A stretch of 64,000 nucleotides of DNA from Pleurocapsa minor HA4230-MV1. Lineage in GTDB: Bacteria > Cyanobacteriota > Cyanobacteriia > Cyanobacteriales > Xenococcaceae. Location of the stretch: the NCBI GenBank assembly GCA_019359095.1, contig JAHHHZ010000021.1, positions 201,327 through 265,326 of the forward strand, in the 5' to 3' direction. Shown here piece after piece: positions 1 through 64,000 of the stretch (positions within the stretch are counted from its first letter, which is position 1; every line of letters begins with the position of its first letter). The translations under genes were made by a program, and so were the position numbers. The notes below the pieces were generated by a model that saw nothing but the letters and a program-made list of their open reading frames with translations, was not told the DNA's origin and searched no databases.

Positions 1-389
1 TACCTGTATATCAACACCTTCGTCAGACAGCCGTAGCCAAAGAACAACAGATTAGCTTTAAACTCGATCGCCTAACCTTCAACGGCGTAATTGATTTGGT
101 GGGTAATGATTGGGTATTAGACTATAAAAGCGATCGCACTATCCAACCCCAAGATCACCGTTTCCAACTTTGGGTATATGCAGCCGCTTTAAATCATCCT
201 CATGCTCACATCGTCTATTTACGCCACGACAAGATCCATAGTTTTACACCAAGCCATTTAGCAGAAATTGCCGAGGAAGCCTATTCTCTAGCACAAAAAA
301 TAAGCCAGGGTGACTATATAGCCACCCCAACCACTGAAAAATGCGCCTACTGTCCTTACCTAGCTTTTTGTAATGACGCAACGATCTAA
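1..389 (+). CDS. PD-(D/E)XK (RecB/Cas4-like) nuclease, C-terminal part
   Basis: The reading frame is open from base 3 and the start lies outside the window, so only the last ~129 residues are seen. The nuclease core is recognisable: an Asp in FNGVIDLV, then DYKSD (the D-x-K part of the PD-(D/E)XK site), then a Gln/Tyr segment (RFQLWVYAAAL) like motif QxxxY of RecB nucleases. Near the end is a Cys cluster (CAYCPYLAFC), which in Cas4/AddB-type nucleases binds an Fe-S cluster. It is probably a DNA exonuclease, either stand-alone or the tail of a UvrD-like helicase-nuclease. Which of the two cannot be told here. Confidence 0.8.
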   Translation, partial: PVYQHLRQTAVAKEQQISFKLDRLTFNGVIDLVGNDWVLDYKSDRTIQPQDHRFQLWVYAAALNHPHAHIVYLRHDKIHSFTPSHLAEIAEEAYSLAQKISQGDYIATPTTEKCAYCPYLAFCNDATI

Positions 390-460
390 TTTATTAATTA
401 CAGCGAATTTCAATTGGATAAAACCCATTACCCATTACTTCGATAAATTAATGCGTCTAC

Positions 461-1447
461 TCAATCGAAAACTGCTGTAACTTTCACCCAAATACTCCTG
501 AAAGATCTTTGCTCACTGGGTAACTTTTTACACTCAGTTGTGCCATCTAGTTTAAGACCACCATCATCACTGAGAATATGCAAGCGATCGTCTTGATTGG
601 GATAAAATAAAACAGACTCTGGGCGAAAATCTTGAGGAAAAACAATTCCTTCAATCATTTCTGGATTTTCTGCTGAGTTTCCCGACCATTGATAAAGGCA
701 GAAGTTGCTACTATCATCAAAAGCTCCTGCACAAATAATATAAGTCTGATATTTTTCCCAGTATTCAATACTTCTAATCCCTAATCCTCCTAGATCAAGC
801 CTAATTGGCTCTCCGAACTGAGCCGACGAATTTTCTTGGCGGACTAATTCGGCTGGGTTTTTTAAAGGAATTAGTAAGGCTTTTCCGTCAGGAACGGGAT
901 TGCGAAAACCAATTAATAAATCTTGATTAGGAGTAGTACATAATCCTTCTATATTTATGCCATCTTTTGATTCAGGAGTTAGATGTTTATCTAGATCGAT
1001 TGATTCAAAGTATTGTTTGAGTTCTTGATCTTCTAATGAATCCCGTAGATCTTGCAAAAGGTTTTCATAAGAAGTACCCGATTGCTCAACAGAAATATTT
1101 TTTCCTTCAACAGTGATTTTCGTCCCAAAAAAGTGGTGACGTTGAAGCTTTAACTTGCCTTTTTTATTTCTTCCATGTGAAGTAATCCAATAAACCACTC
1201 CATCTAGTAGTGCTGCCCCTTCGATATCTACTTCTTTTTGCTTAGAATTATTTTTAAAATAGTGATTAAGGTCAATTTCCTGAGTTGGTTTGCCAGATTT
1301 TTTAGCCTGATAAACTCTCAAAATATTATCTTCATCATTAGCAACAATAACATAATCGCTCTTTTCAACAGCGATCGCTGCTGAAGCATCGCACATTCCT
1401 TGATGATTTAATTCTTCGATCACAGCGATAAAATTTAGCTTTTTCAT
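461..1447 (-). CDS. DUF3616 family protein
   Basis: This 328-residue protein looks like the DUF3616 family, whose members are probably beta-propellers related to phytase-like or esterase-like folds. Repeated strand-like blocks occur, for example VDIEGAALLDGVVYWITSHG near residue 95, followed by GINIEGL and GGLGIRSIEY. No signal peptide is visible, so it is probably cytoplasmic. The start chosen is the ATG at 1447; a TTG two codons upstream is possible but less likely. The gene stands alone, convergent with the preceding nuclease gene. No substrate can be assigned. Confidence 0.75.
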   Translation of the reverse strand: MKKLNFIAVIEELNHQGMCDASAAIAVEKSDYVIVANDEDNILRVYQAKKSGKPTQEIDLNHYFKNNSKQKEVDIEGAALLDGVVYWITSHGRNKKGKLKLQRHHFFGTKITVEGKNISVEQSGTSYENLLQDLRDSLEDQELKQYFESIDLDKHLTPESKDGINIEGLCTTPNQDLLIGFRNPVPDGKALLIPLKNPAELVRQENSSAQFGEPIRLDLGGLGIRSIEYWEKYQTYIICAGAFDDSSNFCLYQWSGNSAENPEMIEGIVFPQDFRPESVLFYPNQDDRLHILSDDGGLKLDGTTECKKLPSEQRSFRSIWVKVTAVFD

Positions 1448-1626
1448 AATCAAGCATTGCCAACATAGTAATTATTTAAGCGATCCCGAAAAGTGTTTTT
1501 AACTCAAAATAATTAAGTACAGGACAAGCTTAGAGAAAAATAAATCAAATTTAAAACTTGTCTTTATTTCCTCTGCGAATTTTGGCAACACTATCTTGAT
1601 TACATAATGCTCAATGCTTATTCACT

Positions 1627-1839
1627 CTAAGCTTCGTCGTAGGCTTCAATATCTAATAAGTGGATATAAGGCTGTGCTAGCTCTTCTCGTTGAAAGGCGA
1701 TCGCCCGCAGCAAATGCCAATCTTCTAAGGCTTCAAAAGGGCTATTATATTCATCCTGTTCCAAACGACTAGCAATAACAGCAACTTGCTCTTCAGTAAT
1801 TCCCACAATGTCTTGCTTAGTCAACTTTAAAGTAGTCAT
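1627..1839 (-). CDS. conserved small hypothetical protein
   Basis: A 70-residue acidic protein that begins MTTLKLTKQDI and ends in a DIEAYDEA tail. It has no membrane segment, signal peptide or cysteine and is predicted to be mostly helical (EEQVAVIASRLEQDEY, FEALEDWHLLRAIAFQREE). I recall similar ~70-residue proteins in other cyanobacteria but no function. It is probably real because coding composition is good and a HIP1-like site lies in frame. It stands alone between DUF3616 and a repeat-bearing spacer. Confidence 0.55.
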   Translation of the reverse strand: MTTLKLTKQDIVGITEEQVAVIASRLEQDEYNSPFEALEDWHLLRAIAFQREELAQPYIHLLDIEAYDEA

Positions 1840-2236
1840 TAGCCCATATACCTCAATTTAAAGTTTAGAAATCGTAAGATATTCCACTTACATAAGTGTA
1901 ACTCACTTTAATTCCAATTTAGTATTGCTCAACACTTTTTAGCATTTAGAGAATTTAGAGAATTTCAGTCAATTTTAAATTAAATCAAGTCCGCTTATGT
2001 ACTTCTAATAAAATCTTTGCCCCAAACTAAGCGGGATAAACGCCTCTGCGTCTTTGCGACGCGAAGCTAGTCCTTTAGGGCGCGAGACTTAACAATCAAA
2101 ATATTAAGTGCAATTTTAAAGAGAAATGGTTTAAGATGCCTTGTTTCTTTGCAAAGAGCAAAATGTAAAGTACCCTGATAATAAATTTAACCTGGTGGGA
2201 AAATATGTTTTTACTGATTAATAAAGCTTTTAATTT
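1840..2236. other. intergenic spacer with a dispersed repeat
   Basis: 397 bases with no credible gene. The middle (about 1987-2090) is a dispersed repeat element listed separately. The rest is AT-rich upstream DNA of two divergent genes. The open frame at 2096-2281 on the minus strand is AT-rich and overlaps the epimerase start, so it was not accepted. Confidence 0.6.
1987..2090. repeat. dispersed element, copy 1 (AAGTCCGC end)
   Basis: The element begins AAGTCCGCTTATGTACTTCT and runs into a stretch containing AAACTAAGCGGGATAAA, CTCTGCGTCTTTGCG and CGAAGCTAGTCCTTTAGGG. The same blocks occur in opposite orientation at 49446-49621, and parts recur at 21186-21400. Copy 2 has inverted ends (AAGTCCG at both sides), so this resembles a small non-autonomous mobile element. 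The right boundary here is uncertain. Confidence 0.5.
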
Positions 2237-3193
2237 ATGAAACGGATTTTTATTACTGGCGCGAGTGGTTGTATTGGTCACTATATGACCGAAGCTTTAA
2301 TTCAACATACTAATCATGAACTATATCTGCTAGTAAGAAATCCTGACAAGCTCAAATTTAACTATCAGGCTCGTCCAGGAATTCATCTTTTAGTGGGGGA
2401 CATGTCCCAGATTAAAAAATATAGCGATTTGCTACTCAAAATTAACATCGCGATCTTGGCAGCGACAGCTTGGGGAGGGAAAGAGGAAACTTATGATATT
2501 AATGTAGTTAAGACTTTATCATTAATTAATCTGCTCAATCCTCAAATTTGTGAACGAGTTATTTATTTTTCTACCGCCAGTATTTTAGACCGCAACAACC
2601 AGCTACTTGTACCCGCCTCTCAGTTTGGACACGACTATATTCGCACTAAATATGAGTGCTTTGAGCAGCTTTCTCACCAGGCTGTCGCTGACAAAATCAT
2701 TGCCGTATTCCCGACTTTAGTTTTTGGTGGAGAGCAAAATAAGCCCTATTCACATCTAAGCGCAGGGATCACCGACGTAACTAAATGGATTAGTTTAATT
2801 CGTTGGTTTAGCCTCGAAGGTAGTTTTCACTTCATCCACGCCCAAGATATCGCTAAGATTATTAGCTATCTGGTCGAAAATCTTGATTATGCTCCTAATT
2901 CATCTGCTGAAAGTATAGGCTGTCTTGTTTTAGGTAATCCTGCTATTTCTGTCGATCGGGCGATCGCCCAAATCACCAGCTATTTTAATAAAAAGATTTA
3001 TTTACGCATCCCGCTTTATATCTGGCTAACCAATATCTTGATTAAGCTATTTAAAATTCAGATGGATGATTGGAGTCGTTTCTCCCTCGACTATCGCCAC
3101 TTTACCTATGCCGATCCTGTCACCCCAGCCAGCTTTGGTCTGCAAAACTATTGTTCTACTGTGGAAGAGTTAATGAAAGTTTCAGGAGTTTGA
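2237..3193 (+). CDS. NAD(P)-dependent epimerase/dehydratase (extended SDR)
   Basis: This 318-residue protein has the extended short-chain dehydrogenase fold. The N-terminal Rossmann motif GASGCIG (Gly8, Gly11, Gly14) binds the dinucleotide, and YIRTK (Tyr134, Lys138) is the catalytic YxxxK pair. FPTLVFGG near residue 160 matches the substrate-side loop of NAD-dependent epimerases. It is soluble, with no signal peptide. The substrate may be a nucleotide sugar or a lipid/terpenoid intermediate and cannot be told from sequence. It converges on the MFS gene that follows, so they are not in one operon. Confidence 0.85.
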   Translation: MKRIFITGASGCIGHYMTEALIQHTNHELYLLVRNPDKLKFNYQARPGIHLLVGDMSQIKKYSDLLLKINIAILAATAWGGKEETYDINVVKTLSLINLLNPQICERVIYFSTASILDRNNQLLVPASQFGHDYIRTKYECFEQLSHQAVADKIIAVFPTLVFGGEQNKPYSHLSAGITDVTKWISLIRWFSLEGSFHFIHAQDIAKIISYLVENLDYAPNSSAESIGCLVLGNPAISVDRAIAQITSYFNKKIYLRIPLYIWLTNILIKLFKIQMDDWSRFSLDYRHFTYADPVTPASFGLQNYCSTVEELMKVSGV

Positions 3194-3223
3194 TTTCTAA
3201 CTGCAACTAGTTTTGAGTAGTAA

Positions 3224-4555
3224 TTAATGTAAAGCAACTTTAGTTTTAACTTCATTCCTCAACTGATTACGGTCGGGTAATTCTTGCTCTAGATAACGCA
3301 AACGAGGCTCACGATAGGCGATCGCTACTACCACTAAATTAATCACACCTAAGATAACTAGTAGTAAGGTAACACCTTGACCCATCCCTGTATTGATTAC
3401 CTTGCCGATCATCTGCGCGATAATCCCGCCTTCTGCCATCAACGGATTTAGCACATTATCAACCAATGGGCCTGCTAACAAATAAGCACAGATCGCCAGC
3501 GATCGCTCTAAGGTTTGCTGTAGGGCAAATACTCTACCCTGAAGACGACTGGGAACTTTACTCTGCCAAATTGCTTGGTTACAGCTAACAATAATTGGCT
3601 GGGAAAATAAATAGCCAAAGATCCCAAGTGCCAAAATAACAGGGGAAATCTTGAGACCACCAATTAAAACGATTAATCCCTGCAAACCAACAAAACAAAT
3701 AATTGCTTTAACGCGGTTACGAGGCCCTGACCAGACGCTCATCAATACGCTACCCAGCAACATGCCACAGCCACCAACAGACAGGACAAAACCTAGTTGT
3801 GTCGTCGATCCTGGTTGATATAGTAGTGGCCAAAGAACAACTTCGATCATCCCCATGGTGAAATAGCTAATTGCAATGAAGCAAACTAGACGTAATAAAC
3901 CTGGTCGCAGAACAATATAATTCCAGCCAGCCACAGCATCGCTAATCACCTGATTAACCACTTTGTTGCTTTTTTTAGATCGTTTGAAATCGGGAAACTT
4001 GACGCTAATTAAGGTTAAAATCGCGATCGCAAAAGTACTTATATCAATACACAAGATAGTTTTTAGACCAAAGCGGTGTAGTAGTAAACCCGCGATCGCT
4101 GGAGAAGCAATTTTGGCGATCGCAAAGGAAGCCTGTACCATCCCGTTAGCTCGAATTAGGTTATTTTTTGGCACTAATTGGGCAATTGATGCTGTGTAAG
4201 CAGGCTGTTGAAAAGCATTAAGACTTGATGAGACAATTAAAGCTAGATATATCTGCCAAACCGCTAGATGATTCGTCCAGACTAAAGCCAGAATAGCGAT
4301 CGTAACTAGTCCTGTTCCCAGATCGCTCATAATCATGGCAAAGCGCCGATTCCAACGATCGACTAAAACCCCTGCAAGAGGAGAAATAATCACCTTGGGT
4401 AGATACATAAATAGGATCGTCAGAGCGAATTGAGTTATTGTCCCTGTGTCTTGATATGTTTGGTCGAGAATCCAAAACCCCAAGGCAAACTCAGTCAGTT
4501 TCGTGCCTAACAAGGATACGACTTGTCCAACCCAGACGATCAAAAAAGTTTGCAT
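3224..4555 (-). CDS. MFS transporter (MFS_3 / efflux type)
   Basis: A 443-residue inner-membrane protein with about 12 hydrophobic helices. The loop between helices 2 and 3 carries the MFS signature GVLVDRWNRRFAM. The fold resembles the MFS_3 group (EntS and macrolide-efflux-like exporters), which use the proton gradient to expel small molecules. The substrate is unknown. It is a single gene, starting at ATG 4555, with a 412 bp spacer upstream that could hold its promoter. It converges tail to tail with the SDR gene. Confidence 0.85.
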   Translation of the reverse strand: MQTFLIVWVGQVVSLLGTKLTEFALGFWILDQTYQDTGTITQFALTILFMYLPKVIISPLAGVLVDRWNRRFAMIMSDLGTGLVTIAILALVWTNHLAVWQIYLALIVSSSLNAFQQPAYTASIAQLVPKNNLIRANGMVQASFAIAKIASPAIAGLLLHRFGLKTILCIDISTFAIAILTLISVKFPDFKRSKKSNKVVNQVISDAVAGWNYIVLRPGLLRLVCFIAISYFTMGMIEVVLWPLLYQPGSTTQLGFVLSVGGCGMLLGSVLMSVWSGPRNRVKAIICFVGLQGLIVLIGGLKISPVILALGIFGYLFSQPIIVSCNQAIWQSKVPSRLQGRVFALQQTLERSLAICAYLLAGPLVDNVLNPLMAEGGIIAQMIGKVINTGMGQGVTLLLVILGVINLVVVAIAYREPRLRYLEQELPDRNQLRNEVKTKVALH

Positions 4556-4967
4556 ATAAATTTTATTTAATATGGGTATCGTTCAACAAATATAAAAACT
4601 GAATAATTTTGAATAATTACTTAAAAGTTTGTCTAACTATAGTAGCTGTATTAATTTAGGGGTAACATCTATAGTAGGTTAATAATTTAATTGTAACACT
4701 TAAGTATTTTATACAAACTACAAACTGACAAAAAGATTATGATAGATGTTGTAGGTTGACTTTGCCAGACTCTATTACTTGTTTGACATGAATACTATAG
4801 CAGCCAGTGATGCCGATCTTGGCTCTGGCTTAAAAATTAATCCTTAAGATCGCCAATCAAAAAAGAAGCACTTACGTATACTCACATATAATAGTTGCTA
4901 ATTATGTCTAAGATCTTAAAGTTTTAAACTAAAATCATAGGCGATAACAGAAATTTAATGGAAATTA
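4556..4967. other. intergenic spacer between divergent genes
   Basis: 412 bases of AT-rich DNA between the divergent MFS and DnaJ genes. I see no gene, tRNA or strong hairpin. It probably holds both promoters, but no motif is convincing enough to list. Confidence 0.5.
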
Positions 4968-6308
4968 ATGGCTAGGGCGGAGAATCATAAGGAGAATTAT
5001 TACTTAATTTTGGGTGTATCCCAAAATGCAAGCCTCAAGGAAATTAAGCTAGCTTTTCGTGGTTTGGCGCGTCAATATCATCCTGATTTAAATCCTGACG
5101 ACCCAGTTTCGGCCGAAAAGTTCAAGCAAATATCTCAAGCTTACGATGTGCTGTCTGACGCCACAAAACGTCGTCGTTTCGACCGTAATATTCCTCTTCA
5201 GCAGCCTCAAACACCACGCAAAAATAATCAACCAAAACCAAATTCTCAAACAAAGTCTGCTAAAGCATCGCCCAAAACACATCTGGATTATTATAATCGG
5301 GGTTTGCTACGGACTCAGACTAAAGAGTATCGCCAGGCTATTGATGATTATAGTCAAGCAATTAAGCTTAACCCTCGATTTGTCGATGCCTATCTTAAAA
5401 GATGCGAAATGCGCTACAAGCTGGGGGATAACCAAGGAGTATTAAATGATTGCCATGAAGTGCTAAACATCGATCCCACTGTGGCAAAAGCTTATTATTA
5501 TCAGGGTCGAGCGCGTTACAGTTTAGGATACGTAGAACCAGCGATTGAGTCTTACAATTTGGCGATCGCCCAAGAGCAAAATTATCCTCAAGCTCATTAT
5601 TATCGCGGAATTGCCTATAAAGAATCCCAAAATATGACCTCGGCGGTTAGTGACTTAACTCAAGCAGCTGAATTATTTCGCCAACAACAAAATTATGATG
5701 CTTATCGTCGCACACAAAAAACAGTTAATGGACTTAGTAAAAACAACATGGTTTCTCGTCAAGAAAACTTAGCTTACAATTTTTTGACCACCCTGGGTTT
5801 ATCTTTGCTCAATCCTAGCGGTGGACTGTTGCCTGCTTTTTCACGCTTAGAAGACAAGCAGTTAATCCAGGTGGGAACTGTCTATGGCTTGTTATCTTCT
5901 TTGTTTTTTGTTTGTAGCTATTATATGGTCGGCATATTATTTTCTTCACCTGTTTGGCAGCTATTTTTGATTGCTTTAATTCCTTTTTTTTGTTTGATCA
6001 TAACAGGAAGTATTTTACGCGGTTTGTGGCATCATCGAGGTAACTTCGCCACCGATATTTTCTTAGCGGGTGTGGCGATCGCTCCTTTAGCTTTAGCTGC
6101 AATTTTCATCGGATTTGTGTCTATTTCAACTTTATCAATCGTCATTCCCTTAATGTTTTTTGGTTGTTCCTATAGCGCTCTTACTTTGCAAGCTGGCTAT
6201 CTGCAAGTGCTAAATATTACTGAAGCAAAAGCTACTTTTATGGCTGCGCTAATGTTGATGTTAAATAGCTGTATATCTTTTGTGTTGATCTCTAGTTTGG
6301 CTGTTTAA
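4968..6308 (+). CDS. DnaJ-TPR membrane protein
   Basis: A 446-residue fusion of three parts. Residues ~9-75 are a J domain with an intact HPD motif (YHPDLNPDD), which stimulates Hsp70 (DnaK) ATPase. Residues ~105-250 hold several TPR repeats (for example [20 protein letters not shown]) for protein-protein contact. Residues ~290-445 form about four hydrophobic helices that should anchor it in a membrane. There is no Gly/Phe region or zinc-finger domain, so it is a type III J protein. The plausible role is recruiting DnaK to a membrane complex; the client is unknown. The spacer downstream carries a dispersed repeat. Confidence 0.85.
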
Positions 6309-6349
6309 ATAGTTATTGATTGTCAGCTAGGCACAACTGATACTCAATC

Positions 6350-6626
6350 CTGTTGGTATACAACATTTATGGGTAATAGGTAATAGAATTTCAGCGGAAT
6401 TATAGCTACACGTAACAACATTAGAAAAATTTTGAAATACTACTTCCTATTTCTTATTTCCTACCTCGCGCATTCCCTTGCGTCTTACGCCGTCCTAAAG
6501 GATACCGCTTCGCATAACGCGGGGTCGCTCGTCTACTTACGAGCAGATTACTATTGATATTTTAATCTAACTTTGTACGACTATAAACTGCTTACCACAA
6601 AATTATTTTTGAGAATCGGATTTAGT
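6350..6626 (+). repeat. ~275 bp direct repeat, left copy, containing a palindromic element
   Basis: This block starts CTGTTGGTATACAACATTTA and ends GAGAATCGGATTTAGT. It recurs in the same orientation at 8588-8861, so the two copies bracket three hypothetical genes. Inside, 6401-6585 is a smaller element whose ends are imperfect inverted repeats (TATAGCTACACGTAAC at the left, GTACGACTATA at the right). A cluster of GC-richer small repeats (GCGTCTTACGCC, CCTAAAGGATACCGCTTCGC) sits in its centre. No gene is visible between 6309 and 6733. Confidence 0.75.
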
Positions 6627-6733
6627 ATGATTATTTAGTTAAAAAACAAAAAAATACACAACCTAATTATTTTATACAGGTTGCATATTTTAACTGGATC
6701 TTTATAATTCAAATAAATTTTATCTAGTTTTAT

Positions 6734-7048
6734 CTAGCTAGTAGCTATGGTTTCTGCATCAACATCAACAGTTTTGCTGGCAGAACTTTCAGTACTAGCA
6801 TCTGTAGTAACGTTTTTATTATCTTGACGAGTTTGCAGTTTAGCAATCATCATTTGTGATAGTTCAGTAAATAATAAACCTGCTAACATTACGTCATCTA
6901 TCTGACCTAAAACTGGAAGAAAGTCTGGTGCAATATCAATTGGGCTAACAAGATAAATAATAGTTCCTAAAATTACCCACCAACGGTATTTAGGGTGGCG
7001 GATTGCATCGCGATACCAATTATATAGGGAAGAAAGAGAGAAGTTCAT
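6734..7048 (-). CDS. YkvA family (DUF1232) membrane protein
   Basis: 104 residues. The DUF1232 signature is clear in the first half: a hydrophobic segment followed by SPIDIAPDFLPVLGQIDD, the conserved P-I-D-x-x-P-D-F motif of YkvA proteins. The C-terminal ~35 residues are Thr/Ser/Asp-rich and probably disordered. It is predicted to be a small inner-membrane protein of unknown function. It lies inside the block bracketed by the 275 bp direct repeats, on the same strand as the two hypothetical genes upstream but separated from them by 115 bp. Confidence 0.85.
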   Translation of the reverse strand: MNFSLSSLYNWYRDAIRHPKYRWWVILGTIIYLVSPIDIAPDFLPVLGQIDDVMLAGLLFTELSQMMIAKLQTRQDNKNVTTDASTESSASKTVDVDAETIATS

Positions 7049-7163
7049 ATTTATTATTTGTGTCCTCGACTAACTTGTTTTATTTTGACAGATTTTAATA
7101 GTAACTTCAGGGTGGATAACCAGATATCTATCTTTCGGTAAATACGATTAAAAAATTACTAAA

Positions 7164-7865
7164 TCAAAGTAAAAAACTCAGAGCTTTTAGACCTATTCGT
7201 CTTTGTCTAACACTTTTTGATAGTAGTCCATCTAGCAAATGATAGATAATCCAAGATTTAAGCTGTTGAGTTATGAGTATGCTTAAAACTGATTTCCCGA
7301 ATAAAAAAAGACCTAAGCAAATTAATAGCTTGGCTAGATAGTTGAGTGGTATTAAATACCAAATCAAAATGTTAATTGTAATTATAGCGATCGCCATCAA
7401 ACCAGATAATAACCAGTAATACCAAGCTTTTGATTTAAAGGGAAGTTGCGCCAGGATTTCGCCAACGAGCCAATAATGAGCTTGAGATATTTGATTGAGT
7501 AGTGGGGGATTATGGATCAATTCTTGCTTGATTTGCTGAGAGATTTTACCTTCTAGGTCGATGACACTGCGAAACAAAACATGAGAAACTTGCTCGTTGT
7601 CAAATAAATATTCTGTGGAAAAAGTTAAGCAAGATTGCGCCAGAGTTGAACGCGGTGAGCAGGGTAAATTTAACAGCGCATAGTGACGTAGATTAGCTAA
7701 ATTAGTCGCAGATAGAACTAATTTAGTCTCGGTAGCTTGATTCTGGGCGATTTGCTCCAGTAGTTTGGCATCCAGACAAAAACAAACTCGATCGGGAATA
7801 GTTACTTGACGGCTGATTCTGGTTAATTTAATTTGAATACATGAATTTAGAACTTCGTTGCTCAT
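7164..7865 (-). CDS. hypothetical membrane protein
   Basis: 233 residues, family not recognised. The first ~150 residues are soluble-looking. Two adjacent hydrophobic segments follow at about 155-200 (ending in LAKLLICLGLFLFGKSVLS), then a short basic tail (SVRQRRIGLKAL). Its ATG overlaps the stop of the upstream gene by 4 bp (ATGA), so the two are translationally coupled. The start lies within a heptamer tandem repeat (AATGAGC units). It probably forms a complex with the upstream product. Confidence 0.6.
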   Translation of the reverse strand: MSNEVLNSCIQIKLTRISRQVTIPDRVCFCLDAKLLEQIAQNQATETKLVLSATNLANLRHYALLNLPCSPRSTLAQSCLTFSTEYLFDNEQVSHVLFRSVIDLEGKISQQIKQELIHNPPLLNQISQAHYWLVGEILAQLPFKSKAWYYWLLSGLMAIAIITINILIWYLIPLNYLAKLLICLGLFLFGKSVLSILITQQLKSWIIYHLLDGLLSKSVRQRRIGLKALSFLL

Positions 7866-8563
7866 TGCTCATTGCTCACTGTTGAATGGCGTGCGACCAA
7901 AGAAAGCATAAATTTGACTAACCCGCGCCACTGTTGTTCTCCTGTGGCGGTTGAGCGTTCGTGTAACTGTAAGAGTAAATGGCGATCGCTGCGTCCTAAA
8001 ATTGCTTGAGAATAACGGTTCACAATTTTACCGTTGAGTTGTAACGATGTTTGAGCGTACGTCGTATCCGTAATATCATGCTGACGGGATGAACTTTGCA
8101 AAATGTGATCGCGCCGATCTAAAGCAATTTTCCGTTTGTTTAACTGCTGCAAGATATTAATAAACTGACGTTCCTTTAATAGTTGATTAACCTGTGACAT
8201 CGAGTTACGACTACTAGAAATTGGTTCGGGTAATCTCGTGGGAATATTCTCCCAATCAACGTTTTGCTGACTTAAAATCGGTAAATCGCGTTTGATTTCA
8301 GCTACTAGCAGGCGGTTATATTGCGTTGAACTAGCATCTATTAGCAAGAGACAATAGGCTAATTCTAATTGTCGGCGTAACTGCAAATAGCGATTCCACA
8401 AAGACAGATCGATTGCTGATTGTTCTAAAAAGGAGCGAGAGAGACCATAAATAGCTTGGTAAACTTCCCAAGGGATAAAGATCTCATCGACAATTTCATC
8501 CACAATCACAGTGCTGATTTCCACTGTAGTAATATTTGTCAGCATTTGATTCAAAAACGGCAT
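7862..8563 (-). CDS. hypothetical protein, coupled to the downstream membrane protein
   Basis: 233 residues, not recognised. It looks helical and soluble, rich in Gln, Arg and Leu, with long helices such as LWNRYLQLRRQLELAYCLLL and a basic stretch (KRKIALDRRDH). No signal peptide or catalytic motif is visible. It is the first gene of a two-gene unit with 4 bp overlap and starts just inside the right copy of the 275 bp repeat, which must therefore contain or adjoin its promoter. Confidence 0.6.
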   Translation of the reverse strand: MPFLNQMLTNITTVEISTVIVDEIVDEIFIPWEVYQAIYGLSRSFLEQSAIDLSLWNRYLQLRRQLELAYCLLLIDASSTQYNRLLVAEIKRDLPILSQQNVDWENIPTRLPEPISSSRNSMSQVNQLLKERQFINILQQLNKRKIALDRRDHILQSSSRQHDITDTTYAQTSLQLNGKIVNRYSQAILGRSDRHLLLQLHERSTATGEQQWRGLVKFMLSLVARHSTVSNEQ

Positions 8564-8587
8564 TTAAAAAGGATGTGATCCTGAATT

Positions 8588-8861
8588 CTGTTGGTATACA
8601 ACATTTATGGGTAACGAGTAACGAGTAACGAGTAACGGGTAATAGAGTTTCAGCGCAATTATAGCTATTCGTAACAACGTTAGGGCATTTTTGAAATACT
8701 ATTTCCTATTTCCTATTTCCTACCTCGCGCATTCCCTTGCGTCTTACGCCGACGCGGGGTCGCTCGTCTACTTACGAGCCAATTACTATTGATGTCCTAA
8801 TCTAACTTTGTACGACTATAAACTGCTTACCACAAAGTTATTTTTGAGAATCGGATTTAGT
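8588..8861 (+). repeat. ~275 bp direct repeat, right copy, containing a palindromic element
   Basis: Second copy of the block at 6350-6626, same orientation, highly similar over most of its length. It differs by a tandem heptamer expansion (GTAACGA units near 8612-8640) and by loss of one small GC-rich repeat in the centre. The inner element with inverted ends lies at 8660-8820. The whole stretch 8564-8866 between genes is this repeat. Confidence 0.75.
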
Positions 8862-8866
8862 CTAAT

Positions 8867-9685
8867 TTACGACTCAGGATCTGTGTCAACTGCTTCGTTT
8901 TGTTCTTCCCAATTGTGCCAAGTTTCTTTGGCTTCTTTGATGTTGAGAGATTTTAGATCGAACACTCCAGTTTTGACATCAGGCTCTTCATCTAACCACT
9001 CACTCCAGTCTGGTTGATTTTCAGGAGTTGCCGTTTCTTCTAACTCGGCACCATCTTCAAGATCGGCCAAAGACAGTAGATCATTAACCATCTGCTCATC
9101 TTCAGCATTTAAAGCAGGTAATTGAGGTTCAAGATTATTTTCCTCAATCTTGGCTACAGGCTGATTTGTCTGATTTGCTCTGTGGTTGCCTACTTTACTA
9201 GCTTCTAAGGCATTGGGCATGCCATAAAGATTACCAGTATTAGCTTGCGTTGGCAAAGATTCGCGGGCGACATCTGCTGCAATATCTACCCAATTCGCAT
9301 GTGTTGCTTGCTGCTGTTGAAAAGACGACATCAGTTGGAACATCTTTTGCAAACTGATCAAATTGTGTTGAATTGTTTGGTGTCCTTGAGTTACCTGCTG
9401 AAGGTGGAATTGCTTAATTTCCGAATAGCGATCGCCCGTTAGTTTTTCGCCAATTTCATTTTCAACTTTTCCTTCAATTAAATTGATATGAGTATGGAGA
9501 TAGTTATCCATCTGAACATTTTCTGCATCGATCTTCTGTCCATCGGCGGTGACTATTTTTGTCGTAATATTTAACTCTGGTGCATTGCTCATCGCCACCA
9601 GAAACGCTTCGCTAATATTACCTGCTTTAATTGCTTGTTTAAAATCTTCGCTGGATGTCATCGTTATTAATCTTCTAGAGGTCAT
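8867..9685 (-). CDS. hypothetical protein, paralogous to the next gene
   Basis: About 272 residues, family not recognised. The N-terminal half is helical with a block around residues 75-115 (ENEIGEKLTG, then EIKQFHLQQVTQGHQ) that also appears in the 112-residue neighbour. The C-terminal half is very acidic, with Trp-rich motifs (PDWSEWLDEEPD, ETWHNWEEQNEA), and is probably disordered. No signal peptide or cysteine. The start is uncertain among ATG 9685, ATG 9661 and a TTG just upstream; 9661 (MTSSEDF) matches the start of the paralogue best. Confidence 0.6.
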   Translation of the reverse strand: MTSRRLITMTSSEDFKQAIKAGNISEAFLVAMSNAPELNITTKIVTADGQKIDAENVQMDNYLHTHINLIEGKVENEIGEKLTGDRYSEIKQFHLQQVTQGHQTIQHNLISLQKMFQLMSSFQQQQATHANWVDIAADVARESLPTQANTGNLYGMPNALEASKVGNHRANQTNQPVAKIEENNLEPQLPALNAEDEQMVNDLLSLADLEDGAELEETATPENQPDWSEWLDEEPDVKTGVFDLKSLNIKEAKETWHNWEEQNEAVDTDPES

Positions 9686-9739
9686 ATCCAATCGAGCCAG
9701 CTTACCTATCTAAAATTTAAATACGATCTGGATTAATCA

Positions 9740-10078
9740 TCAATTAATTAAAATCTGTCGCATCTGTTCTAGGTTGGCAAGATTCTTGATTAAAGATTCT
9801 TGTCTTTGGCGTACTTGCTCAATATGCCATCGTTGTAATTCGCCATAGGTAGGATTGTCAATCAATTTAAGATCAATTTCATGTTCTACTGTTTGGTTGA
9901 GGAGATCGATTTGAGTATGAAACCTACTGGTTGATGCCGATTGCTCTAAATGATCTAAGTCCCAGCTATCGACATAAGTACTTACCTCAACCTCCACTAT
10001 TTCACTCATGGCAATGGTTAGAAGCTGAAAGATTTCTTGAGCTAAAGATGGGGCTGTAGTTTGTCTATTTGATGTCAT
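9740..10078 (-). CDS. hypothetical protein, short paralogue
   Basis: 112 residues. It shares with the downstream gene the arrangement MTS start, an IAMS motif, then E(H/N)EI-x-x-KL and a W/F-H-x-x-QV-x-Q helix, but lacks the acidic tail. It is the first of two same-strand genes with a ~55 bp gap, so probably one transcript. The helix pattern suggests a coiled or bundled structural or scaffolding protein. No function is known to me. Confidence 0.6.
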   Translation of the reverse strand: MTSNRQTTAPSLAQEIFQLLTIAMSEIVEVEVSTYVDSWDLDHLEQSASTSRFHTQIDLLNQTVEHEIDLKLIDNPTYGELQRWHIEQVRQRQESLIKNLANLEQMRQILIN

Positions 10079-10120
10079 GAGTAATGCATTTTAACTAATC
10101 AGCTTCGTTTAAAGCAAAAT

Positions 10121-10205
10121 GTAGGTTGGGTTTCGTGCCTCAACCCAACGATTAAAAAATTTTGTTGGGTTTCACTATCGTTCTACCCAACCTACCAAGT
10201 CTCTA
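10121..10205. repeat. GTAGGTTGGG palindromic element, copy 1
   Basis: The ends are a perfect inverted repeat: GTAGGTTGGG at the left and CCCAACCTAC at the right. Inside is a second small palindrome bounded by GTTGGGTT and AACCCAAC. A second copy is at 23812-23895, where this inner segment is flipped. Both copies continue into CAAGTCTCT. This element is a common type of short interspersed repeat in cyanobacteria. Confidence 0.75.
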
Positions 10206-10254
10206 AGCAACTAGGCAGTGTGTGAATTTAACTAAAATTTAATTAAATACGCCA

Positions 10255-10866
10255 TTAATTCCAGAAATTTGTCGCATTGTAGCCCAAGCTTTCCATCATT
10301 TGATATAGCATAGGCAGACTTAAACCAATAACATTGCTGTGACAACCAACTATTTTCTCGACAAACATACCGCCTTTACCTTCTAAAGCAAAGCTACCCG
10401 CGCAATTGAGGGGTTCACCAGTAGCAATATAGGCTTCAATCGTGCGATCGCTAAGATCGGCAAAATAAACCTCAGTCACACCACAGCGAACAATTTGTCT
10501 TTGTTGCTCCAGGTCAATTAAAGCATGACCTGTATAGATTTTACCCATTTTACCGCGCATTCCTCGCCAACGGGCGATCGCTATCTGGGGTGATTCTGGC
10601 TTACCATAAATGCGATCGTTGATCGTCAGTACCGAATCGCAACCCAAAACCAAAGCACCTTTGAACTGTGGCGCTACAGTTTCCGCCTTACATCTGGCTA
10701 AAGTCTGTACTAGTTCTGCTGCATCTTCAAGCTGAATTTGATCTTCATCAAAATCGCTCTTACAAACAATCGGCTCAATCCCCACCATCCGCAGTAATTT
10801 TAGACGAGCAGGGGAAGCTGAAGCCAAAACGAAAGGCGGGGATGTAGATGTCTTCTTGGCGCTCAT
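10255..10866 (-). CDS. Maf-like nucleoside triphosphate pyrophosphatase
   Basis: 203 residues with the Maf fold. [12 protein letters not shown] (residues ~14-25) is the conserved LASxSPRR nucleotide-binding motif. GCDSVL supplies the catalytic Asp, and [12 protein letters not shown] follows the usual kPxd-x-x-A pattern. Family members hydrolyse non-canonical or modified nucleoside triphosphates to monophosphates as house-cleaning enzymes and have been linked to septum control. It is cytoplasmic and ends in the weakly conserved tail YNATNFWN. The gene lies 43 bp downstream of the CyanoP gene's start side and could be cotranscribed with its neighbours. Confidence 0.9.
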
Positions 10867-10909
10867 AGACAGTTAATGATTCAATTGCTCTCAAATAGGA
10901 TCGTGAAGA

Positions 10910-11464
10910 TTAACGCACAGTAAAGGATTTAACCGCCACCTCAAAACTATCCTTAACTGTATCCCAGCGTTTTTCAGGCGTTGAGAGATTAAAAGTAAAA
11001 ATCTTGCCTCTACTTACCGCCACACTAGCAATATTGTGTCTTGTCCCTTGTTCGGGTATTTCTTCTTCATACTCTAATAGATAATACTTCTTATCTTTAT
11101 TTTCTCTGGCTTCAGCACGAATAAACTCGGCTTCTCTTTCACCTTTAGGAGTACTATTAATTACCTTAAGTAGACGATAGCCAACCTCAGAAGGACTACC
11201 CAAATCCTCTAGAGTTTTACCATCAGGAACTTCGTTAATAATGACGCTCAGATTTTCAGTTCTTTCGACCAAATCGCGAAAAACCACATCGACAGTTTTT
11301 CTGGCAGAAGTGCCTAGATTAACAGGAATCCAACCGTTAGGATAGAGAAACTCATACCCCTTACTCGTATTAACATAGCTTTGTAATCCAGTTACCCCTG
11401 TAGAACAGCTTGTAATGACTAAACTTAAAACAATTAATAATCCAGCGCAAAACGACTTAAACAT
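10910..11464 (-). CDS. CyanoP (PsbP-like) thylakoid lipoprotein
   Basis: 184 residues. The N-terminus is a lipoprotein signal (hydrophobic stretch, then VITSC with Cys20 as the lipidated residue). The rest is a PsbP domain, recognisable from the opening SYVNTSKGYEFLYPNGW and the closing WDTVKDSFEVAVKSFTV. CyanoP sits on the lumenal face of thylakoids and takes part in early photosystem II assembly. It fits well beside psb34 on the same strand upstream. The two are separated by ~150 bp containing hairpins, so they may be separate transcripts. Confidence 0.9.
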   Translation of the reverse strand: MFKSFCAGLLIVLSLVITSCSTGVTGLQSYVNTSKGYEFLYPNGWIPVNLGTSARKTVDVVFRDLVERTENLSVIINEVPDGKTLEDLGSPSEVGYRLLKVINSTPKGEREAEFIRAEARENKDKKYYLLEYEEEIPEQGTRHNIASVAVSRGKIFTFNLSTPEKRWDTVKDSFEVAVKSFTVR

Positions 11465-11543
11465 TTTTGTTTAGTTACCTCTATAAATCAGCTTTTTGTG
11501 ATATTTGTATCTTTTATTTTTGATTATCTCACGACACAGAAAT

Positions 11544-11572
11544 GCCCCAGGCTAAATTGTTTGCCCAGGGGA
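11544..11572 (-). terminator. hairpin downstream of psb34
   Basis: On the minus strand CCCCTGGGC pairs imperfectly with GCCTGGGG around a ~10 base loop, about 40 bases after the psb34 stop. No strong T-run follows. A second AT-rich hairpin (TTAAGATT / AATCTTAA, 11591-11616) overlaps the stop codon itself. One or both probably end or stabilise the psb34 message. Confidence 0.4.
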
Positions 11573-11612
11573 CATCTACCGTCATTTTTCTTAAGATTAA
11601 ATGTTTAAAATC

Positions 11613-11792
11613 TTAACTTACAGTTGAAGCATATACTGCAACAGCTACAACACCACCTAAAAGCAAAAATGCGAGGACACCAAAAATTGCATAGTTGCGT
11701 TTTTGCGCCGAATCTGGCTCTTCTGCTGTATACATTTGAGGTTCTCTAGCAAAATTATTTAGTAATCCACCTTCTTCTTCTGTATAAGGCAT
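11613..11792 (-). CDS. psb34: Psb34, small photosystem II assembly protein
   Basis: 59 residues, read from ATG 11792 to TAA 11613. The start MPYTEEEGGLLNNFAREP is the Hlip-like N-terminal box shared by Psb34 proteins, including NNFA-x-EP. A single membrane helix (about residues 35-55) follows, then a short tail ending STVS. Psb34 binds PSII assembly intermediates near CP47 and is thought to exchange with high-light-inducible proteins. It is too short to appear in an ordinary long-ORF search. The CyanoP gene downstream supports a PSII assembly context. Confidence 0.85.
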   Translation of the reverse strand: MPYTEEEGGLLNNFAREPQMYTAEEPDSAQKRNYAIFGVLAFLLLGGVVAVAVYASTVS

Positions 11793-11903
11793 AAATTTTA
11801 TTTCCTCTAAATTTTTATTTGTAAACCTTAATAAATAGTAATCTTATTTATCCGATCGCACAATCAATCATGCGATCGCATTTAATCTTTTTAAGAGCAA
11901 AAG

Positions 11904-13358
11904 TCAGTTTGAACTTAGCTGAAGCTTAACCTTAGTTTCGTCAGATATGGCAGATATTTCCTGATAACCAAGTTTTAAAAATAAGTCAGGCTGAAGTGCA
12001 ATAGTACCATTAGCAATCAAACCGTTACCCTCAGAACTTGTGCCATAGCCTAGCTCAAAGTTCCATTGATGTTGGTTTGGACTAACTTGAGTCTGAGAAT
12101 GTATTTTTGCGCCCCAGACTATAAATTCTTGCTGCTCTTTCTTGCCTGAAACATTCTGATATTTAACAAAAGCAGAGCATTGAATCCCAAAATTGTCTGA
12201 ATCAAGCAGTTGACTGCTCAGTTCTAAATTACTTTTATTTTGATTACCATTGTAGGTAAATTGTAAACCTCCAATCTGAGAATTTAATTGCCACTGTAAA
12301 TTTTGCTCATGATCTAAAGCTGCGGTGGCAGAAAGAGAAAAGTAATCGTTGTGTATTGCTACTTTTATTCCTGCGCTGTAATATTTTGCTTTAGTATTTC
12401 CTCTGGCAACTAAAGTTAAACCAGGATAAACACCCCAATTCACATCAAACTTTTGTTTTTCAGCATCGCTGTAGTAATTAGCTACAAAATTGGAACTAGG
12501 TTGAAAACGAATATGAGTATGAAAATCTATGCCAGATTCTTGCGCCAACAGAGAAATAGTAGCTTTAATTGGTAAGATATCGCCGTCGTAGGTTAGCTGG
12601 GTAAAACCAACTAAAGCATTTTCATAAACAAAACCAACCCCCATGGTTAGCTGTTGGGTGATGCCATGATGATAAGTAATTCCAGCACGAAAATCTTCAA
12701 ATTCTGGGACAGCATTAAAACCTCGATCGAGAGTTACTGGCTTGGCTAAGTTGTGATTTCCCCCGCCTGAAACAGTGAGACTGGCACTACCTAAAGCTAA
12801 TGCAGGAGCAGAGTTGGTGTAGTTTAGCGACGATGGGTTTGTCTGCTGCTCATGTTTTCCCCAATGTTCAATGGTAGTTATACCCCAGTATCGATGTTGA
12901 TTCTTACTTGGCCAAAAAGTTTTTTGGAAGCCTAAGACTAAATCATTTTGATACGACTGATGAATATAAAGTTGCTGTGGCAAAGATGGTAATTGGTCAC
13001 TTGTTTGCTCCGAGGAATTAGGCAAAGTCCACTCTTGGCGATGAGGCTCCCCTAAAGGATATGCGTAGCGGTATGCTTTAGCACTAGCTTCGCGTCGCGC
13101 CTCCGCTGCGCGATCGCAAAAATTGAGTACACAATCAGTTTTAGGAGATATTTGGGGGAAGAAATAATTAGTTTGTAAAGGAACACTAGAACTAGAAAAG
13201 ACAGTTTGTTTCAACTGCTGATTAAATTCTGTGTTGGCGGACACTATCTGCCTTTGTTGGGGCGATCTTGGTTTAACTGGAGTTGCCAGAGTGGAATTAG
13301 CGCAGCTAAGACAGCCGAAAATACCACCAAAGAGGACGTTTGCTACAATGGCTTTCAT
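11904..13358 (-). CDS. predicted exported beta-rich surface protein with in-frame repeat insert
   Basis: 484 residues, family not recognised. Residues 1-25 look like a signal peptide (hydrophobic core, then cleavage near STLATP). From ~130 on, the protein alternates short amphipathic strands with Gly/Asn/Gln turns, as expected for an outer-membrane beta barrel or surface beta protein. Residues 82-104 (DRAAEARREASAKAYRYAY and a few more) are translated from a copy of a dispersed nucleotide repeat (13051-13118) that also occurs in non-coding DNA elsewhere. The insert keeps the frame open. Gene is divergent from the NTF2-like gene. Confidence 0.65.
   Translation of the reverse strand: MKAIVANVLFGGIFGCLSCANSTLATPVKPRSPQQRQIVSANTEFNQQLKQTVFSSSSVPLQTNYFFPQISPKTDCVLNFCDRAAEARREASAKAYRYAYPLGEPHRQEWTLPNSSEQTSDQLPSLPQQLYIHQSYQNDLVLGFQKTFWPSKNQHRYWGITTIEHWGKHEQQTNPSSLNYTNSAPALALGSASLTVSGGGNHNLAKPVTLDRGFNAVPEFEDFRAGITYHHGITQQLTMGVGFVYENALVGFTQLTYDGDILPIKATISLLAQESGIDFHTHIRFQPSSNFVANYYSDAEKQKFDVNWGVYPGLTLVARGNTKAKYYSAGIKVAIHNDYFSLSATAALDHEQNLQWQLNSQIGGLQFTYNGNQNKSNLELSSQLLDSDNFGIQCSAFVKYQNVSGKKEQQEFIVWGAKIHSQTQVSPNQHQWNFELGYGTSSEGNGLIANGTIALQPDLFLKLGYQEISAISDETKVKLQLSSN
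13051..13118. repeat. dispersed GC-rich repeat inside a coding region
   Basis: CCTAAAGGATATGCGTAGCG, then GGTATGCTTTAGCACTAGC, TTCGCGTCGCGCC and TGCGCGATCGC. The same building blocks make up the non-coding repeats near 2060, 6480, 21280, 49590, 52200 and 55130. Here they lie in frame in the surface-protein gene. Confidence 0.75.
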
Positions 13359-13705
13359 TCATGTATGGGAGAGATAGAAGAAATTAAAAAGTAATTACGA
13401 CTCGCTAAGATGACGCCAAGCAAACCAAAACTTTGATTTAATTTGACTGTTAGTCAAATTGGTATTTTTGTAGTTGTCAAAAACTACATGAGTAACAAGA
13501 ATATTATCGAGTTTTTTACTTTCTGTACTCTTATATTCTGCCCATTTTTGCTGGAAATTAAACTAAAGTTTATCTAAAGAATAATTGCTCAAGGATTAAA
13601 CGAGACCCAGCCTGGGTTTTAGCGATCCTAAGCAATCTCTTCGGGGATTAAATTCGCTGATTAGCCGATTAAATGTCAACCATTAAGTTCAACAACAATA
13701 GAGAT
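13359..13705. promoter_or_regulatory. divergent promoter region with palindromes
   Basis: About 350 bases between divergent genes. At 13440-13460 there is a perfect inverted repeat, AATTTGACT-GTT-AGTCAAATT, which could be an operator for a dimeric regulator. At about 13605-13622 ACCCAGCCTGGGT followed by TTTT forms a small hairpin. Neither is tied to a known regulator. Confidence 0.4.
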
Positions 13706-14485
13706 ATGAAAAAATTTGCCACAATCTTGTTACTAAATCTAGGAATCATTGGCGGGATGACCAATATTGCTCAGGGAGAAAATGCGGCAACTGCCCCCGA
13801 GGAATTAACTCAAGTTGTTGCAGGAATTGAAGAAGCTGCGAACAAGAAAGATATAGAGGGAGTGATTAATTACTACAGTAAAGACTTTAAGAATTCAGAT
13901 GGCTTAACGACGGCTACTTTAGAGAAGGCTTTAACCCAAATGTGGCAAAATTATCCCCAGCTAAAATACACCACGGAAATTGAATCTTGGTCAGAATCAG
14001 GAAATGAGCTAGTTGCCGAAACTCTCACTACCATCACAGGGATTCAAACTAAAGCGGGGAGACAAGCGCAATTAAACTCAACAATTAGATCTCGCCAATA
14101 TTTTCAGGGACAAAAATTAGTTCGCCAGGAAATACTAACAGAGGAATCGCAGTTAACATCTGGAGCTAATCCTCCCCAGGTTCAAGTCGTTGCACCAGAT
14201 AGCGTAACCACAGGTGAAAAATATAATTTTGATTTGATTGTTGATGAACCCTTGGGAGATCGAGTATTGTTGGGAGCTGTTCAAGAAGAGAAAACTGCTG
14301 CTAATTTATATCTTAACTCCGCTTCCTTAGAGTTAGAACCATTAGCTGCGGGGGGAATCTATAAAGTGGCAACTGCTCCTACAGTTCCTCAAAGTAATTG
14401 GCTATCGGCTATTTTAGTTCGGGGAGATGGTATGACCATGATTACTCATCGAATTAACATTAAAGAACAGCAAGCCAAACAGTGA
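13706..14485 (+). CDS. exported NTF2-like (SnoaL-type) protein
   Basis: 259 residues from ATG 13706; an upstream ATG at 13673 would add 11 polar residues ahead of the signal, so 13706 is preferred. The start MKKFATILLLNLGIIGG, then cleavage near AQGEN, is a secretory signal peptide. Residues ~30-130 resemble the NTF2/SnoaL fold (helix AANKKDIEGVINYYSKDF, then strands), a cone-shaped domain used for binding or dimerisation. The C-terminal half is beta-rich and may be a second binding domain. It is probably periplasmic. Ligand unknown. Confidence 0.65.
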   Translation: MKKFATILLLNLGIIGGMTNIAQGENAATAPEELTQVVAGIEEAANKKDIEGVINYYSKDFKNSDGLTTATLEKALTQMWQNYPQLKYTTEIESWSESGNELVAETLTTITGIQTKAGRQAQLNSTIRSRQYFQGQKLVRQEILTEESQLTSGANPPQVQVVAPDSVTTGEKYNFDLIVDEPLGDRVLLGAVQEEKTAANLYLNSASLELEPLAAGGIYKVATAPTVPQSNWLSAILVRGDGMTMITHRINIKEQQAKQ

Positions 14486-14491
14486 AACTAT

Positions 14492-14740
14492 TTAGGCAAT
14501 AGCAGAATCCAGAATTATGTCGCTTGTTAAAAATAACCGTAAATTCTTAGCTCTTAAATTTGGGAGCGAGGTTTTAATCTGACTGACAACAGTATTTTTG
14601 TCTAAAATCAGAAAATGTGATGAACCTTGAGCCGAAATAATTATTTCTGTTAGCTTAGTTATTATGATTGTGATATGTCTCCAGTTCTCAAAAAGGTTCG
14701 TCTGTAACGTCGATCCCTGGTAGATGATCACTTTTTTCAA
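14492..14740 (-). CDS. possible small hypothetical protein
   Basis: 82 codons opening MKKVIIYQGSTLQTN, filling the space between the NTF2-like and DUF2062 genes. It has hydrophobic strands and no known motif. Its start is almost back to back with the DUF2062 start, leaving no room for separate promoters. This and its unusual composition make it doubtful. Confidence 0.3.
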   Translation of the reverse strand: MKKVIIYQGSTLQTNLFENWRHITIIITKLTEIIISAQGSSHFLILDKNTVVSQIKTSLPNLRAKNLRLFLTSDIILDSAIA

Positions 14741-14745
14741 TCAAC

Positions 14746-15351
14746 ATGAGTCAGAAACATTTCCCCCATAATTCAACCTCAGACAGAACCTATTGGCAAA
14801 CAAGATCGCTAAATGTTCTAACACCTCCAGTGCGTAGAAGCCGTAAACATAACCAGAAACATTTAAAGTTGCGTCGGCATAGTTTAAGTAGGCTAATTCG
14901 TTTAGCCTATCTCAGGCTATTAAGATTGCAGGATAAACCAGAAGTCGTAGCCAAGGGATTAGCTGTAGGAGTTTTTACTGGCTGCTTCCCCTTCTTTGGT
15001 ATGCAAAGTCTACTGGCGCTCTTGTTCGCTGCTGTTTTTCGTGGTAGCAAAGTCGCAGCATTAGCAGCAACCTGGATTAGTAATCCTCTAACCTCTGTAC
15101 CGCTTTATATTTTCAACTATAAAATTGGTAAGCTGTTGTTAGGAACACAAGATACAGTTCTGCCACCCCTTACTCTTGAGTCTTTTGCTGCCTTTAAAGA
15201 ACTAGGTTCTACCTTTGCAATTACTTTGCTGACGGGAAGTTTTGTGGTGGGAATGATTATGGCGGTAATTACCTACTTTTATGGCTTGGCAATTTTAGAA
15301 CGAATACACCATCGCACTATCCGCCGTCGTAGCATCAGAAGGCAAAAATAA
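14746..15351 (+). CDS. DUF2062 membrane protein
   Basis: 201 residues. After a basic, probably disordered ~50-residue N-terminus, a DUF2062 domain follows: the GVFTGCFPFFGMQSLLALL segment and ATWISNPLTSVPLYIFNYKIG are characteristic. There are about three to four membrane helices and a very basic tail (HHRTIRRRSIRRQK). The family is widespread in the inner membrane and its role is not settled. It is a single gene, 84 bp before the response-regulator TTG/ATG region. Confidence 0.85.
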   Translation: MSQKHFPHNSTSDRTYWQTRSLNVLTPPVRRSRKHNQKHLKLRRHSLSRLIRLAYLRLLRLQDKPEVVAKGLAVGVFTGCFPFFGMQSLLALLFAAVFRGSKVAALAATWISNPLTSVPLYIFNYKIGKLLLGTQDTVLPPLTLESFAAFKELGSTFAITLLTGSFVVGMIMAVITYFYGLAILERIHHRTIRRRSIRRQK

Positions 15352-15482
15352 AATGAATATATCTTCAATTTTTAACATTGATTGGGACTAATATTTAAGG
15401 CGATATTAAAAAATTCTGACTAAAGAAAGATGAATTGAGCAGAGTAAATATTTTAATATTTTTACTGCCAGCACTCAGAAGT

Positions 15483-16499
15483 ATGTCTCAATTTAAGCAC
15501 ACGCCAGAGCATCAGGGTAAAATTTTAGTAGTTGATGATCAACCAGATAATACAAAACTTTTGTCGATAATACTTGCGCTTCAAGGATACGAAGTCGCCG
15601 AATGTAATCGAGGAAAATCAGCTATCAATTTAGCCAAGGCAAACCCTCCAGATCTAATTTTATTAGATGTTAGTATGCCTGAAATGAGTGGTTTTGAGGT
15701 TTGTCAGATACTTAAGAGCGATCGCCTTACTCGAGATATCCCGATTATATTTATTAGTGCTTTTAAAGAAGTTAATAATAAAACTCAAGCCTTTAATCTT
15801 GGTGGCAATGATTATATTACCAAACCCTTTCAAATGGAAGAAGTTGTTGCCAGGGTAGAAACTCAACTAAAATATCACCGTCTACAAACAGAACTAAAAA
15901 CCAAAAATCAACAACTAGAACAAGAAATTGCCGCGCGTAAAGCGATCGAACGCAAATTATTAGAGGTCAATCAAAAACTAAGTAAATTAGCTACTGTAGA
16001 TGGGTTGACGAACATAGCCAATCGTTATTATTTCGATGATTTTTTGACTAGGGAATGGCAGCTAGCCAGAAGAGAACAGTTTGCTTTAGCTGTAATTCTT
16101 TGTGATGTTGATTATTTTAAACTTTATAACGATCGCTTTGGTCATCAGCAGGGAGATACTTGTTTACAACAGGTAGCTCAAGCATTATCAAGAGCCGTCC
16201 AACGCCCTACAGATCTCGTGGCTCGCTATGGGGGAGAGGAATTTGCCGTAATTTTACCTCGAACATCAGCAAATAATGCTCTAGTAGTAGCAGAAAAAAT
16301 GCGTCAACAAATTAAAACCCTCTCTCTAACTCATCCAGATTCTTTAGTGGGAGATTACGTCTCCTTAAGCATAGGCGTTAGCGCTGTGATTCCCTGCTCA
16401 AAATACACTAAAAAACAACTTTTGGTTACTGCCGATCGAGCTCTTTATCAAGCAAAAAAAGAAGGTCGCGATCGCGCTATTGTTAAACTCCTCAATTAG
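15483..16499 (+). CDS. response regulator with GGDEF diguanylate cyclase output
   Basis: 338 residues from ATG 15483; a TTG 48 bp upstream is open but would add a hydrophobic extension. A receiver domain fills residues ~12-130, with phospho-acceptor Asp62 (LLDVSMP) and conserved KPF. A short coiled coil (LQTELKTKNQQLEQEIAARK) leads to the GGDEF domain. The active site is intact as GGEEF (about residue 250), and RPTD five residues before it is an RxxD product-inhibition site. It should make c-di-GMP on phosphorylation. The next gene is a hybrid kinase 364 bp away, a possible partner. Confidence 0.9.
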   Translation: MSQFKHTPEHQGKILVVDDQPDNTKLLSIILALQGYEVAECNRGKSAINLAKANPPDLILLDVSMPEMSGFEVCQILKSDRLTRDIPIIFISAFKEVNNKTQAFNLGGNDYITKPFQMEEVVARVETQLKYHRLQTELKTKNQQLEQEIAARKAIERKLLEVNQKLSKLATVDGLTNIANRYYFDDFLTREWQLARREQFALAVILCDVDYFKLYNDRFGHQQGDTCLQQVAQALSRAVQRPTDLVARYGGEEFAVILPRTSANNALVVAEKMRQQIKTLSLTHPDSLVGDYVSLSIGVSAVIPCSKYTKKQLLVTADRALYQAKKEGRDRAIVKLLN

Positions 16500-16862
16500 T
16501 TAAGAAATTATTTAGTAATTATCTATCTAAAGTAATACTAATATGGTACGCATACAACCTAAGATAGACAAAAAACAAAGCAGTGCAGCTTGAGAAAAAA
16601 CACGATTATTTAGTGTTCAATGTGTTCAATGTTCAACACAAGATAATGGTTAATTTGGCGATTAAAATCAAATAATTAGCGTACAGCAGCATACAGACTT
16701 GCGCCATCATATAATTAATACCGCCAAGCGGTTAGCTATAAGCTTACATACATAGGAAATTTAACCTCCTACTATGTCTTATTCCACTTAAATCAAGAAG
16801 TGGAGGAACTATACCAGGCTTAGAGCTTAGAGATTACTCTTCTTTTCAGTTTAAGCATCAAG
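16500..16862. other. intergenic spacer before the hybrid kinase
   Basis: 363 bases with no credible gene or tRNA. There is a weak inverted repeat TCCACTT / AAGTGGA near 16782-16804, too weak to name as a terminator. It probably includes the kinase promoter. Confidence 0.4.
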
Positions 16863-19800
16863 ATGAAGACAGGTTTAAAAAGCACTTCTAATACAGCCAT
16901 GATAGGTGTAATCATTCAGCTGGCAGATGGTAGTATTCAAAGTTGCAATAAGGAAGCCGAAAAGATTCTGGGCTATAGCACCGCAGCAATGATTGGGGTG
17001 GTTCCGCCGAAAATATCCTGGCAGACTACTCAGGCAGAAAATTTACCTTTTCCCCCTAACACCCATCCAGCGATCGCTTTTTATTATTCTGGGGGTGTAG
17101 CTAGTGTCTTAGCCACGGGACAGCCTTCGAGTAGTGTAAAAATCGGCTTTTATCAGTCAGAAGATCATTTAATCTGGCTTTCATTGGATTCCCAGCCTTT
17201 ATTTTCAGGAAACACTGACAAACCATCTGGGGTAGTAACCAGCTTTCGGGATATTACAGGGGAGCAACCCCAGGTAGATACTCCTGAGTTTAAAGTTTCG
17301 GCGGAAGCTGTTCCTGGCTTGCTGTATCTATTTGATGCAATTTCCCAGCGCAATCTTTATGTTAATTCCCAAGCTTACGATTTATTAGGCTATACCCCAG
17401 AAGAAATTCAAGCAATGGGTGATGAGTTTCAGTTTGAAGTCATGCACCCTCAAGATTTTGCGCAATTCCCCGCTCATTTAGCCAAATTAGAGCGATCGCA
17501 GCCTGGAGCAGTAGTGAAACTTGAATATCGGATGCGTCATCGCAATGGTAGATGGCGCTGGTTTTGCTCCCAGGATCAGGTATACCGCCGTACTGCTGAT
17601 GGTCACATAGAGCAGATATTGGGTGTTGCTAGAGATGTTAGCGTTCGCAAGCAGGCAGAAATGGCTTTAAAAGAAAGCGAAGAACGCTTAAAACTGGCAT
17701 TGTTCGCCTCTGGCACGGGAATGTGGTTTTGGAATCTGCAAGAGGAAACTCTGGAGTGGACAGACCAATGTAAAGCTCTGTTTGGGATGCCACTTGATGT
17801 TGAACCCAGCCATGCAAAATTTATTAGTGCCCTTCATCCAGAAGATCGCGATCGCACTCAAGCAGCTATTGATCGAGCTCTAGCTAATCAGACTGAATAC
17901 AATATTAAATATCGTGTTGTCTGGCCAGATGATAGTATTCACTGGATATTTGCTAAAGGTAAAGGTATTTACAATCGATTGGGTCAAGCCGTCCAGATGA
18001 TCGGTACGGTAGGAGATATTACTAATTTAAGACAAGCAGAACAACAGCTAATTGAAAGCCAAAAGTTGCTCAAACTTGCCCTCTCCAGCGCTCAAGCTGG
18101 GACTTGGAGTTGGGATCTGATTCAACAAGAGATTGTTTGGTCGCCAGAAAATTATGACCTGTATGGTATCGATCCTCAGATAAAGCCTTTACAATATGAG
18201 GATTGGCAACAATCATTACACCCCCACGACTTAGAGCGAACTAGCCAAGATTTAGCCAAAGTTCTATCAGGAGAATCTGCTGAATATCAGACTGAATTTC
18301 GGGTTTTCCATCCTCAAAAGGGGATTCGCTGGTTATTGGGGGTGGGTAATGTTACCCGTGATGTCAGTGGCGAGCCAATTCGTTTGAGCGGGATTAATTT
18401 AGATATTACCCATCTTAAAGAGAATGAAGCGGCTTTACGTCACAGTAAGCAGCAGCTGAGAATGTTACTCGACAGCTTACCCATTTTTGCTGGATTTTTA
18501 ACTCCTGATGGAATTGTCACGGAAGTCAATCAAACAGCTTTAGATTTGGCTGATTTGCAGCCAGAAGAAATCTTAAATAAACACTTTAGCGAAGCTTATT
18601 GGTGGTCTTACGATCCTCAAATTCAGCAACAGATCGATAATGCTATTATGCGCGCCTCAGCAGGAGAAATGGTGCGTTTTGACATTCTTGCCAGGGTTAA
18701 ATCAGAAAAATTGATCGTGGCGGATTTCGGCATAGTTCCCAAGTTTAACGATCGCCAAGAGGTAGAATATCTAGTTCCCTTTGGTATGGATATAAGCGAT
18801 CGCGAAGCTGCTAAACAAGCTCTTAAGCAAAGAGAACATGAGCTGGAGTTAATTACTAAAGTAATTCCTCAACAAATCTGGACGGCAGCAAGAGACGGAC
18901 ACCTAGATTATATTAATCAACGCTGGCAGGATTATACAGGACTCAATCTAGAGCAAATGCGGAAGCAAGGTTGGGCGAGTATCGTGCATCCTGACGAATT
19001 ACCAACTGTTACAGAAAGTTGGATTCAGGCAGTTAAAACCAATTCTCAATTTGCTTTAGAAATTCGTTTACGTTGTGCTGAAGGAACATATGACTGGTTT
19101 CTCTGTAAAGCTAGACCGTTGCGCAATGAACAGGGAGAAATTGTTAAGTGGTACGGCACAAACACCAGCATTACTAAAATAAAACAGCTAGAGCAAAAAC
19201 TACTCCAGCAAACCGAAGATTTAATCCAAGCCAATCAGCTCAAAGATGAGTTTCTGGCGATCGTTTCTCATGAACTACGCACCCCCCTAAATCCAATCTT
19301 AGGCTGGTCACAGCTACTTTTAGCAGGGAAACTAGATGCAGACAGGATCGTTCAAGGAATAGCCATAATTGAACGAAATGCTAAATTGCAGGCACAGTTA
19401 ATTGATGATTTACTTGATGTCTCCAAGATCTTACGAGGTAAGCTAAACCTCAATAAAGTGCCGTTAAATCTCGAATCAGTGATTAGAGCAGCACTTTCCA
19501 CCGTCCAGCTAACCGCCGAAGCCAAATCAATCCAAATTGAAACCGAATTTGAGTCTGATATCGGTCAGGTTTTAGGAGATGCTGCGCGTTTGCAACAAAT
19601 TATGTGGAATTTGATTACTAATGCCGTAAAATTTACCCCAGAACAAGGTCAGATAGTCATTAAGCTTAAAAGAATTGCTACACAAGCATTAATTGAAGTC
19701 ATAGATACAGGACGAGGAATCGAACCTGAGTTTATACCCTATGTATTCGATCGCTTTCGTCAGGCAGACAGTGCCAACACGAGAGAATTTGGCGGGTTGG

Positions 19801-20357
19801 GCCTAGGTCTTGCCATCGTGCTTCATTTATGTGAGCTACACGAAGGAACAGTGGCGGTATCAAGTCCAGGCTTGAATCAAGGAGCGACTTTTAGCGTTAG
19901 ATTACCACTTATGAATGTACCGACACCAAAGCAAATAGATTTTGAAGCCGAGCAATCATTAAGATCCAATCACTTTGACGGTTTGACTATTTTAGTCGTA
20001 GATGATGAAGTAGACTCGTTGGACATACTAACTATGATCGTAGAGCAAGAGGGTGCAGCAGTAATCTCGGTGGCATCAGCAGCAGCAGCTTTAGAAGCGT
20101 TAAACCAGACGACTCCCGACTTGATTATTAGCGATATTGGGATGCCCCACACTGATGGCTACAGCCTAATTAAGCAGATTCGCCAACTGCCTCAAGGACG
20201 AGACATACCAGCGATCGCTCTTACCGCCTATGCGGGAGAAATTGAGCAACAACGAAGCTTTGATGCGGGGTTTAAACAGCACATCGCCAAACCGATCGAT
20301 ATTCCCGAGTTAATTACAGCGATCGCCAAATTAACTGCAATACAGAGTCAATTATGA
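16863..20357 (+). CDS. multi-PAS hybrid sensor histidine kinase
   Basis: 1164 residues, no membrane segment, so a soluble sensor. About six PAS/PAC modules run through residues 1-780; typical pieces are NSQAYDLLGYTPEEI, SGTGMWFWNLQEETLEW and YINQRWQDYTGL. Then comes HisKA with His803 (FLAIVSHELRTPLNP), a HATPase with the N box (LITNAVKF), DTGRGI and the G2 box GLGLGLAIV. A C-terminal receiver domain has Asp1091 (IISDIGMP). The PAS number suggests integration of several small ligands or redox cues. Its stop overlaps the start of the alpha/beta hydrolase (ATGA), so the hydrolase is cotranslated. Confidence 0.9.
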   Translation: MKTGLKSTSNTAMIGVIIQLADGSIQSCNKEAEKILGYSTAAMIGVVPPKISWQTTQAENLPFPPNTHPAIAFYYSGGVASVLATGQPSSSVKIGFYQSEDHLIWLSLDSQPLFSGNTDKPSGVVTSFRDITGEQPQVDTPEFKVSAEAVPGLLYLFDAISQRNLYVNSQAYDLLGYTPEEIQAMGDEFQFEVMHPQDFAQFPAHLAKLERSQPGAVVKLEYRMRHRNGRWRWFCSQDQVYRRTADGHIEQILGVARDVSVRKQAEMALKESEERLKLALFASGTGMWFWNLQEETLEWTDQCKALFGMPLDVEPSHAKFISALHPEDRDRTQAAIDRALANQTEYNIKYRVVWPDDSIHWIFAKGKGIYNRLGQAVQMIGTVGDITNLRQAEQQLIESQKLLKLALSSAQAGTWSWDLIQQEIVWSPENYDLYGIDPQIKPLQYEDWQQSLHPHDLERTSQDLAKVLSGESAEYQTEFRVFHPQKGIRWLLGVGNVTRDVSGEPIRLSGINLDITHLKENEAALRHSKQQLRMLLDSLPIFAGFLTPDGIVTEVNQTALDLADLQPEEILNKHFSEAYWWSYDPQIQQQIDNAIMRASAGEMVRFDILARVKSEKLIVADFGIVPKFNDRQEVEYLVPFGMDISDREAAKQALKQREHELELITKVIPQQIWTAARDGHLDYINQRWQDYTGLNLEQMRKQGWASIVHPDELPTVTESWIQAVKTNSQFALEIRLRCAEGTYDWFLCKARPLRNEQGEIVKWYGTNTSITKIKQLEQKLLQQTEDLIQANQLKDEFLAIVSHELRTPLNPILGWSQLLLAGKLDADRIVQGIAIIERNAKLQAQLIDDLLDVSKILRGKLNLNKVPLNLESVIRAALSTVQLTAEAKSIQIETEFESDIGQVLGDAARLQQIMWNLITNAVKFTPEQGQIVIKLKRIATQALIEVIDTGRGIEPEFIPYVFDRFRQADSANTREFGGLGLGLAIVLHLCELHEGTVAVSSPGLNQGATFSVRLPLMNVPTPKQIDFEAEQSLRSNHFDGLTILVVDDEVDSLDILTMIVEQEGAAVISVASAAAALEALNQTTPDLIISDIGMPHTDGYSLIKQIRQLPQGRDIPAIALTAYAGEIEQQRSFDAGFKQHIAKPIDIPELITAIAKLTAIQSQL

Positions 20358-21166
20358 AATTAAATACAGAAATTAAAGGACAAGGATATCCCGTACTTTG
20401 TCTACATGGTCATCCTGGCTGTATAGCAAGCATGTCTGTATTTACCAATTATTTATCCCAGCAATATCAAACGATTACCCCCGATTTACGAGGCTACGGT
20501 AAAAGTCGTTACCAGCAAAACTTTGCCATGCAGGATCATCTGACAGATCTGATCGCCTTGCTAGACCAGCATCAAATCGAGCAATGTCTGGTATTAGGTT
20601 GGTCTTTAGGGGGCATTATCGCCATGGAATTAGCCCTAGCACAGCCCACCAGGTTTAGCGGTCTAATCTTAATTGCTACGGCTGCTCATCCCCTCAGTAG
20701 CCATCCACGAGAAACTTGGCAAGATCTGTTGTTTACAGGTATCGGGGGTATAGCTAACTATCTCAAACCAGCCTGGCAATGGAACATTGATACTTTTTGC
20801 AAGCGATCGCTGTTTCGTTATCTAATTCAAAACCACAAACCCGAAGTTTATCACTATCTAGCCAAAGAAGCTGTCCCTGCCTATTTACAAACCTCAAAAG
20901 CAGCGCAGAATGCTTTATTCACTGCCATTAGACAAGGATATAACCGCTTAGAACATTTAGATCAGATTAAGATTCCCTGCTTAATGTTATCAGGAGAATG
21001 CGATCGTCATATCATTCCCTTCGCTAGTCAAAAAACCGCCGAACATCTGAGCAATTGCGCATATAAAAACTATCCTCAAGTAGCCCATTTGTTTCCCTGG
21101 GAAATCCCAGATCTGGTTTTGGCGGATATTCAACAATGGTTGGATCGATATACACCAACAAATTAA
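20354..21166 (+). CDS. alpha/beta hydrolase
   Basis: 270 residues, soluble. The nucleophile elbow is GWSLGG (Ser near residue 92), the oxyanion loop is LHGHPG, and a late Asp (ECDRH) and His (VAHLFPW) complete a plausible catalytic triad. Its ATG overlaps the kinase stop by 4 bp, so expression is tied to the kinase. The substrate is unknown; family members include esterases, lipases and C-C hydrolases. A repeat cluster follows directly. Confidence 0.85.
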   Translation: MKLNTEIKGQGYPVLCLHGHPGCIASMSVFTNYLSQQYQTITPDLRGYGKSRYQQNFAMQDHLTDLIALLDQHQIEQCLVLGWSLGGIIAMELALAQPTRFSGLILIATAAHPLSSHPRETWQDLLFTGIGGIANYLKPAWQWNIDTFCKRSLFRYLIQNHKPEVYHYLAKEAVPAYLQTSKAAQNALFTAIRQGYNRLEHLDQIKIPCLMLSGECDRHIIPFASQKTAEHLSNCAYKNYPQVAHLFPWEIPDLVLADIQQWLDRYTPTN

Positions 21167-21182
21167 TCTCATATTTCTTTGA

Positions 21183-21405
21183 TTTCGCGCAAAGACGCTA
21201 AGACGCAAAGACGTTTATCCCGCTTAGTTTGGGGCAAAGACGGACGCGAAGCTTATACTAAAGCACTCGCTTCGCATCGTCCGAAGGTGTATACCGCAAG
21301 GGTACTAACTCCGTGTCGCCCTTATGCGAAGCGGTACCCTTTAGGGTTAGGGAATCCTTTAGGACAAAGATATTTATCCCGCTTAGTTTAGGGCAAAGGA
21401 GTCAA
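21183..21405. repeat. cluster of dispersed repeats
   Basis: Contains two AAG(A/G)CGCTAAGACGC-type units, two copies of TTTATCCCGCTTAGTTT (21214-21230 and 21374-21390), and the small GC-rich units GCGAAGCTTATACTAAAGC and CTTTAGGGTTAGGGAATCC. The same pieces occur near 2010-2090 (inverted) and 49478-49600. The open frame across it (21179-21391) is made of repeat sequence and is not a gene. The rest of the spacer up to 21674 shows nothing recognisable. Confidence 0.7.
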
Positions 21406-21674
21406 ATCTGATTTAATGCATTTTCATAGAGAATTGGTATAACAAACTCATTTCTTTTCGTTACCTTATCTTAGGACATTAATATCATTCATAAACAGTC
21501 AGTTTCTAATAAATACTCAAGGAAATTGCGATCGCTATTCAATAACGCAATATGAAGAAATAACCAGCAAGGTAATCTAGGGAAAGAACGAGAAAATTTT
21601 TTGCCACGGAATCTGAACAATTATGACAGTATTAACGATTATTGCCCATATCAAAAAAATCGTAGAAAATTAAC

Positions 21675-22574
21675 ATGAAGCGACGAGAATTATTTATGGT
21701 TTTAGGAGTTGCAGGAGAGATCGCCCTTACTAATCACGTTAATGCATCTGTGCAAACGCCAACTATTACCAAACAGTTTGTTACAGTTTATGGGCAGAAA
21801 CTACGCTATTTGGCAGCAGGGGATGTAAATAGACCAACGATCGTAATTTTACATGGTCTTATCAGCGAGGCATCAGATTGGTTGCCGAATATTAAGGTAT
21901 TATCACAGCAATTTCACGTTATCGCCCTCGATTTACCTGGTTGTGGTCAGTCAGATAAACCATCCATCAATTATCGCATTGGCACTTTCGTAGATTATCT
22001 TCATGGCTTTTTGCAAACACTCGATCGCGATCGCTTTTCTTTAATCGGTCACTCTTTGGGAGCGATAATTGCCATAAATTTTGCCTTAACTTATCCCGAC
22101 AAAATAGACAAGTTGGTAAATGTTAGCGGTGGTTTTGGCTATGCTCTTCCAGATGTCGATCCGCAAATGCTTGGTTTTACTCCAGGTTCATTAAAACTGC
22201 TCAACCCATCAACTCAGGCACAAGTGCGTCAACTTCTCGCGTTGGCTTTATATGACCAAGAAATTGCCCAAGCCGAGGAAACTGTCAATTATGTATTTAC
22301 AGTCGCTAGTAACTCTGGTTATGTCAATGAACAAGTAGTTGAGTTGTTCAAGCAGGGTGAAGATACTCTTGATGGTAAATTATCGGCACTCAATCATCCC
22401 ACGCTTATCTTGTGGGGAAGACAGGATAAGTTAACTCCAGTGAGTTTGGGCGATCGCTTTCAGGCTGAATTACCTAATTCTCAGCTAATAGTATTTGAAG
22501 AATGCGCCCATAATCCCTATGCTGAACAGTTGGAAAGGTTTAATCTAAAGGTACTGCGTTTTCTAAGTGAATAA
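21675..22574 (+). CDS. alpha/beta hydrolase with N-terminal export signal
   Basis: 299 residues. The start MKRRELFMVLGVAGEIAL resembles a short twin-Arg/secretory signal, so the enzyme may be periplasmic. The fold is clear: oxyanion loop ILHGL, elbow GHSLGA (Ser near residue 127), late WGRQDKLTP and CAHNPY with the triad His. It precedes bioB by 119 bp on the same strand. In some bacteria an alpha/beta hydrolase next to bioB acts as pimeloyl-ACP methyl esterase (BioH/BioJ-like), but the signal peptide argues against this, so that role is only a guess. Confidence 0.8.
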   Translation: MKRRELFMVLGVAGEIALTNHVNASVQTPTITKQFVTVYGQKLRYLAAGDVNRPTIVILHGLISEASDWLPNIKVLSQQFHVIALDLPGCGQSDKPSINYRIGTFVDYLHGFLQTLDRDRFSLIGHSLGAIIAINFALTYPDKIDKLVNVSGGFGYALPDVDPQMLGFTPGSLKLLNPSTQAQVRQLLALALYDQEIAQAEETVNYVFTVASNSGYVNEQVVELFKQGEDTLDGKLSALNHPTLILWGRQDKLTPVSLGDRFQAELPNSQLIVFEECAHNPYAEQLERFNLKVLRFLSE

Positions 22575-22693
22575 TTAATGACTTTTGACTTTTTAAAACT
22601 TTTTCTTGATTTAACCTCAAGCGATCGTGATAAAACAAAAGGGTTCTCTTATCGATAAAGAGCGTACCCTACGGAACGCAAAGCGTAATCGCC

Positions 22694-23749
22694 ATGACGA
22701 ATCTTGACTATAGTGCCATAGCTGAACTTTCCTTATCAGGAGGATTAATCGATCGCCCTACGGCTAAAAGTATTTTAAATGCACCCGATTTGGTGCTGCT
22801 AGAACAGTTGTCCGCAGCTTACAAAGTGCGTCATCATTATTGGTCTAATCGCGTCAGGCTCCATTTTTTACTCAATGCTCAAAGTGGCTTGTGTCCCGAA
22901 GATTGTAACTATTGTTCTCAGTCGAAAATCTCTACGGCAGAAATTGAGAAATATCCTTTGATTGCTCAAGAAAAGATCCTTCAAGCAGCAGATCGAGCAG
23001 CTAGTTTGCAAGCAGGTACATTCTGTATGGCAATTTCAGGGCGATCGCCTTCGGAATCGGTGTTTAACCAGGTTTTAGCAGCTTTTGAGGCGGTTAAGAG
23101 CAAACACGATCTAAAAATCTGTGCTTGTTTGGGATTATTGAGTGAAGATCAAACCCAGCGTTTGGCAGCAGTCGGCGTAGATAGGGTTAACCATAACTTG
23201 AACACTTCAGCCAATCATCACGAGAATATCTGTAGTACTCACACCTTTAGCGATCGCGTGGCAACCCTTAAAAATGTCCAAAAAGCAGGCATTACAACCT
23301 GTTCGGGGGGAATATTGGGCATGAATGAAAGCGATGAAGATATTATTGACTTGGCTTATTCCTTGCGGGAATTGAACGTTACCAGCGTACCGATTAACTT
23401 TTTGATTCCCATTGAAGGGACACCTTTATCTGAAGTTAATCAACTGAATCCCCGTCGTTGTCTAAAGATTTTAAATCTATTCCGCTTTATCTTACCCCAG
23501 CAAGAAATTAGAATTGCTGGAGGCAGAGAAGTACATTTGCGATCGCTTCAGGTAATGGGCTTATATCCTGCTAATTCCATCTTTGTCGGCGATTATCTGA
23601 CGACCGTAGGACAATCTGCCAGTAACGATTTAGCCATGATCCGCGATGCTGGATTTGTCTTAGAAAACCCCGATGGTTCGGTATTAGCCACGGAAGAACA
23701 AGTAAATTTAAACGTCGAGTTTAAGCAATCGGCATTATCTAGGGATTAA
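22694..23749 (+). CDS. bioB: biotin synthase BioB
   Basis: 351 residues. The radical-SAM cluster motif is CPEDCNYC, with Cys67, Cys71 and Cys74 binding [4Fe-4S] and SAM. Further matches are NHNLNTS (RVNHNLNTS), the CSGGI segment and AGGRE(V)HLR near residue 275, where Arg ligates the [2Fe-2S] cluster. It inserts sulfur into dethiobiotin, the last step of biotin synthesis. The length is normal for the family. A GC-rich repeat unit lies directly upstream of the start (22650-22692). The next gene is a methyltransferase on the same strand. Confidence 0.95.
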
Positions 23750-23808
23750 GTTTAACTCTAAAATTTAACATGGAATCAGAATATATCTTTGCCAATACTC
23801 AATTCGAG
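23748..23808 (+). repeat. direct repeat 1: duplicated 5' end of the methyltransferase gene
   Basis: About 61 bases, from AAGTTTAACTCTAAAATTTA through an ATG (23770) and 13 codons (MESEYIFANTQFE), nearly identical to 23918-23979. Only about four or five positions differ. The frame continues into the inserted palindromic element and stops at 23907. Confidence 0.85.
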
Positions 23809-23907
23809 CTAGTAGGTTGGGTTGAGGCACGAAACCCAACAACTAAAAGATTTTGTTGGGTTTCACTATCGTTCTACCCAACCTACCAAGTCTCTTATTA
23901 CTTTTGA
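23770..23907 (+). pseudogene. truncated methyltransferase 5' end running into a repeat
   Basis: A 45-codon frame: the first 13 codons copy the start of the neighbouring methyltransferase, and the rest is translated palindromic repeat (WVEARNPTTKRFCWVS...). It lacks every catalytic part, so it is a remnant. It could still be translated as a leader upstream of the intact gene. Confidence 0.55.
23812..23895. repeat. GTAGGTTGGG palindromic element, copy 2
   Basis: Same element as 10121-10205. The outer inverted ends and the right arm match, but the inner palindrome segment GAGGCACGA is the reverse complement of copy 1 (TCGTGCCTC). It lies between the two direct repeats of the methyltransferase 5' end. 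Confidence 0.75.
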
Positions 23908-23917
23908 GAAATGGTAC

Positions 23918-23979
23918 AAGTTTAACCCTAAAATTTAACCATGAAATCAGAATATATTTTTGCCAATACTCAATTCGAG
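23918..23979 (+). repeat. direct repeat 2: 5' end of the intact methyltransferase gene
   Basis: The partner of 23748-23808, carrying the functional start ATG 23941. One base longer than copy 1. Confidence 0.85.
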
Positions 23980-24741
23980 TCGGAGTTAACCAGATTACAG
24001 ATGATCGAAAAAATATTCGATCCCGCAAGTCGTCGTCAAATCTTGGCGACAGGTATAACTAGCGGTTGGCAATGTCTCGAAATTGGAGCAGGTGCAGGAT
24101 CGATGATGCGCTGGCTTTCAGAAATAGTAGGCACAGCAGGCAAAGTGACGGCAGTGGATCTCGATACTCGTTTTATCCAAGCTACTCAGCTACCAAATGT
24201 TGAGGTAATTGAGGCTGATATTAACCAAGTTAATTTTGTGAACTCATTTGACTTGATCCATATTCGTAATGTCTTAATTCACCTAAAAGATCCAGCTGTG
24301 TTAACTAAGATCGCCAAGTTACTTAAGCCTCAAGGCTGGCTGATCATCAAAGAACCTGATTTTTCTGCTGCTAGATGTATTTCGGGAACTCCACACCAAC
24401 AGCAATCAGTAGAGAAGGTAAATCAAGCTATTTGCCAGATGCTTATCAATCAAGGAAAAGATTATGCCCTGGGAATTAAGCTACCATCTCTTTTACAACA
24501 ACTAGGCTTCCAGCATCTACAGGTAGAAAACGCTGTTCCCATAGTTGAGGGAAATTCAAATATTGCTACGATGATGAAACTTTCGGCGCTGCACTTAGCT
24601 GACACATATATTGCGACAGGAAAAGCAACTCAAACAGATATTCAAACCTACTGTCAATTTGCCGAAGAACAAACTGCTTGGGGTATTTACTTAGCAACAG
24701 TATCAGTTATGGCTCAAAAACTAACAACTGAGCAAAGTTAA
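23941..24741 (+). CDS. class I SAM-dependent methyltransferase
   Basis: 266 residues. Motif I is CLEIGAGAGSMMRWL (residues ~45), followed by AVDLD (motif II region), FDLIHIRNVLIHL and the LLKPQGWLIIKEPD strand-turn typical of UbiE/BioC-like enzymes. It is soluble. Its 5' end is duplicated upstream around a palindromic element. The position after bioB raises the idea of a BioC-type malonyl-ACP methyltransferase, but sequence alone does not support that over other small-molecule methyltransferases. Confidence 0.8.
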   Translation: MKSEYIFANTQFESELTRLQMIEKIFDPASRRQILATGITSGWQCLEIGAGAGSMMRWLSEIVGTAGKVTAVDLDTRFIQATQLPNVEVIEADINQVNFVNSFDLIHIRNVLIHLKDPAVLTKIAKLLKPQGWLIIKEPDFSAARCISGTPHQQQSVEKVNQAICQMLINQGKDYALGIKLPSLLQQLGFQHLQVENAVPIVEGNSNIATMMKLSALHLADTYIATGKATQTDIQTYCQFAEEQTAWGIYLATVSVMAQKLTTEQS

Positions 24742-24810
24742 GAATATGGCTGTTTGTCACAAAAGGTCGCCAATGATGAAAAATAAATAGTATATTAAAG
24801 CGGAATATGA

Positions 24811-25563
24811 TTGGTAAATCTCTTCGTGTCTCAAGCAACTAGCTGGCAACAAACGCTAAATATCTGTAGATTATTGATCAAAGACAAGCAGTTTCAACGC
24901 TTAAGTGGGCAAGCACTCTGCCTAATGGTTTTTGCTCTTTTATGGTGGATGAACTGGAAGCTATTCCTCTCTACCAGCATGGGCATTGGTGCTATGTCAG
25001 CCTGCTATCTCGCCCAAAATTCTCACTGGCAAAGCTATTGTCGGCAATGGCGTAATTTTTTTGTTGGTTCTAATCGCCAGCTAAGTTTAGCAGTGGGTAC
25101 TGGAGCGTCGGCTGCTTTTTGTACTTACCTGGCTGCTTCTATTTGGGCTGATGCAGACAATCAATGGTTAGCCACAGGCAATATTCTTCAAGGTTTTGTG
25201 AGCCTAACTACGCTAATCTGTTTACTCTGGTCTTTACGGGGTAAAAAAGCAAGTTCTCTGGAAGCTAAATTAGACCAGTTACTGATTGATTTAAGCGATC
25301 GCGATCGCCTCAAGCGTTTAGTAGCCATTAGACAATTAACCCGTCTTTTAATTAATAATCGTTTATCCGCCGAGCATTACGAGCAGTCAATTGAATATTA
25401 TCGTCTGATGTTATCTGAGCCTCAACCAGCAGTGATTAAAGATGCTCTATTAGAAAGTCTCGATCTTTTAGGAGCAGCCAAAATATTAGAACCACGTTCA
25501 GTCATCAAAATTCCCCTTCAGTTCAAACATTCCCCTAAACCAGTGTTAGATAATCGCTCCTAG
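24811..25563 (+). CDS. membrane protein with armadillo/HEAT-like C-terminus
   Basis: 250 residues from TTG 24811; GTG 24826 (MSQATSWQQ) is an equally good start and resembles how I recall homologues beginning. Four hydrophobic segments lie between about 30 and 145. The C-terminal ~100 residues are helical repeats (LKRLVAIRQLTRLLINN, AVIKDALLESLDLLGA) like an armadillo/HEAT fold for protein contacts. It is a cyanobacterial family without known function. Confidence 0.7.
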   Translation: MVNLFVSQATSWQQTLNICRLLIKDKQFQRLSGQALCLMVFALLWWMNWKLFLSTSMGIGAMSACYLAQNSHWQSYCRQWRNFFVGSNRQLSLAVGTGASAAFCTYLAASIWADADNQWLATGNILQGFVSLTTLICLLWSLRGKKASSLEAKLDQLLIDLSDRDRLKRLVAIRQLTRLLINNRLSAEHYEQSIEYYRLMLSEPQPAVIKDALLESLDLLGAAKILEPRSVIKIPLQFKHSPKPVLDNRS

Positions 25564-25721
25564 GGAATTATTCGCTAATTTCATCTATATTTATTTAGAA
25601 GTATTTAAAAGCGATCGCTTTATTTAACCAGGAAGATCGACCGACAATTTACTATTTAGTCTATTTGCCAAAATGCGCTACTTCCTTTATAACTATAAAT
25701 ATTTAGCTATCAATATTCAAC

Positions 25722-26573
25722 ATGAATGGAATAGTAAAGCCATTAATTTTTGAGCCGATTAGACATGTACATAAATTATTAACTGAACCCAATTATTTAA
25801 ACTATAATAAGTTATATTCGCAGCTTAATCGCTATCAAAGATATCAAGAATGTAAGGTTAAATTAAAACAGAAAGAGCTTATAATTCCCGACGCAGCTTC
25901 TTTTTTATCAGCATATAAAGAAATTTTTCTCAACCAAATATACAAATTTAAAGCTGATAATACTTCACTTAAAATATTAGATTTAGGTGCGAATATTGGC
26001 TTGAGTATTATCTTTTTTCACGAGCTATATCCAAATGCAGAAATAGTAGCATTAGAAGCAGATCCTAAAGTATTTAGCTACTTACAAAGCAATATTAACA
26101 GTCAAGATTACCCCAACGTTAAACTGATCAACAAAGCAGTTTGGTACGAAAATTCTTTGCTCAATTTTGCTTCTGAGGGAGCAGATAGCGGTCAGATTGA
26201 TTATGGTAATCACAATCACAATACAGTGGAAGTTGAGGCAGTTGATATTGCTGAATTGCTCTTAAACCAAGCATTTGACTTTATTAAAATGGATATTGAA
26301 GGAGCAGAAGAGTTTGTGCTTCCTCGATGCAAAGGTTTACTAGATTCGGTCAATCACTTTTTTATTGAATATCATTCTAAAGTTGGACAAAAGCAAAACT
26401 TAAACGAGATTGTCAATTTTCTGTCTCAAGAAGGATTTCGACTATATATGGAAAATCCTTTTGAAAAACTAACTCCTTTTCTTGGCTTAGATTCCTATGC
26501 GGGATTTGATTTTCAACTCAATATTTATGCCTGGAAAGAAGAGAGGCATCTTCTTCAATCCTCGCCAGTCTAA
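25722..26573 (+). CDS. FkbM family methyltransferase
   Basis: 283 residues. The SAM site is LKILDLGANIGLSIIFF with VALEADPKVFSYL after it, and FDFIKMDIEGAE is the FkbM signature in which Asp/Glu follow the fourth strand. Family members O-methylate sugars, polyketides or peptides. An N-terminal ~80-residue basic helical part (QRYQECKVKLKQKELI) precedes the domain. No sugar or polyketide cluster surrounds it, so the substrate is open. Confidence 0.85.
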   Translation: MNGIVKPLIFEPIRHVHKLLTEPNYLNYNKLYSQLNRYQRYQECKVKLKQKELIIPDAASFLSAYKEIFLNQIYKFKADNTSLKILDLGANIGLSIIFFHELYPNAEIVALEADPKVFSYLQSNINSQDYPNVKLINKAVWYENSLLNFASEGADSGQIDYGNHNHNTVEVEAVDIAELLLNQAFDFIKMDIEGAEEFVLPRCKGLLDSVNHFFIEYHSKVGQKQNLNEIVNFLSQEGFRLYMENPFEKLTPFLGLDSYAGFDFQLNIYAWKEERHLLQSSPV

Positions 26574-26657
26574 TTTTAGATGGCTTGAGATGATAATTAC
26601 TAGGGCTATTTTCGGTATAGTTATAAGTATTATTAAGTTTAGTTAAGCAATATCAGA

Positions 26658-27143
26658 ATGAGTATTAGGTCTTCAATCGAGCCGATCGCCAATTGGTTTA
26701 ATAGTTTAGGCACTCCAGAACCGATTGTTCATTGGGGACATCCTGTGATGATGGGTATTGTCGTCTTTGCTATGGGCAGTGCAGCAGCTTGGGCGGGATG
26801 GCGTGGTAGAACTTTGGCAACTACGAATACGGAAGTAGCAATTAAAAATAAAGCCGATCATCGTAAAATTGCGCCTTTAATGTATATCTTTTTGCTTCTA
26901 GGCTATACAGGTGGGGTAATGTCACTAGTGATGCAGGGACAACCTATTTTAGAAAGTCCTCACTTCGTGACAGGTACAGTTGTCATCTCGTTGCTGACGA
27001 TTAATGCCATCATTGCTGCGACAGGTTTTATCGGCAATAAAGCAACTGCTAGAACAGTACATGCTTATGTGGGTAGTACTGCCTTATTAATTCTTGTCGC
27101 CCACGCTGTCTTGGGTTTGAAACTGGGTTTATCTATTGGCTAG
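26658..27143 (+). CDS. DUF4079 membrane protein
   Basis: 161 residues with four predicted helices and conserved His residues (HWGHPVMMG, HAYVG, VAHAVLG), which fits a cytochrome b561-like heme-binding bundle. DUF4079 is mostly found in cyanobacteria and plastids. It sits in the inner or thylakoid membrane. A mobile palindromic element begins immediately after its stop codon. Confidence 0.85.
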   Translation: MSIRSSIEPIANWFNSLGTPEPIVHWGHPVMMGIVVFAMGSAAAWAGWRGRTLATTNTEVAIKNKADHRKIAPLMYIFLLLGYTGGVMSLVMQGQPILESPHFVTGTVVISLLTINAIIAATGFIGNKATARTVHAYVGSTALLILVAHAVLGLKLGLSIG

Positions 27144-27343
27144 TATAGCCACACGTAAAAACGTTAGGACATTTCCTATTTCCTACTTCCTACTTCCTAC
27201 TTCCTACTTCCTACTTCCTACTTCCTATTTCCTATTTCCTATTTCCTATTTACGAGCCGATTACTATTAATGTCCTCATCTGCGGCGGCTTTTGAGTATG
27301 AAGATTCACACTCAAAACGCGCCGCTAACTTTGTACGGCTATA
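27144..27343. repeat. palindromic MITE-like element with heptamer expansion
   Basis: The ends are inverted: TATAGCCACACGTAAAAACG at the left and GTACGGCTATA at the right. The centre is an array of about ten TTCCTAC/TTCCTAT heptamers (27171-27250), then TACGAGCCGATTACTATT. It exactly fills the gap between the stop codons of two convergent genes (27143 and 27345). Relatives: 6401-6585, 8660-8820 and a right end at 62019-62097. Confidence 0.75.
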
Positions 27344-27344
27344 A

Positions 27345-30173
27345 CTATGAAGCGATCGCCTCTGGTTTACCTGTAATATATCCCTGAGCATAGTCGATGC
27401 TAATTTGAGCGATATGTTCGAGAATTTGATCGGTTTCGACAAACTCGGCAATGGTTTTAATGCCCATTAAATGTGCGACTTCATTAATGGAAGTAACGAT
27501 CGCGCGATCGTATTCCTCATTGGGAATAGCCTTGACTAAACTACCGTCAATTTTGAGATAGTCGATGGGTAAATTCTTTAGATAGGAAAAGGAAGATAGT
27601 CCACTGCCAAAATCATCCAGAGCAAATTTCACGCCTAATTCTTTCATAGTCAGCATAAATTTTTGGGCGTGGTTCATCTGGGCAATCGCTGCGGTTTCGG
27701 TAATTTCAAAACACAGACAGTCTCCAGGAACTTCTGACTGTTTAATCAGATCCAGGGCAAAGGTGGTGAATCGCTCGTCATTAATACTTGCTCCAGATAA
27801 GTTGATCGAAACCAAATCATTTTTAGCAGCAAAATACTGCGGGTAAGACTCAAGAGCAGCTTCTAATACCCAGCGATCGACAATGGTAATCACGCCATAG
27901 CGTTCGGCTACGGGAATAAATTCTTCGGGGGTAATCAAATTTCCCTCTCGATCTTTGAGACGGAGCAATAATTCATAGTGATCGCGCTGTTCATGGTGAT
28001 CTGTCATCGGCTTAATTAACTGTTTGACCAAGTAAAAACGGTTTTCCTTAATTGCTTGGGAGACATTTGCCACATGACTCATTTGAGTTTGTTGGAGATC
28101 GAGTTGTTGATCGTCATTTTCCACGATGTAAACTCGCCCTCGACCCAGATTTTTTGCTTGATAGCAGGCTAAATCAGCTCGACTCAATAGTTCTGGAGCA
28201 TCAGCAGCATTGTTACCAATTCCCACCATCCCCACACTTACTCCCACATCAAACTCAACGGTTTTCCATTGCAGACGATAGTTATTAATAGCTCTAATTA
28301 GCTGTTCGCAGACCAACTCTGCCTCACTAATGGAGCATCCTTCTAGCAGTAGACCAAACTCATCTCCCCCTAATCTACCCAAGGTGTCTTCTTTACGAAT
28401 CATACCTTTTAAAAGCTGGGCTAATTCCGACAACAGGCGATCGCCGACTAAATGACCTGCGGTATCATTAACAATTTTGAAGCGATCAAGATCTAAATAA
28501 CATAGTACCGACTCAGTATGATATTTATGCGCTTTTTGGACTGAATACTCTAATTTTTGATTAAATTCACGGCGATTTAGTAACCCTGTCAGATCATCAT
28601 AAGCAGCTTGGTAGGCAATTTTCTGATAGAGATTTTGTTCGGCAGTAATTTCTTGTTTTACTCCGCGATAGCCTAAAAAGTTATGTTTAGCGTCAAATAA
28701 AGGACTGCCATTAATTTTAAAGATGCGGATACCTTGATTGCGATCCTGGAGGCTAAAGGTAAAGTCCTTAAATGGCTGTCTGGTTTTGGTGATGCGCTCA
28801 AACATTTCCCAATCAACGTCTAATCGAGCATTACTTTGATGCAGTTGGGGAGGATAATGACCCTTCATGGCTGAGGGGTCAAGACCACATAAATCTTCCG
28901 TACTACCAGAGATATAAGAATATTTTAAATGCTTATCTAGCTCCCAAAAAACGTTAGCTCCTGCTTCTGCGAGATCTTTATATCTCTGTTCATTCTCTTG
29001 CAGAACTTGGTTGGCTAATTCCCGCTTGCGACCTCTTCTAATCAGCAAAACGATGGTTATAAAGCTAGCGAGCAAAGTCAAACCCGCTAACAAAATCAGC
29101 GATCGATACTTAACGTAAACAGGTGTTTCAACATAAAGCAGTTCACTATTTTGTGGTAAGAGTTCGAGTTTAATATTGCGTTTGAGTAACTGCCGATAAT
29201 CAAAGATCCAGCGATTTTTTACGGTAAAAAAAGGCCCGATTTCATCGGGCTTTGCTCCTTGCAAGATTTTATGAGCTAGCTCCACCCCTTGTCGGACATG
29301 ATATTCCCCATCAAAAATTTTGCCCCCCACTACACCTTTGCCCAAGCGCACCGAATTATCGGTATAGATTGGATTGGGAATTAGTTTACTTAATATTTGA
29401 GTATCTAAACTGGGATCGATCGGCGTTTTTTCTGACCGACTTTTATGTAGCTGCCCTAGCATAATGATCGGGACGCTGGGAGGATAATTGTCGAACTTAG
29501 ATTTAGCCTCTTCTGGAATTAAATCATTAATTACTTCAACTTTAAGAGATTGGCTATAACGTTTTTTGATCTCTGTAATTTCCTCTAGGTTAGCTCTACC
29601 TCGATCGCTGGTGTCGTTAATAATCAGGGCGGTATTTGTCCAAGTCTGTCTGGTGGCTTCTAAAACTGTTTCCACAATCGAGCGATCTTCGACAACTCCT
29701 GTTAACCAGTGAGTATCTAACACTTCTTGGCTCAATTCTTCAATTCCCAAAAATACTACGGGAATTTGCGGAAAAAACTCTTGATGCTGACGTAGCATAA
29801 ATTCTAAACTGGGTTCTTCCACAACCATCAACAGATCGATTCCGCCACGCCGATATTTATGATCGAGATATTCGACAAATTTCTGTTCGTCTTGGGCATT
29901 AAAATTATATTGGTTGTCAAGAAACTCATGATATATATGATCCTGGGGGGCGATCTCGGCAAATCCCTGTTCAATTGCCAACTGACTTTCCTTGGTAGAA
30001 GCAAGCTCAGAATCGTAAGCATGAATTACCAAAATATTTTCTTCGGCATCAACTCTGGGGATATTAAAACTAAGCCCTAGTAAACTAAAAATTACGACAG
30101 TGCTTGACTTTTTAACGCAAAAACGAAGTAACGATATTATGCCTATCAGCAATCCATTGGTATGATGTGTCAT
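27345..30173 (-). CDS. periplasmic-sensor PAS-GGDEF-EAL c-di-GMP protein
   Basis: 942 residues. After an N-terminal hydrophobic segment, residues ~45-345 form an ABC-substrate-binding-like sensor (NILVIHAYDSELAST, then VVEEPSLEF, VVFLGIEEL). A membrane helix near 360-380 follows, then a PAS domain (~400-520). The GGDEF domain is intact (GRLGGDEF, about residue 600) with an RxxD I-site (RKED). The EAL domain keeps ELLLR and DDFGSG with metal ligands, so both activities are possible. It probably senses a periplasmic ligand and adjusts c-di-GMP. It converges on DUF4079. Confidence 0.9.
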   Translation of the reverse strand: MTHHTNGLLIGIISLLRFCVKKSSTVVIFSLLGLSFNIPRVDAEENILVIHAYDSELASTKESQLAIEQGFAEIAPQDHIYHEFLDNQYNFNAQDEQKFVEYLDHKYRRGGIDLLMVVEEPSLEFMLRQHQEFFPQIPVVFLGIEELSQEVLDTHWLTGVVEDRSIVETVLEATRQTWTNTALIINDTSDRGRANLEEITEIKKRYSQSLKVEVINDLIPEEAKSKFDNYPPSVPIIMLGQLHKSRSEKTPIDPSLDTQILSKLIPNPIYTDNSVRLGKGVVGGKIFDGEYHVRQGVELAHKILQGAKPDEIGPFFTVKNRWIFDYRQLLKRNIKLELLPQNSELLYVETPVYVKYRSLILLAGLTLLASFITIVLLIRRGRKRELANQVLQENEQRYKDLAEAGANVFWELDKHLKYSYISGSTEDLCGLDPSAMKGHYPPQLHQSNARLDVDWEMFERITKTRQPFKDFTFSLQDRNQGIRIFKINGSPLFDAKHNFLGYRGVKQEITAEQNLYQKIAYQAAYDDLTGLLNRREFNQKLEYSVQKAHKYHTESVLCYLDLDRFKIVNDTAGHLVGDRLLSELAQLLKGMIRKEDTLGRLGGDEFGLLLEGCSISEAELVCEQLIRAINNYRLQWKTVEFDVGVSVGMVGIGNNAADAPELLSRADLACYQAKNLGRGRVYIVENDDQQLDLQQTQMSHVANVSQAIKENRFYLVKQLIKPMTDHHEQRDHYELLLRLKDREGNLITPEEFIPVAERYGVITIVDRWVLEAALESYPQYFAAKNDLVSINLSGASINDERFTTFALDLIKQSEVPGDCLCFEITETAAIAQMNHAQKFMLTMKELGVKFALDDFGSGLSSFSYLKNLPIDYLKIDGSLVKAIPNEEYDRAIVTSINEVAHLMGIKTIAEFVETDQILEHIAQISIDYAQGYITGKPEAIAS

Positions 30174-30324
30174 CGATAAATCAGATCGTGGTAGTGCTTT
30201 AAAACTAACGAAATGCCGTAAAATATTTTAGCCAAGCTAAGTGTCAATTAAATATTAAGTGTAGGTGATCGATAGATCGCTACTCTCTAAGAAAATCTTA
30301 GCTTTTTAATCATTTTTAGCTAAG

Positions 30325-30350
30325 AGCGAAGTTGCGGTTAACCTCGCTTT
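30325..30350. terminator. possible hairpin between gene ends
   Basis: AGCGAAGTT pairs with AACCTCGCT (8 of 9) around GCGGTT, followed by TTTT on the plus strand. It lies ~33 bp past the thrS stop (thrS is on the minus strand), where the T-run is not on the right side. It may be bidirectional. Confidence 0.3.
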
Positions 30351-30380
30351 TAAACATCTCAATAAGTTGAAGTTGCCAAA

Positions 30381-32189
30381 TTAAAAGTGACTGTGTTCTG
30401 AGATCGCTGTAGTTAGCTTATTAATCACTTCCTCGATCGCGATCGCCCCTAATTCTCCTGAAGCACGTGTCCGAATACTCAAAGTATGATCCGCTACTTC
30501 TTGATCGCCAACTACGGACATTACAGGAATTTTTTGTTTTTCAGCATTACGCACCATTTTACCCAAGCGATCGCCATTGGTATCAGCTTCGGCACGAATG
30601 CCTGCTGCCCGCATTTTGGCTGCCACTTCTTGAACATATTCATAATGATCGGGTCTAACGGGCAATAAACGCACCTGAACAGGCGCTAACCACAGAGGGA
30701 AGTCTCCCGCATATTCTTCAATTAAGATGCCGATTAGCCGCTCCAAAGAGCCAAAGGGCGCACGATGAATCATAATTGGACGCTGACGAGAACCATCTTC
30801 GGCAACATATTCTAGCTCAAAACGTTCAGGTAAATTGTAATCGACTTGAACTGTCCCTAGCTGCCATTCTCGACCTAAAGCGTCTTCAAAAATAAAGTCT
30901 AGTTTTGGGCCATAAAACGCTGCTTCGCCAATTCCTTCAAAATGGTTCATGTCCATTTTTTTCACTGCTCGACGGATCGCATTCTGGGCTTTATCCCAAG
31001 CATCATCAGAGCCAATATATTTATCCGACTCTGGATCGCGGAAGCTAAGACGAGCTTTGAAATTCTTCAGTTGCAAACTCTTGAAGACAGTTAAAATAAG
31101 CTCCACCACCTTCAAAAACTCATCATCTAGTTGTTTAGGGGTAACAAATAAATGAGAATCATCCACAGTGAAGCCCCTCACTCTAGTCAAGCCACCCAGT
31201 TCTCCAGACTGTTCGTAACGATATACTGTACCAAACTCAGCATAGCGTATGGGCAACTCTCGATAAGATCGCAGTTCACTTTGATAGATTTGAATATGAA
31301 AAGGACAGTTCATCGGCTTGAGGACAAAACCCTGTTCTGCTACTGCTGCTGCCTCATTCTCTGCCATCATCGGGAACATGTCTTCTTTGTAGTTTTGCCA
31401 GTGTCCCGAAATCTTAAACAGATCGACTTTACCTAGATGAGGAGTGACAACAGGAGAATAACCCCGCTTGATTTGTTCTTGCTTGAGATAATCTTCCAAC
31501 TGCGATCGCAAAATAGTCCCTTTAGGTGTCCAGAGGGGCAAACCAGAACCCACCGCATCGGCAAAGATAAATAGTCCTAGTTCTTTCCCTAACTTACGAT
31601 GGTCGCGCTTTAAGGCCTCTTCTTTACGGCGGTGATACTCTGCTAGCTGTTCGGGAGTTTCCCAAGCAGTACCGTAGATCCGCTGTAGTTGAGCTTTAGT
31701 CTCGTCTCCGCGCCAGTATGCCCCCGCAACACTTTCCAGTGCGATCGCTTTCGGGTCAATCTCCGCCGTATTTTCTAGATGAGGCCCTGCACACAAATCC
31801 CACCACTGTTCGCCCAAATGATAGATCGTAATTGGTTCTTGAATGCTATCGAGAATTTCCAACTTATAGGGTTCATTTTGGGCTTCAATTCGACTTCTAG
31901 CCTCTTCTCGACTGACCTCTTCACGGATTACAGGCAGTTGACGGTTAATAATCTTGATCATCTCCTTGCGAATTTGCTTCAAATCCTTCTCAGTAAAAGG
32001 ATCGGGACTATCAAAATCATAATAAAAACCAGTTTCCGTCCAGGGGCCAATCGTCACTTGTGCCTTGGGGAACAACTTTTGTACCGCCATTGCCATGATG
32101 TGAGACGCGGTGTGGCGGATTTTCTGTAATGACTCGGACTCACTGGTGCGGAGTAATTTGATCGATTGTTGTGGTTCTGCTTCAGGCAT
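30381..32189 (-). CDS. thrS: threonyl-tRNA synthetase
   Basis: 602 residues. The N-terminal TGS domain of the E. coli enzyme is missing, as in other cyanobacterial ThrRS as far as I recall. The editing domain is present, with HTASH and CAGPH carrying the zinc-like HxxxH and CxxxH sites that remove mischarged serine. The class II catalytic core has MNCPFH (Zn Cys), the motif 2 region YRYEQSGELGG, DDSHLF and MIHRAPFGS. The C-terminal anticodon-binding domain begins near residue 505. It is essential for translation. The gene is alone on this strand. Confidence 0.95.
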   Translation of the reverse strand: MPEAEPQQSIKLLRTSESESLQKIRHTASHIMAMAVQKLFPKAQVTIGPWTETGFYYDFDSPDPFTEKDLKQIRKEMIKIINRQLPVIREEVSREEARSRIEAQNEPYKLEILDSIQEPITIYHLGEQWWDLCAGPHLENTAEIDPKAIALESVAGAYWRGDETKAQLQRIYGTAWETPEQLAEYHRRKEEALKRDHRKLGKELGLFIFADAVGSGLPLWTPKGTILRSQLEDYLKQEQIKRGYSPVVTPHLGKVDLFKISGHWQNYKEDMFPMMAENEAAAVAEQGFVLKPMNCPFHIQIYQSELRSYRELPIRYAEFGTVYRYEQSGELGGLTRVRGFTVDDSHLFVTPKQLDDEFLKVVELILTVFKSLQLKNFKARLSFRDPESDKYIGSDDAWDKAQNAIRRAVKKMDMNHFEGIGEAAFYGPKLDFIFEDALGREWQLGTVQVDYNLPERFELEYVAEDGSRQRPIMIHRAPFGSLERLIGILIEEYAGDFPLWLAPVQVRLLPVRPDHYEYVQEVAAKMRAAGIRAEADTNGDRLGKMVRNAEKQKIPVMSVVGDQEVADHTLSIRTRASGELGAIAIEEVINKLTTAISEHSHF

Positions 32190-32362
32190 CGGCTAGTTAT
32201 TAAAGGCGCAAGTAATACCGTTTCCTTCCCATTTTAGATCGGGATTGCTCTGCAAAATTAAAATCGTTGCTGAATCAAAAAAATAATAGTTATATTAAAT
32301 TTTGTAAAAAACGCTAAGATTAATGTTGGAATAATAAACAAGTTTTAAAATAAAAGTAATTA

Positions 32363-32686
32363 ATGTCTACCGAACAACCTACTGAAAAGGAGCTACTAAA
32401 AACGGTTTTAGAGCCGCTGCTAGAAGATTTTCAATATTGGTTTGGGCGATCGCGCACTTTGTTAGAGTCGGAACAGATGTCTTTCTTCACAGCTCAAGAG
32501 CAAGCGGAATTACTAGCCAGAATTGTTCACAGTCAGCAAGAAGTTCAGACAGTAAAAATGCTGTTCCAAGCAACTGAAGGATTAGCGGGTATAGACTCTA
32601 AGATGTTGCTTCCCTGGCATCAACTAGTGGCTGAGTGTTGGGATGTTGCCCAAAGATGGCGGGAAAACAAGCAGTTACCAAATTAG
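32363..32686 (+). CDS. DUF2605 family protein
   Basis: 107 residues, soluble and mostly helical, opening MSTEQPTEKELLKTVLEPLL, the conserved DUF2605 start. It is a cyanobacteria-specific family of unknown function, usually found beside DUF2973 as here (90 bp downstream, same strand), so the two are probably cotranscribed and act together. No catalytic motif is visible. Confidence 0.85.
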   Translation: MSTEQPTEKELLKTVLEPLLEDFQYWFGRSRTLLESEQMSFFTAQEQAELLARIVHSQQEVQTVKMLFQATEGLAGIDSKMLLPWHQLVAECWDVAQRWRENKQLPN

Positions 32687-32775
32687 AGTTCCGAAATCTA
32701 AAACAACAGTAAAAAAGACTCAAATCATTCCTTTTGCAGATTATTGTTATGAGTTTATGAGGGAAAATAATTTAT

Positions 32776-33078
32776 ATGTTGCATTTAATTTACATTTTAG
32801 CTTTCACGGTAATTGCTCTACTAGCAGTTAGCAATCTGATTCGTAGTTTGGTCACTTTAAGCGTAGAATCTCAGAAATTTTATCCTCCCCAGTACAATGG
32901 TTCTCATCAAGGAACGCCTTCATCCAAGCAAATTCATCCCGAATTGCTAGATGAGCAGGGCAAAATAATTGAAGAACCACTACTGTTAATGCGTTCTGTC
33001 TCTGTAGATGATGCGCGATCGCGTTTGAATGCCTTGTACGATGCCTCTCCTAATAAAACTATCGATCCTGAAGAATAA
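32776..33078 (+). CDS. DUF2973 family membrane protein
   Basis: 100 residues. A single N-terminal helix (MLHLIYILAFTVIALLAVSN) anchors it, and a soluble tail follows with the conserved HPELLDEQGKI motif and SVDDARSRLNALYDASP at the end. The family is cyanobacterial and paired with DUF2605 upstream. Function unknown; probably anchored to the inner or thylakoid membrane with the tail in the cytoplasm. Confidence 0.85.
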   Translation: MLHLIYILAFTVIALLAVSNLIRSLVTLSVESQKFYPPQYNGSHQGTPSSKQIHPELLDEQGKIIEEPLLLMRSVSVDDARSRLNALYDASPNKTIDPEE

Positions 33079-33452
33079 TACTTGGTGAAAATATTTTATT
33101 TAAAAAAAACATTTTAATTTAATTCTGGATTTAATTGTGTTCTAGTTTGGGCAGTCTGATAGTGAAGGTGCTTTGTGTACCTCACTTAACTTTTGTAAGT
33201 AACAATTTAAATAACAAATTAAATAACAAAATCTGGGCGATCGCTACAAGTTAAATAGCAGATAAGATGATCTTGGCTGGGATGCGATACGATTTTCCTG
33301 GGCATTTTTTCAATCTTAAACAGTTTTGCCTCTGGTTTTCGCTATGATTGGTATGGTCGATTTGGCATCAGGTTTTGTCTGGTGATCGAGATCGATATTT
33401 CATTTTTCTCTTACACAAATTTTTGGGTAACCCATAGTAACAACAGCTTTTC
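33079..33452. other. intergenic spacer
   Basis: 374 bases, AT-rich, with one HIP1-like site. No gene, tRNA or strong hairpin is apparent; AGGTGCTTTGTGTACCT near 33168 is a short imperfect palindrome. It probably contains the promoter of the next gene. Confidence 0.4.
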
Positions 33453-34145
33453 ATGACTACTATTATAGAATCAGCCTACAGCGATCGCCAAATGGTAGCT
33501 TGGTTTAGAGGCTTGTACACCATAGCTTTAGCGGATGGACATTATACTCCCGAAGAACAAGAGTTGATTGGTCAATTAACTCAAGATTTAGTTGATATCA
33601 ATGCGGTAAATCGTCTGGAAAGCATAACTCCTGAAGAATTAGCGACAACATTAGGTAAAGAACCCGATACAGCCGAAAACTTTCTCCGTACAGCAGTTTT
33701 AGTCGCGGTGGCTGACGGAATTTATTCGACATCTGAATACGAACTGCTACATCAATTTAGTGATGCCTTAGAGATTGAAGTAGAGGCGTTAAAATCTCTG
33801 GAAAATAATCTCTATCGACCAGAAGTTGCTGTAGAGAGTGATTCGTCTGCTGCTTTAACCCCATCCAAGCAATGTAAATTAAATGTCGATGTACTTCATC
33901 CTGTTAAAGATTGGCTCGAAGGAATGGAAGTGAAAGATCCCCGATTAGCTAAATTTATTTGTAAAATAATTCCGCCTCAATGTCCCTTTGAACGAGATAT
34001 AAATTTATTTGGACGTAAAGTTGCTCATATTCCACCTCTTTGCAAACTTAATCCTCTGTACGAGCAGTTTACAATGTTACGTTTTCGCTCCCTGTCGTAT
34101 CTAGCTGATGAATGTGGCGAAGATGTGACTAAATATGTTCAATAG
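33453..34145 (+). CDS. TerB-like protein with Mo-nitrogenase C-terminal domain
   Basis: 230 residues. The first ~120 residues are TerB-like helices (ALADGHYTPEEQELI and VAVADGIYSTSEYELL are the two half-repeats with acidic loops that could bind metal). The last ~90 match the Mo-dependent nitrogenase C-terminal domain (HPVKDWLEGMEVKDPRLAKF, then CPFERDINLFGRK). Despite the name this domain is common in cyanobacteria that cannot fix nitrogen. No nif genes lie nearby, so a role in nitrogen fixation should not be assumed. Cytoplasmic. Confidence 0.8.
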   Translation: MTTIIESAYSDRQMVAWFRGLYTIALADGHYTPEEQELIGQLTQDLVDINAVNRLESITPEELATTLGKEPDTAENFLRTAVLVAVADGIYSTSEYELLHQFSDALEIEVEALKSLENNLYRPEVAVESDSSAALTPSKQCKLNVDVLHPVKDWLEGMEVKDPRLAKFICKIIPPQCPFERDINLFGRKVAHIPPLCKLNPLYEQFTMLRFRSLSYLADECGEDVTKYVQ

Positions 34146-34148
34146 CCA

Positions 34149-34175
34149 TTAGCTCTTAGCTCTTAGCTCTTAGCT
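34149..34175. repeat. heptamer tandem repeat
   Basis: About three and a half units of TTAGCTC directly after the stop of the TerB-like gene. It is a short tandemly repeated heptamer of the type common in cyanobacteria. Confidence 0.6.
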
Positions 34176-34310
34176 AATTAAATAGTAGATTTGGACTACT
34201 ATATTAATTCAAACTCTTCATCTTTTCAAGATAGAAGAGAAGACTTTAACCCAGAAGCTAAAAGCTAATAGCTAGTTAAATTCCCGTAATCAATTATTTG
34301 AGCCTAATCA

Positions 34311-35321
34311 ATGCAGTTTATCGATTTAGCAGAAGTAGAAGTAATCGCTGGTAAGGGTGGTGATGGCATGGTAGCATTCCGTCGGGAAAAATATGTTCCT
34401 GCGGGAGGCCCTGCTGGGGGAAACGGTGGCTGGGGTGGATCGGTAATTTTGGTAGCCTCAAATCGTCTCCAGACTCTGTTAGATTTTCGCTATGCTCGGA
34501 TTTTTAAAGCAGAAGACGGCAAAAAAGGTGGCCCGAATAATTGTACGGGAGCTAAAGGAAGCGATCGCCTGATTGAAATTCCCTGTGGTACTCTAATTAC
34601 AGATGCGGATACGGGAGAATATATTGGCGATTTAACCGTGGACGGGGAAACCCTCTGTGTGGCTGCTGGCGGTAAAGGCGGTTTAGGTAATAAGCATTTT
34701 TTAAGCAATAGCAATCGCGCTCCAGAATATGCCTTACCAGGATTGGAAGGAGAAATCAAACGTTTACGTCTAGAATTAAAGCTCATTGCTGAAGTGGGCA
34801 TTATTGGTTTACCCAATGCTGGGAAATCAACCTTAATATCTTCTTTGTCTTCTGCTAAACCCAAGGTAGCAGACTATCCGTTTACCACCTTAGTCCCCAA
34901 TTTAGGCGTGGTGCGTAAACCCACAGGAGATGGAACTGTATTTGCAGACATTCCTGGCTTAATTTCGGGCGCATCTGAAGGAATTGGCTTGGGTCATGAC
35001 TTTTTACGGCATATCGAACGAACTCGTGTTTTGTTGCATCTGATTGACGCTACAGCCGATAATCCCATTGCCGACTATCAAACGATTCAACAGGAATTAG
35101 AAGCCTACGGACACGGGTTACCCGAACGACCACAAATTATTGCCTTTAACAAGATTGACGCGGTAGATAATGAGACTTTAGAATTCATTACCTCTGAACT
35201 ACAAGAATTAACTTCGGTGCCGCTTTTTCATGTCTCCGCAGTGACTCGTGCAGGCTTAGATACCTTAACGCAAAAGATCTGGACAATTTTGGATGCCGAG
35301 TCAGCATCCGTGTTGATCTAA
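34311..35321 (+). CDS. obgE: GTPase ObgE/CgtA
   Basis: 336 residues. The N-terminal Obg fold (1-158) is glycine-rich (AGGPAGGNGGWGG, GGKGGLGNKHF). The G domain has G1 GLPNAGKST, switch II DIPGLI, G4 NKID and a SAV G5. The C-terminal OCT domain found in some bacteria is absent. Obg is a ribosome-associated GTPase needed for 50S maturation and linked to stringent control. It stands alone, with a repeat tract upstream. Confidence 0.95.
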   Translation: MQFIDLAEVEVIAGKGGDGMVAFRREKYVPAGGPAGGNGGWGGSVILVASNRLQTLLDFRYARIFKAEDGKKGGPNNCTGAKGSDRLIEIPCGTLITDADTGEYIGDLTVDGETLCVAAGGKGGLGNKHFLSNSNRAPEYALPGLEGEIKRLRLELKLIAEVGIIGLPNAGKSTLISSLSSAKPKVADYPFTTLVPNLGVVRKPTGDGTVFADIPGLISGASEGIGLGHDFLRHIERTRVLLHLIDATADNPIADYQTIQQELEAYGHGLPERPQIIAFNKIDAVDNETLEFITSELQELTSVPLFHVSAVTRAGLDTLTQKIWTILDAESASVLI

Positions 35322-35516
35322 TTCTTTCCCGACAGCTTTTAGCAGTGCGTCAAATTACTATTGCTATTGAATCAAGTAAATGGGTCATGTCAGGCAAAAA
35401 GTTCTGTGCCTAACTATGCCCGTTAAGTCACAATTATTTTAAATTTGCTATATTACGAATCCAATTTATGTCAGATATTTTGAATCGGTACTTTAGCAGT
35501 TAACAAAAGTAAACTG

Positions 35517-35786
35517 TCAATAATTTCCTGCACTAATAAAAGCGCTGCTACTAGAAACAATGCTTTCCTCTGTTTCAACGACTTGGGCGTTGAATTCAAC
35601 ATTTAGATAGGGATTATCTCCCTCATTTAAACCAGTAATTGAAAATGAAGCAGAACCATTAGGTGTAGAAGCAACACCTTGGAGAGAAGCATATTGAGAT
35701 TTTCCGCCAACTACTGTTTGAGCTTCAAAGCTGTTTATATTCTTAAGTACTGCTTCTGGTTCAATATTTTTAATTAATAATCCCAT
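35517..35786 (-). CDS. double-glycine leader peptide 1 (putative export substrate)
   Basis: 89 residues. Residues 1-28 are a leader ending in VVGG (MGLLIKNIEPEAVLKNINSF, then EAQTVVGG). Gly-Gly at -2/-1 with hydrophobic residues at -3/-4 is the cleavage pattern of C39 peptidases. The predicted mature part (from KSQYASLQG) is ~61 residues, rich in Ser, Asn, Glu and Val, with no cysteine, so it is not a lanthipeptide or disulfide bacteriocin. A C39-peptidase transporter lies divergently ~1.1 kb away. I infer it is a secreted peptide; activity is unknown. Confidence 0.65.
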   Translation of the reverse strand: MGLLIKNIEPEAVLKNINSFEAQTVVGGKSQYASLQGVASTPNGSASFSITGLNEGDNPYLNVEFNAQVVETEESIVSSSSAFISAGNY

Positions 35787-35920
35787 CTATCTACTATTAT
35801 TAATGGATTAAGCTTTACACGAATACAGAATTTTGCCACGCACATTACACCAAGCAATGTCTGCAACCTATTCGTCTAATTGGCAGACTTGTCGCATCTA
35901 AATAAAAGAGCGAAGAAATC

Positions 35921-35954
35921 TACTATCAAAATCTTAAGCAAGATTCTGATAGTA
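35921..35954. terminator. strong hairpin between the two leader-peptide genes
   Basis: TACTATCAAAATCTT pairs with AAGATTCTGATAGTA (14 of 15) around a 4-base loop (AAGC). It lies just past the stop of peptide 2 on the minus strand, ~60 bp away. The sequence after it is only mildly T-rich, so it may be a terminator, attenuator or message-stabilising element that sets the ratio of the two peptides. Confidence 0.55.
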
Positions 35955-36012
35955 AATGCAACTATCTAAAACTAAGTAAGGTTCAAATTAAGTTGCTAAA
36001 GTAACTTGTGGC

Positions 36013-36255
36013 TTACTCACCCATTGTCAAAGACCCAGCCAATAAAGCTGAATGATTTGCAGGCTCATCTATATCGACAGTTTCACCTATAAGGTCAAAA
36101 CTGATATCAGCGTTAGCAGCACCTACACCACCATCCTTAAAGATAAAGTCAAATTTAATGCCAGCACCACCGCCACCAATAACTTCATTGGCCGCAGCAA
36201 ATTTAACTTCAGAAAGTACATTTTCAGTTGCTATTTCAGAAATATTGATTTTCAC
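36013..36255 (-). CDS. double-glycine leader peptide 2 (putative export substrate)
   Basis: 80 residues. The leader MKINISEIATENVLSEVKFA then AANEVIGG ends in a Gly-Gly site with Val/Ile at -4/-3, like peptide 1. The mature part starts GGAGIKFDFIF and is ~52 residues, acidic (several Asp/Glu), without cysteine or lysine clusters. The two peptides differ in sequence, so they could act as a pair. It is first in order on this strand, with the hairpin after it. The AT-rich region up to 36910 separates it from the transporter. Confidence 0.65.
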   Translation of the reverse strand: MKINISEIATENVLSEVKFAAANEVIGGGGAGIKFDFIFKDGGVGAANADISFDLIGETVDIDEPANHSALLAGSLTMGE

Positions 36256-36910
36256 AATTCTTCTCCAGTAAATTTAAATTGGGATAATTTATGATATTGA
36301 CAGGCAGAAGTAATTTATTGGTTTCGATCTATATCTTTTTGAACAAGTTGAACAAGGTTGATATTTATTTGTTCACACCAAAATCAAACAATCAGAATGT
36401 TGACTTATGGAGTGGATTACAATGCTTGTCAACATCACAAAACAGACAATATCATATAACAACTACTTCGCGCAACAGTTTTTTTTTAAATACGTAAATT
36501 TTTAAAAATTACCTAAATATTGGTGTTGAAAGTTACCATAAAGCACTATTTAATTATTTAATTTTTGTTTAAATACAATTCGCTTAACAACGCCAGATTT
36601 TAAAAAATATTGCTCTCAAGCCTTTAAATAAAAAGCTTGATGACTATTTAAATAATTTATCATTAATTGAATCTTTAAATAATTTTCAAAAATTAATAGT
36701 AATTTATATTTAATGTAATATATTTTAACAGCCAAAATCTTCAATATTTCTTTAAGATTATTTTATCAAATAGCAAAATAAAGCAATAAGAACAAATAAT
36801 TTAGTCTAAAAATTAAAATTAATCTTTATTTATTCTAATAAATTATATTTAATGACCCGAAAGATTTTATGATGTTCTCAATCGAAAAAGCATGAGCTTA
36901 GAACTATTGC
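36256..36910. promoter_or_regulatory. AT-rich divergent control region of the export cluster
   Basis: 655 bases between the peptide genes (minus) and the transporter (plus). It is very AT-rich, especially after 36500, where runs of A and T are dense. The short frames on it (36052-36294, 36291-36497) have poor composition and were not accepted. It presumably holds both promoters. No operator is convincing. Confidence 0.5.
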
Positions 36911-39900
36911 ATGGTTGTTTCACGAAAAATCTTAGAAGATCGGCTGATTAAAACCTTGGGACGCGGTTGTTTGCCAGAGCTGTCCAAAATTATCAATCGG
37001 GTTGACTTATTCGAGCCTGAAAAAGGTCAATTATTTTGGAGATCGCAAGATGCAGAATCTACAATAGGTATAGTTCTCCAAGGAAAAGTAAGAGTGATCG
37101 ATCGCGACAATAACTTGGTAATCTCGTTACCGCCAGGAACATCATTTGGCGAACTGACCTTATTTGCCGATGCTGATTTTCAACCTTATTCGATTAGAGC
37201 TTCCAGCAACACCTTACTCTGTTATGTAAATGCTGAAGTACTATTACCAGTGATCGAACAATATTCAGCAGTACGGGAGCATCTATATTCACAGGCAAAG
37301 CTGCAAGATTTATTGTTACTTAACTACAAAAATGGTCATGGCGATCGCCGAGAAACTCAGAATTTACTAGAAATCCTTCCTTTACTGGAAAATCATCAAC
37401 TGTCCCCTGGAACTGTCCCCGACTCAGTTTGGCAAAAACAGCAGTTGTGGTTGCTGCGTCAGGGAGAAATATTGCACTCTTCTGGTCAAAAATTAACCCC
37501 AGGAAAAACTTATGCTCTTGAGAGCTTGCCACAAACTGGAGCATGGTTGGTCACCAATCCCGTCGATTTATATACTTTAAGTCAGGCATCTGCCCTCAAA
37601 AAACCAACGCCAGCCAGCGATCTAGATGCAGACTTAGCTCTTGAGCAGTCGCTACAACAGAGATCAGCCAATCTCGATGGTGAAGCAATCGAGCCAGAAA
37701 GCAGTGTCAAAACAATTACCAAATCGGTAATAGGGCAAATGCGATCGCCTCAAGCTAAAACCAAGACGAAAACCAAAGCTCAAAAAACTGTTAGTAAAGC
37801 TTACTTTCCTAGTCCTAGCTTACAGGTTAGTCATTTATGGCAACAAATCAGCCGACGCTATCCTTTCTTTTTACAACAGAGTGCCTCAGACTGTGGCGCA
37901 GCTTGTCTAATCATGGTCGGGCGTTATTGGGGGAAACGTTTTAATGTTAACCGCTTACGCGATTTAGCTGGGGTAGATCGTAACGGTGCTTCTTTAAATG
38001 GTTTGGCTGTTGCAGCTCAAAGTATCGGCTTTACAACTCGAATGGTAACGGCGAGCCTCGACATTTTGGCACAGCAAGATCTACCAGCGATCGCCCATTG
38101 GGAAGGCAGACACTATATCGTAGTTTACAAAATAACTCGCAAACAAGTAATCATATGTGACCCAGAAATTGGGCAGCGTAGTTTAAGTCACGCGGAATTT
38201 AAATCTGGCTGGACTGGATATACATTACTGCTACAACCAACGATACTACTCACTAAAACTCCAGAAACTGCTACTTCGTTAGAGCGATATTTTGAGTTAA
38301 TTAAACCCTATCGCACCATTATTGGGGAAATTGCGATCGCTTCGATCGCCATTCAAATATTTGGGCTGATCGTGCCACTGTTGACTCAGCTGCTGTTAGA
38401 TCGAGTCGTGGTGCAACGCAGCGATATTACCCTGACGGCGATTGGTTCTGGATTACTGATCTTCGGTTTGTTTCGGATTGCCATGACAGGGTTACGCCAG
38501 TATTTAGTAGCTCATACCGCCAATCGTGTCGATCTCGCTCTGATTGTGGGGTTTGTCGATCGCGCGTTTCGTCTGCCCTTATCATTTTTTGAGTCTCGCT
38601 ATGTCGGAGATATTATCTCCCGAATTCAAGAAAATCGTAAAATACAAAGATTTTTAACTGGCGAAGCTCTGACAGTTATTCTCGATTTACTGACAGTTTT
38701 TCTTTATCTCGGGCTGATGTTATGGTACAGCTGGAAATTGAGTCTGATGGTCGTAGCAATTATCCCATTTTTTATTTTAATGGCACTAGTAGCTACGCCT
38801 TTTTTAAAGAGAATTTCACGCGAGATTTTTAATGCCTATAATCAAGAAACCAAATATTTAATTCAATCCCTGACGGGAATTCGGACGATCAAATCAATGG
38901 CGGTAGAGCAGCTAGTCCGTTCCAATTGGGAAGAATTATTTAGCGAGTCGATTCGGAAAAACTTTTCTGGTCAACTAATTAGTAATAATTTACAAATTGT
39001 TAGCTCTCTAATTCAAACTTTAATTACTGTTGGGTTGCTCTGGTTTGGCGCTTGGCAAGTAATTCACGACGAGTTGACGATCGGACAACTAATAGCGTTT
39101 AACATGCTGCTGGGTAACGTTATTTCCCCCTTTAATCGATTGACAATGCTGTGGAACCAGCTACAAGAAGTTTTAATCGCTGTCGAGCGAATTGAAGATG
39201 TGATCGATTCTCCTTTAGAAGAAGATTTACAAAATAATTTGCGCCAATCCCTACCACCAATGATGGGACATGTGCGGTTTGAAAATGTCACCTTTCGTTA
39301 TCAAGCACAAAGCGACATTAACATTCTGGAGAATATTTCTTTTGAAGTATTTCCAGGGCAAATGGTCGCATTAGTTGGTCGCAGCGGTTCTGGTAAAACA
39401 ACAATCTCTAAAATGATTTTAGGTTTTTATACACCCTTAGAGGGTAAAGTGCTAATCGACGGCTACGACGTGAATGGTTTAGCTTTACATTCTTTACGAT
39501 CGCAAATTGGCGTTGTCGATCAAGATACTTTTCTCTTTGGCGGTACAATCCGCGAAAATATCAGTTTGAGTCGTGCCGATGCCGCTTTAGAAGAGATCGT
39601 TAAAGCTGCCCAACAAGCAGGCGCTCATGACTTTATTCAAGAATTACCCATGGGTTATGAGACTCAAATTGGCGAAGGAGGCGGAATGCTCTCTGGTGGA
39701 CAAAGACAAAGAATTGCGATCGCTCGCGCCCTATTGGGGGATTCTCGCTTATTGATCTTTGATGAGGCTACTAGCAATTTAGACACGGAATCAGAACGCA
39801 TCATTCAAAATAACCTAAGTACTATTGCTCGCAATCGAACCACGATAGTCATTGCTCATCGTCTCTCTACAGTGAGAAATGCAGATTTAATCTTAGTGTT

Positions 39901-40003
39901 AGATCGCGGTGTTGTAGTAGAAAGCGGCTCTCACGCTGAATTAATGAGGAAGCGCGGTCAATATTATTATCTAGAGCAACAACAAATGACAATCGCTCAT
40001 TGA
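36911..40003 (+). CDS. C39-peptidase ABC exporter with cNMP-binding-like modules
   Basis: 1030 residues. Residues ~30-130 are a cyclic-nucleotide-binding (CRP-like) fold (GIVLQGKVRVIDRD, PPGTSFGELTLF), followed by a second degenerate copy (~165-225). The C39 peptidase follows: SDCGAAC with catalytic Cys328, HWEGRHYIVV with the His, and DPEIG with the Asp. Then come the membrane domain (~450-740) and an NBD with Walker A GRSGSGKTT (near 822), signature LSGGQRQR and Walker B LLIFDEATS. It should cut leaders after Gly-Gly and export the peptides. The architecture resembles the cyanobacterial HetC group. Four adjacent genes support the role. Confidence 0.9.
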   Translation: MVVSRKILEDRLIKTLGRGCLPELSKIINRVDLFEPEKGQLFWRSQDAESTIGIVLQGKVRVIDRDNNLVISLPPGTSFGELTLFADADFQPYSIRASSNTLLCYVNAEVLLPVIEQYSAVREHLYSQAKLQDLLLLNYKNGHGDRRETQNLLEILPLLENHQLSPGTVPDSVWQKQQLWLLRQGEILHSSGQKLTPGKTYALESLPQTGAWLVTNPVDLYTLSQASALKKPTPASDLDADLALEQSLQQRSANLDGEAIEPESSVKTITKSVIGQMRSPQAKTKTKTKAQKTVSKAYFPSPSLQVSHLWQQISRRYPFFLQQSASDCGAACLIMVGRYWGKRFNVNRLRDLAGVDRNGASLNGLAVAAQSIGFTTRMVTASLDILAQQDLPAIAHWEGRHYIVVYKITRKQVIICDPEIGQRSLSHAEFKSGWTGYTLLLQPTILLTKTPETATSLERYFELIKPYRTIIGEIAIASIAIQIFGLIVPLLTQLLLDRVVVQRSDITLTAIGSGLLIFGLFRIAMTGLRQYLVAHTANRVDLALIVGFVDRAFRLPLSFFESRYVGDIISRIQENRKIQRFLTGEALTVILDLLTVFLYLGLMLWYSWKLSLMVVAIIPFFILMALVATPFLKRISREIFNAYNQETKYLIQSLTGIRTIKSMAVEQLVRSNWEELFSESIRKNFSGQLISNNLQIVSSLIQTLITVGLLWFGAWQVIHDELTIGQLIAFNMLLGNVISPFNRLTMLWNQLQEVLIAVERIEDVIDSPLEEDLQNNLRQSLPPMMGHVRFENVTFRYQAQSDINILENISFEVFPGQMVALVGRSGSGKTTISKMILGFYTPLEGKVLIDGYDVNGLALHSLRSQIGVVDQDTFLFGGTIRENISLSRADAALEEIVKAAQQAGAHDFIQELPMGYETQIGEGGGMLSGGQRQRIAIARALLGDSRLLIFDEATSNLDTESERIIQNNLSTIARNRTTIVIAHRLSTVRNADLILVLDRGVVVESGSHAELMRKRGQYYYLEQQQMTIAH

Positions 40004-40034
40004 AATCAATCCCTTGATTCTTACTCTATAACCT

Positions 40035-42038
40035 ATGACCAATCACAATTCTTCTATATCCCACCTGGAACCCAAACCCAATCTTACCGAACAGATTCGG
40101 ATTTTGATCGTGGACGATCAGCATTTTGCTCACATTTTTCTCGAGAAAATCCTGATGGGCGATCCCGAATCAAATCTCAAAGTCATCGGTACAGCTAGTA
40201 ATGGTCAAGAGGCTGTGCAACAGGTAGAATTCCTCCAGCCAGATGTCGCGATCATGGATCTAGAAATGCCCAAGATCGATGGAATTACTGCCACCAAGAT
40301 GATCGCGCAAAAATTTCCCGACTGTAAAGTTTTGGTTTTTAGCAGCTATGACGACGCCAAACATTTACATAATGCTTTGCAAGCTGGAGCCACAGGATAT
40401 TTACTCAAAAATACTCCTAGCGAAGAACTGAGAAAGTCAATTCGGTTGGTCAATAAAGGTTATTACCAGGTTAGTCCAGGATTATTAGCCAAAGCTTTTG
40501 CCGAGCGACAAGAGAATGACCCAGCGCTGGTGGGAATTGAGTCGAGTTCATCATCGCCGACACAAACCCAGTTACCTTCTGCGCCAAATTGTTCCAGTTC
40601 TACTCAAGAATTGCTCAATACATTTCCCCGCGTTTGGAGTAGAGGCTTGGTGTATCTATTGCTAATTTTTATAGCGATTGGTATACCTTGGACTATATTG
40701 GCTCGCATAGATGAAACGGGTACTGCTAGGGGCAAAATCGAACCAAAAGAGAAAACGCTGACCATAGACGCTGCCGTAGGTGGGAAAGTAACCGAGGTTC
40801 GAGTCAAAGAAGGTCAACAAGTTAAAGCAGGACAAGAATTACTGGCGATCGAATCGGCAGCAGTTACTTCTCAACTACAGCAACAGCGAGAAAAGTTAGC
40901 AGGGCTAAAAAATCAACTTATTCAACTAAAATCCTTAAAAGACCGACATCTACAGGGAATTATTTCGCAAAAACGACAAAATCAAGCCCAAATAATCGAA
41001 CAACGAGTCAAACTACAACAGGCAGAGCAAAGTATCGCATCTTTACAAGCCTTATCTAATCCGCAACAGCAAGAAAAGCGCGCTAGTCTAGAGCAAGCCC
41101 AAAAAGCGATCGAAACTAGTCAAGCCGTCTATGAGTTGGCTCAAATTCGCTTACGCTCGGCAAAAGAGAAAGTTCCCCGTTACCGTCAAGTCTATCGAGA
41201 TGGGGCAATTTCTCAAGACCGCCTGTTAGAAATAACTCAACTAGCCAATGAAGCGCAACAAGAGCTAGCAAAAGCCAATGCGGAGTTAGATACAGCAAAA
41301 TCTAGTTTAAAAGAAGCACAGAATAGTTATCAGACTTTGCTGGAAGAACAAACGGCTGGAAACCAGCAAGCAAAACTTCGTTTGTCAGAAGAACAGGGCA
41401 ACTATAATTCTCTTTTGCAAACAAATCATCTAGCTCTTTTACAAAATCAAGAGAAACTCAAAGACACAGAAGCAAAAATTGCGACTCTCAACGGAGAAAT
41501 TGCGCAAACGGCAAGTCAAATGAAATCTTCCCAGTTTGAGTTAAAGCAATACTCAATTAAAGCTCCCGTAACTGGAACTATTTTTCAGTTTCCCATTCAA
41601 AATGCGGGAACTACCGTCCAGGCGGGAGATACAGTCGCAGCGATCGCTAAAGGGGTTAAGCAGGATGCTTCCAAGTCAAGTTTAGTGTTGCGAGCAAAGA
41701 TGCCAAGTTCGCAAACGGCTTTTTTGAAAACGGGATTGCCTGCTAAAATTAAGCTCGATGCTTATCCCTTCCAAGATTACGGCATAGTTGAAGGTCGCGT
41801 TAGTTGGATTTCTCCAGACTCGAAAGTCGCTGACCAACAGCAATCAACGCAGCAGCAAGCTGAATTTTTTGAATTAGAAATAATTTTAGACCAAGCCTCT
41901 ATCAACACTGCGGGTAAACCAATTACCATAAATCCAGGTCAGACAGCAAGCGCAGAAATTGTGATTAGACAACGCCGCTTAATCGATTTCTTTTTAGAAC
42001 CTTTTCAAAAATTAAGAAAAGGCGGTTTAGAACTTTAG
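40035..42038 (+). CDS. response-regulator receiver fused to HlyD-type adaptor
   Basis: 667 residues. Residues ~17-140 are a NarL-type receiver: RILIVDD, phospho-acceptor Asp75 (AIMDLEMP) and GYLLKNTP. There is no DNA-binding domain. A low-complexity linker (SSSSSPTQTQ) precedes a membrane helix at ~205-226. From ~240 it is a HlyD/membrane-fusion protein: a split lipoyl half (GKVTEVRVKEGQQVKAGQEL), a long coiled coil (~270-490), then the second lipoyl half (KAPVTGTIFQFPIQNAG). The receiver is cytoplasmic and the adaptor periplasmic. It follows the transporter by 31 bp. Phosphorylation could gate assembly or export, which is inference. Confidence 0.9.
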   Translation: MTNHNSSISHLEPKPNLTEQIRILIVDDQHFAHIFLEKILMGDPESNLKVIGTASNGQEAVQQVEFLQPDVAIMDLEMPKIDGITATKMIAQKFPDCKVLVFSSYDDAKHLHNALQAGATGYLLKNTPSEELRKSIRLVNKGYYQVSPGLLAKAFAERQENDPALVGIESSSSSPTQTQLPSAPNCSSSTQELLNTFPRVWSRGLVYLLLIFIAIGIPWTILARIDETGTARGKIEPKEKTLTIDAAVGGKVTEVRVKEGQQVKAGQELLAIESAAVTSQLQQQREKLAGLKNQLIQLKSLKDRHLQGIISQKRQNQAQIIEQRVKLQQAEQSIASLQALSNPQQQEKRASLEQAQKAIETSQAVYELAQIRLRSAKEKVPRYRQVYRDGAISQDRLLEITQLANEAQQELAKANAELDTAKSSLKEAQNSYQTLLEEQTAGNQQAKLRLSEEQGNYNSLLQTNHLALLQNQEKLKDTEAKIATLNGEIAQTASQMKSSQFELKQYSIKAPVTGTIFQFPIQNAGTTVQAGDTVAAIAKGVKQDASKSSLVLRAKMPSSQTAFLKTGLPAKIKLDAYPFQDYGIVEGRVSWISPDSKVADQQQSTQQQAEFFELEIILDQASINTAGKPITINPGQTASAEIVIRQRRLIDFFLEPFQKLRKGGLEL

Positions 42039-42078
42039 TCGGCTCGAAATACAATATTATTTTTGATTATTTTGGTTT

Positions 42079-42855
42079 ATGTCAAAATCTCTGCAAATTT
42101 CCTCAGCCGAAATTCTTGAGCGCCTGATCTTATCATGTCAAATACCTTCAGTAGTGAAGGAAATCGTCCGTCATCAAATTATCGATCGCGCCGTTCAAGC
42201 AGAGGGAATAGTAGTAAGCGATCGCGAATTACAGCAAGCTGCCGATCAATTTCGCGTCAAATACGATCTTTACGATCCACAGACAACTTGGCATTGGCTC
42301 AACAAAAATCATTTGACAGGAGATGATTTTGAAAAACTAATTTACGAATCGATAGTTTCTGCCAAACTGGTTCGGCATCTGTTTGACGATCGTGTCGAAG
42401 CTTTTTTCTACGAACGTCAGCTAGATTATACCCAAGCAGTTTTGTACGAAGTGCTGTTTACTGATTTCGATACGGCAATTGAAGTATTTTATGCGATCGA
42501 AGAACAAGAAATTAGTTTTGTCGAGGTTGCTCGTCAATACATTCAAGAACCAGATTTGCGTCGCCGATATGGTTATCGAGGAATAATCTCCCGTAAGGCT
42601 ATAAATTCGGCAATTTCAGCTGCCGTGTTTGCTGCTACTCCTCCTCAAGTACTCAAACCAATTGCGATCGGTCAAAATATTCATCTGATTTTAGTTGAAG
42701 AAATTATCGAGCCACAATTAGACAAACAGTTACGCGGTCAAATTCTGACTGAATTGTTTGCTGCTTGGCTGGAAAAACAGCTATTGCAGTACTCGATCGA
42801 AATTGAATCTGAATTACGTCAAGTTCCTTCTCAGGCAGAAATCTCATCCAGTTAA
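42079..42855 (+). CDS. parvulin-like (SurA/PpiC) peptidyl-prolyl isomerase
   Basis: 258 residues, no signal peptide visible. The N-terminal ~110 residues are SurA-like helices (IVRHQIIDRAVQAEGIVVSD). The C-terminal half resembles a parvulin domain (ISFVEVARQYIQEPD, GYRGIISRKAI, then VLKPIAIGQNIHLILVEEI), with some active-site positions changed, so it may act mainly as a chaperone. It is the third gene of the cluster, 40 bp after the adaptor. Such isomerases often accompany cyanobacterial peptide exporters. It may keep precursors unfolded. Confidence 0.8.
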   Translation: MSKSLQISSAEILERLILSCQIPSVVKEIVRHQIIDRAVQAEGIVVSDRELQQAADQFRVKYDLYDPQTTWHWLNKNHLTGDDFEKLIYESIVSAKLVRHLFDDRVEAFFYERQLDYTQAVLYEVLFTDFDTAIEVFYAIEEQEISFVEVARQYIQEPDLRRRYGYRGIISRKAINSAISAAVFAATPPQVLKPIAIGQNIHLILVEEIIEPQLDKQLRGQILTELFAAWLEKQLLQYSIEIESELRQVPSQAEISSS

Positions 42856-42935
42856 TAAGTCGATATTGAAAAAATCGATGATAATATAATAGTTTGCAGT
42901 TTAAACATATCAAGACAATCAAATCTAGACTAACT

Positions 42936-43205
42936 ATGACTCTGACTCAACAGCGCAAGCAAGAATTAATGGCAGAATACCAAGTTCATGAAACCGACAC
43001 TGGTTCTGCTGACCTACAAATTGCCGTTTTAACCGAAAGAATTAATCAGTTAACTTCTCACCTGAGAGCCAATAAAAAAGACCATTCCTCCAGAAGAGGT
43101 TTACTAAAAATGATTGGCCGTCGTAAGGGTCTTCTTGCCTACATTCAAAAACAAGATTTTGAGCGCTATCAAAAATTGATTGCTCGTCTTGGCATTCGCC
43201 GTTAA
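42936..43205 (+). CDS. rpsO: 30S ribosomal protein S15
   Basis: 89 residues from ATG 42936. [20 protein letters not shown], then [16 protein letters not shown] and [20 protein letters not shown], is the standard S15 sequence. An upstream in-frame start would add 14 non-conserved residues and is rejected. S15 is a primary binder of 16S rRNA helices 20-22. The PAM68 gene begins 12 bp downstream, so the two are probably cotranscribed. Confidence 0.97.
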
Positions 43206-43217
43206 TCACTAGACATT

Positions 43218-43685
43218 ATGCCATCAGATTCTAAACGGGGTCGCTTACCATTTGAACCCCGTAACAATAACAAAAAAGAAAAGCCCGAAAAAACTACTCC
43301 TGTAAGCACGGTAAAACCGAAGCGATACGGTACTTCTAGAAATTCTCGTCCTAACTCTAACCTGTCGGCGATCCCAGATGTCGTGAGTAAGCGTATGGGA
43401 CGGCGCATGGCGATATTCTGTGGGATTCCTTCAGCCTTGGGAATGTTGTCTTTGTTGGTTTTTTACTGGCTTAAGGTAAACGAAGTTGTCGAATTACCTC
43501 CTTATGCTGCTTTTGCCGTCTCCTTTGGCTTTTTGGGTCTAGGAGTTCTAGGCTTGAGCTATGGTCTGTTTTCCGCTTCTTGGGATGAAGAGCGCGTTGG
43601 TAGCAGCTTGGGGGGTGACGAATTTAAAGTTAACCTGGGAAGAACAAGAGACGCTTGGAAAGCCTCAAAAAAGGCGGACAGTTAA
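43218..43685 (+). CDS. PAM68-like PSII assembly protein (DUF3464)
   Basis: 155 residues. The first ~65 are basic, polar and Pro-rich (KRGRLPFEPRNNNKKEKPEK). Two membrane helices follow at about 72-90 and 98-120, with GLSYGLFSASWDEERVGS after the second, the conserved PAM68 signature. PAM68 helps assemble photosystem II reaction-centre modules in thylakoids. It sits directly behind rpsO, an arrangement I recall in other cyanobacteria. There is no gene between it and the DUF29 fragment. Confidence 0.9.
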   Translation: MPSDSKRGRLPFEPRNNNKKEKPEKTTPVSTVKPKRYGTSRNSRPNSNLSAIPDVVSKRMGRRMAIFCGIPSALGMLSLLVFYWLKVNEVVELPPYAAFAVSFGFLGLGVLGLSYGLFSASWDEERVGSSLGGDEFKVNLGRTRDAWKASKKADS

Positions 43686-43770
43686 CTTAAAGGGTATTAC
43701 ACGCTCTCAACGAAGTAATTAAAGCGATCGCAATCTAATACTAGAGATCGGGAGGTTAATTCACTAACTA

Positions 43771-43959
43771 ATGAATCAGTTATATAAACAAGATTTTAAC
43801 CTTTGGCTCAAAGAAATAGCGATCGCGATTAAAAACCGAGATGTTAGCAATATGGATTGGGACAATCTCCTAGAAGAAATTGAAGATATAGGAGCGAGTC
43901 AAAAAAGGGCTTTACGAAGCTATCTGAATCGTTTAATAGAACATATCTTTCAGTGGTGA
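43771..43959 (+). pseudogene. DUF29 protein, C-terminally truncated
   Basis: 62 residues of a family usually ~140-150 long. The N-terminal half is intact: YKQDFNLWL, then MDWDNLLEEIEDIGASQKRA and YLNRLIEHIFQW, where it hits a stop. The family normally continues LLKLQYW from there. The truncation coincides with a join to a GNAT gene fragment just downstream in another frame. Confidence 0.8.
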
Positions 43960-44227
43960 AATAAAATCAATGCGTACTGCTAAAGCTCACCGTCGTCGAG
44001 GAGTCGCCTCAAAAATTCTCGAACACATCATCGAAGAAGCTCAAAGACGTGGTTATAACTGTCTAAATTTGGAAACAGGTGCTTCGCCTGAGTTTGCTCC
44101 CGCACGCGCCTTATATGCACTTTATGGGTTTGAGTATCGAAATCATTTTGCTGAATATATCGACGATCCCAATAGCGTGTTTATGATGAAAAAGCTAATG
44201 GGCGATCGCCGATCATCCATTTGGTAA
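43948..44227 (+). pseudogene. GNAT acetyltransferase, N-terminally truncated
   Basis: The C-terminal part of a GNAT acetyltransferase. In frame before the ATG at 43970 the residues SGEIKS already match the family, so coding similarity reaches back into the DUF29 reading frame. Recognisable parts are AHRRRGVASKILEHI (the acetyl-CoA loop R-x-x-G-x-A) and FAPARALYALYGFEY. The N-terminal beta strands that complete the fold are missing. If translated from 43970 the product is 85 residues and probably inactive. Confidence 0.75.
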
Positions 44228-44286
44228 AAAAATTTACTAATATTACTGATAGGGTCATTTAGTCGATAAATTGGGGTTGTTAATTC

Positions 44287-45345
44287 ATGATTGTAGTAAT
44301 GAAAGTCGGTTCTCCTGAGCAAGAAATTCAGAGAATAGAAGAGGAATTACAGGATTGGGGATTAACTCCAGAGAAGATCATCGGCAAGCACAAAATTGTT
44401 ATGGGGTTAGTTGGCGATACTGCATCTTTAGATCCTTTACTGCTACAAGAAATTAGTCCTTGGATCGAAAACGTCTTGCGAGTTGAAAAGCCTTACAAAA
44501 AAACTAGTTTAGAATATCGTAACGGTGAACATAGTAAAGTAGTGGTGCCAACTCCCAACGGGGATGTTACCTTTGGCATCAATCATCCTGTAGTTGTGAT
44601 TGCAGGGCCTTGTTCGGTCGAAAACGAAGGGATGATCATTGAGACAGCCAAGGCAGTTAAGGCTGCTGGAGCCAGCTTTCTTAGAGGTGGTGCTTATAAG
44701 CCTCGCACGAGTCCCTATTCTTTTCAAGGTCATGGAGAAAGTGCTTTAGAATTATTAGCTGCTGCGCGGGATGCTAGCGGTTTGGGCATTATCACCGAAG
44801 TAATGGATACTGCTGATGTGGATAAAGTAGCAGAGGTTGCTGATATTGTGCAGGTAGGGGCGAGAAATATGCAGAATTTCCCCTTACTTAAAAAAGTTGG
44901 CGCGCAAGACAAACCAGTGTTTCTCAAACGGGGCATGTCAGCTACTATTGACGATCTGTTAATGGCAGCAGAATATATTTTAGCTGCGGGTAATTCCAAC
45001 GTAATTTTATGCGAACGTGGTATCCGCACTTTTGATAGCCAATATGTGCGCAACACTTTAGATCTAGCAGTCATACCAGTATTACGCTCCTTGACTCATT
45101 TACCGATCGCGATCGATCCCAGTCACGGTGTCGGAGTGGCAAAATTCGTTCCCCCAATGGCTAAAGCAGCGATCGCAGCAGGGGCAGATTCACTCATGAT
45201 TGAAGTCCACCCCAACCCTGCTAAAGCTCTATCAGATGGCCCTCAATCCCAAACTTTTGAGGGTTTTGCTAACTTGATGCAAGAATTGAGCGTTATTGGT
45301 CAAGCCGTTGGTCGCTGGGCTGAATCTCCTGTAACGATAGGCTAA
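44287..45345 (+). CDS. aroF: 3-deoxy-7-phosphoheptulonate synthase (DAHP synthase)
   Basis: 352 residues. The first ~85 form a ferredoxin-like regulatory domain ([17 protein letters not shown]), typical of type I-beta DAHP synthases. The TIM-barrel catalytic domain follows, with [35 protein letters not shown] and the metal-binding [11 protein letters not shown] segment. It condenses phosphoenolpyruvate and erythrose-4-phosphate, the first step of the shikimate pathway. The ferredoxin-like domain may mediate feedback control. The gene stands alone; a heptamer repeat follows. Confidence 0.92.
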
Positions 45346-45365
45346 AGCTAGGGGATAATATTCAA

Positions 45366-45399
45366 CAATGAACAATGAACAATGAACAATGAACAATGA
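45366..45399 (+). repeat. heptamer tandem repeat overlapping a start codon
   Basis: About five units of AATGAAC, giving ATG codons at 45368, 45375, 45382, 45389 and 45396 in rotating frames. The frame of the DUF3082 gene starts at 45389, inside the repeat. Copy-number change by one unit would move the upstream ATGs relative to that frame. Confidence 0.7.
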
Positions 45400-45736
45400 A
45401 ACCCCTAATGATTCTGATTCTGCCGTTAGTGATCCAAAAACAGATGTCTCTTTAGACAAAACAACAGAAACAACGACACCATTACGCTGTTTCTTTGCTT
45501 CTTGCATTTCTGGAGTACTCGCCTTTGCTTCCTATTCACTATTTAGTTCAATAGTGCAAACTTATGCGACGAAGGCAGTAACTTCCCACAATCCGATCGT
45601 AATTAATATAACTTCCGCCGTCAGAACATTGGTAATGGGAGTTGTGGCTTTGGCTACAGGAGTCTTTGCCATGGTAACGATTGGCTTATTTTTACTAGGA
45701 ATTCAACTAATGGTACAAAGTTTCAAAAAGGCTTAA
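45389..45736 (+). CDS. DUF3082 membrane protein
   Basis: 115 residues. The N-terminal ~30 residues are polar and acidic (NDSDSAVSDPKTDVSLDK). Two membrane helices follow, with LRCFFASCISGVLAFASYSL and the conserved second helix (VMGVVALATGVFAMVTIGLF). DUF3082 is a cyanobacterial family of unknown function. The start codon lies in the AATGAAC repeat, so the first residues vary with repeat number. It converges on the isoaspartyl peptidase gene. Confidence 0.85.
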   Translation: MNNETPNDSDSAVSDPKTDVSLDKTTETTTPLRCFFASCISGVLAFASYSLFSSIVQTYATKAVTSHNPIVINITSAVRTLVMGVVALATGVFAMVTIGLFLLGIQLMVQSFKKA

Positions 45737-45754
45737 CTTGCCTAAAATCAGTGA

Positions 45755-46705
45755 TTAAGAGTAGCCAATTAAATCTTGGTTATTCCAGTTAATCGTATCG
45801 CCAATTGCTTGACCATCATGATAAGCCGCTAAAATTACCTCGCTAGTTTTACCCCAGCAAATAGTTCCGTCAGCAGCGATCGCGATCGCGCCTAAGTCTC
45901 GTTTACGACTACGAGATTCAGTCATAGATTTTTGCATAGCTTCTGGTAAGGACATCCCATCGGTAACGCGAATGACAATTTTGGCAGCTAGACATTCATC
46001 CATGATATCTTCGCCGATCCCTGTACAGCTTACTCCAGCAGCAGCATCAGCGTAGTTACCTGCGGGCATTGCTGAATCGCTGACTCGACCAATTCTTTCT
46101 AAACCTTTACCACCAGTAGAAGTCCCTGCACAGACTTTACCTAAGCTATCTAATGCTACTACGCCGATCGTACCTTTACGGGGTTCGTGAATCAAAGCTT
46201 CTTCAGCAACAACTCCTGCCATATTTTTATCAAAATTCTCATCTCTTTCCTGTATCCATTCTTGGAGGCGAATTTCCACTAAAGGATCGTAGATCGGGAC
46301 ATTTAATTCTCGCAGTAGCTCTTTCGAGCCATAGTCTGACAGAACGCGATCGTCTTCTCCCTGTAAATATTGGGCTAGTTCGATGGGATGTCTAACGCGA
46401 GAGACGTTAATAATGCCACTAAAACGCTGTTTTGCACCATCCATCAGGGCAGCACTCATGCGAATCTGACCATCAGACTGCAAGACTGAACCCGTACCAG
46501 CATTAAAAGTTGGCTGGTTTTCCAGTAGTTGACAACCCAACACCACAGCATCGACTGCGCTGCTACCATGAGTAAGTAGATCGTAGACTTCTGCTACAAC
46601 ATTGTGAAGAGCCTGGCGAACTTTAGCCTCTCCCTGTTCGCTTTTAATATGTCCTCCTGCGCCACCGTGAATGATCAGTTTGGGTTGTACTTGATTAGCA
46701 GACAT
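45755..46705 (-). CDS. iaaA: isoaspartyl peptidase / L-asparaginase (Ntn hydrolase)
   Basis: 316 residues, plant-type. The N-terminal part has KLIIHGGAGG, and the autocleavage site is KGTIGVVALD, freeing the nucleophile Thr near residue 178. GGKGLERIGRVSDSAM and CTGIGEDI match the substrate-binding loops. The precursor should split into alpha and beta subunits. It hydrolyses isoaspartyl dipeptides and asparagine, supporting nitrogen recycling; cyanobacteria also use it to finish degrading cyanophycin dipeptides. No cyanophycin genes are seen here. Confidence 0.9.
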   Translation of the reverse strand: MSANQVQPKLIIHGGAGGHIKSEQGEAKVRQALHNVVAEVYDLLTHGSSAVDAVVLGCQLLENQPTFNAGTGSVLQSDGQIRMSAALMDGAKQRFSGIINVSRVRHPIELAQYLQGEDDRVLSDYGSKELLRELNVPIYDPLVEIRLQEWIQERDENFDKNMAGVVAEEALIHEPRKGTIGVVALDSLGKVCAGTSTGGKGLERIGRVSDSAMPAGNYADAAAGVSCTGIGEDIMDECLAAKIVIRVTDGMSLPEAMQKSMTESRSRKRDLGAIAIAADGTICWGKTSEVILAAYHDGQAIGDTINWNNQDLIGYS

Positions 46706-46758
46706 AATGTGATGAAGATAGTGATATGACTAATATTTTTAGGCGTTAACAGTGTCAA

Positions 46759-46920
46759 TTATGATTCACTGTTAGCAGACTGTTTGCGACGACGACAGCG
46801 ATCGCTACAGTATTTAACATCATCCCAGCATTTTTCCCATTTTTTACGCCAAGTAAAAGGGCGATCGCATACAGGACAAATTTTAGTCGGAAGATCTGAT
46901 TTTTTGCGCTGGTTTGCCAT
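46759..46920 (-). CDS. DUF2256 zinc-ribbon-like small protein
   Basis: 53 residues, read from ATG 46920 to TAA 46759. MANQRKKSDLPTKICPVCDR opens the DUF2256 signature; the two pairs CPVC and CSDRC would bind one zinc. WRKKWEKCWDDVKYCS is the conserved middle. It is very basic and may bind nucleic acid. Function unknown. It lies between the isoaspartyl peptidase gene and, divergently, the TrmJ-like gene. Confidence 0.85.
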   Translation of the reverse strand: MANQRKKSDLPTKICPVCDRPFTWRKKWEKCWDDVKYCSDRCRRRKQSANSES

Positions 46921-46979
46921 GTTTTGCCAGGATAAGAAGCACAGTTTTATTATTCCTCATTAATTGATAATTTAGACAT

Positions 46980-47759
46980 ATGAAGCAAAACTTGTTGGCA
47001 AATATTAGGATTGTGCTGGTTGAACCTGCGGGAGAGTTGAACGTGGGTTCGATCGCCAGAATTATGAAAAACATGGGGTTGACTAACCTGGTATTGGTTA
47101 ATCCCAGGTGCGATCTCGAATCTGATGAAGCCAGACAAATGGCGGTACATGCGGTAGATGTCTTAGAAACGGCGCAGATTGTAGAGAGTATCCCGATTGC
47201 TTTAGCAGGCTGTCAGCAGGCGATCGCCACTACCGTACGTTCCCGCAGTGTACCGATTCTGCTGGAATCCCCCGCAACAGTACTGACTGGATTACTCGTG
47301 CCTAATATTCAATCAGCCTTATTATTTGGCGCTGAAGATCGGGGGTTAAGTAATGATGAACTCAAACATGCTCAAAGATTTATCTGTATTGAGTCTAATC
47401 CTGATTATCCCTCCTTGAATTTAGCTCAGGCAGTGACAATTTGCGTTTATCAGCTTTATCAAAGTTGGCTAGAAATGAGTAGAGGTCAAATTCCCGAACC
47501 AGTTGCCTCTTCGCCAGCGATCGCACCTATGCCCAATAATGCGACGATTGAAGTCTTGGAAGGATATTATCAAGATTTAGAGGCAATGTTACTTGAAATT
47601 GGCTATTTGTATCCTCATACTGTCGCTGTCAAGATGGAAAAGTTTCGTCGCCTTTATAACAAAGCCAATCTACAGCCTGAAGAAGTGGCGATGCTGCGGG
47701 GAATTTTACGTCAAATTCGTTGGGCAAATCAAAATCAAGTAAAACTCTCTGAGAATTGA
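46980..47759 (+). CDS. TrmJ-like tRNA/rRNA 2'-O-methyltransferase (SPOUT)
   Basis: 259 residues. The SpoU-family motifs are in order: VEPAGELNVGSIARIMKNMG (motif 1), LLFGAEDRGLSND (motif 2) and SLNLAQAVTICVYQLY (motif 3), forming the SAM-binding trefoil knot. The C-terminal ~80 residues are helical and extend the knot, as in TrmJ, which 2'-O-methylates position 32 of tRNAs. Its exact target here cannot be told. It stands alone, divergent from DUF2256. Confidence 0.88.
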   Translation: MKQNLLANIRIVLVEPAGELNVGSIARIMKNMGLTNLVLVNPRCDLESDEARQMAVHAVDVLETAQIVESIPIALAGCQQAIATTVRSRSVPILLESPATVLTGLLVPNIQSALLFGAEDRGLSNDELKHAQRFICIESNPDYPSLNLAQAVTICVYQLYQSWLEMSRGQIPEPVASSPAIAPMPNNATIEVLEGYYQDLEAMLLEIGYLYPHTVAVKMEKFRRLYNKANLQPEEVAMLRGILRQIRWANQNQVKLSEN

Positions 47760-48162
47760 CTATTCATATTGCTGAAATTGCTCAAAATTTCTCAACATAC
47801 ACACAGCCTAGGGGAAAAAATCCGTAAATTTACCAGTGTAAATTATGGGACAAAACTACATACTGTTGATCGATGAACAATCAACGCTGAATAGTTGATG
47901 CTCTCTTTAATATTGCTCGTTGTCAATCAGAGTGATGGAGAAGTGGCAGAAATTTTAGTTTTAACTTTTAAATTAGGTTCTGTTCGATGGTGATGAGATA
48001 GGATTAAACTGCTTTACTGGCAGAGATTAAAGCCACTTTCGGTCAAGATTGACTATATTTCTCATCAATAGAGTATGATTAAGCGCCATTTTCCTTGAGG
48101 GTCAATGGAAATGAACTAGTTGCTTGCTTCCATAATATGTAGTTGTTTTCCAGGAGTTGAGA
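47760..48162. other. intergenic spacer
   Basis: About 400 bases without a credible gene or tRNA. At 47823-47832 there is a palindrome GTAAATTTAC. An AGGAG (48152-48156) marks the ribosome binding site of the next gene. Confidence 0.4.
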
Positions 48163-49407
48163 GTGAATCGCAAAGGCAAAAAGTCTTCTCTTACCAGAGC
48201 TAAGGGTGTTAAAGTTAATCCCAAATCTAAACCTAGTTTGTTAGGCAATTCTGCCACAGCCAAAAAACCCAGCGAGTCTAAACCAAAGCGAGTTAAAAAT
48301 AATTCTCGCTCGAAACAAAACTTAACTGCAAAATCAAGTTCTAATCGTCGTCCCAAAAAAGCGACCAATAGTCGAACTACAAAATCTCCCAAAACTTTAA
48401 AATTGGCTACCTATGTCCTAACTATTACGATTGGACTCAGCACTATTTTTGGCTCTTTGATGTCGATGGCAAGCTCTTTTCAGGCGACTGAATTACAAAA
48501 AGCGCCTAATTCCACCATTAAAGTAAAGGTAAATCGCGAACACAAAGCCAAACTAGATAGTTTATTTGCGATCGCCTCTTTAGGCAAAGAAATTACTACC
48601 CTCAAATCTCAACTGGAACAATTAGCCACTCAATATCCCGATCTTCAGCCAGAATTATTCTTCGTAGATTTAGACACCAAAGGTTTTGTCAGTATTAATA
48701 GTAAATTAGCACTTCCCGCTGCCAGCACAATTAAATTACCGATCCTCGTTGCTTTCTTTCAAGATGTAGATCGGGGAAAAATTAACCTGGCAGAAGAGTT
48801 AATTATGAGCAAAGATGTCATTGCTGGTGGTTCTGGTGGTATGCAGTATGAGCCACCCAATAGTAAGTTTTCGGCTCTGGAAACTGCGGAACAGATGATG
48901 ACCATTAGTGATAATACCGCCACCAACATGCTGATCAAACGTTTGGGTGGCATGGATCAATTAAACCAACGATTTAACAAGATGGGATTGGTGGCTACCA
49001 GGTTACATAACCCACTGCCAGATTTAACAGGAACTAACACCACAACTTCAGCAGATCTGGGTAATCTATTAGTCAAAATTGATGGCGGAAACTTAATTTC
49101 TTTGCGATCGCGCGATCGCATGTTGTATATTATGCGCAACATCGTTACCAATACTTTGCTCCCCGAAGGTTTAGAATCAGGGGCAATCATTGCCCATAAA
49201 ACAGGAGATATCAAGTCTGTTTTAGGTGATGTGGGAATTATTGATATGCCTAATGGTAAACGCTATATTGCCTCTGTTTTGGTCAAGCGTCCCGATAATT
49301 CTCCCCTAGCAAAAGAATTTATTCAAAAGGCATCTGGTACTGTTTATCAATACTTCAAAAAGCCCCAAACTACTAAATTTAGTTTAACAGAGAATCAAAA
49401 ACGCTAA
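48163..49407 (+). CDS. class A beta-lactamase-fold serine hydrolase
   Basis: 414 residues from GTG 48163, preceded by AGGAG at the right distance. A TTG at 48157 is too close to the Shine-Dalgarno. The first ~80 residues are very basic, then comes a membrane helix (~residues 84-105), so the enzyme faces the periplasm. Residues ~170-400 form the hydrolase: STIK (SxxK nucleophile), SDN and KTG are all present. The Glu of the omega loop of true class A enzymes is not seen (LHNPLPDLTG there), so it is probably not an efficient beta-lactamase but a peptidoglycan-related hydrolase. Confidence 0.85.
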   Translation: MNRKGKKSSLTRAKGVKVNPKSKPSLLGNSATAKKPSESKPKRVKNNSRSKQNLTAKSSSNRRPKKATNSRTTKSPKTLKLATYVLTITIGLSTIFGSLMSMASSFQATELQKAPNSTIKVKVNREHKAKLDSLFAIASLGKEITTLKSQLEQLATQYPDLQPELFFVDLDTKGFVSINSKLALPAASTIKLPILVAFFQDVDRGKINLAEELIMSKDVIAGGSGGMQYEPPNSKFSALETAEQMMTISDNTATNMLIKRLGGMDQLNQRFNKMGLVATRLHNPLPDLTGTNTTTSADLGNLLVKIDGGNLISLRSRDRMLYIMRNIVTNTLLPEGLESGAIIAHKTGDIKSVLGDVGIIDMPNGKRYIASVLVKRPDNSPLAKEFIQKASGTVYQYFKKPQTTKFSLTENQKR

Positions 49408-49445
49408 GAGCTAATTCCAGCTTTTGATCTTTAAGGTGTAATATG

Positions 49446-49621
49446 AAGTCCGTTGAAACAATTCCAATTAAAACTCGCGCCAAGACGCTAAGACCTTTAT
49501 CCCGCTTAGTTTGAGCGTGAGATTCGGCGAATTTATTTCGCCTTGAATAATCGCGCTGTTGGGGCCCTAAAGGACTAGCTTCGCGTCGCAAAGATTTTAT
49601 TAGAAGTAATTAAGCGGACTT
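49446..49621. repeat. dispersed element, copy 2 (AAGTCCG inverted ends)
   Basis: The left end is AAGTCCGTTGAAACAATT and the right end the reverse of AAGTCCGCTTAATTACTTCT, an imperfect inverted repeat. The body holds CTTTATCCCGCTTAGTTTGA, a CGGCGAATTTATTTCGCC hairpin and GGACTAGCTTCGCGTCGC. It matches 1987-2090 in the opposite orientation. No gene lies in the spacer 49408-49702. Confidence 0.6.
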
Positions 49622-49702
49622 GATATAAAAGGTTGTTGCGATCGCTTTCTATTCGATCAAAGATTGTGCAAACTTATTGAGAACAGATCTCTAGAGATTC
49701 AA

Positions 49703-51061
49703 ATGAACGAAATTAAATACCTCCTCTCAGAAAACCAAATGCCTAGTGCTTGGTACAATATCCAGGCAGATTTACCCACCCCTTTATCTCCGATTCTGCA
49801 TCCTGGCACTAGACAACCGATCTCGCCTGCTGACTTAGCACCCCTCTTTCCAATGAGCTTAATCGAACAGGAAGTGAGTCAGGAACGGTGGATTGAGATT
49901 CCTGACGAGGTGCAATCCATTTATCAACAATGGCGACCTACCCCTCTGTATCGAGCGCGCCGACTGGAGAAAGCCCTCGATACTCCCGCCAAGATTTACT
50001 ATAAATATGAAGGTGTTAGTCCTGCTGGCAGCCATAAACCCAACACGGCTGTTGCTCAGGCTTATTACAACAAACAAGCGGGTATCAAACGACTAATCAC
50101 AGAGACTGGAGCAGGACAGTGGGGGTCTGCACTTGCTTTTGCAGGTGCGCTATTCGACTTGGAAGTCCTGGTCTATATGGTAAAAGTCAGCTATAACCAA
50201 AAACCCTATCGTCGTGCCTTTATGGAAGCCTATGGAGCGAGAGTTGTTTCTAGCCCTAGTGAAGAAACTGAAGCAGGACGAGCGATTCTGGCAACAAGTC
50301 CCGACAGTACAGGCAGTTTAGGCATTGCTATTAGTGAAGCCGTTGAAATTGCTGCCCAGGATCGACAGAGTAACTATGCTTTGGGCAGCGTTCTCAATCA
50401 CGTTCTTCTCCATCAAACTGTCATCGGACAGGAGGCTTTAGCACAGATGGAAATGGCGGGTGATTATCCAGATCTGGTAATCGGCTGCACTGGCGGGGGT
50501 AGTAACTTTGCGGGAATTGCTTTTCCGTTTTTGGGTGCCAAGTTAAGAGGAGAGCGGGAAGTTGAAATTATTGCCGTCGAACCTGCTGCTTGCCCAACCC
50601 TCACTCGTGGTCAATATGCCTATGATTTTGGCGATACGGCGCACTTGACACCATTAATGAAAATGCACACCCTAGGTAGCACTTTTGTCCCAGAAGGCAT
50701 TCATGCTGGAGGCTTACGCTATCACGGTATGGCTCCGCTAATCAGTCATGTGGTAGCTTTGGGACTTACGCAACCAAGATCGGAACACCAATTAGGCTGT
50801 TTTGCAGCTGGGCTAACATTTGCTCGTGCTGAAGGCATTCTACCTGCCCCTGAAGCGAATCATGCTGTCAAATCTGCGATCGACGAAGCCCTCAAATGCA
50901 AAGAAGCGGGTGCAAGCAAAGTAATTTTGTTTAATCTCTGTGGTCATGGACACTTTGATATGCAGGCATATATGGACTATCAAGCGGGAAAACTGATCAA
51001 CACCGAATACAGTTCCGCAGAAGTAGCAATGGCACTAGCAGGATTACCTTCTATTGGTTAA
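49703..51061 (+). CDS. trpB2: TrpB-like PLP-dependent enzyme (TrpB2)
   Basis: 452 residues from ATG 49703; an upstream in-frame start adds 13 non-conserved residues. The PLP lysine is in GSHKPNTA, and the phosphate-binding loop is [14 protein letters not shown] and [10 protein letters not shown]. The long N-terminal extension with [15 protein letters not shown] marks the TrpB2 group, which makes tryptophan from indole and serine without a strict TrpA partner. No trpA is adjacent. Repeat DNA lies upstream and a toxin-antitoxin remnant downstream. Confidence 0.9.
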
Positions 51062-51108
51062 ACCTCTCATAGTCTATTTTTTTGCTCTAGCGGGGGCTAA
51101 TTTCTTGG

Positions 51109-51294
51109 TTAATAATGATAACGAGCCTGTAGAAAATACACTCGATTATCTTTTACTTTGTAAACTAAACGGTGTTCTAAATCTAGACGACGCGACCAAA
51201 GAGCAAAAGCTATATATTTCAAAGGTTCAGGTTTGCCAATTCCTTTAAAAAGATCGCCGTCTAAAATATCTGCAACCAAATCCAAGATTTTATC
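51109..51294 (-). pseudogene. YoeB-type toxin, C-terminal fragment
   Basis: The minus-strand frame reads GDKILDLVADILDGDLFKGI, then GKPEPLKY, WSRRLDLEHRLVYKV and ends RYHY-stop. This is the C-terminal ~60 residues of the Txe/YoeB RNase family, including the GIGKPEPLK and HRLVY motifs and catalytic C-terminal region. The first ~25 residues are missing and no start codon fits. The YefM fragment runs straight into it. Confidence 0.75.
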
Positions 51295-51388
51295 TCCCTT
51301 CTTTTATCTGCTGTTGGTCTATTACTTCATCTAAGATACTGGCTAAATTAGCTCTAGCTTGGGAATAGCTGGTTTCTTTACTTAACAC
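51290..51388 (-). pseudogene. YefM-type antitoxin, N-terminal fragment
   Basis: 32 codons from GTG 51388: MLSKETSYSQARANLASILD and then EVIDQQQIKEGR-stop. It matches the DNA-binding N-terminus of YefM/Phd antitoxins. The toxin-binding C-terminal half is gone. A deletion has joined the two genes, so the module cannot make either full protein. Confidence 0.75.
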
Positions 51389-51513
51389 GATCTATTTTTG
51401 ATTACTTGTACAACTTTATCGTACGTTATGTTTTGGCTTGAGTTTAGGTGCGGCTCAACAACTAGCTACAATGGCAAAATTTGGTAACTTAAATAGACAA
51501 TAGCCGTACCGTT

Positions 51514-51696
51514 TCACCAAACGGAAACTGAGATAAATCTAAACCGCCAGGAGTAACCACCCATAAAACAGGTCAGGGATTGCCAAAAGTCGTTGTTGTA
51601 AAAGATATTTTTGCCGTCTGTTGCAGGAGTCGAAATACTTTGAGTTGGTATAAATTTAGCGAATAAAGCTATGGTAGCAAAGAAAGGCGATCGCAT
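51514..51696 (-). pseudogene. possible fragment of a VWA/metallopeptidase-like (DUF2201) protein
   Basis: The frame reads FFATIALFAKFIPTQSIST, then ATDGKNIFYN-x-DFWQSL, which is like the conserved ATDGxxIYYNPxF segment of DUF2201 metallopeptidases. No helix with the zinc HExxH follows, and the frame soon loses similarity. I read it as a decayed piece, with modest confidence. Confidence 0.4.
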
Positions 51697-51792
51697 TCGT
51701 AAACGGAGTAATGACGCGCTAATTATTTTTTGGATGATGTTTAAGGGAGTATTATAATTTTGAGCGATCGCGTTACTATTGCTTGCTAACCT

Positions 51793-52080
51793 TCATGAGG
51801 TAAGTTCAATTTTATCTTTTGTGAGATTAGATATATTGTCTAAAATTTTTAAGTCAAGATCTTTATTCGATATGAGACTGCGCAATAGATCTTGGTTGTT
51901 AATCGCCTTATCTACTAGTTTTTGAGGTGGATTAATGTTATTCGCTAGAATTAGAGAATATATTTTTTCCTCTGACTCTTTTTCTTTGTTAGTTATTAAT
52001 AGTTGTTTTATTACTTTCTTGGAAGCATTTTTGTTTGAAGCGATCGCTTCTCTAATATAGCTACAATCATACTTAATCAC
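51793..52080 (-). CDS. hypothetical protein with LRV-like helices
   Basis: 95 residues, Lys/Asn/Ile-rich. The segments REAIASNKNASKKVIKQLL and LRSLISNKDLDLKILDNI resemble leucine-rich-repeat-variant (A-x-N-P-x-T-x-x-x-x-L-x-x-L) units. It sits in the graveyard region beside the TA and transposase remnants, so it may be partial. AT content is higher than in neighbours. Function unknown. Confidence 0.45.
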   Translation of the reverse strand: MIKYDCSYIREAIASNKNASKKVIKQLLITNKEKESEEKIYSLILANNINPPQKLVDKAINNQDLLRSLISNKDLDLKILDNISNLTKDKIELTS

Positions 52081-52085
52081 TGATG

Positions 52086-52476
52086 TTACGCACTTTTGAG
52101 CAAATGCAGTTCAGACATAGCTTGTTGTAAAGCTGTAATATAAATGCGATTTCTCAAAGTAAAATGATTCATTTTATGTTTCAACTTCATGCTCTCTAAC
52201 TATATGCGAAGCGGTATACCATTTGCGAAGCTTATCCTTTAGGACAAGGGTATATCCGAAGGTGTATCCTTTAGGACTAGCTACGCGTCGTCCTAAAGGA
52301 CTGGTTTTACTAGTTTCCACAGCTCAAATGAAGTCCAAGTCCTTTTTTGACAGAAAACGGGTTATTTTGACATGACTAACACTTCCGCCTAATGCTTTTG
52401 ACAATCCCGTTGCTGTTACTTGTCCAAACGAGCTGATAATATAGTCGCTATATAGTTCCAAAAACTTTATATCCAT
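52086..52476 (-). mobile_element. transposase remnant (IS4/IS701-like) interrupted by a repeat
   Basis: Two pieces of one transposase on the minus strand. From ATG 52476 to 52324 the frame gives MDIKFLELYSDYIISSFGQV, then TGLSKALGGSVSHVKITRFL, the N-terminus of IS701-like transposases. At ~52196-52086 another frame gives KLKHKMNHFTLRNRIYITAL, then MSELHLLKSA-stop, resembling the C-terminus. The catalytic middle is absent and replaced by ~110 bp of dispersed repeat (52200-52306). No terminal inverted repeats were found. Confidence 0.65.
52200..52310. repeat. dispersed GC-rich repeat within the transposase remnant
   Basis: Contains ATGCGAAGCGGTATACC, TTTGCGAAGCTTATCCTTTA and GACTAGCTACGCGTCGTCC, the same units as near 6480, 13051 and 55130. 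Confidence 0.65.
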
Positions 52477-52502
52477 TTCAATATGATAGCTTTTGCGTAA
52501 CG

Positions 52503-52919
52503 TCAGTTAAATAACTCAAATACTTGGCGACAAAATAGTTTGAGCTGTTTTTCTGCATCCTGGGCGGGTTGATATTGACCAACACATTGCCAATTATCTA
52601 TGGTGGAAAATTTCCAAGCTTGACCTACATGACTAAAGCCACAGGTTTCCACGCCAATAAATTTCTCTACTGGTTCGCTGGGATCTTGGTAGAAACGGAT
52701 CTGCACTAAAATACTATTGCTTTGATAACGTCTACTCCAGCCAGGAAAATGAAAGCCAATATCAATTGAATCTGGATCGACCAACTCGCGAGTGTCTGGA
52801 TCGTTTTTCCAGGGCTTGAGATCTGCTTTGGCATCAGGAAATTGTGCTTTAAACAAGGTCACAACAGAGGCAATTTTAGTAGCAAGTTCTAAACTTTTAG
52901 CCCTCTCTGATGCGTTCAT
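52503..52919 (-). CDS. conserved hypothetical protein
   Basis: 138 residues, soluble. The first helix (ASERAKSLELATKIASVVTL) is followed by a beta-rich part with SIDIGFHFPGWSRRYQSNSI, ILVQIRFYQDPSE and GVETCGFSHVG. No known catalytic motif is visible. It seems to be a cyanobacterial conserved hypothetical. It is divergent from dut, 62 bp between the starts. A transposase remnant lies downstream. Confidence 0.6.
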   Translation of the reverse strand: MNASERAKSLELATKIASVVTLFKAQFPDAKADLKPWKNDPDTRELVDPDSIDIGFHFPGWSRRYQSNSILVQIRFYQDPSEPVEKFIGVETCGFSHVGQAWKFSTIDNWQCVGQYQPAQDAEKQLKLFCRQVFELFN

Positions 52920-52981
52920 GTTTAATTTCCTCTCGTAAATCTTTATTTAAACACCTGTTTAACCATTTAGGACAAGAATCT

Positions 52982-53413
52982 ATGGAACTCAAAATTCAGC
53001 AACTCCACGAATCGGCAATCATCCCTCATTATGCTCATCCTGGGGATGCAGGGCTAGACTTATTTGCGATTGAACCACAGGAGATCTTGCCAGGTGAGGC
53101 TCAATTAATCAAAACTGGTATTGCGATCGCCCTTCCCATGGGCTATGAAGCTCAGATACGTCCTCGTAGCGGACTAGCATTAAAACATTCAATTACTGTC
53201 TTAAATTCCCCTGGCACAATTGATGCTGGATACCGAGGTGAAATAGGGATTATTTTAATTAATCATGGGAAAAAACCATTTCAAATTATTCCAGGAATGA
53301 AGGTAGCACAAATGGTTGTCACTTCATTTATTCAGACCAAAGTAATAGTTACACAGGATTTAGATAGCACTTCAAGAGCAAATAAAGGCTTTGGCAGCAC
53401 TGGCAACACATAA
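52982..53413 (+). CDS. dut: dUTP diphosphatase
   Basis: 143 residues from ATG 52982. The trimeric dUTPase motifs are all there: PGDAGLDL (motif 1), RPRSGLA (2), GTIDAGYRGEI (3), a motif 4 region (PGMKVAQMV) and RANKGFGSTG (5, C-terminal Phe-Gly-Ser-Thr arm). It hydrolyses dUTP to dUMP, keeping uracil out of DNA and feeding dTMP synthesis. The length is normal. An in-frame upstream ATG (52910) would add non-conserved residues. Confidence 0.95.
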   Translation: MELKIQQLHESAIIPHYAHPGDAGLDLFAIEPQEILPGEAQLIKTGIAIALPMGYEAQIRPRSGLALKHSITVLNSPGTIDAGYRGEIGIILINHGKKPFQIIPGMKVAQMVVTSFIQTKVIVTQDLDSTSRANKGFGSTGNT

Positions 53414-53702
53414 GATTTCTCAATAATATAGATCGATTCAAGAATTTGTTAATTACTATCAAGTATTTAACTTTTAACGATAAATACTTAATTTACGACG
53501 AAAAAATTATTTATATTCATAAGCAAAGTGTATTTTTGGTTATTTACAGATTCTAGATTCAGCAACGAATTAATAGCTATGTGGAATATTGAAGAATCAT
53601 AGATAAATATTAAGAAAGTATTAAGTTATACAGCGCACCTCCGACTAAAGAGTTATAACTACGGAAAGATATATAACCAAATATATCTATAACGAAGGAA
53701 AG
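53414..53702. promoter_or_regulatory. upstream region of the glycosyltransferase gene
   Basis: 289 AT-rich bases. At 53668-53688 AGATATAT and ATATATCT form a perfect 8 bp inverted repeat around 5 bases. GAAGGA just before the ATG at 53703 is the ribosome binding site. No known regulator is indicated. Confidence 0.4.
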
Positions 53703-55049
53703 ATGCGCTATGATATATTGTTAAAGTATATTAAGCTAAAGCCTTTGATAAATAAAAAAATTCCCAAAATCATGTTACCTAAAAGCCGAGGAAAAATTGC
53801 GTTAATCTCCGTTCATGGAGATCCCGCTGTAGATATTGGTAAGGAAGAAGCAGGTGGACAGAACGTTTACGTAAGACAAGTTGGAGAAGCATTATCTCGC
53901 CAAGGTTGGCAGGTAGATATGTTTACTCGCTGTAGTGATGCTAATCAAGCAAAAATTGTAGAACATAATTCAAACTGTCGGACAATTCGCCTCACGGCAG
54001 GCCCAGAGAAATTCGTAGCTCGACAAAAAATATTTAATTATTTACCAGAATTTGTTGAAGCTTTCTTTAACTATCAGCATCAACAAAAAACTATTTATCC
54101 TATAGTCCATACTAACTACTGGCTCTCAGCATGGGTGGGAATGGCAATCAAACAACGCCAATCCATACAACATCTGCATACATATCACTCACTGGGAGCG
54201 GTTAAATATCGTTCAATTAATACTATTCCTTTAATTGCTAAAACTCGTCTACGGGTAGAGAAAGAATGTCTGGAAAATGCAGACATGATTATCGCAACTT
54301 CTCCCCAAGAACAAGAACATATGCGATCGCTAGTATCGAAAAAAGGTAACATTATGGTTATTCCTTGCGGTACTGACATTGATTGCTTTGGTAGCGTCGA
54401 TCGCGCAGCAGGTCGAGCCAAGATTGGTGTTGACTTGGACGCTAAACTAGTAATGTACGCAGGGCGTTTTGATGAGCGCAAAGGCATTGAAACACTAGTA
54501 AGAGCGATCGCCAGAGATGAAGTTAAACGCCACGAAAATGTCAAATTGATGCTCGTTGGTGGTAGTACTCCAGGAGAAAAAGACGGTATTGAGAGAGACC
54601 GAATTGCCGAACTTGTCGAAGAACTAGGTATTCAAGATATTACTGAATTTGCTGGTCGAGTTCAGCATGAAGATTTAGCTTGCTACTACGCTGCTTCTGA
54701 TATCTGCGTTGTTCCTAGTCATTATGAACCTTTTGGTTTAGTAGCAATTGAAGCAATGGCTTCGCGCACTCCTGTAGTAGCATCTGATGTAGGGGGATTA
54801 AAATTCTCCATAGATAATAATAAGACAGGCTTGCTAGTACCACCTCAAGATGAAGTGGCTTTTGCTCAAGCAATCGATTCAATCTTAACCGATGATGAAT
54901 GGCGTCAAGAGCTAGGTGAAAATGCTAGACAAAGAGTTGAAGACAAGTTTAGCTGGAAAGGTGTAGCCACCCAGTTAGACAAGCAGTACATGGTTGAATT
55001 AAACAAGCTGTGGGTAGAATTAGGACTATTAGCTTCTGCTGCGGTTTAA
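53703..55049 (+). CDS. GT4-family glycosyltransferase
   Basis: 448 residues. The GT-B fold opens with ALISVHGDPAVDIGKEEAGG (the GGQNVY loop follows and binds the acceptor) and has the nucleotide-sugar part VVPSHYEPFGLVAIEAMASR with the E-x7-E motif (EPFGLVAIE). This resembles sucrose-phosphate-synthase-like and LPS-type GT4 enzymes. The ATG at 53703 has a good GAAGGA in front; an ATG at 53772 (MLPKSR) is the common start in relatives. No EPS cluster surrounds it. The donor is unknown. Confidence 0.85.
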   Translation: MRYDILLKYIKLKPLINKKIPKIMLPKSRGKIALISVHGDPAVDIGKEEAGGQNVYVRQVGEALSRQGWQVDMFTRCSDANQAKIVEHNSNCRTIRLTAGPEKFVARQKIFNYLPEFVEAFFNYQHQQKTIYPIVHTNYWLSAWVGMAIKQRQSIQHLHTYHSLGAVKYRSINTIPLIAKTRLRVEKECLENADMIIATSPQEQEHMRSLVSKKGNIMVIPCGTDIDCFGSVDRAAGRAKIGVDLDAKLVMYAGRFDERKGIETLVRAIARDEVKRHENVKLMLVGGSTPGEKDGIERDRIAELVEELGIQDITEFAGRVQHEDLACYYAASDICVVPSHYEPFGLVAIEAMASRTPVVASDVGGLKFSIDNNKTGLLVPPQDEVAFAQAIDSILTDDEWRQELGENARQRVEDKFSWKGVATQLDKQYMVELNKLWVELGLLASAAV

Positions 55050-55093
55050 TACAAACAGATAAAACATACATTTGTCAAAATACTTTAATTATT

Positions 55094-55119
55094 AGGGAGA
55101 TATACTTTATCTCCCTTTT
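55094..55119 (+). terminator. rho-independent terminator after the glycosyltransferase
   Basis: AGGGAGATA pairs perfectly with TATCTCCCT around TACTT, followed by TTT. It lies ~45 bp past the stop codon. Confidence 0.8.
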
Positions 55120-55124
55120 ATATC

Positions 55125-55205
55125 TGCGACGCGAAGCTAGTGCTAAAGCACATTGTACCCTTGTGGTATACCGCTACGCATATCCTTTAGGGCGATGCTT
55201 TTATT
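55125..55205. repeat. dispersed GC-rich repeat
   Basis: Units GCGACGCGAAGCTAGTGC, TAAAGCACATTGTACCCTTG, TGGTATACCGCTACGCATAT and CCTTTAGGGCGATGC. In one frame it reads RREASAKAHC, echoing the repeat-derived insert of the surface protein at 13051-13118. It sits just after the terminator. Confidence 0.65.
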
Positions 55206-55389
55206 GGCGGTGAATAATTACTTTGGCTGTTGTAAAGTTGGCAAGCTTTAACTGAGCATTTTGACTTTTTAATTCTGCTAGTCCATACAAGCTGGCGATG
55301 ACAATCATCATAGTTAGTGATAAGTTTCGGACAAAGGCAAAATTAGTTATCAGTTCAATGATTTCGGCTTTCACTTCACGCAACATCAT
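55201..55389 (-). CDS. possible small membrane protein
   Basis: 62 residues opening MMLREVKAEIIELITNFAFV. One hydrophobic helix (about residues 20-40) follows an amphipathic start. Its 3' end adjoins a repeat, which may have altered the tail. No homologue comes to mind. Confidence 0.35.
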   Translation of the reverse strand: MMLREVKAEIIELITNFAFVRNLSLTMMIVIASLYGLAELKSQNAQLKLANFTTAKVIIHRQ

Positions 55390-55678
55390 AAGGCTCTAGT
55401 TCTTTTGCTGTTTAGTTGTCAACTAAATACGTGCCAAAAATAGAAATCATGCAATTAGGCAATTTTGTACCTTAAAATACATTTTTTCTGGCAAAATGCA
55501 ATACACTGCATAAAAAGACAAGATATTGCTTAAATTACATATTTATTTAAGTTTCTCTTTAATTGTGTTTATTTGAGAGAAAAAATCTTAATTTTTATTG
55601 ATTCTAAAATGTTATTTTAGTAAACTCTAGATTATCCAATTAACAAAACCGAACACAGGGAGCAAATTCAAGAAACCG

Positions 55679-55882
55679 ATGTCATATCATTCCAAACAAC
55701 TAACAAATGGACGTTGGGGAATTTTTATTAATAGTAAACTAATTGCAACTATTGGTTGCCCTGATACCTGTCAAAAAATTATTTATTTTTTAGAAAATCG
55801 TCTATCAAATCAAAGCCTCCCAGTTTTAATGGAACATTATGGAGTGAGCCAGTATTTCCATGACATGAAGTTAAGACCTTGA
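55679..55882 (+). CDS. small hypothetical protein
   Basis: 67 residues: a beta-rich start (NGRWGIFINSKLIATIGC, with WGIF and GC strands) and a helical second half (TCQKIIYFLENRL). The region from 55390 to 55678 upstream is AT-rich with nothing recognisable. The stop is 5 bp from the stop of the convergent nucleotidyltransferase gene. It is probably real. Confidence 0.5.
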   Translation: MSYHSKQLTNGRWGIFINSKLIATIGCPDTCQKIIYFLENRLSNQSLPVLMEHYGVSQYFHDMKLRP

Positions 55883-55887
55883 TTTGA

Positions 55888-56787
55888 TCAGTAATCAGTA
55901 ATCAAATTATTGTAATAATCGATCATAGTTTGACGATAGAACAAGGGCATTCCTGTATCGTAGTATTGTCCCCGAACAAGATAGGCGATCGCACCATATT
56001 GCTGACTTAATTTATCTAAGCAGGTTGTTAGCTGAAACTCGCCTTGGAAACGTTCGTTGTTATCTATTTCTGAAGCTAGTAGCTTAAAAATAGTTGGTTC
56101 GAGAATATACATGCCGAACATCCCCAAGAATTCATCCTCGTTCATTCCAGGTACTCGTAAATGTTCTCTGGCATATTCTAGGGTGGGTTTTTCGTAGATC
56201 TGAGCAATTTCTAAAATAGATTGTGGCGTTTTCCATCTGCCACTAACACATCCCGCCTTGTGAATAATATCCGCCTGCATGACGGTAATCCCAATCACGC
56301 TAGTATTATTTTGCTGATAAATATCTAACATCTGTGTCGCACAGCTAGATTCAATCTGGGAAGTATAAACATGATCCCCTAATAAAAGTAAAAATGGCTG
56401 ATCGTTTACCCAGTCACGAGTACAGTAAACAGCATGACCAAAACCTTGTTGTTCAGTCTGAGTCAAAATAGTAATGCGATCGCCTAAAGCTGCTAAATAT
56501 TCACTGTATTGCTTATTTTCAGCTGACAACTTAGACCATAATTCAGGCTTAGGAGGAGATTTTAAGAGGTCGTAGAACAAATCGCGATCGCCTGACTGCA
56601 CCACAATTCCCACTTCTTCGATCCCTGCACTAATAGCTTCTTCAACAATTGCTAGAATAATTGGCTTGGCACGTCCATCGCGATCGATTATTGGCAACAG
56701 CTCTTTTTTTACGGCTTTGGTAGCGGGATACATCCGAGTCCCCATCCCCGCAGCAGGTATGATCGCCTTACGTACTTTTCTTGACAT
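55888..56787 (-). CDS. UTP-glucose-1-phosphate uridylyltransferase (GalU-type)
   Basis: 299 residues. The nucleotidyl-transfer signature is IPAAGMGTRMYPATKAVKKE with LLPIIDRDGRAKPI, a variant of GalU's G-x-G-T-R-F-L-P-A-T-K...K-P. GFGHAVYCTRD and LLLGDHVY (Asp binds Mg) match the family. Product would be UDP-glucose for glycolipids, sucrose or polysaccharide. The DRDGRAKPI segment differs from E. coli GalU, so a related sugar cannot be excluded. Repeat units lie upstream. Confidence 0.8.
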   Translation of the reverse strand: MSRKVRKAIIPAAGMGTRMYPATKAVKKELLPIIDRDGRAKPIILAIVEEAISAGIEEVGIVVQSGDRDLFYDLLKSPPKPELWSKLSAENKQYSEYLAALGDRITILTQTEQQGFGHAVYCTRDWVNDQPFLLLLGDHVYTSQIESSCATQMLDIYQQNNTSVIGITVMQADIIHKAGCVSGRWKTPQSILEIAQIYEKPTLEYAREHLRVPGMNEDEFLGMFGMYILEPTIFKLLASEIDNNERFQGEFQLTTCLDKLSQQYGAIAYLVRGQYYDTGMPLFYRQTMIDYYNNLITDY

Positions 56788-56988
56788 GAATGATTACTGG
56801 TTATTTGCGAAGCTTATACCACAAGGGTACAACGTCCTTTAGGACTGATTACTGATTAAGTAGGTAGGCAAAATAATTGATCAAACCCCTACCCTTAGAG
56901 CTATTTGTTACTCGTTACTTGTTACTCCCTAACCTCATTTCCAATTTAATTACACCCACCTACTTACTATTTCCTATTTCCTACCAAA

Positions 56989-58110
56989 TTAATACATTTC
57001 ATATTTCAATAAGGTACAGGGAATTGCGCCGTTATAGAGTTTAATGCGCTTGGAAGTTCTCAAGCCAACCTGTTTAGAGAGCTTCATGCTACCTGTAAGA
57101 ACATAGGCTGTCCAACCTCTAAATCTTTGTTTAAAGATGTCTCCCAACAGCTTATATAGTTCCCCTAATTCGGCTTCTGTACCGAGTCTGACACCATAAG
57201 GCGGATTACAGATTAAGACTCCGCGATCTGCTGGAGCTTCCACCTCAGCCAGCTCTCGACGGGCAAACTGCACATAGTCTTCTAAGCCCGAACTTTCAGC
57301 ATTGACAAAAGCTTGTTTAATTACTTGCAGATCGCGATCGCTACCAATAATGGGGATTTTTAGATCGTGTTTTTGTTGTCCTTCAGCTTCTTTCAATAGA
57401 CTTTGCCACAAGTTGCGATCGTAGTCTAACCAAGTTTGAAAGCCAAAGTCACGATAGAGTCCAGGAGCCACATTTAAGGCTTTTAAAGTCGCTTCAATGG
57501 GTAAAGTACCACTACCACACATCGGATCGAGAAAGGCTAAATCTGGTGTCCATTCTGCCATGTCTAGTAAAGCTGCCGCCAGAGTCTCTTTCATCGGTGC
57601 AGCGCCAATGGCAGGGCGGTAACCGCGACGGTGTAAGCTAGAGCCTGAACTGTCTAGGCTAATAATGCAGTGTTTTTCGTCAATATGAGCATTAATTTGT
57701 AGATCGGGGTTCTCTGTATCGATGCTAGAGCGTTTTCCTCCTCTAACCTTTTGCCAGTCGGTAATCGCATTCTTGATCTGTAACGCGGTAAAGTGAGTAT
57801 GATTGAGTAGCTTACTCTTGCCTGTACAGGTTACGGCTAAAGTCATATCAGGCTCTAGATATTCTGACCAGTCAATCTTTTGGATGCTGCGATATAGTTC
57901 ATCACCATTAAAACTTTTTACTCTAGCGATCGGTTTTAAGATGCGAAAAGTAGTCCTCGTCCAAAGATTTGCCTTATAAAGTAATCTTCGATCGCCTCTA
58001 AAATGTACCCCTGTAAATTCTGGGCGCACATCCTCTGCACCAATTCGTCTTAGTTCATCCGCAGCTACTTCTTCCAAACCGCGAGACACCGTAGCAAAAT
58101 AATTATCCAT
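56989..58110 (-). CDS. THUMP-domain RNA methyltransferase (RlmL/Trm14-like)
   Basis: 373 residues. An N-terminal THUMP domain (~40-155, with ITDWQKVRGGKRSSIDTENP) binds RNA. The C-terminal Rossmann methyltransferase has FLDPMCGSGTLPIEATL (SAM motif I) and the catalytic LICNPPYGVRL (NPPY, as in N2-guanine methyltransferases). It probably makes m2G in 23S rRNA or tRNA. Relatives were once annotated as DNA methylases. Confidence 0.9.
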   Translation of the reverse strand: MDNYFATVSRGLEEVAADELRRIGAEDVRPEFTGVHFRGDRRLLYKANLWTRTTFRILKPIARVKSFNGDELYRSIQKIDWSEYLEPDMTLAVTCTGKSKLLNHTHFTALQIKNAITDWQKVRGGKRSSIDTENPDLQINAHIDEKHCIISLDSSGSSLHRRGYRPAIGAAPMKETLAAALLDMAEWTPDLAFLDPMCGSGTLPIEATLKALNVAPGLYRDFGFQTWLDYDRNLWQSLLKEAEGQQKHDLKIPIIGSDRDLQVIKQAFVNAESSGLEDYVQFARRELAEVEAPADRGVLICNPPYGVRLGTEAELGELYKLLGDIFKQRFRGWTAYVLTGSMKLSKQVGLRTSKRIKLYNGAIPCTLLKYEMY

Positions 58111-58229
58111 GTTTATAGCTTTGGGCTGCTAGCTTTGGGCTGTTAGCTTTAAAACCTCTGAGTAAAAGCGATCATTGTAGTTATCATACCTGGATTCATC
58201 TCCGATTTGAGGATGATCTCGATCGACAA

Positions 58230-59687
58230 TCAACATCGCTTAACGCGATCGCGCCCTTGTTCTTTTGCTTGATATAAAGCCTTGTCTGCTGCTTGAATTA
58301 ACTGCTCGCTAGTGATGCCATCGTCAGGAAAACAGCTTACGCCAATCGAGACAGTAATCGATTCGAGTTCTTGCTCATCGTATTTTAGTTTTAATTGTTT
58401 AATTCCTGCCCTAATTTCTTCTGCTCGCATTACAGTATCGCCAATAGCAGCATCAGGCATGACGATTACTAATTCTTCTCCTCCGTAACGACAGGCAAGA
58501 TCATACTGGCGGATTTGAGATAAGAGGTAATTGCCGACTTCTTTTAGGACTAAATCGCCGACACTATGACCATAAGCATCATTGAAATTTTTAAAATGGT
58601 CAATATCGATCATGATTATGCCGATAAACTGCTGCTTTCTGTGAGCGCGATCTAGCTCTTTCTCTAAAGATTCCTGTAAATAGCGACGATTATATAATCT
58701 AGTTAGAGGATCTCGCAGACTTTGATATCTCAGCTGTTCTTGTAGCTCAAGACTGGCAAAGGACATGGCAATATTTTGCGCTACCGTTTTTGCTAATTCC
58801 TGAATTAATTCGCCGATCGGCTCAAGAGTATCAAAACGTAAATATAGCATTCCTAGAGTATTACTTCTGGCAATCATGGGGATGCATAAAGTTGTCTGAT
58901 GGCAGGCACTGCGATCGACATGACTACAATAGATACCAGGAGTACTGGAATCGGCTAGATGTAAGTCTCCTTTGCGCAATGCCCAACATTCATTGGGTTC
59001 AAAAGTATCGCTGTTAACTATTCCCCAAGTGGCGATCGCTTCTAACAGATTTTTGCTATTTTTCATCAAATAGACTGCGCCATGAGTATTAGGAAATAAT
59101 GGCTGTAAAAGACTGCTTAATGCTGTTTGAGCCTCTTTAGTCGTTAAGCAAGCCTGCAAAAACTCATTCATTGTTGCCAGCTTTAAATGTTTATCACGCC
59201 AGTTTTTTAAAGCTATAACTTCTTCGGTTAATTTTAGATTTCTTTTAGTAGTTTTAAGCTGAAGTTCTTTGATTTCCGTAATATCTTGAGCAACTCCTAA
59301 AATTTGAGTTGGTTTCCCTAAAACATCTCGTTCAAAAACTGTGTCTTTGCTTTCTAACCAATGCCAATGACCTTGTTTATCTTGGACTCGATATTCAATA
59401 GTTAAGTAATCACCTTGATTTAACTGCAAACAATCCTGATGATGCTGGGCGATCGCATTTAAATCTTCTGGATGAAATATCTTACTCAGCAGCAGTTTCA
59501 TCGACTTTATTTCTGAGTTGGAATAGCCTAAAATTTTACTGAGCAAAAGATTAGAGTAGACATTACACCTTTTTTCTAGATCGTATATATAAATAATATT
59601 AGGAGCTAACTTAGTTATTTTCTCCGTTAAACTAGCATTACTCTGCAAATCAATATTTGTTAGATCATTAGTAGATCTTTTTAACAT
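58230..59687 (-). CDS. PAS-GAF-GGDEF diguanylate cyclase
   Basis: 485 residues from ATG 59687; an upstream TTG would add 24 hydrophobic residues. Residues ~25-140 are a PAS domain (YSNLLLSKILGYSNSEIKSM, PAC LGKPTQILGVAQDIT). A GAF domain (~170-325) has GAVYLMKNSK and TLGMLYLRFD. The C-terminal GGDEF carries RYGGEELVIVMPD: the site is GGEEL, with Leu where Phe is usual. RQYD five residues before gives an I-site. It is probably an active cyclase reading small-molecule or light cues. Confidence 0.88.
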   Translation of the reverse strand: MLKRSTNDLTNIDLQSNASLTEKITKLAPNIIYIYDLEKRCNVYSNLLLSKILGYSNSEIKSMKLLLSKIFHPEDLNAIAQHHQDCLQLNQGDYLTIEYRVQDKQGHWHWLESKDTVFERDVLGKPTQILGVAQDITEIKELQLKTTKRNLKLTEEVIALKNWRDKHLKLATMNEFLQACLTTKEAQTALSSLLQPLFPNTHGAVYLMKNSKNLLEAIATWGIVNSDTFEPNECWALRKGDLHLADSSTPGIYCSHVDRSACHQTTLCIPMIARSNTLGMLYLRFDTLEPIGELIQELAKTVAQNIAMSFASLELQEQLRYQSLRDPLTRLYNRRYLQESLEKELDRAHRKQQFIGIIMIDIDHFKNFNDAYGHSVGDLVLKEVGNYLLSQIRQYDLACRYGGEELVIVMPDAAIGDTVMRAEEIRAGIKQLKLKYDEQELESITVSIGVSCFPDDGITSEQLIQAADKALYQAKEQGRDRVKRC

Positions 59688-60056
59688 AAAAATAAAACAT
59701 GATACTTCTAATGTATTTCTGTCTATTATGTTGTTATTCAACAAGATTATAGTCAGCAATGATATGATTTGAATTTAACAATTTATTGGTTTATTGTCGA
59801 TAGCGTGAATAATGTATATAGATATAAAAGTAAGCTGTATGTCAATAAAATAAATCTTTTACTAAAAATAGTAAATAATTATAAACAATTATTTGTTTAA
59901 TATGTTTAAATTGAATACTCCGTTAATTTACGGATAAAAAGTTATTTTAATATTTATTAATAAGTAAATTTTGAAATATAGCAATAATAGATAATATTAG
60001 GACTTTTTTTATTACCTACTACCTATATGCGAAGCGGTATCCTTTAGGACTACCTA
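59688..60056. other. AT-rich spacer
   Basis: 369 bases, very AT-rich, between two minus-strand genes. Near 60028-60052 there is a repeat unit (ATGCGAAGCGGTATCCTTTA) flanked by CTACCTA heptamers. No gene is visible. Confidence 0.4.
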
Positions 60057-61283
60057 CTACCTAATTTTAATTAACCGTTTGAGATACTGTAAAATTCCCA
60101 AACCTAATAAGATTGAAGCTGCACAGATTAGCCAAAAATAGCTTGTAAATTGCGGATGATCTAATGCCCAACCACCTAATGGAGGCCCGAGCAAATAGCC
60201 GATCGCCCAACATTGAGAATTAATCGAAAAGTATACCCCGCGCAAAGATTCAGGTGCTAATTCTGCTACTAAGCCAGAAGCAACAGGAGTATATGTCACC
60301 ATGCCTAAAGACATGACCCCTAAAGTTAAGCCTGCCCAAATCAAAGTATGATCGGATACATTGCCCGTAACCCAAACGCAGATAAAACCTATTCCCCAAA
60401 TTAAAAAAGACAAGCTCAATCCTGCAATCCGACTAAAGCGGTTGAGTATCCAAGCAGTAGGAAGCTGACAAATCGCCGCCAAGGCAATGTGCCAAGTAAA
60501 TAAACCACTGATGACCTTTTCGGAGAAACCAGTTGTAGAGTCAGATAGCTGGACAAAGTTTTTCAAATACAAAGGCATGGTGCTTTGTACCTGGGATAAA
60601 TAGATAGTGAATAAAATATTTACCGCCACAAACACCATGAAAGCGCGATCGCGTAGAGCAAAAGACCAACCATTCTGCTGATTTTCCAGCAATTGTGGTT
60701 TAAATTGATAAGTTTCGGCGATCGCAAAATAAATTACGCCGAAGAAAACAGCAAAGGAAACGCCGTCAATCAGAAACAAAGTTCGATAGTTACCAGAGTT
60801 GGCAATTAAAGCACCCCCTAACACCACCCCCAAACTCAAGCCCAAACTATCTGCTAGTCGAGTTACCGCAAAAGCTTCGTTACGTTGCTCAGGTGTAGTT
60901 AAATCGATAATTGCTGCTTCAGTGGCTGGCCAATACATCCCCACACCAAAACCCATCAATAAATTGCCCAATACCAGGGTGGAAAAATTAAAAGACAAGG
61001 ATAAAACTACGTCTGCTAAAACTGAAATCGCAGCGGAGATTAATAAAATTTTCCTGCGTCCCCAACGAGCTGAATCTACTCCCTGTCCTGCCAAAAATCT
61101 ACCCACAATGCCAGAAATCGAGCCACTACCCAAAGCTACCCCCACTAACGTCGATGAAAGTCCCACTTCGTTAACGAAAAAAATCGGCGCATAAAACAAA
61201 GTAAAGCCAGTGCCAATTTCCGACAACAATCTACCTGCTGCCAAAATCCACACCTTGGGACTAAAATTTAATACCTTAGCCAT
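60057..61283 (-). CDS. MFS transporter
   Basis: 408 residues, about 12 membrane helices. The MFS motif A region is GRFLAGQGVDSARWGRRKIL between helices 2 and 3. GMYWPATEAAIIDLTTPEQR is typical of MFS_1 efflux-type carriers of the tetracycline-resistance kind. The substrate is unknown. It stands alone; the spacer upstream also serves cp12. Confidence 0.85.
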   Translation of the reverse strand: MAKVLNFSPKVWILAAGRLLSEIGTGFTLFYAPIFFVNEVGLSSTLVGVALGSGSISGIVGRFLAGQGVDSARWGRRKILLISAAISVLADVVLSLSFNFSTLVLGNLLMGFGVGMYWPATEAAIIDLTTPEQRNEAFAVTRLADSLGLSLGVVLGGALIANSGNYRTLFLIDGVSFAVFFGVIYFAIAETYQFKPQLLENQQNGWSFALRDRAFMVFVAVNILFTIYLSQVQSTMPLYLKNFVQLSDSTTGFSEKVISGLFTWHIALAAICQLPTAWILNRFSRIAGLSLSFLIWGIGFICVWVTGNVSDHTLIWAGLTLGVMSLGMVTYTPVASGLVAELAPESLRGVYFSINSQCWAIGYLLGPPLGGWALDHPQFTSYFWLICAASILLGLGILQYLKRLIKIR

Positions 61284-61674
61284 AAATAGTTAAAATATTC
61301 AGAACTTTTCTCAGATTGCGATCGAGTATTTTATGCTAAGAAAAGTTTATTATGTATTGGTTTAATATTCCTTAGCCCCAACTGCAAACCCGATTATGCA
61401 ATGGTCTGAACTGTTTAACTGAAGCTTATGGATAGAATTAAGTCTATAGATAGATCCAAGGTAAAGGCAATTAGAGCAATGTTAAATTATAGAGTATAAA
61501 TGCTTAGGAAAACCACAATGTCGTCAATGAAACAACTAGCGAATTGTAAGTCTTATAATAAGTTGTAATAATTAACGGTTTATTTCCTAAGTTAAGGAAA
61601 TGCGAGCATTTATCACAGTCGAAAACCTTGCTGTGGTATAAAATAACCCAGATATTAAATAAAAGAGGACTAAT
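61284..61674. promoter_or_regulatory. cp12 upstream region
   Basis: 391 bases between divergent genes. An inverted repeat ATTTCCT / AGGAAAT (61582-61601) could be an operator. TATAAAAT at 61637-61644 is a plausible -10 element. AGAGGAC (61664-61670) is the ribosome binding site of cp12. Confidence 0.45.
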
Positions 61675-61899
61675 ATGAGCGATTTACAAGAACAAGTACA
61701 AAAAGCTAGACAAGAAGCTAGAGAAATTTGTAGCACTGAAGGAGATACTTCGGGAGAATGCGCGGTTGCTTGGGATACAGTCGAAGAATTATCTTCTGAA
61801 GCATCACACCAAAAGCAAAAAGCTCCTGTCAAAAACTCTCTAGAGGTCTACTGTGATGAAAATCCTGATGCTCTAGAATGCCGCGTATACGAAGACTAA
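61675..61899 (+). CDS. cp12: CP12, Calvin-cycle regulator
   Basis: 74 residues. CP12 is an intrinsically disordered redox switch that binds GAPDH and PRK in the dark and holds them inactive. Both Cys pairs are present: CSTEGDTSGEC (residues ~20-30, the PRK-binding loop) with CAVAWDTVEELSSEASH after it, and YCDENPDALEC near the end (the GAPDH-binding loop with the conserved ECR-x-YED tail). It sits between an MFS gene and DUF3177, with its own terminator. Confidence 0.95.
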   Translation: MSDLQEQVQKARQEAREICSTEGDTSGECAVAWDTVEELSSEASHQKQKAPVKNSLEVYCDENPDALECRVYED

Positions 61900-61963
61900 C
61901 AATTCCCTCAAAGCTAATTGGCGGAAATTTTCTCATAAATTCTCATAAATTAAGATTAACCAC

Positions 61964-62001
61964 AAAGGTGAGAGTAAGTCGGACTCTCATCTTTATTTTT
62001 T
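61964..62001 (+). terminator. rho-independent terminator of cp12
   Basis: AAAGGTGAGAGT pairs with ACTCTCATCTTT (11 of 12) around AAGTCGG, followed by ATTTTTT. It is the strongest terminator in the window. Confidence 0.85.
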
Positions 62002-62018
62002 GCCTTTTACTCCATCTT

Positions 62019-62097
62019 TAGGACTACCTACTACCTACTACTTACTACTTACGAGCCGATCACCCTAATTGTCCTAAGCTAATTTTGTACGGCTATA
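62019..62097. repeat. right half of the TATAGCC palindromic element
   Basis: CTACCTACTACCTACTACTT and TACGAGCCGATCACCCTAAT, then GTCC and ATTTTGTACGGCTATA. This matches the right end of the elements at 6401-6585, 8660-8820 and 27144-27343. The left half is missing. Confidence 0.6.
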
Positions 62098-62203
62098 CAT
62101 CAGCGTTGACTTAGAGCAATTGTTAATGCACCCTTAAAAGACAATTTCAAGCTGTTTAATTTTTAACAGCAAAATAGTATATACAATTTCAACAAGATAA
62201 ATA

Positions 62204-62797
62204 ATGGATATTTGGTTTAGATCTTTAGTATGGATGGACTATCGTTTAGGAGTATTGTTAACAGTAATCCTGCCTTTAGGATTATTAATCTGGGCTTTAT
62301 TTCAGAAACAAGAAGCCATGCAAAGATTACTGATCATTTATTGGCGAGTTGCTAGTTTATTAATGATCACGGTTTATCTCTTAATCCCTGGCTGGAAAGT
62401 TGGATTTATTAGTGGTTTTGCAGCCCGCATCTTGATCGCCATTTCTCTGTGGTTTTGGGTCGATCTCAATGAAGAAATTCGCGACACACGCCAAACTTTG
62501 CTTAAATTAACCTTTACCTCCTGGCGCTGGGCGATGACAGCCTATTGTACTTTGGGAGCGATCGCTAAATCATTATTTCTTCCCTGTGGTATATCTAGCA
62601 GCACTGCTAAAACTGCTTTTTGTCAGGTATGGTTAGAAGCGCCCGCAGCCTATCGTAACTTCTTCCACAATAAACCAGGAAATGAAGGATTTTTAGGCTT
62701 TATGGGTTCAGTTGGCTTAGTTATCTACATCATCTATCTGGCATATTTTGTCCTGATCCGTCTCGGTAAACAAGGGCGATCGGCGTTGGAACAGTAA
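62204..62797 (+). CDS. DUF3177 membrane protein
   Basis: 197 residues with about five membrane helices. The start MDIWFRSLVWMDYRLGVLL and the cysteine-bearing loop FLPCGISSSTAKTAFCQVWL are DUF3177 features. The family is restricted to cyanobacteria and of unknown function. It probably resides in the inner or thylakoid membrane. The next gene lies 97 bp downstream on the same strand. Confidence 0.85.
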   Translation: MDIWFRSLVWMDYRLGVLLTVILPLGLLIWALFQKQEAMQRLLIIYWRVASLLMITVYLLIPGWKVGFISGFAARILIAISLWFWVDLNEEIRDTRQTLLKLTFTSWRWAMTAYCTLGAIAKSLFLPCGISSSTAKTAFCQVWLEAPAAYRNFFHNKPGNEGFLGFMGSVGLVIYIIYLAYFVLIRLGKQGRSALEQ

Positions 62798-62894
62798 GTA
62801 ATGATGAGCGAGAATCAAAATAGCAAAATAGGGAAAATAGGTCTAGGCTAGTGCCTTTTCTGTCCGCAAAGTTGAACTTAAAGTTAGAAAAATT

Positions 62895-63197
62895 ATGCTA
62901 GAACCCATTGGCTTACGTTTAGAACAATATACCCTCAAGCGCAAACAAGAGGTCTTAATGGTTCACCTAGAGACTGCTACGGGTGAATCCGATACGGTCA
63001 TGATTTTTGCTGGTTTCTCTAGTTCTTTGGTCATGCCGACGGCTTTTGATCCTGATATTCCGATAATTGCCGCAGATTCAACGATTAATTCAATCGATCG
63101 CCTTGTCAGCCCCTATAATCCCAGCAACCCTCGCTATCTTGAGTCGGGGCTTACTTTACCAGAAATGATTAAGATCCTCGAAACAATGAATTTATAG
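62895..63197 (+). CDS. conserved hypothetical protein
   Basis: 100 residues, soluble. LEPIGLRLEQYTLKRKQEVL leads into strands (VMVHLETATGESDTVMIFAG, SSLVMPTAFDP) and ends in a helix (LTLPEMIKILETMNL). I recall similar small proteins in cyanobacteria and plastids (perhaps the DUF7734 group) but not a function. It follows DUF3177 on the same strand. Confidence 0.65.
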   Translation: MLEPIGLRLEQYTLKRKQEVLMVHLETATGESDTVMIFAGFSSSLVMPTAFDPDIPIIAADSTINSIDRLVSPYNPSNPRYLESGLTLPEMIKILETMNL

Positions 63198-63436
63198 ATG
63201 AATTTAGAGATTAAATAATCTTAACCATCCCTTGGCTTTAAGCAGATATACTCAATGACAGTGTTGTTTTACCCAAAATAGCAAAATATCGTTTAGCTTA
63301 TTGGGTAGATACAAGGAATATTGAGTATATATTAAATTATTAATTGTAGTATGTTTTGCATCAATTATAAAACAATATTATTTGGCAAAAACACTAAATA
63401 AATTTAATTAATGATCAGCTTTAGGAGTGTATAGGT

Positions 63437-64000
63437 GTGAACAATTTAGCCCAGACTTTATTTGATCCAAGTCAATTACCGCAAACCCCTTTATTTGGCA
63501 CAGATGGAATTAGAGGGAAGGCGGGAGATCTTCTAAATGCACCTTTCACCCTACAGCTAGGATATTGGGCTGGTAAAGTTTTAAAGCAGACAGCGACTCA
63601 TCAGGGCCCAATTATTGTGGGGCAAGATTCACGTAATTCTAGTGATATGTTAGCTTCGGCGATCGCAGCAGGATTAACAACCGCAGGACTAGAAGTTTGG
63701 AACATAGGTTTATGTCCTACCCCCTGTGTGGCTAATTTAGCCAGTGACAGCGAAGCAATTGGCGGAATTATGATTTCGGCTAGCCATAATCCCCCACAAG
63801 ATAACGGAATTAAGTTTTTTGGCAAAAAGGGGACTAAATTATCTGACTCTCTAACCCAAAAAATTGAGACTCACCTGAGAAATGATCGGATACTCCATGA
63901 GGCTAATTTAGTTTGGGGTAAATCTTATCAGCGCCCCGAATTAGTTCAACAATATGTCCAGTCTTTGCAACAGTCTCTGCCTCAAAACACCAATTTTCAG
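63437..64000 (+). CDS. glmM: phosphoglucosamine mutase GlmM, N-terminal part
   Basis: The gene runs off the window after 188 codons. It starts at GTG 63437 with TTAGGAG upstream. [20 protein letters not shown] is the conserved GlmM opening. The phosphoserine site is SASHNP ([17 protein letters not shown]). GlmM converts glucosamine-6-phosphate to glucosamine-1-phosphate for peptidoglycan and LPS. Nothing remarkable in the visible part. Confidence 0.95.

Follow-up and report, generated by a model that had tools for sequence, protein, structure and literature searches.

Cyanobacterial gene clusters of groups I and II, as described by Wang 2011 (PMC3140520), combine a long-type exporter (CAP_ED-C39-ABC), an HlyD protein, a rotamase/SurA protein and nearby small precursors with a Gly-Gly (GG) leader. 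In Synechococcus elongatus, the biofilm function of EbfG1-4 is reported to need the GG motifs and the peptidase cysteine of PteB (PMC4997328); in a test system, EbfG1-3 showed amyloid behaviour (PMC9981879). A leader signature for C39 binding and a cargo limit of ~10 kDa have also been described (PMC8277102), and, for tripartite pumps and type 1 secretion, section 4.4 of that source presents regulation by two-component systems as acting on gene expression. The locus analysed here, within a stretch of 64,000 nucleotides from Pleurocapsa minor HA4230-MV1 (hereafter the window), has all of the listed parts and belongs to the known kind as set out for groups I and II. The most unusual part of the cassette is a receiver domain on the HlyD adaptor; a literature search found no prior description of such a receiver-HlyD protein. 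The features are as follows.

35324..42864, no strand: inserted unit between obg and rpsO, delimited by blastn against two empty sites, with the left border known to within a few bases
35517..35786, minus: precursor 1, 89 aa, from ORF and codon usage
35703-35786, minus: precursor 1 leader, residues 1-28, ending ...FEAQTVVGG^KSQ
36013..36255, minus: precursor 2, 80 aa, GTG start preceded by GGAGAAG
36172-36255, minus: precursor 2 leader, residues 1-28, ending ...FAAANEVIGG^GGAG
36256..36910, no strand: AT-rich divergent intergenic region, 655 bp with a GC content of 23%, putative promoter region of both arms
36911..40003, plus: peptidase-containing ABC exporter (Pfam PF00027, PF03412, PF00664, PF00005, all above cut-off)
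40035..42038, plus: REC-HlyD adaptor, 667 aa (Pfam; AlphaFold model, mean pLDDT 78; Foldseek)
40095..40454, plus: N-terminal receiver domain of the adaptor, residues 21-140 (PF00072 match over residues 23-136, E 1e-25, 90.5 bits, cut-off 30.2)
40635..40700, plus: single predicted transmembrane helix of the adaptor, residues 201-222 (model helix; hydropathy peak at 205)
42079..42855, plus: SurA/parvulin-like protein (PF00639, 26.2 bits, cut-off 21.7)

The five genes, two small minus-strand ORFs opposite a three-gene plus-strand exporter operon, constitute one 7.5 kb insertion, since two genomes of the same genus (G002 and G005) have obg directly before rpsO. Homology of the window to these empty sites ends at 35323 or 35326 and restarts at 42865 (blastn), and the distance from the last aligned obg base to rpsO is 190 bp in G002 and 123 bp in G005. 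Comparison of the edge stretches for mobile-element ends returned a common word of 7 bp alone, which was taken as chance. The exporter and adaptor genes are separated by 31 bp, and those of the adaptor and parvulin-like protein by 40 bp. An earlier note on this DNA had described a divergent exporter, adaptor and isomerase with these gaps, and two small genes with leaders ending in VVGG and VIGG; the coordinates given for the two small genes, and both gaps, are borne out.

Among 2000 dinucleotide shuffles of positions 35322-36910, none contained two GG-leader ORFs of at least 75 aa and one contained at least one, while the real gap contains two, the leader pattern having been written after the ORFs had been seen. 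Codon log-odds per codon were 0.27 and 0.39 for the two precursors, close to the 0.30 of rpsO, whereas two plus-strand ORFs of the same gap gave -0.20 and -0.17. These values support a pair of candidate precursors beyond chance, with a codon usage that favours coding. The predicted mature peptides, of 61 and 52 aa, are devoid of Cys and have acidic/basic residue counts of 6/1 and 9/2, in agreement with the Cys-free, acidic products that the note had foreseen. At curated cut-offs, neither precursor was assigned to a family (Pfam, NCBIfam), and no NHLP, Nif11 or CTB bacteriocin model matched at E<=1, so that the kinship of the leaders to bacteriocin and Nif11/NHLP families for which the note had proposed to look did not emerge. 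Assignment to a known bacteriocin type was rejected, the only matches at this threshold being two chance-like ones to MAGE_N (0.097) and an OPRTase model (0.047). Homologues were sought in 40 relatives and 338 genomes of the class, the source genome counted in each: none was found for precursor 1 among the 39 other relatives or the 337 other class genomes, and for precursor 2 none among the former and one weak match (E 0.0046) among the latter. Agreement of the leaders with the published C39-binding positions is partial: both have an aliphatic residue at -12 (I and V) and at -4 (V in each), and the Glu at -8 occurs in precursor 1 alone. Lengths of 80 and 89 aa are compatible with the ~10 kDa cargo limit given in PMC8277102.

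These properties bear on the suggestion that the peptides act as bacteriocins or as signals to neighbouring cells rather than in the matrix, which we consider unlikely. The exporter class does serve bacteriocins, clusters of this kind are named bacteriocin clusters by Wang 2011 (PMC3140520), and related cassettes contain HopA1- and LxmK-like genes, as is typical for modified peptides. Against this, the inserted unit holds no immunity-type gene besides its five genes, the bacteriocin, NHLP and Nif11 models are silent, the products are Cys-free and acidic, and the cyanobacterial GG proteins tested in PMC4997328 and PMC9981879 act in biofilm. A matrix-type role is tentatively retained below.

The similarity among leaders that the note had anticipated was found within the window, where the two leaders are alike (52 of 20,000 shuffles were as good), but not towards five same-genus leaders, against which shuffled versions equalled the real leaders in 462 of 2000 cases for one and 1321 of 2000 for the other. 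Leaders of related cassettes form a family, MANIxISEL...DSESFLNEL...GG, together with a short form. Models of this family were trained without six loci (L021, L022, L025, L027, L064 and L066), without one hydrophobic ORF and without ORFs lacking an ATG or inner MSK start. The window ORFs received E-values of 0.13-1.1 when the window was searched alone. A search of all loci raised these to 3.4-25, with scores as good for 16 to 87 of the other GG ORFs, which numbered 273 to 484; with most leader models the precursors rank first and second among the ORFs of the window, at weak E-values. Because the scores are weak and both leaders failed against shuffled leaders, the leader model was rejected as proof of membership.

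Among the 23 other receiver-bearing cassettes, 15 have a leader-model ORF within the fetched stretch (12 of the 15 being training loci) and eight have none. For an out-of-sample count, 12 of 80 loci were dropped as duplicate places and the 59 of the remaining 68 with an exporter and adaptor were counted, among them L099 and L102, which look like near-copies from one genome. The note's expectation of a small GG ORF near relatives of the exporter, judged by the leader model, holds in 34 of these 59 cassettes, and the other 25 show no leader-model ORF. The source genome itself has nine C39-domain matches, and a paralogous cassette (L020, G000:C21:9000-28000) has a clear leader-family precursor with a Gly-Lys repeat, identified by scoring ORFs of 40-220 aa only. 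The exporter might, then, serve precursors elsewhere, such as this one, with the adjacent ORFs as remnants, a reading with which the performance of the window leaders against same-genus ones would also agree. We regard it as improbable, given that both ORFs are intact, lie inside the inserted unit with codon bias, and have leaders that resemble each other.

HopA1-type genes occur in 48 of 107 related loci, and LxmK-type genes likewise in 48 of 107, with 12 places held twice; the LxmK-like kinase scores 67.8 bits, far below the LxmK cut-off of 315. A tblastn search of the window for the paralogue's HopA1, LxmK-like, oxygenase and HTH neighbours found none of them, the best match having E 0.022. 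The same-genus cassettes L059-L061, in whose fetched stretch no HopA1 homologue was found, have Cys-free cores rich in Tyr, Asn and Gln. L057, also without a HopA1 homologue, has cores with 6 and 2 Cys, and cassettes without this homologue are therefore not uniformly Cys-free. A class V lanthipeptide reading of the window locus was rejected: genes of the class V type (HopA1, LxmK), present in related cassettes, were not found in the window, both cores are Cys-free, and no lanthipeptide synthetase was detected among the five proteins of the unit (Pfam, NCBIfam).

The exporter comprises a cNMP-type domain (residues 37-118), a C39 peptidase (317-444), an ABC transmembrane part and an ATPase (Pfam); it had been recognised earlier as a C39-peptidase ABC protein, with the cNMP-type domain overlooked. 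The catalytic residues C328, H401 and D417 are invariant in 19 of 19 aligned exporters, that of the window included, which supports precursor processing by the C39 domain as its probable activity. This conservation and the joint addition of the five genes at the empty site speak for the self-contained unit of leader, protease, pump, adaptor and chaperone proposed in the earlier note; no outer-membrane channel gene lies within the inserted unit. The parvulin-like protein resembles the TIGR04500 peptide-maturation family (E 3.5e-22, 79 bits, below the cut-off of 180). It is probably cytoplasmic, as hydropathy revealed no hydrophobic signal or transmembrane stretch.

What had been called simply an adaptor is indeed an HlyD protein, but one fused to the receiver domain that the first reading missed. 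The fold of this domain matches the receivers of VraR and DesR (TMt 0.90-0.94, Foldseek), and its phosphorylation residues are complete (D27, D28, the phospho-acceptor D75, S103 and K125). In the AlphaFold model, lipoyl/beta-barrel parts are accompanied by a helical hairpin whose two helices measure 114 and 111 residues; the best fold matches are EmrA and MacA, with a large rmsd over the long hairpin (Foldseek). With the transmembrane helix placed as in the model, the receiver domain would lie on the cytoplasmic side.

Of 25 genomes of the family, 14 encode a receiver-HlyD adaptor next to a C39 exporter, an arrangement also seen in Chamaesiphon, Lyngbya confervoides and a Hydrococcus MAG. Of the 95 distinct adaptors collected, a sample biased towards the fusion, 26 carry it, and it recurs in distantly related HlyD lineages. 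The HlyD tree was inferred from 69 of the 95 adaptors (all 26 with a receiver and 43 of the 69 others) by a quick method in which long branches meet, and needs eight changes for the fusion, six of them forced by supported branches; the receiver tree needs four, one of them forced. On these counts several origins of the fusion are likely, rather than a single one. Many other receivers of the source genome are carried by coiled-coil or membrane proteins without DNA-binding parts.

The full set of phosphorylation residues is acceptable in 19 of the 26 fused adaptors, including that of the window, with the Lys kept in 26 of 26 and the phospho-acceptor Asp in 24 of 26. Such retention, along with the recurrence of the fusion (in a set enriched for it) in distant lineages, makes it very improbable that the locus is an ordinary group I/II bacteriocin cassette whose receiver is a functionless local accident, even if its remaining parts agree with the published cassette. 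More serious, though still rather doubtful, is the proposal that the receiver is a docking or oligomerisation module, for example one that dimerises or clusters adaptors at the membrane, instead of a phosphorylation switch. Seven of the 26 fused receivers are without one residue of the set, two of these without the phospho-acceptor Asp, and phosphorylation-independent docking is therefore possible; the receivers on coiled-coil or membrane proteins mentioned above, and the fact that no histidine kinase appears among the seven gene families recurring in at least three of 24 receiver loci, would also suit a docking role. The residues kept in most fused receivers argue for the switch, which we continue to prefer.

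We give a probability of roughly 60% to the whole explanation, in which two acidic matrix-type peptides are cleaved by the C39 domain and exported at the expense of ATP, with phosphorylation of the adaptor gating their export. The minus-strand arm, whose ORFs carry a coding signal, would yield two precursors, which the parvulin-like protein might hold in an export-competent state. The C39 domain, to judge from its intact catalytic residues and the anatomy of the leaders, would bind the 28-residue leaders and cut after GG, and the ABC exporter and HlyD adaptor would move the cores out by way of a TolC-type channel whose gene lies elsewhere. An unlinked histidine kinase may phosphorylate the receiver at D75, as the intact site and its recurrence suggest. 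The receiver, as the cytoplasmic end of the adaptor, would then gate the assembly or activity of the conduit, such that export, beyond transcription, responds to a signal. The products would most likely be cell-surface or matrix peptides, by analogy with the GG-secreted EbfG proteins. Taken by itself, the claim of an exporter gated by phosphorylation through its adaptor receiver, which in Pleurocapsales-type cyanobacteria would have been fused to distinct adaptor lineages or have spread among them, is put forward tentatively, at somewhat less than even odds.

The receiver domain may thus let the cell turn secretion on or off after peptide synthesis: an adaptor with a built-in receiver would allow finished precursors to be stored and released on a signal, as a post-translational secretion switch. 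If phosphorylation does change export, it would provide a ready handle on adaptor-exporter coupling, and the clean empty site offers a natural comparison, with and without the unit, for the role of the peptides.

Compared with the clusters of Wang 2011 (PMC3140520), where HlyD and SurA are each said to consist of a single domain, the window HlyD carries a receiver domain; the inserted unit also lacks the additional modification genes that are a group II trait there and that paralogous cassettes possess. The EbfG1-4/PteB system (PMC4997328, PMC9981879), compared by description, is similar in its small GG proteins, its C39 exporter and cores without homologues; a biofilm matrix role is shown in these accounts, which, as described there, mention no receiver-HlyD protein. 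With the periplasmic adaptors HlyD, EmrA and MacA, the modelled window protein would share a transmembrane helix, lipoyl/beta-barrel parts and a helical hairpin, and it differs from them by its N-terminal receiver on the cytoplasmic side. With regulators of the NarL/LiaR type (VraR, DesR, LiaR) it shares the receiver fold and the phosphorylation residues, whereas a secretion adaptor takes the place of their DNA-binding output.

In the 5.64 Mb cyanobacterial genome of Pleurocapsa minor (36 contigs), the interval between obg and rpsO is occupied by two small minus-strand genes and a three-gene plus-strand operon, arranged as follows:

34311-35321, obg, left neighbour of the unit
35517-35786, minus strand, precursor 1 (89 aa; 28-residue leader ending in VVGG)
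36013-36255, minus strand, precursor 2 (80 aa; 28-residue leader ending in VIGG)
36911-40003, plus strand, exporter (cNMP-type domain, C39 peptidase and ABC half-transporter)
40035-42038, plus strand, adaptor (HlyD with an N-terminal response-regulator receiver)
42079-42855, plus strand, parvulin/SurA-like protein
about 42936, rpsO, right neighbour of the unit

All 20 genomes searched possess rpsO, the flanks of which were read for up to 1.5 kb in each. In two genomes of the same genus (G002 and G005), obg directly precedes rpsO, 190 and 123 bp past the last aligned obg base. Alignment of the window to these two empty sites ends at 35323 or 35326 on the left side and starts again at 42865 on the right, 9 bases past the parvulin-like gene. 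The difference between the occupied and the empty site is the five genes, which may have arrived stepwise. In the remaining 17 genomes (the window's own aside) obg was not seen adjoining rpsO, and these are therefore uninformative on the site; among eight longer stretches, obg was found at rpsO in the same two genomes only, while one further longer stretch contains a 39% GTPase match approximately 3.5 kb from rpsO. The earlier note had described a self-contained locus for double-glycine peptide maturation and export, uniting leader, protease, pump, adaptor and chaperone, and this description is supported, most strongly by the absence of the five genes from the empty sites.

When the gap at 35322-36910 was subjected to 2000 dinucleotide shuffles, one yielded a Gly-Gly-leader ORF of at least 75 aa and none yielded two, the number present in the real gap. 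Codon log-odds are positive for both precursor genes (0.27 and 0.39); two plus-strand ORFs of this gap have negative values. The two leaders are equal in length and identical at 10 of 28 residues; with Met and Gly-Gly excluded, their substitution score was matched by 52 of 20000 shuffles and their identity by 175 of 20000. The core peptides exhibit no evident mutual similarity by eye.

Small ORFs sharing a common leader (MANIxISEL...DSESFLNEL...GG), frequently arranged in tandem, occur in many related cassettes; same-genus genomes carry a short form of this leader, devoid of the middle part. Ten such precursors produced only weak matches to NCBIfam, none at cut-off, and four of these produced none at cut-off in Pfam. 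A leader model trained on 29 leaders from other loci (ORFs called at E<=1e-3) detected a leader ORF in 29 of 34 out-of-sample cassettes with a HopA1 homologue and in 5 of 25 without, and in 15 of the 23 other receiver cassettes (12 of these belonging to the training set), with none in 8. Judged by this model, the expectation of a Gly-Gly ORF beside the exporters of relatives held in 34 of the 59 out-of-sample cassettes and not in 25. Under two of the three models the window precursors take the top two ranks among window ORFs; under the remaining model they are second and third (E 0.13-1.1 overall). Over all loci their E-values are 3.4-25, and between 16 and 87 of the 273 to 484 other Gly-Gly ORFs reach their scores; some of these ORFs resemble real precursors. 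Compared with five same-genus short leaders (Met and Gly-Gly fixed), shuffled versions of the window leaders did no worse than the real ones in 462 of 2000 trials for one leader and 1321 of 2000 for the other. Given these weak E-values and the performance of the shuffled leaders, membership of the window leaders in the common family is not established; the two window leaders resemble one another, and their similarity to same-genus leaders does not exceed that of shuffles.

Tandem Gly-Gly precursors whose Tyr/Asn/Gln-rich cores bear a resemblance, by eye, to repeats of the curlin type were observed at three same-genus loci (L059, L060 and L061); the one precursor of this type scanned had no Pfam curlin match. 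Within P. minor itself, L021 (G000:C32:1-16000) contains four near-identical tandem precursors (107-1281; MIISDLQYIE...ATGG) adjoining an exporter with a receiver-less adaptor.

Exporter residues C328, H401 and D417, and also Q322, are invariant in an alignment of 19 exporters, comprising that of the window and those of receiver-bearing cassettes of P. minor and its relatives. The C39 binding signature is given as Leu(-12)-X3-Glu(-8)-Leu(-7), and the cargo limit as about 10 kDa, in passages of the review PMC8277102. The window leaders have Ile and Val at -12, Ala at -7 and Val at -4 in both, and Glu(-8) in precursor 1 only. In the cNMP-type domain (36911-37300), Gln and Pro stand at what we take to be the positions of the CAP phosphate-binding residues Arg82 and Ser83, which casts doubt on canonical cAMP binding. 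Once the precursors are expressed, the C39 domain would recognise the leader and cut after Gly-Gly, followed by ATP-driven export via the exporter, the adaptor and an outer-membrane channel encoded elsewhere. The parvulin-like protein, which matches TIGR04500 with a strong E-value and a score under the model cut-off, is probably a cytoplasmic helper.

The adaptor (667 aa) starts with a receiver (residues 23-136; PF00072, E 1e-25), joined through a low-confidence linker to a single TM helix (201-222); then comes the HlyD body, whose two helices span 114 and 111 residues in an AlphaFold model built from 18 sequences (mean pLDDT 78; pTM 0.37, at which relative domain placement is unreliable). The modelled body matches EmrA and MacA with a large rmsd, and the N-terminus matches the VraR and DesR receivers (TMt 0.90-0.94). 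The residue set is D27, D28, D75, S103 and K125; across 26 fused receivers an acceptable complete set occurs in 19, the phospho-acceptor Asp in 24 and the Lys in all 26. Since the receiver is intact, a phosphorylation switch on the adaptor, gating export, would be its most economical function.

Named relatives of the adaptor occur in Pleurocapsa, Xenococcus, Hyella, Waterburya and other cyanobacteria. A match at E<=1e-100 was obtained in 15 of 40 relatives, own genome counted. Mapping of the cassettes with such matches located receiver-bearing adaptors in at least 14 of 25 family genomes, a lower bound because weaker matches were left unmapped; the fifteenth genome with a match, G017, has an adaptor without receiver. 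BLAST with the window receiver revealed the fusion in 16 of 80 named loci (L068-L080, L082, L083 and L090), including Chamaesiphon polymorphus, Lyngbya confervoides and a Hydrococcus MAG, and no fusion in the other 64. Across the class, 13 of 194 genomes gave a match at E<=1e-70, with the receiver part covered in the own genome, G201 and one of the two matches of G116. Of the 53 plasmid records that matched, a single one (Chondrocystis) spans residues 16-654 at 26% identity and is annotated as HlyD only. In L063 (G002:C99, 8816-10806), receiver and HlyD are separate ORFs, reflecting a broken gene or an assembly fault.

P. minor also holds receiver-HlyD proteins in three further, distant HlyD lineages (L023, L024 and L027). 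In the HlyD tree, where long branches meet, L024 and L027 are each sister to an adaptor without receiver, and the receiver label requires eight changes, six of them forced. In the receiver tree, which has few firm branches, L023 and L024 cluster with the window receiver (92/84), which suggests that the receiver module passed between adaptors. By eye, many NarL-type receivers of this genome (L150, L151, L156-L158 and L160-L166) reside on non-DNA-binding membrane proteins, several as receiver, coiled coil or linker and C-terminal TM, L151 as receiver, TM and Wzz-like part, and L166 as receiver with several TMs; LuxR-type HTH tails were seen in only four of 16 stand-alone receivers read (L153, L154, L167 and L168).

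Across 24 receiver loci, that of the window among them, seven gene families recur in at least three: the exporter and the adaptor in all 24, the parvulin in 21, an HTH protein in 20, a protein with a HopA1 domain in 11, a distantly LxmK-like kinase in 10 and a 2OG oxygenase in 3. A tblastn search of 107 loci (12 places counted twice) located the HTH gene at 82, and the genes for the HopA1 protein and the kinase at 48 apiece. The HTH protein, encoded just upstream, resembles the IS630 transposase N-terminus and may be a co-opted regulator. The window is without the HTH, HopA1, LxmK-like kinase and 2OG oxygenase genes; it looks like a pared-down cassette devoid of modifying enzymes, consistent with its Cys-free cores. 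A paralogous receiver cassette of P. minor, L020 (G000:C21:9000-28000, 2953-13445), has HopA1, LxmK-like and 2OG-oxygenase genes, an HTH gene just upstream of the exporter (7127-7702), and a precursor with a core of Gly-Lys repeats and a terminal Cys-Gly stretch.

By analogy, the two window peptides probably belong to the cell surface or the matrix. To our knowledge, the closest tested case is that of EbfG1-4 of S. elongatus. Their GG motifs and the PteB cysteine are described as required for biofilm (PMC4997328, in part), and, in a test system, EbfG1-3 are said to give rise to amyloid-like material (PMC9981879, in part). In the open-access literature, as covered by portions of PMC8277102, PMC12487129, PMC13125312 and PMC8939145, the receiver-HlyD fusion was not found. 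Such a cassette is described by Wang et al. 2011 (PMC3140520), with groups I, II and VI having both the long-type exporter and SurA, and with HlyD named single-domain. We rate the cassette as known, and the regulator built into its conduit as the new part.
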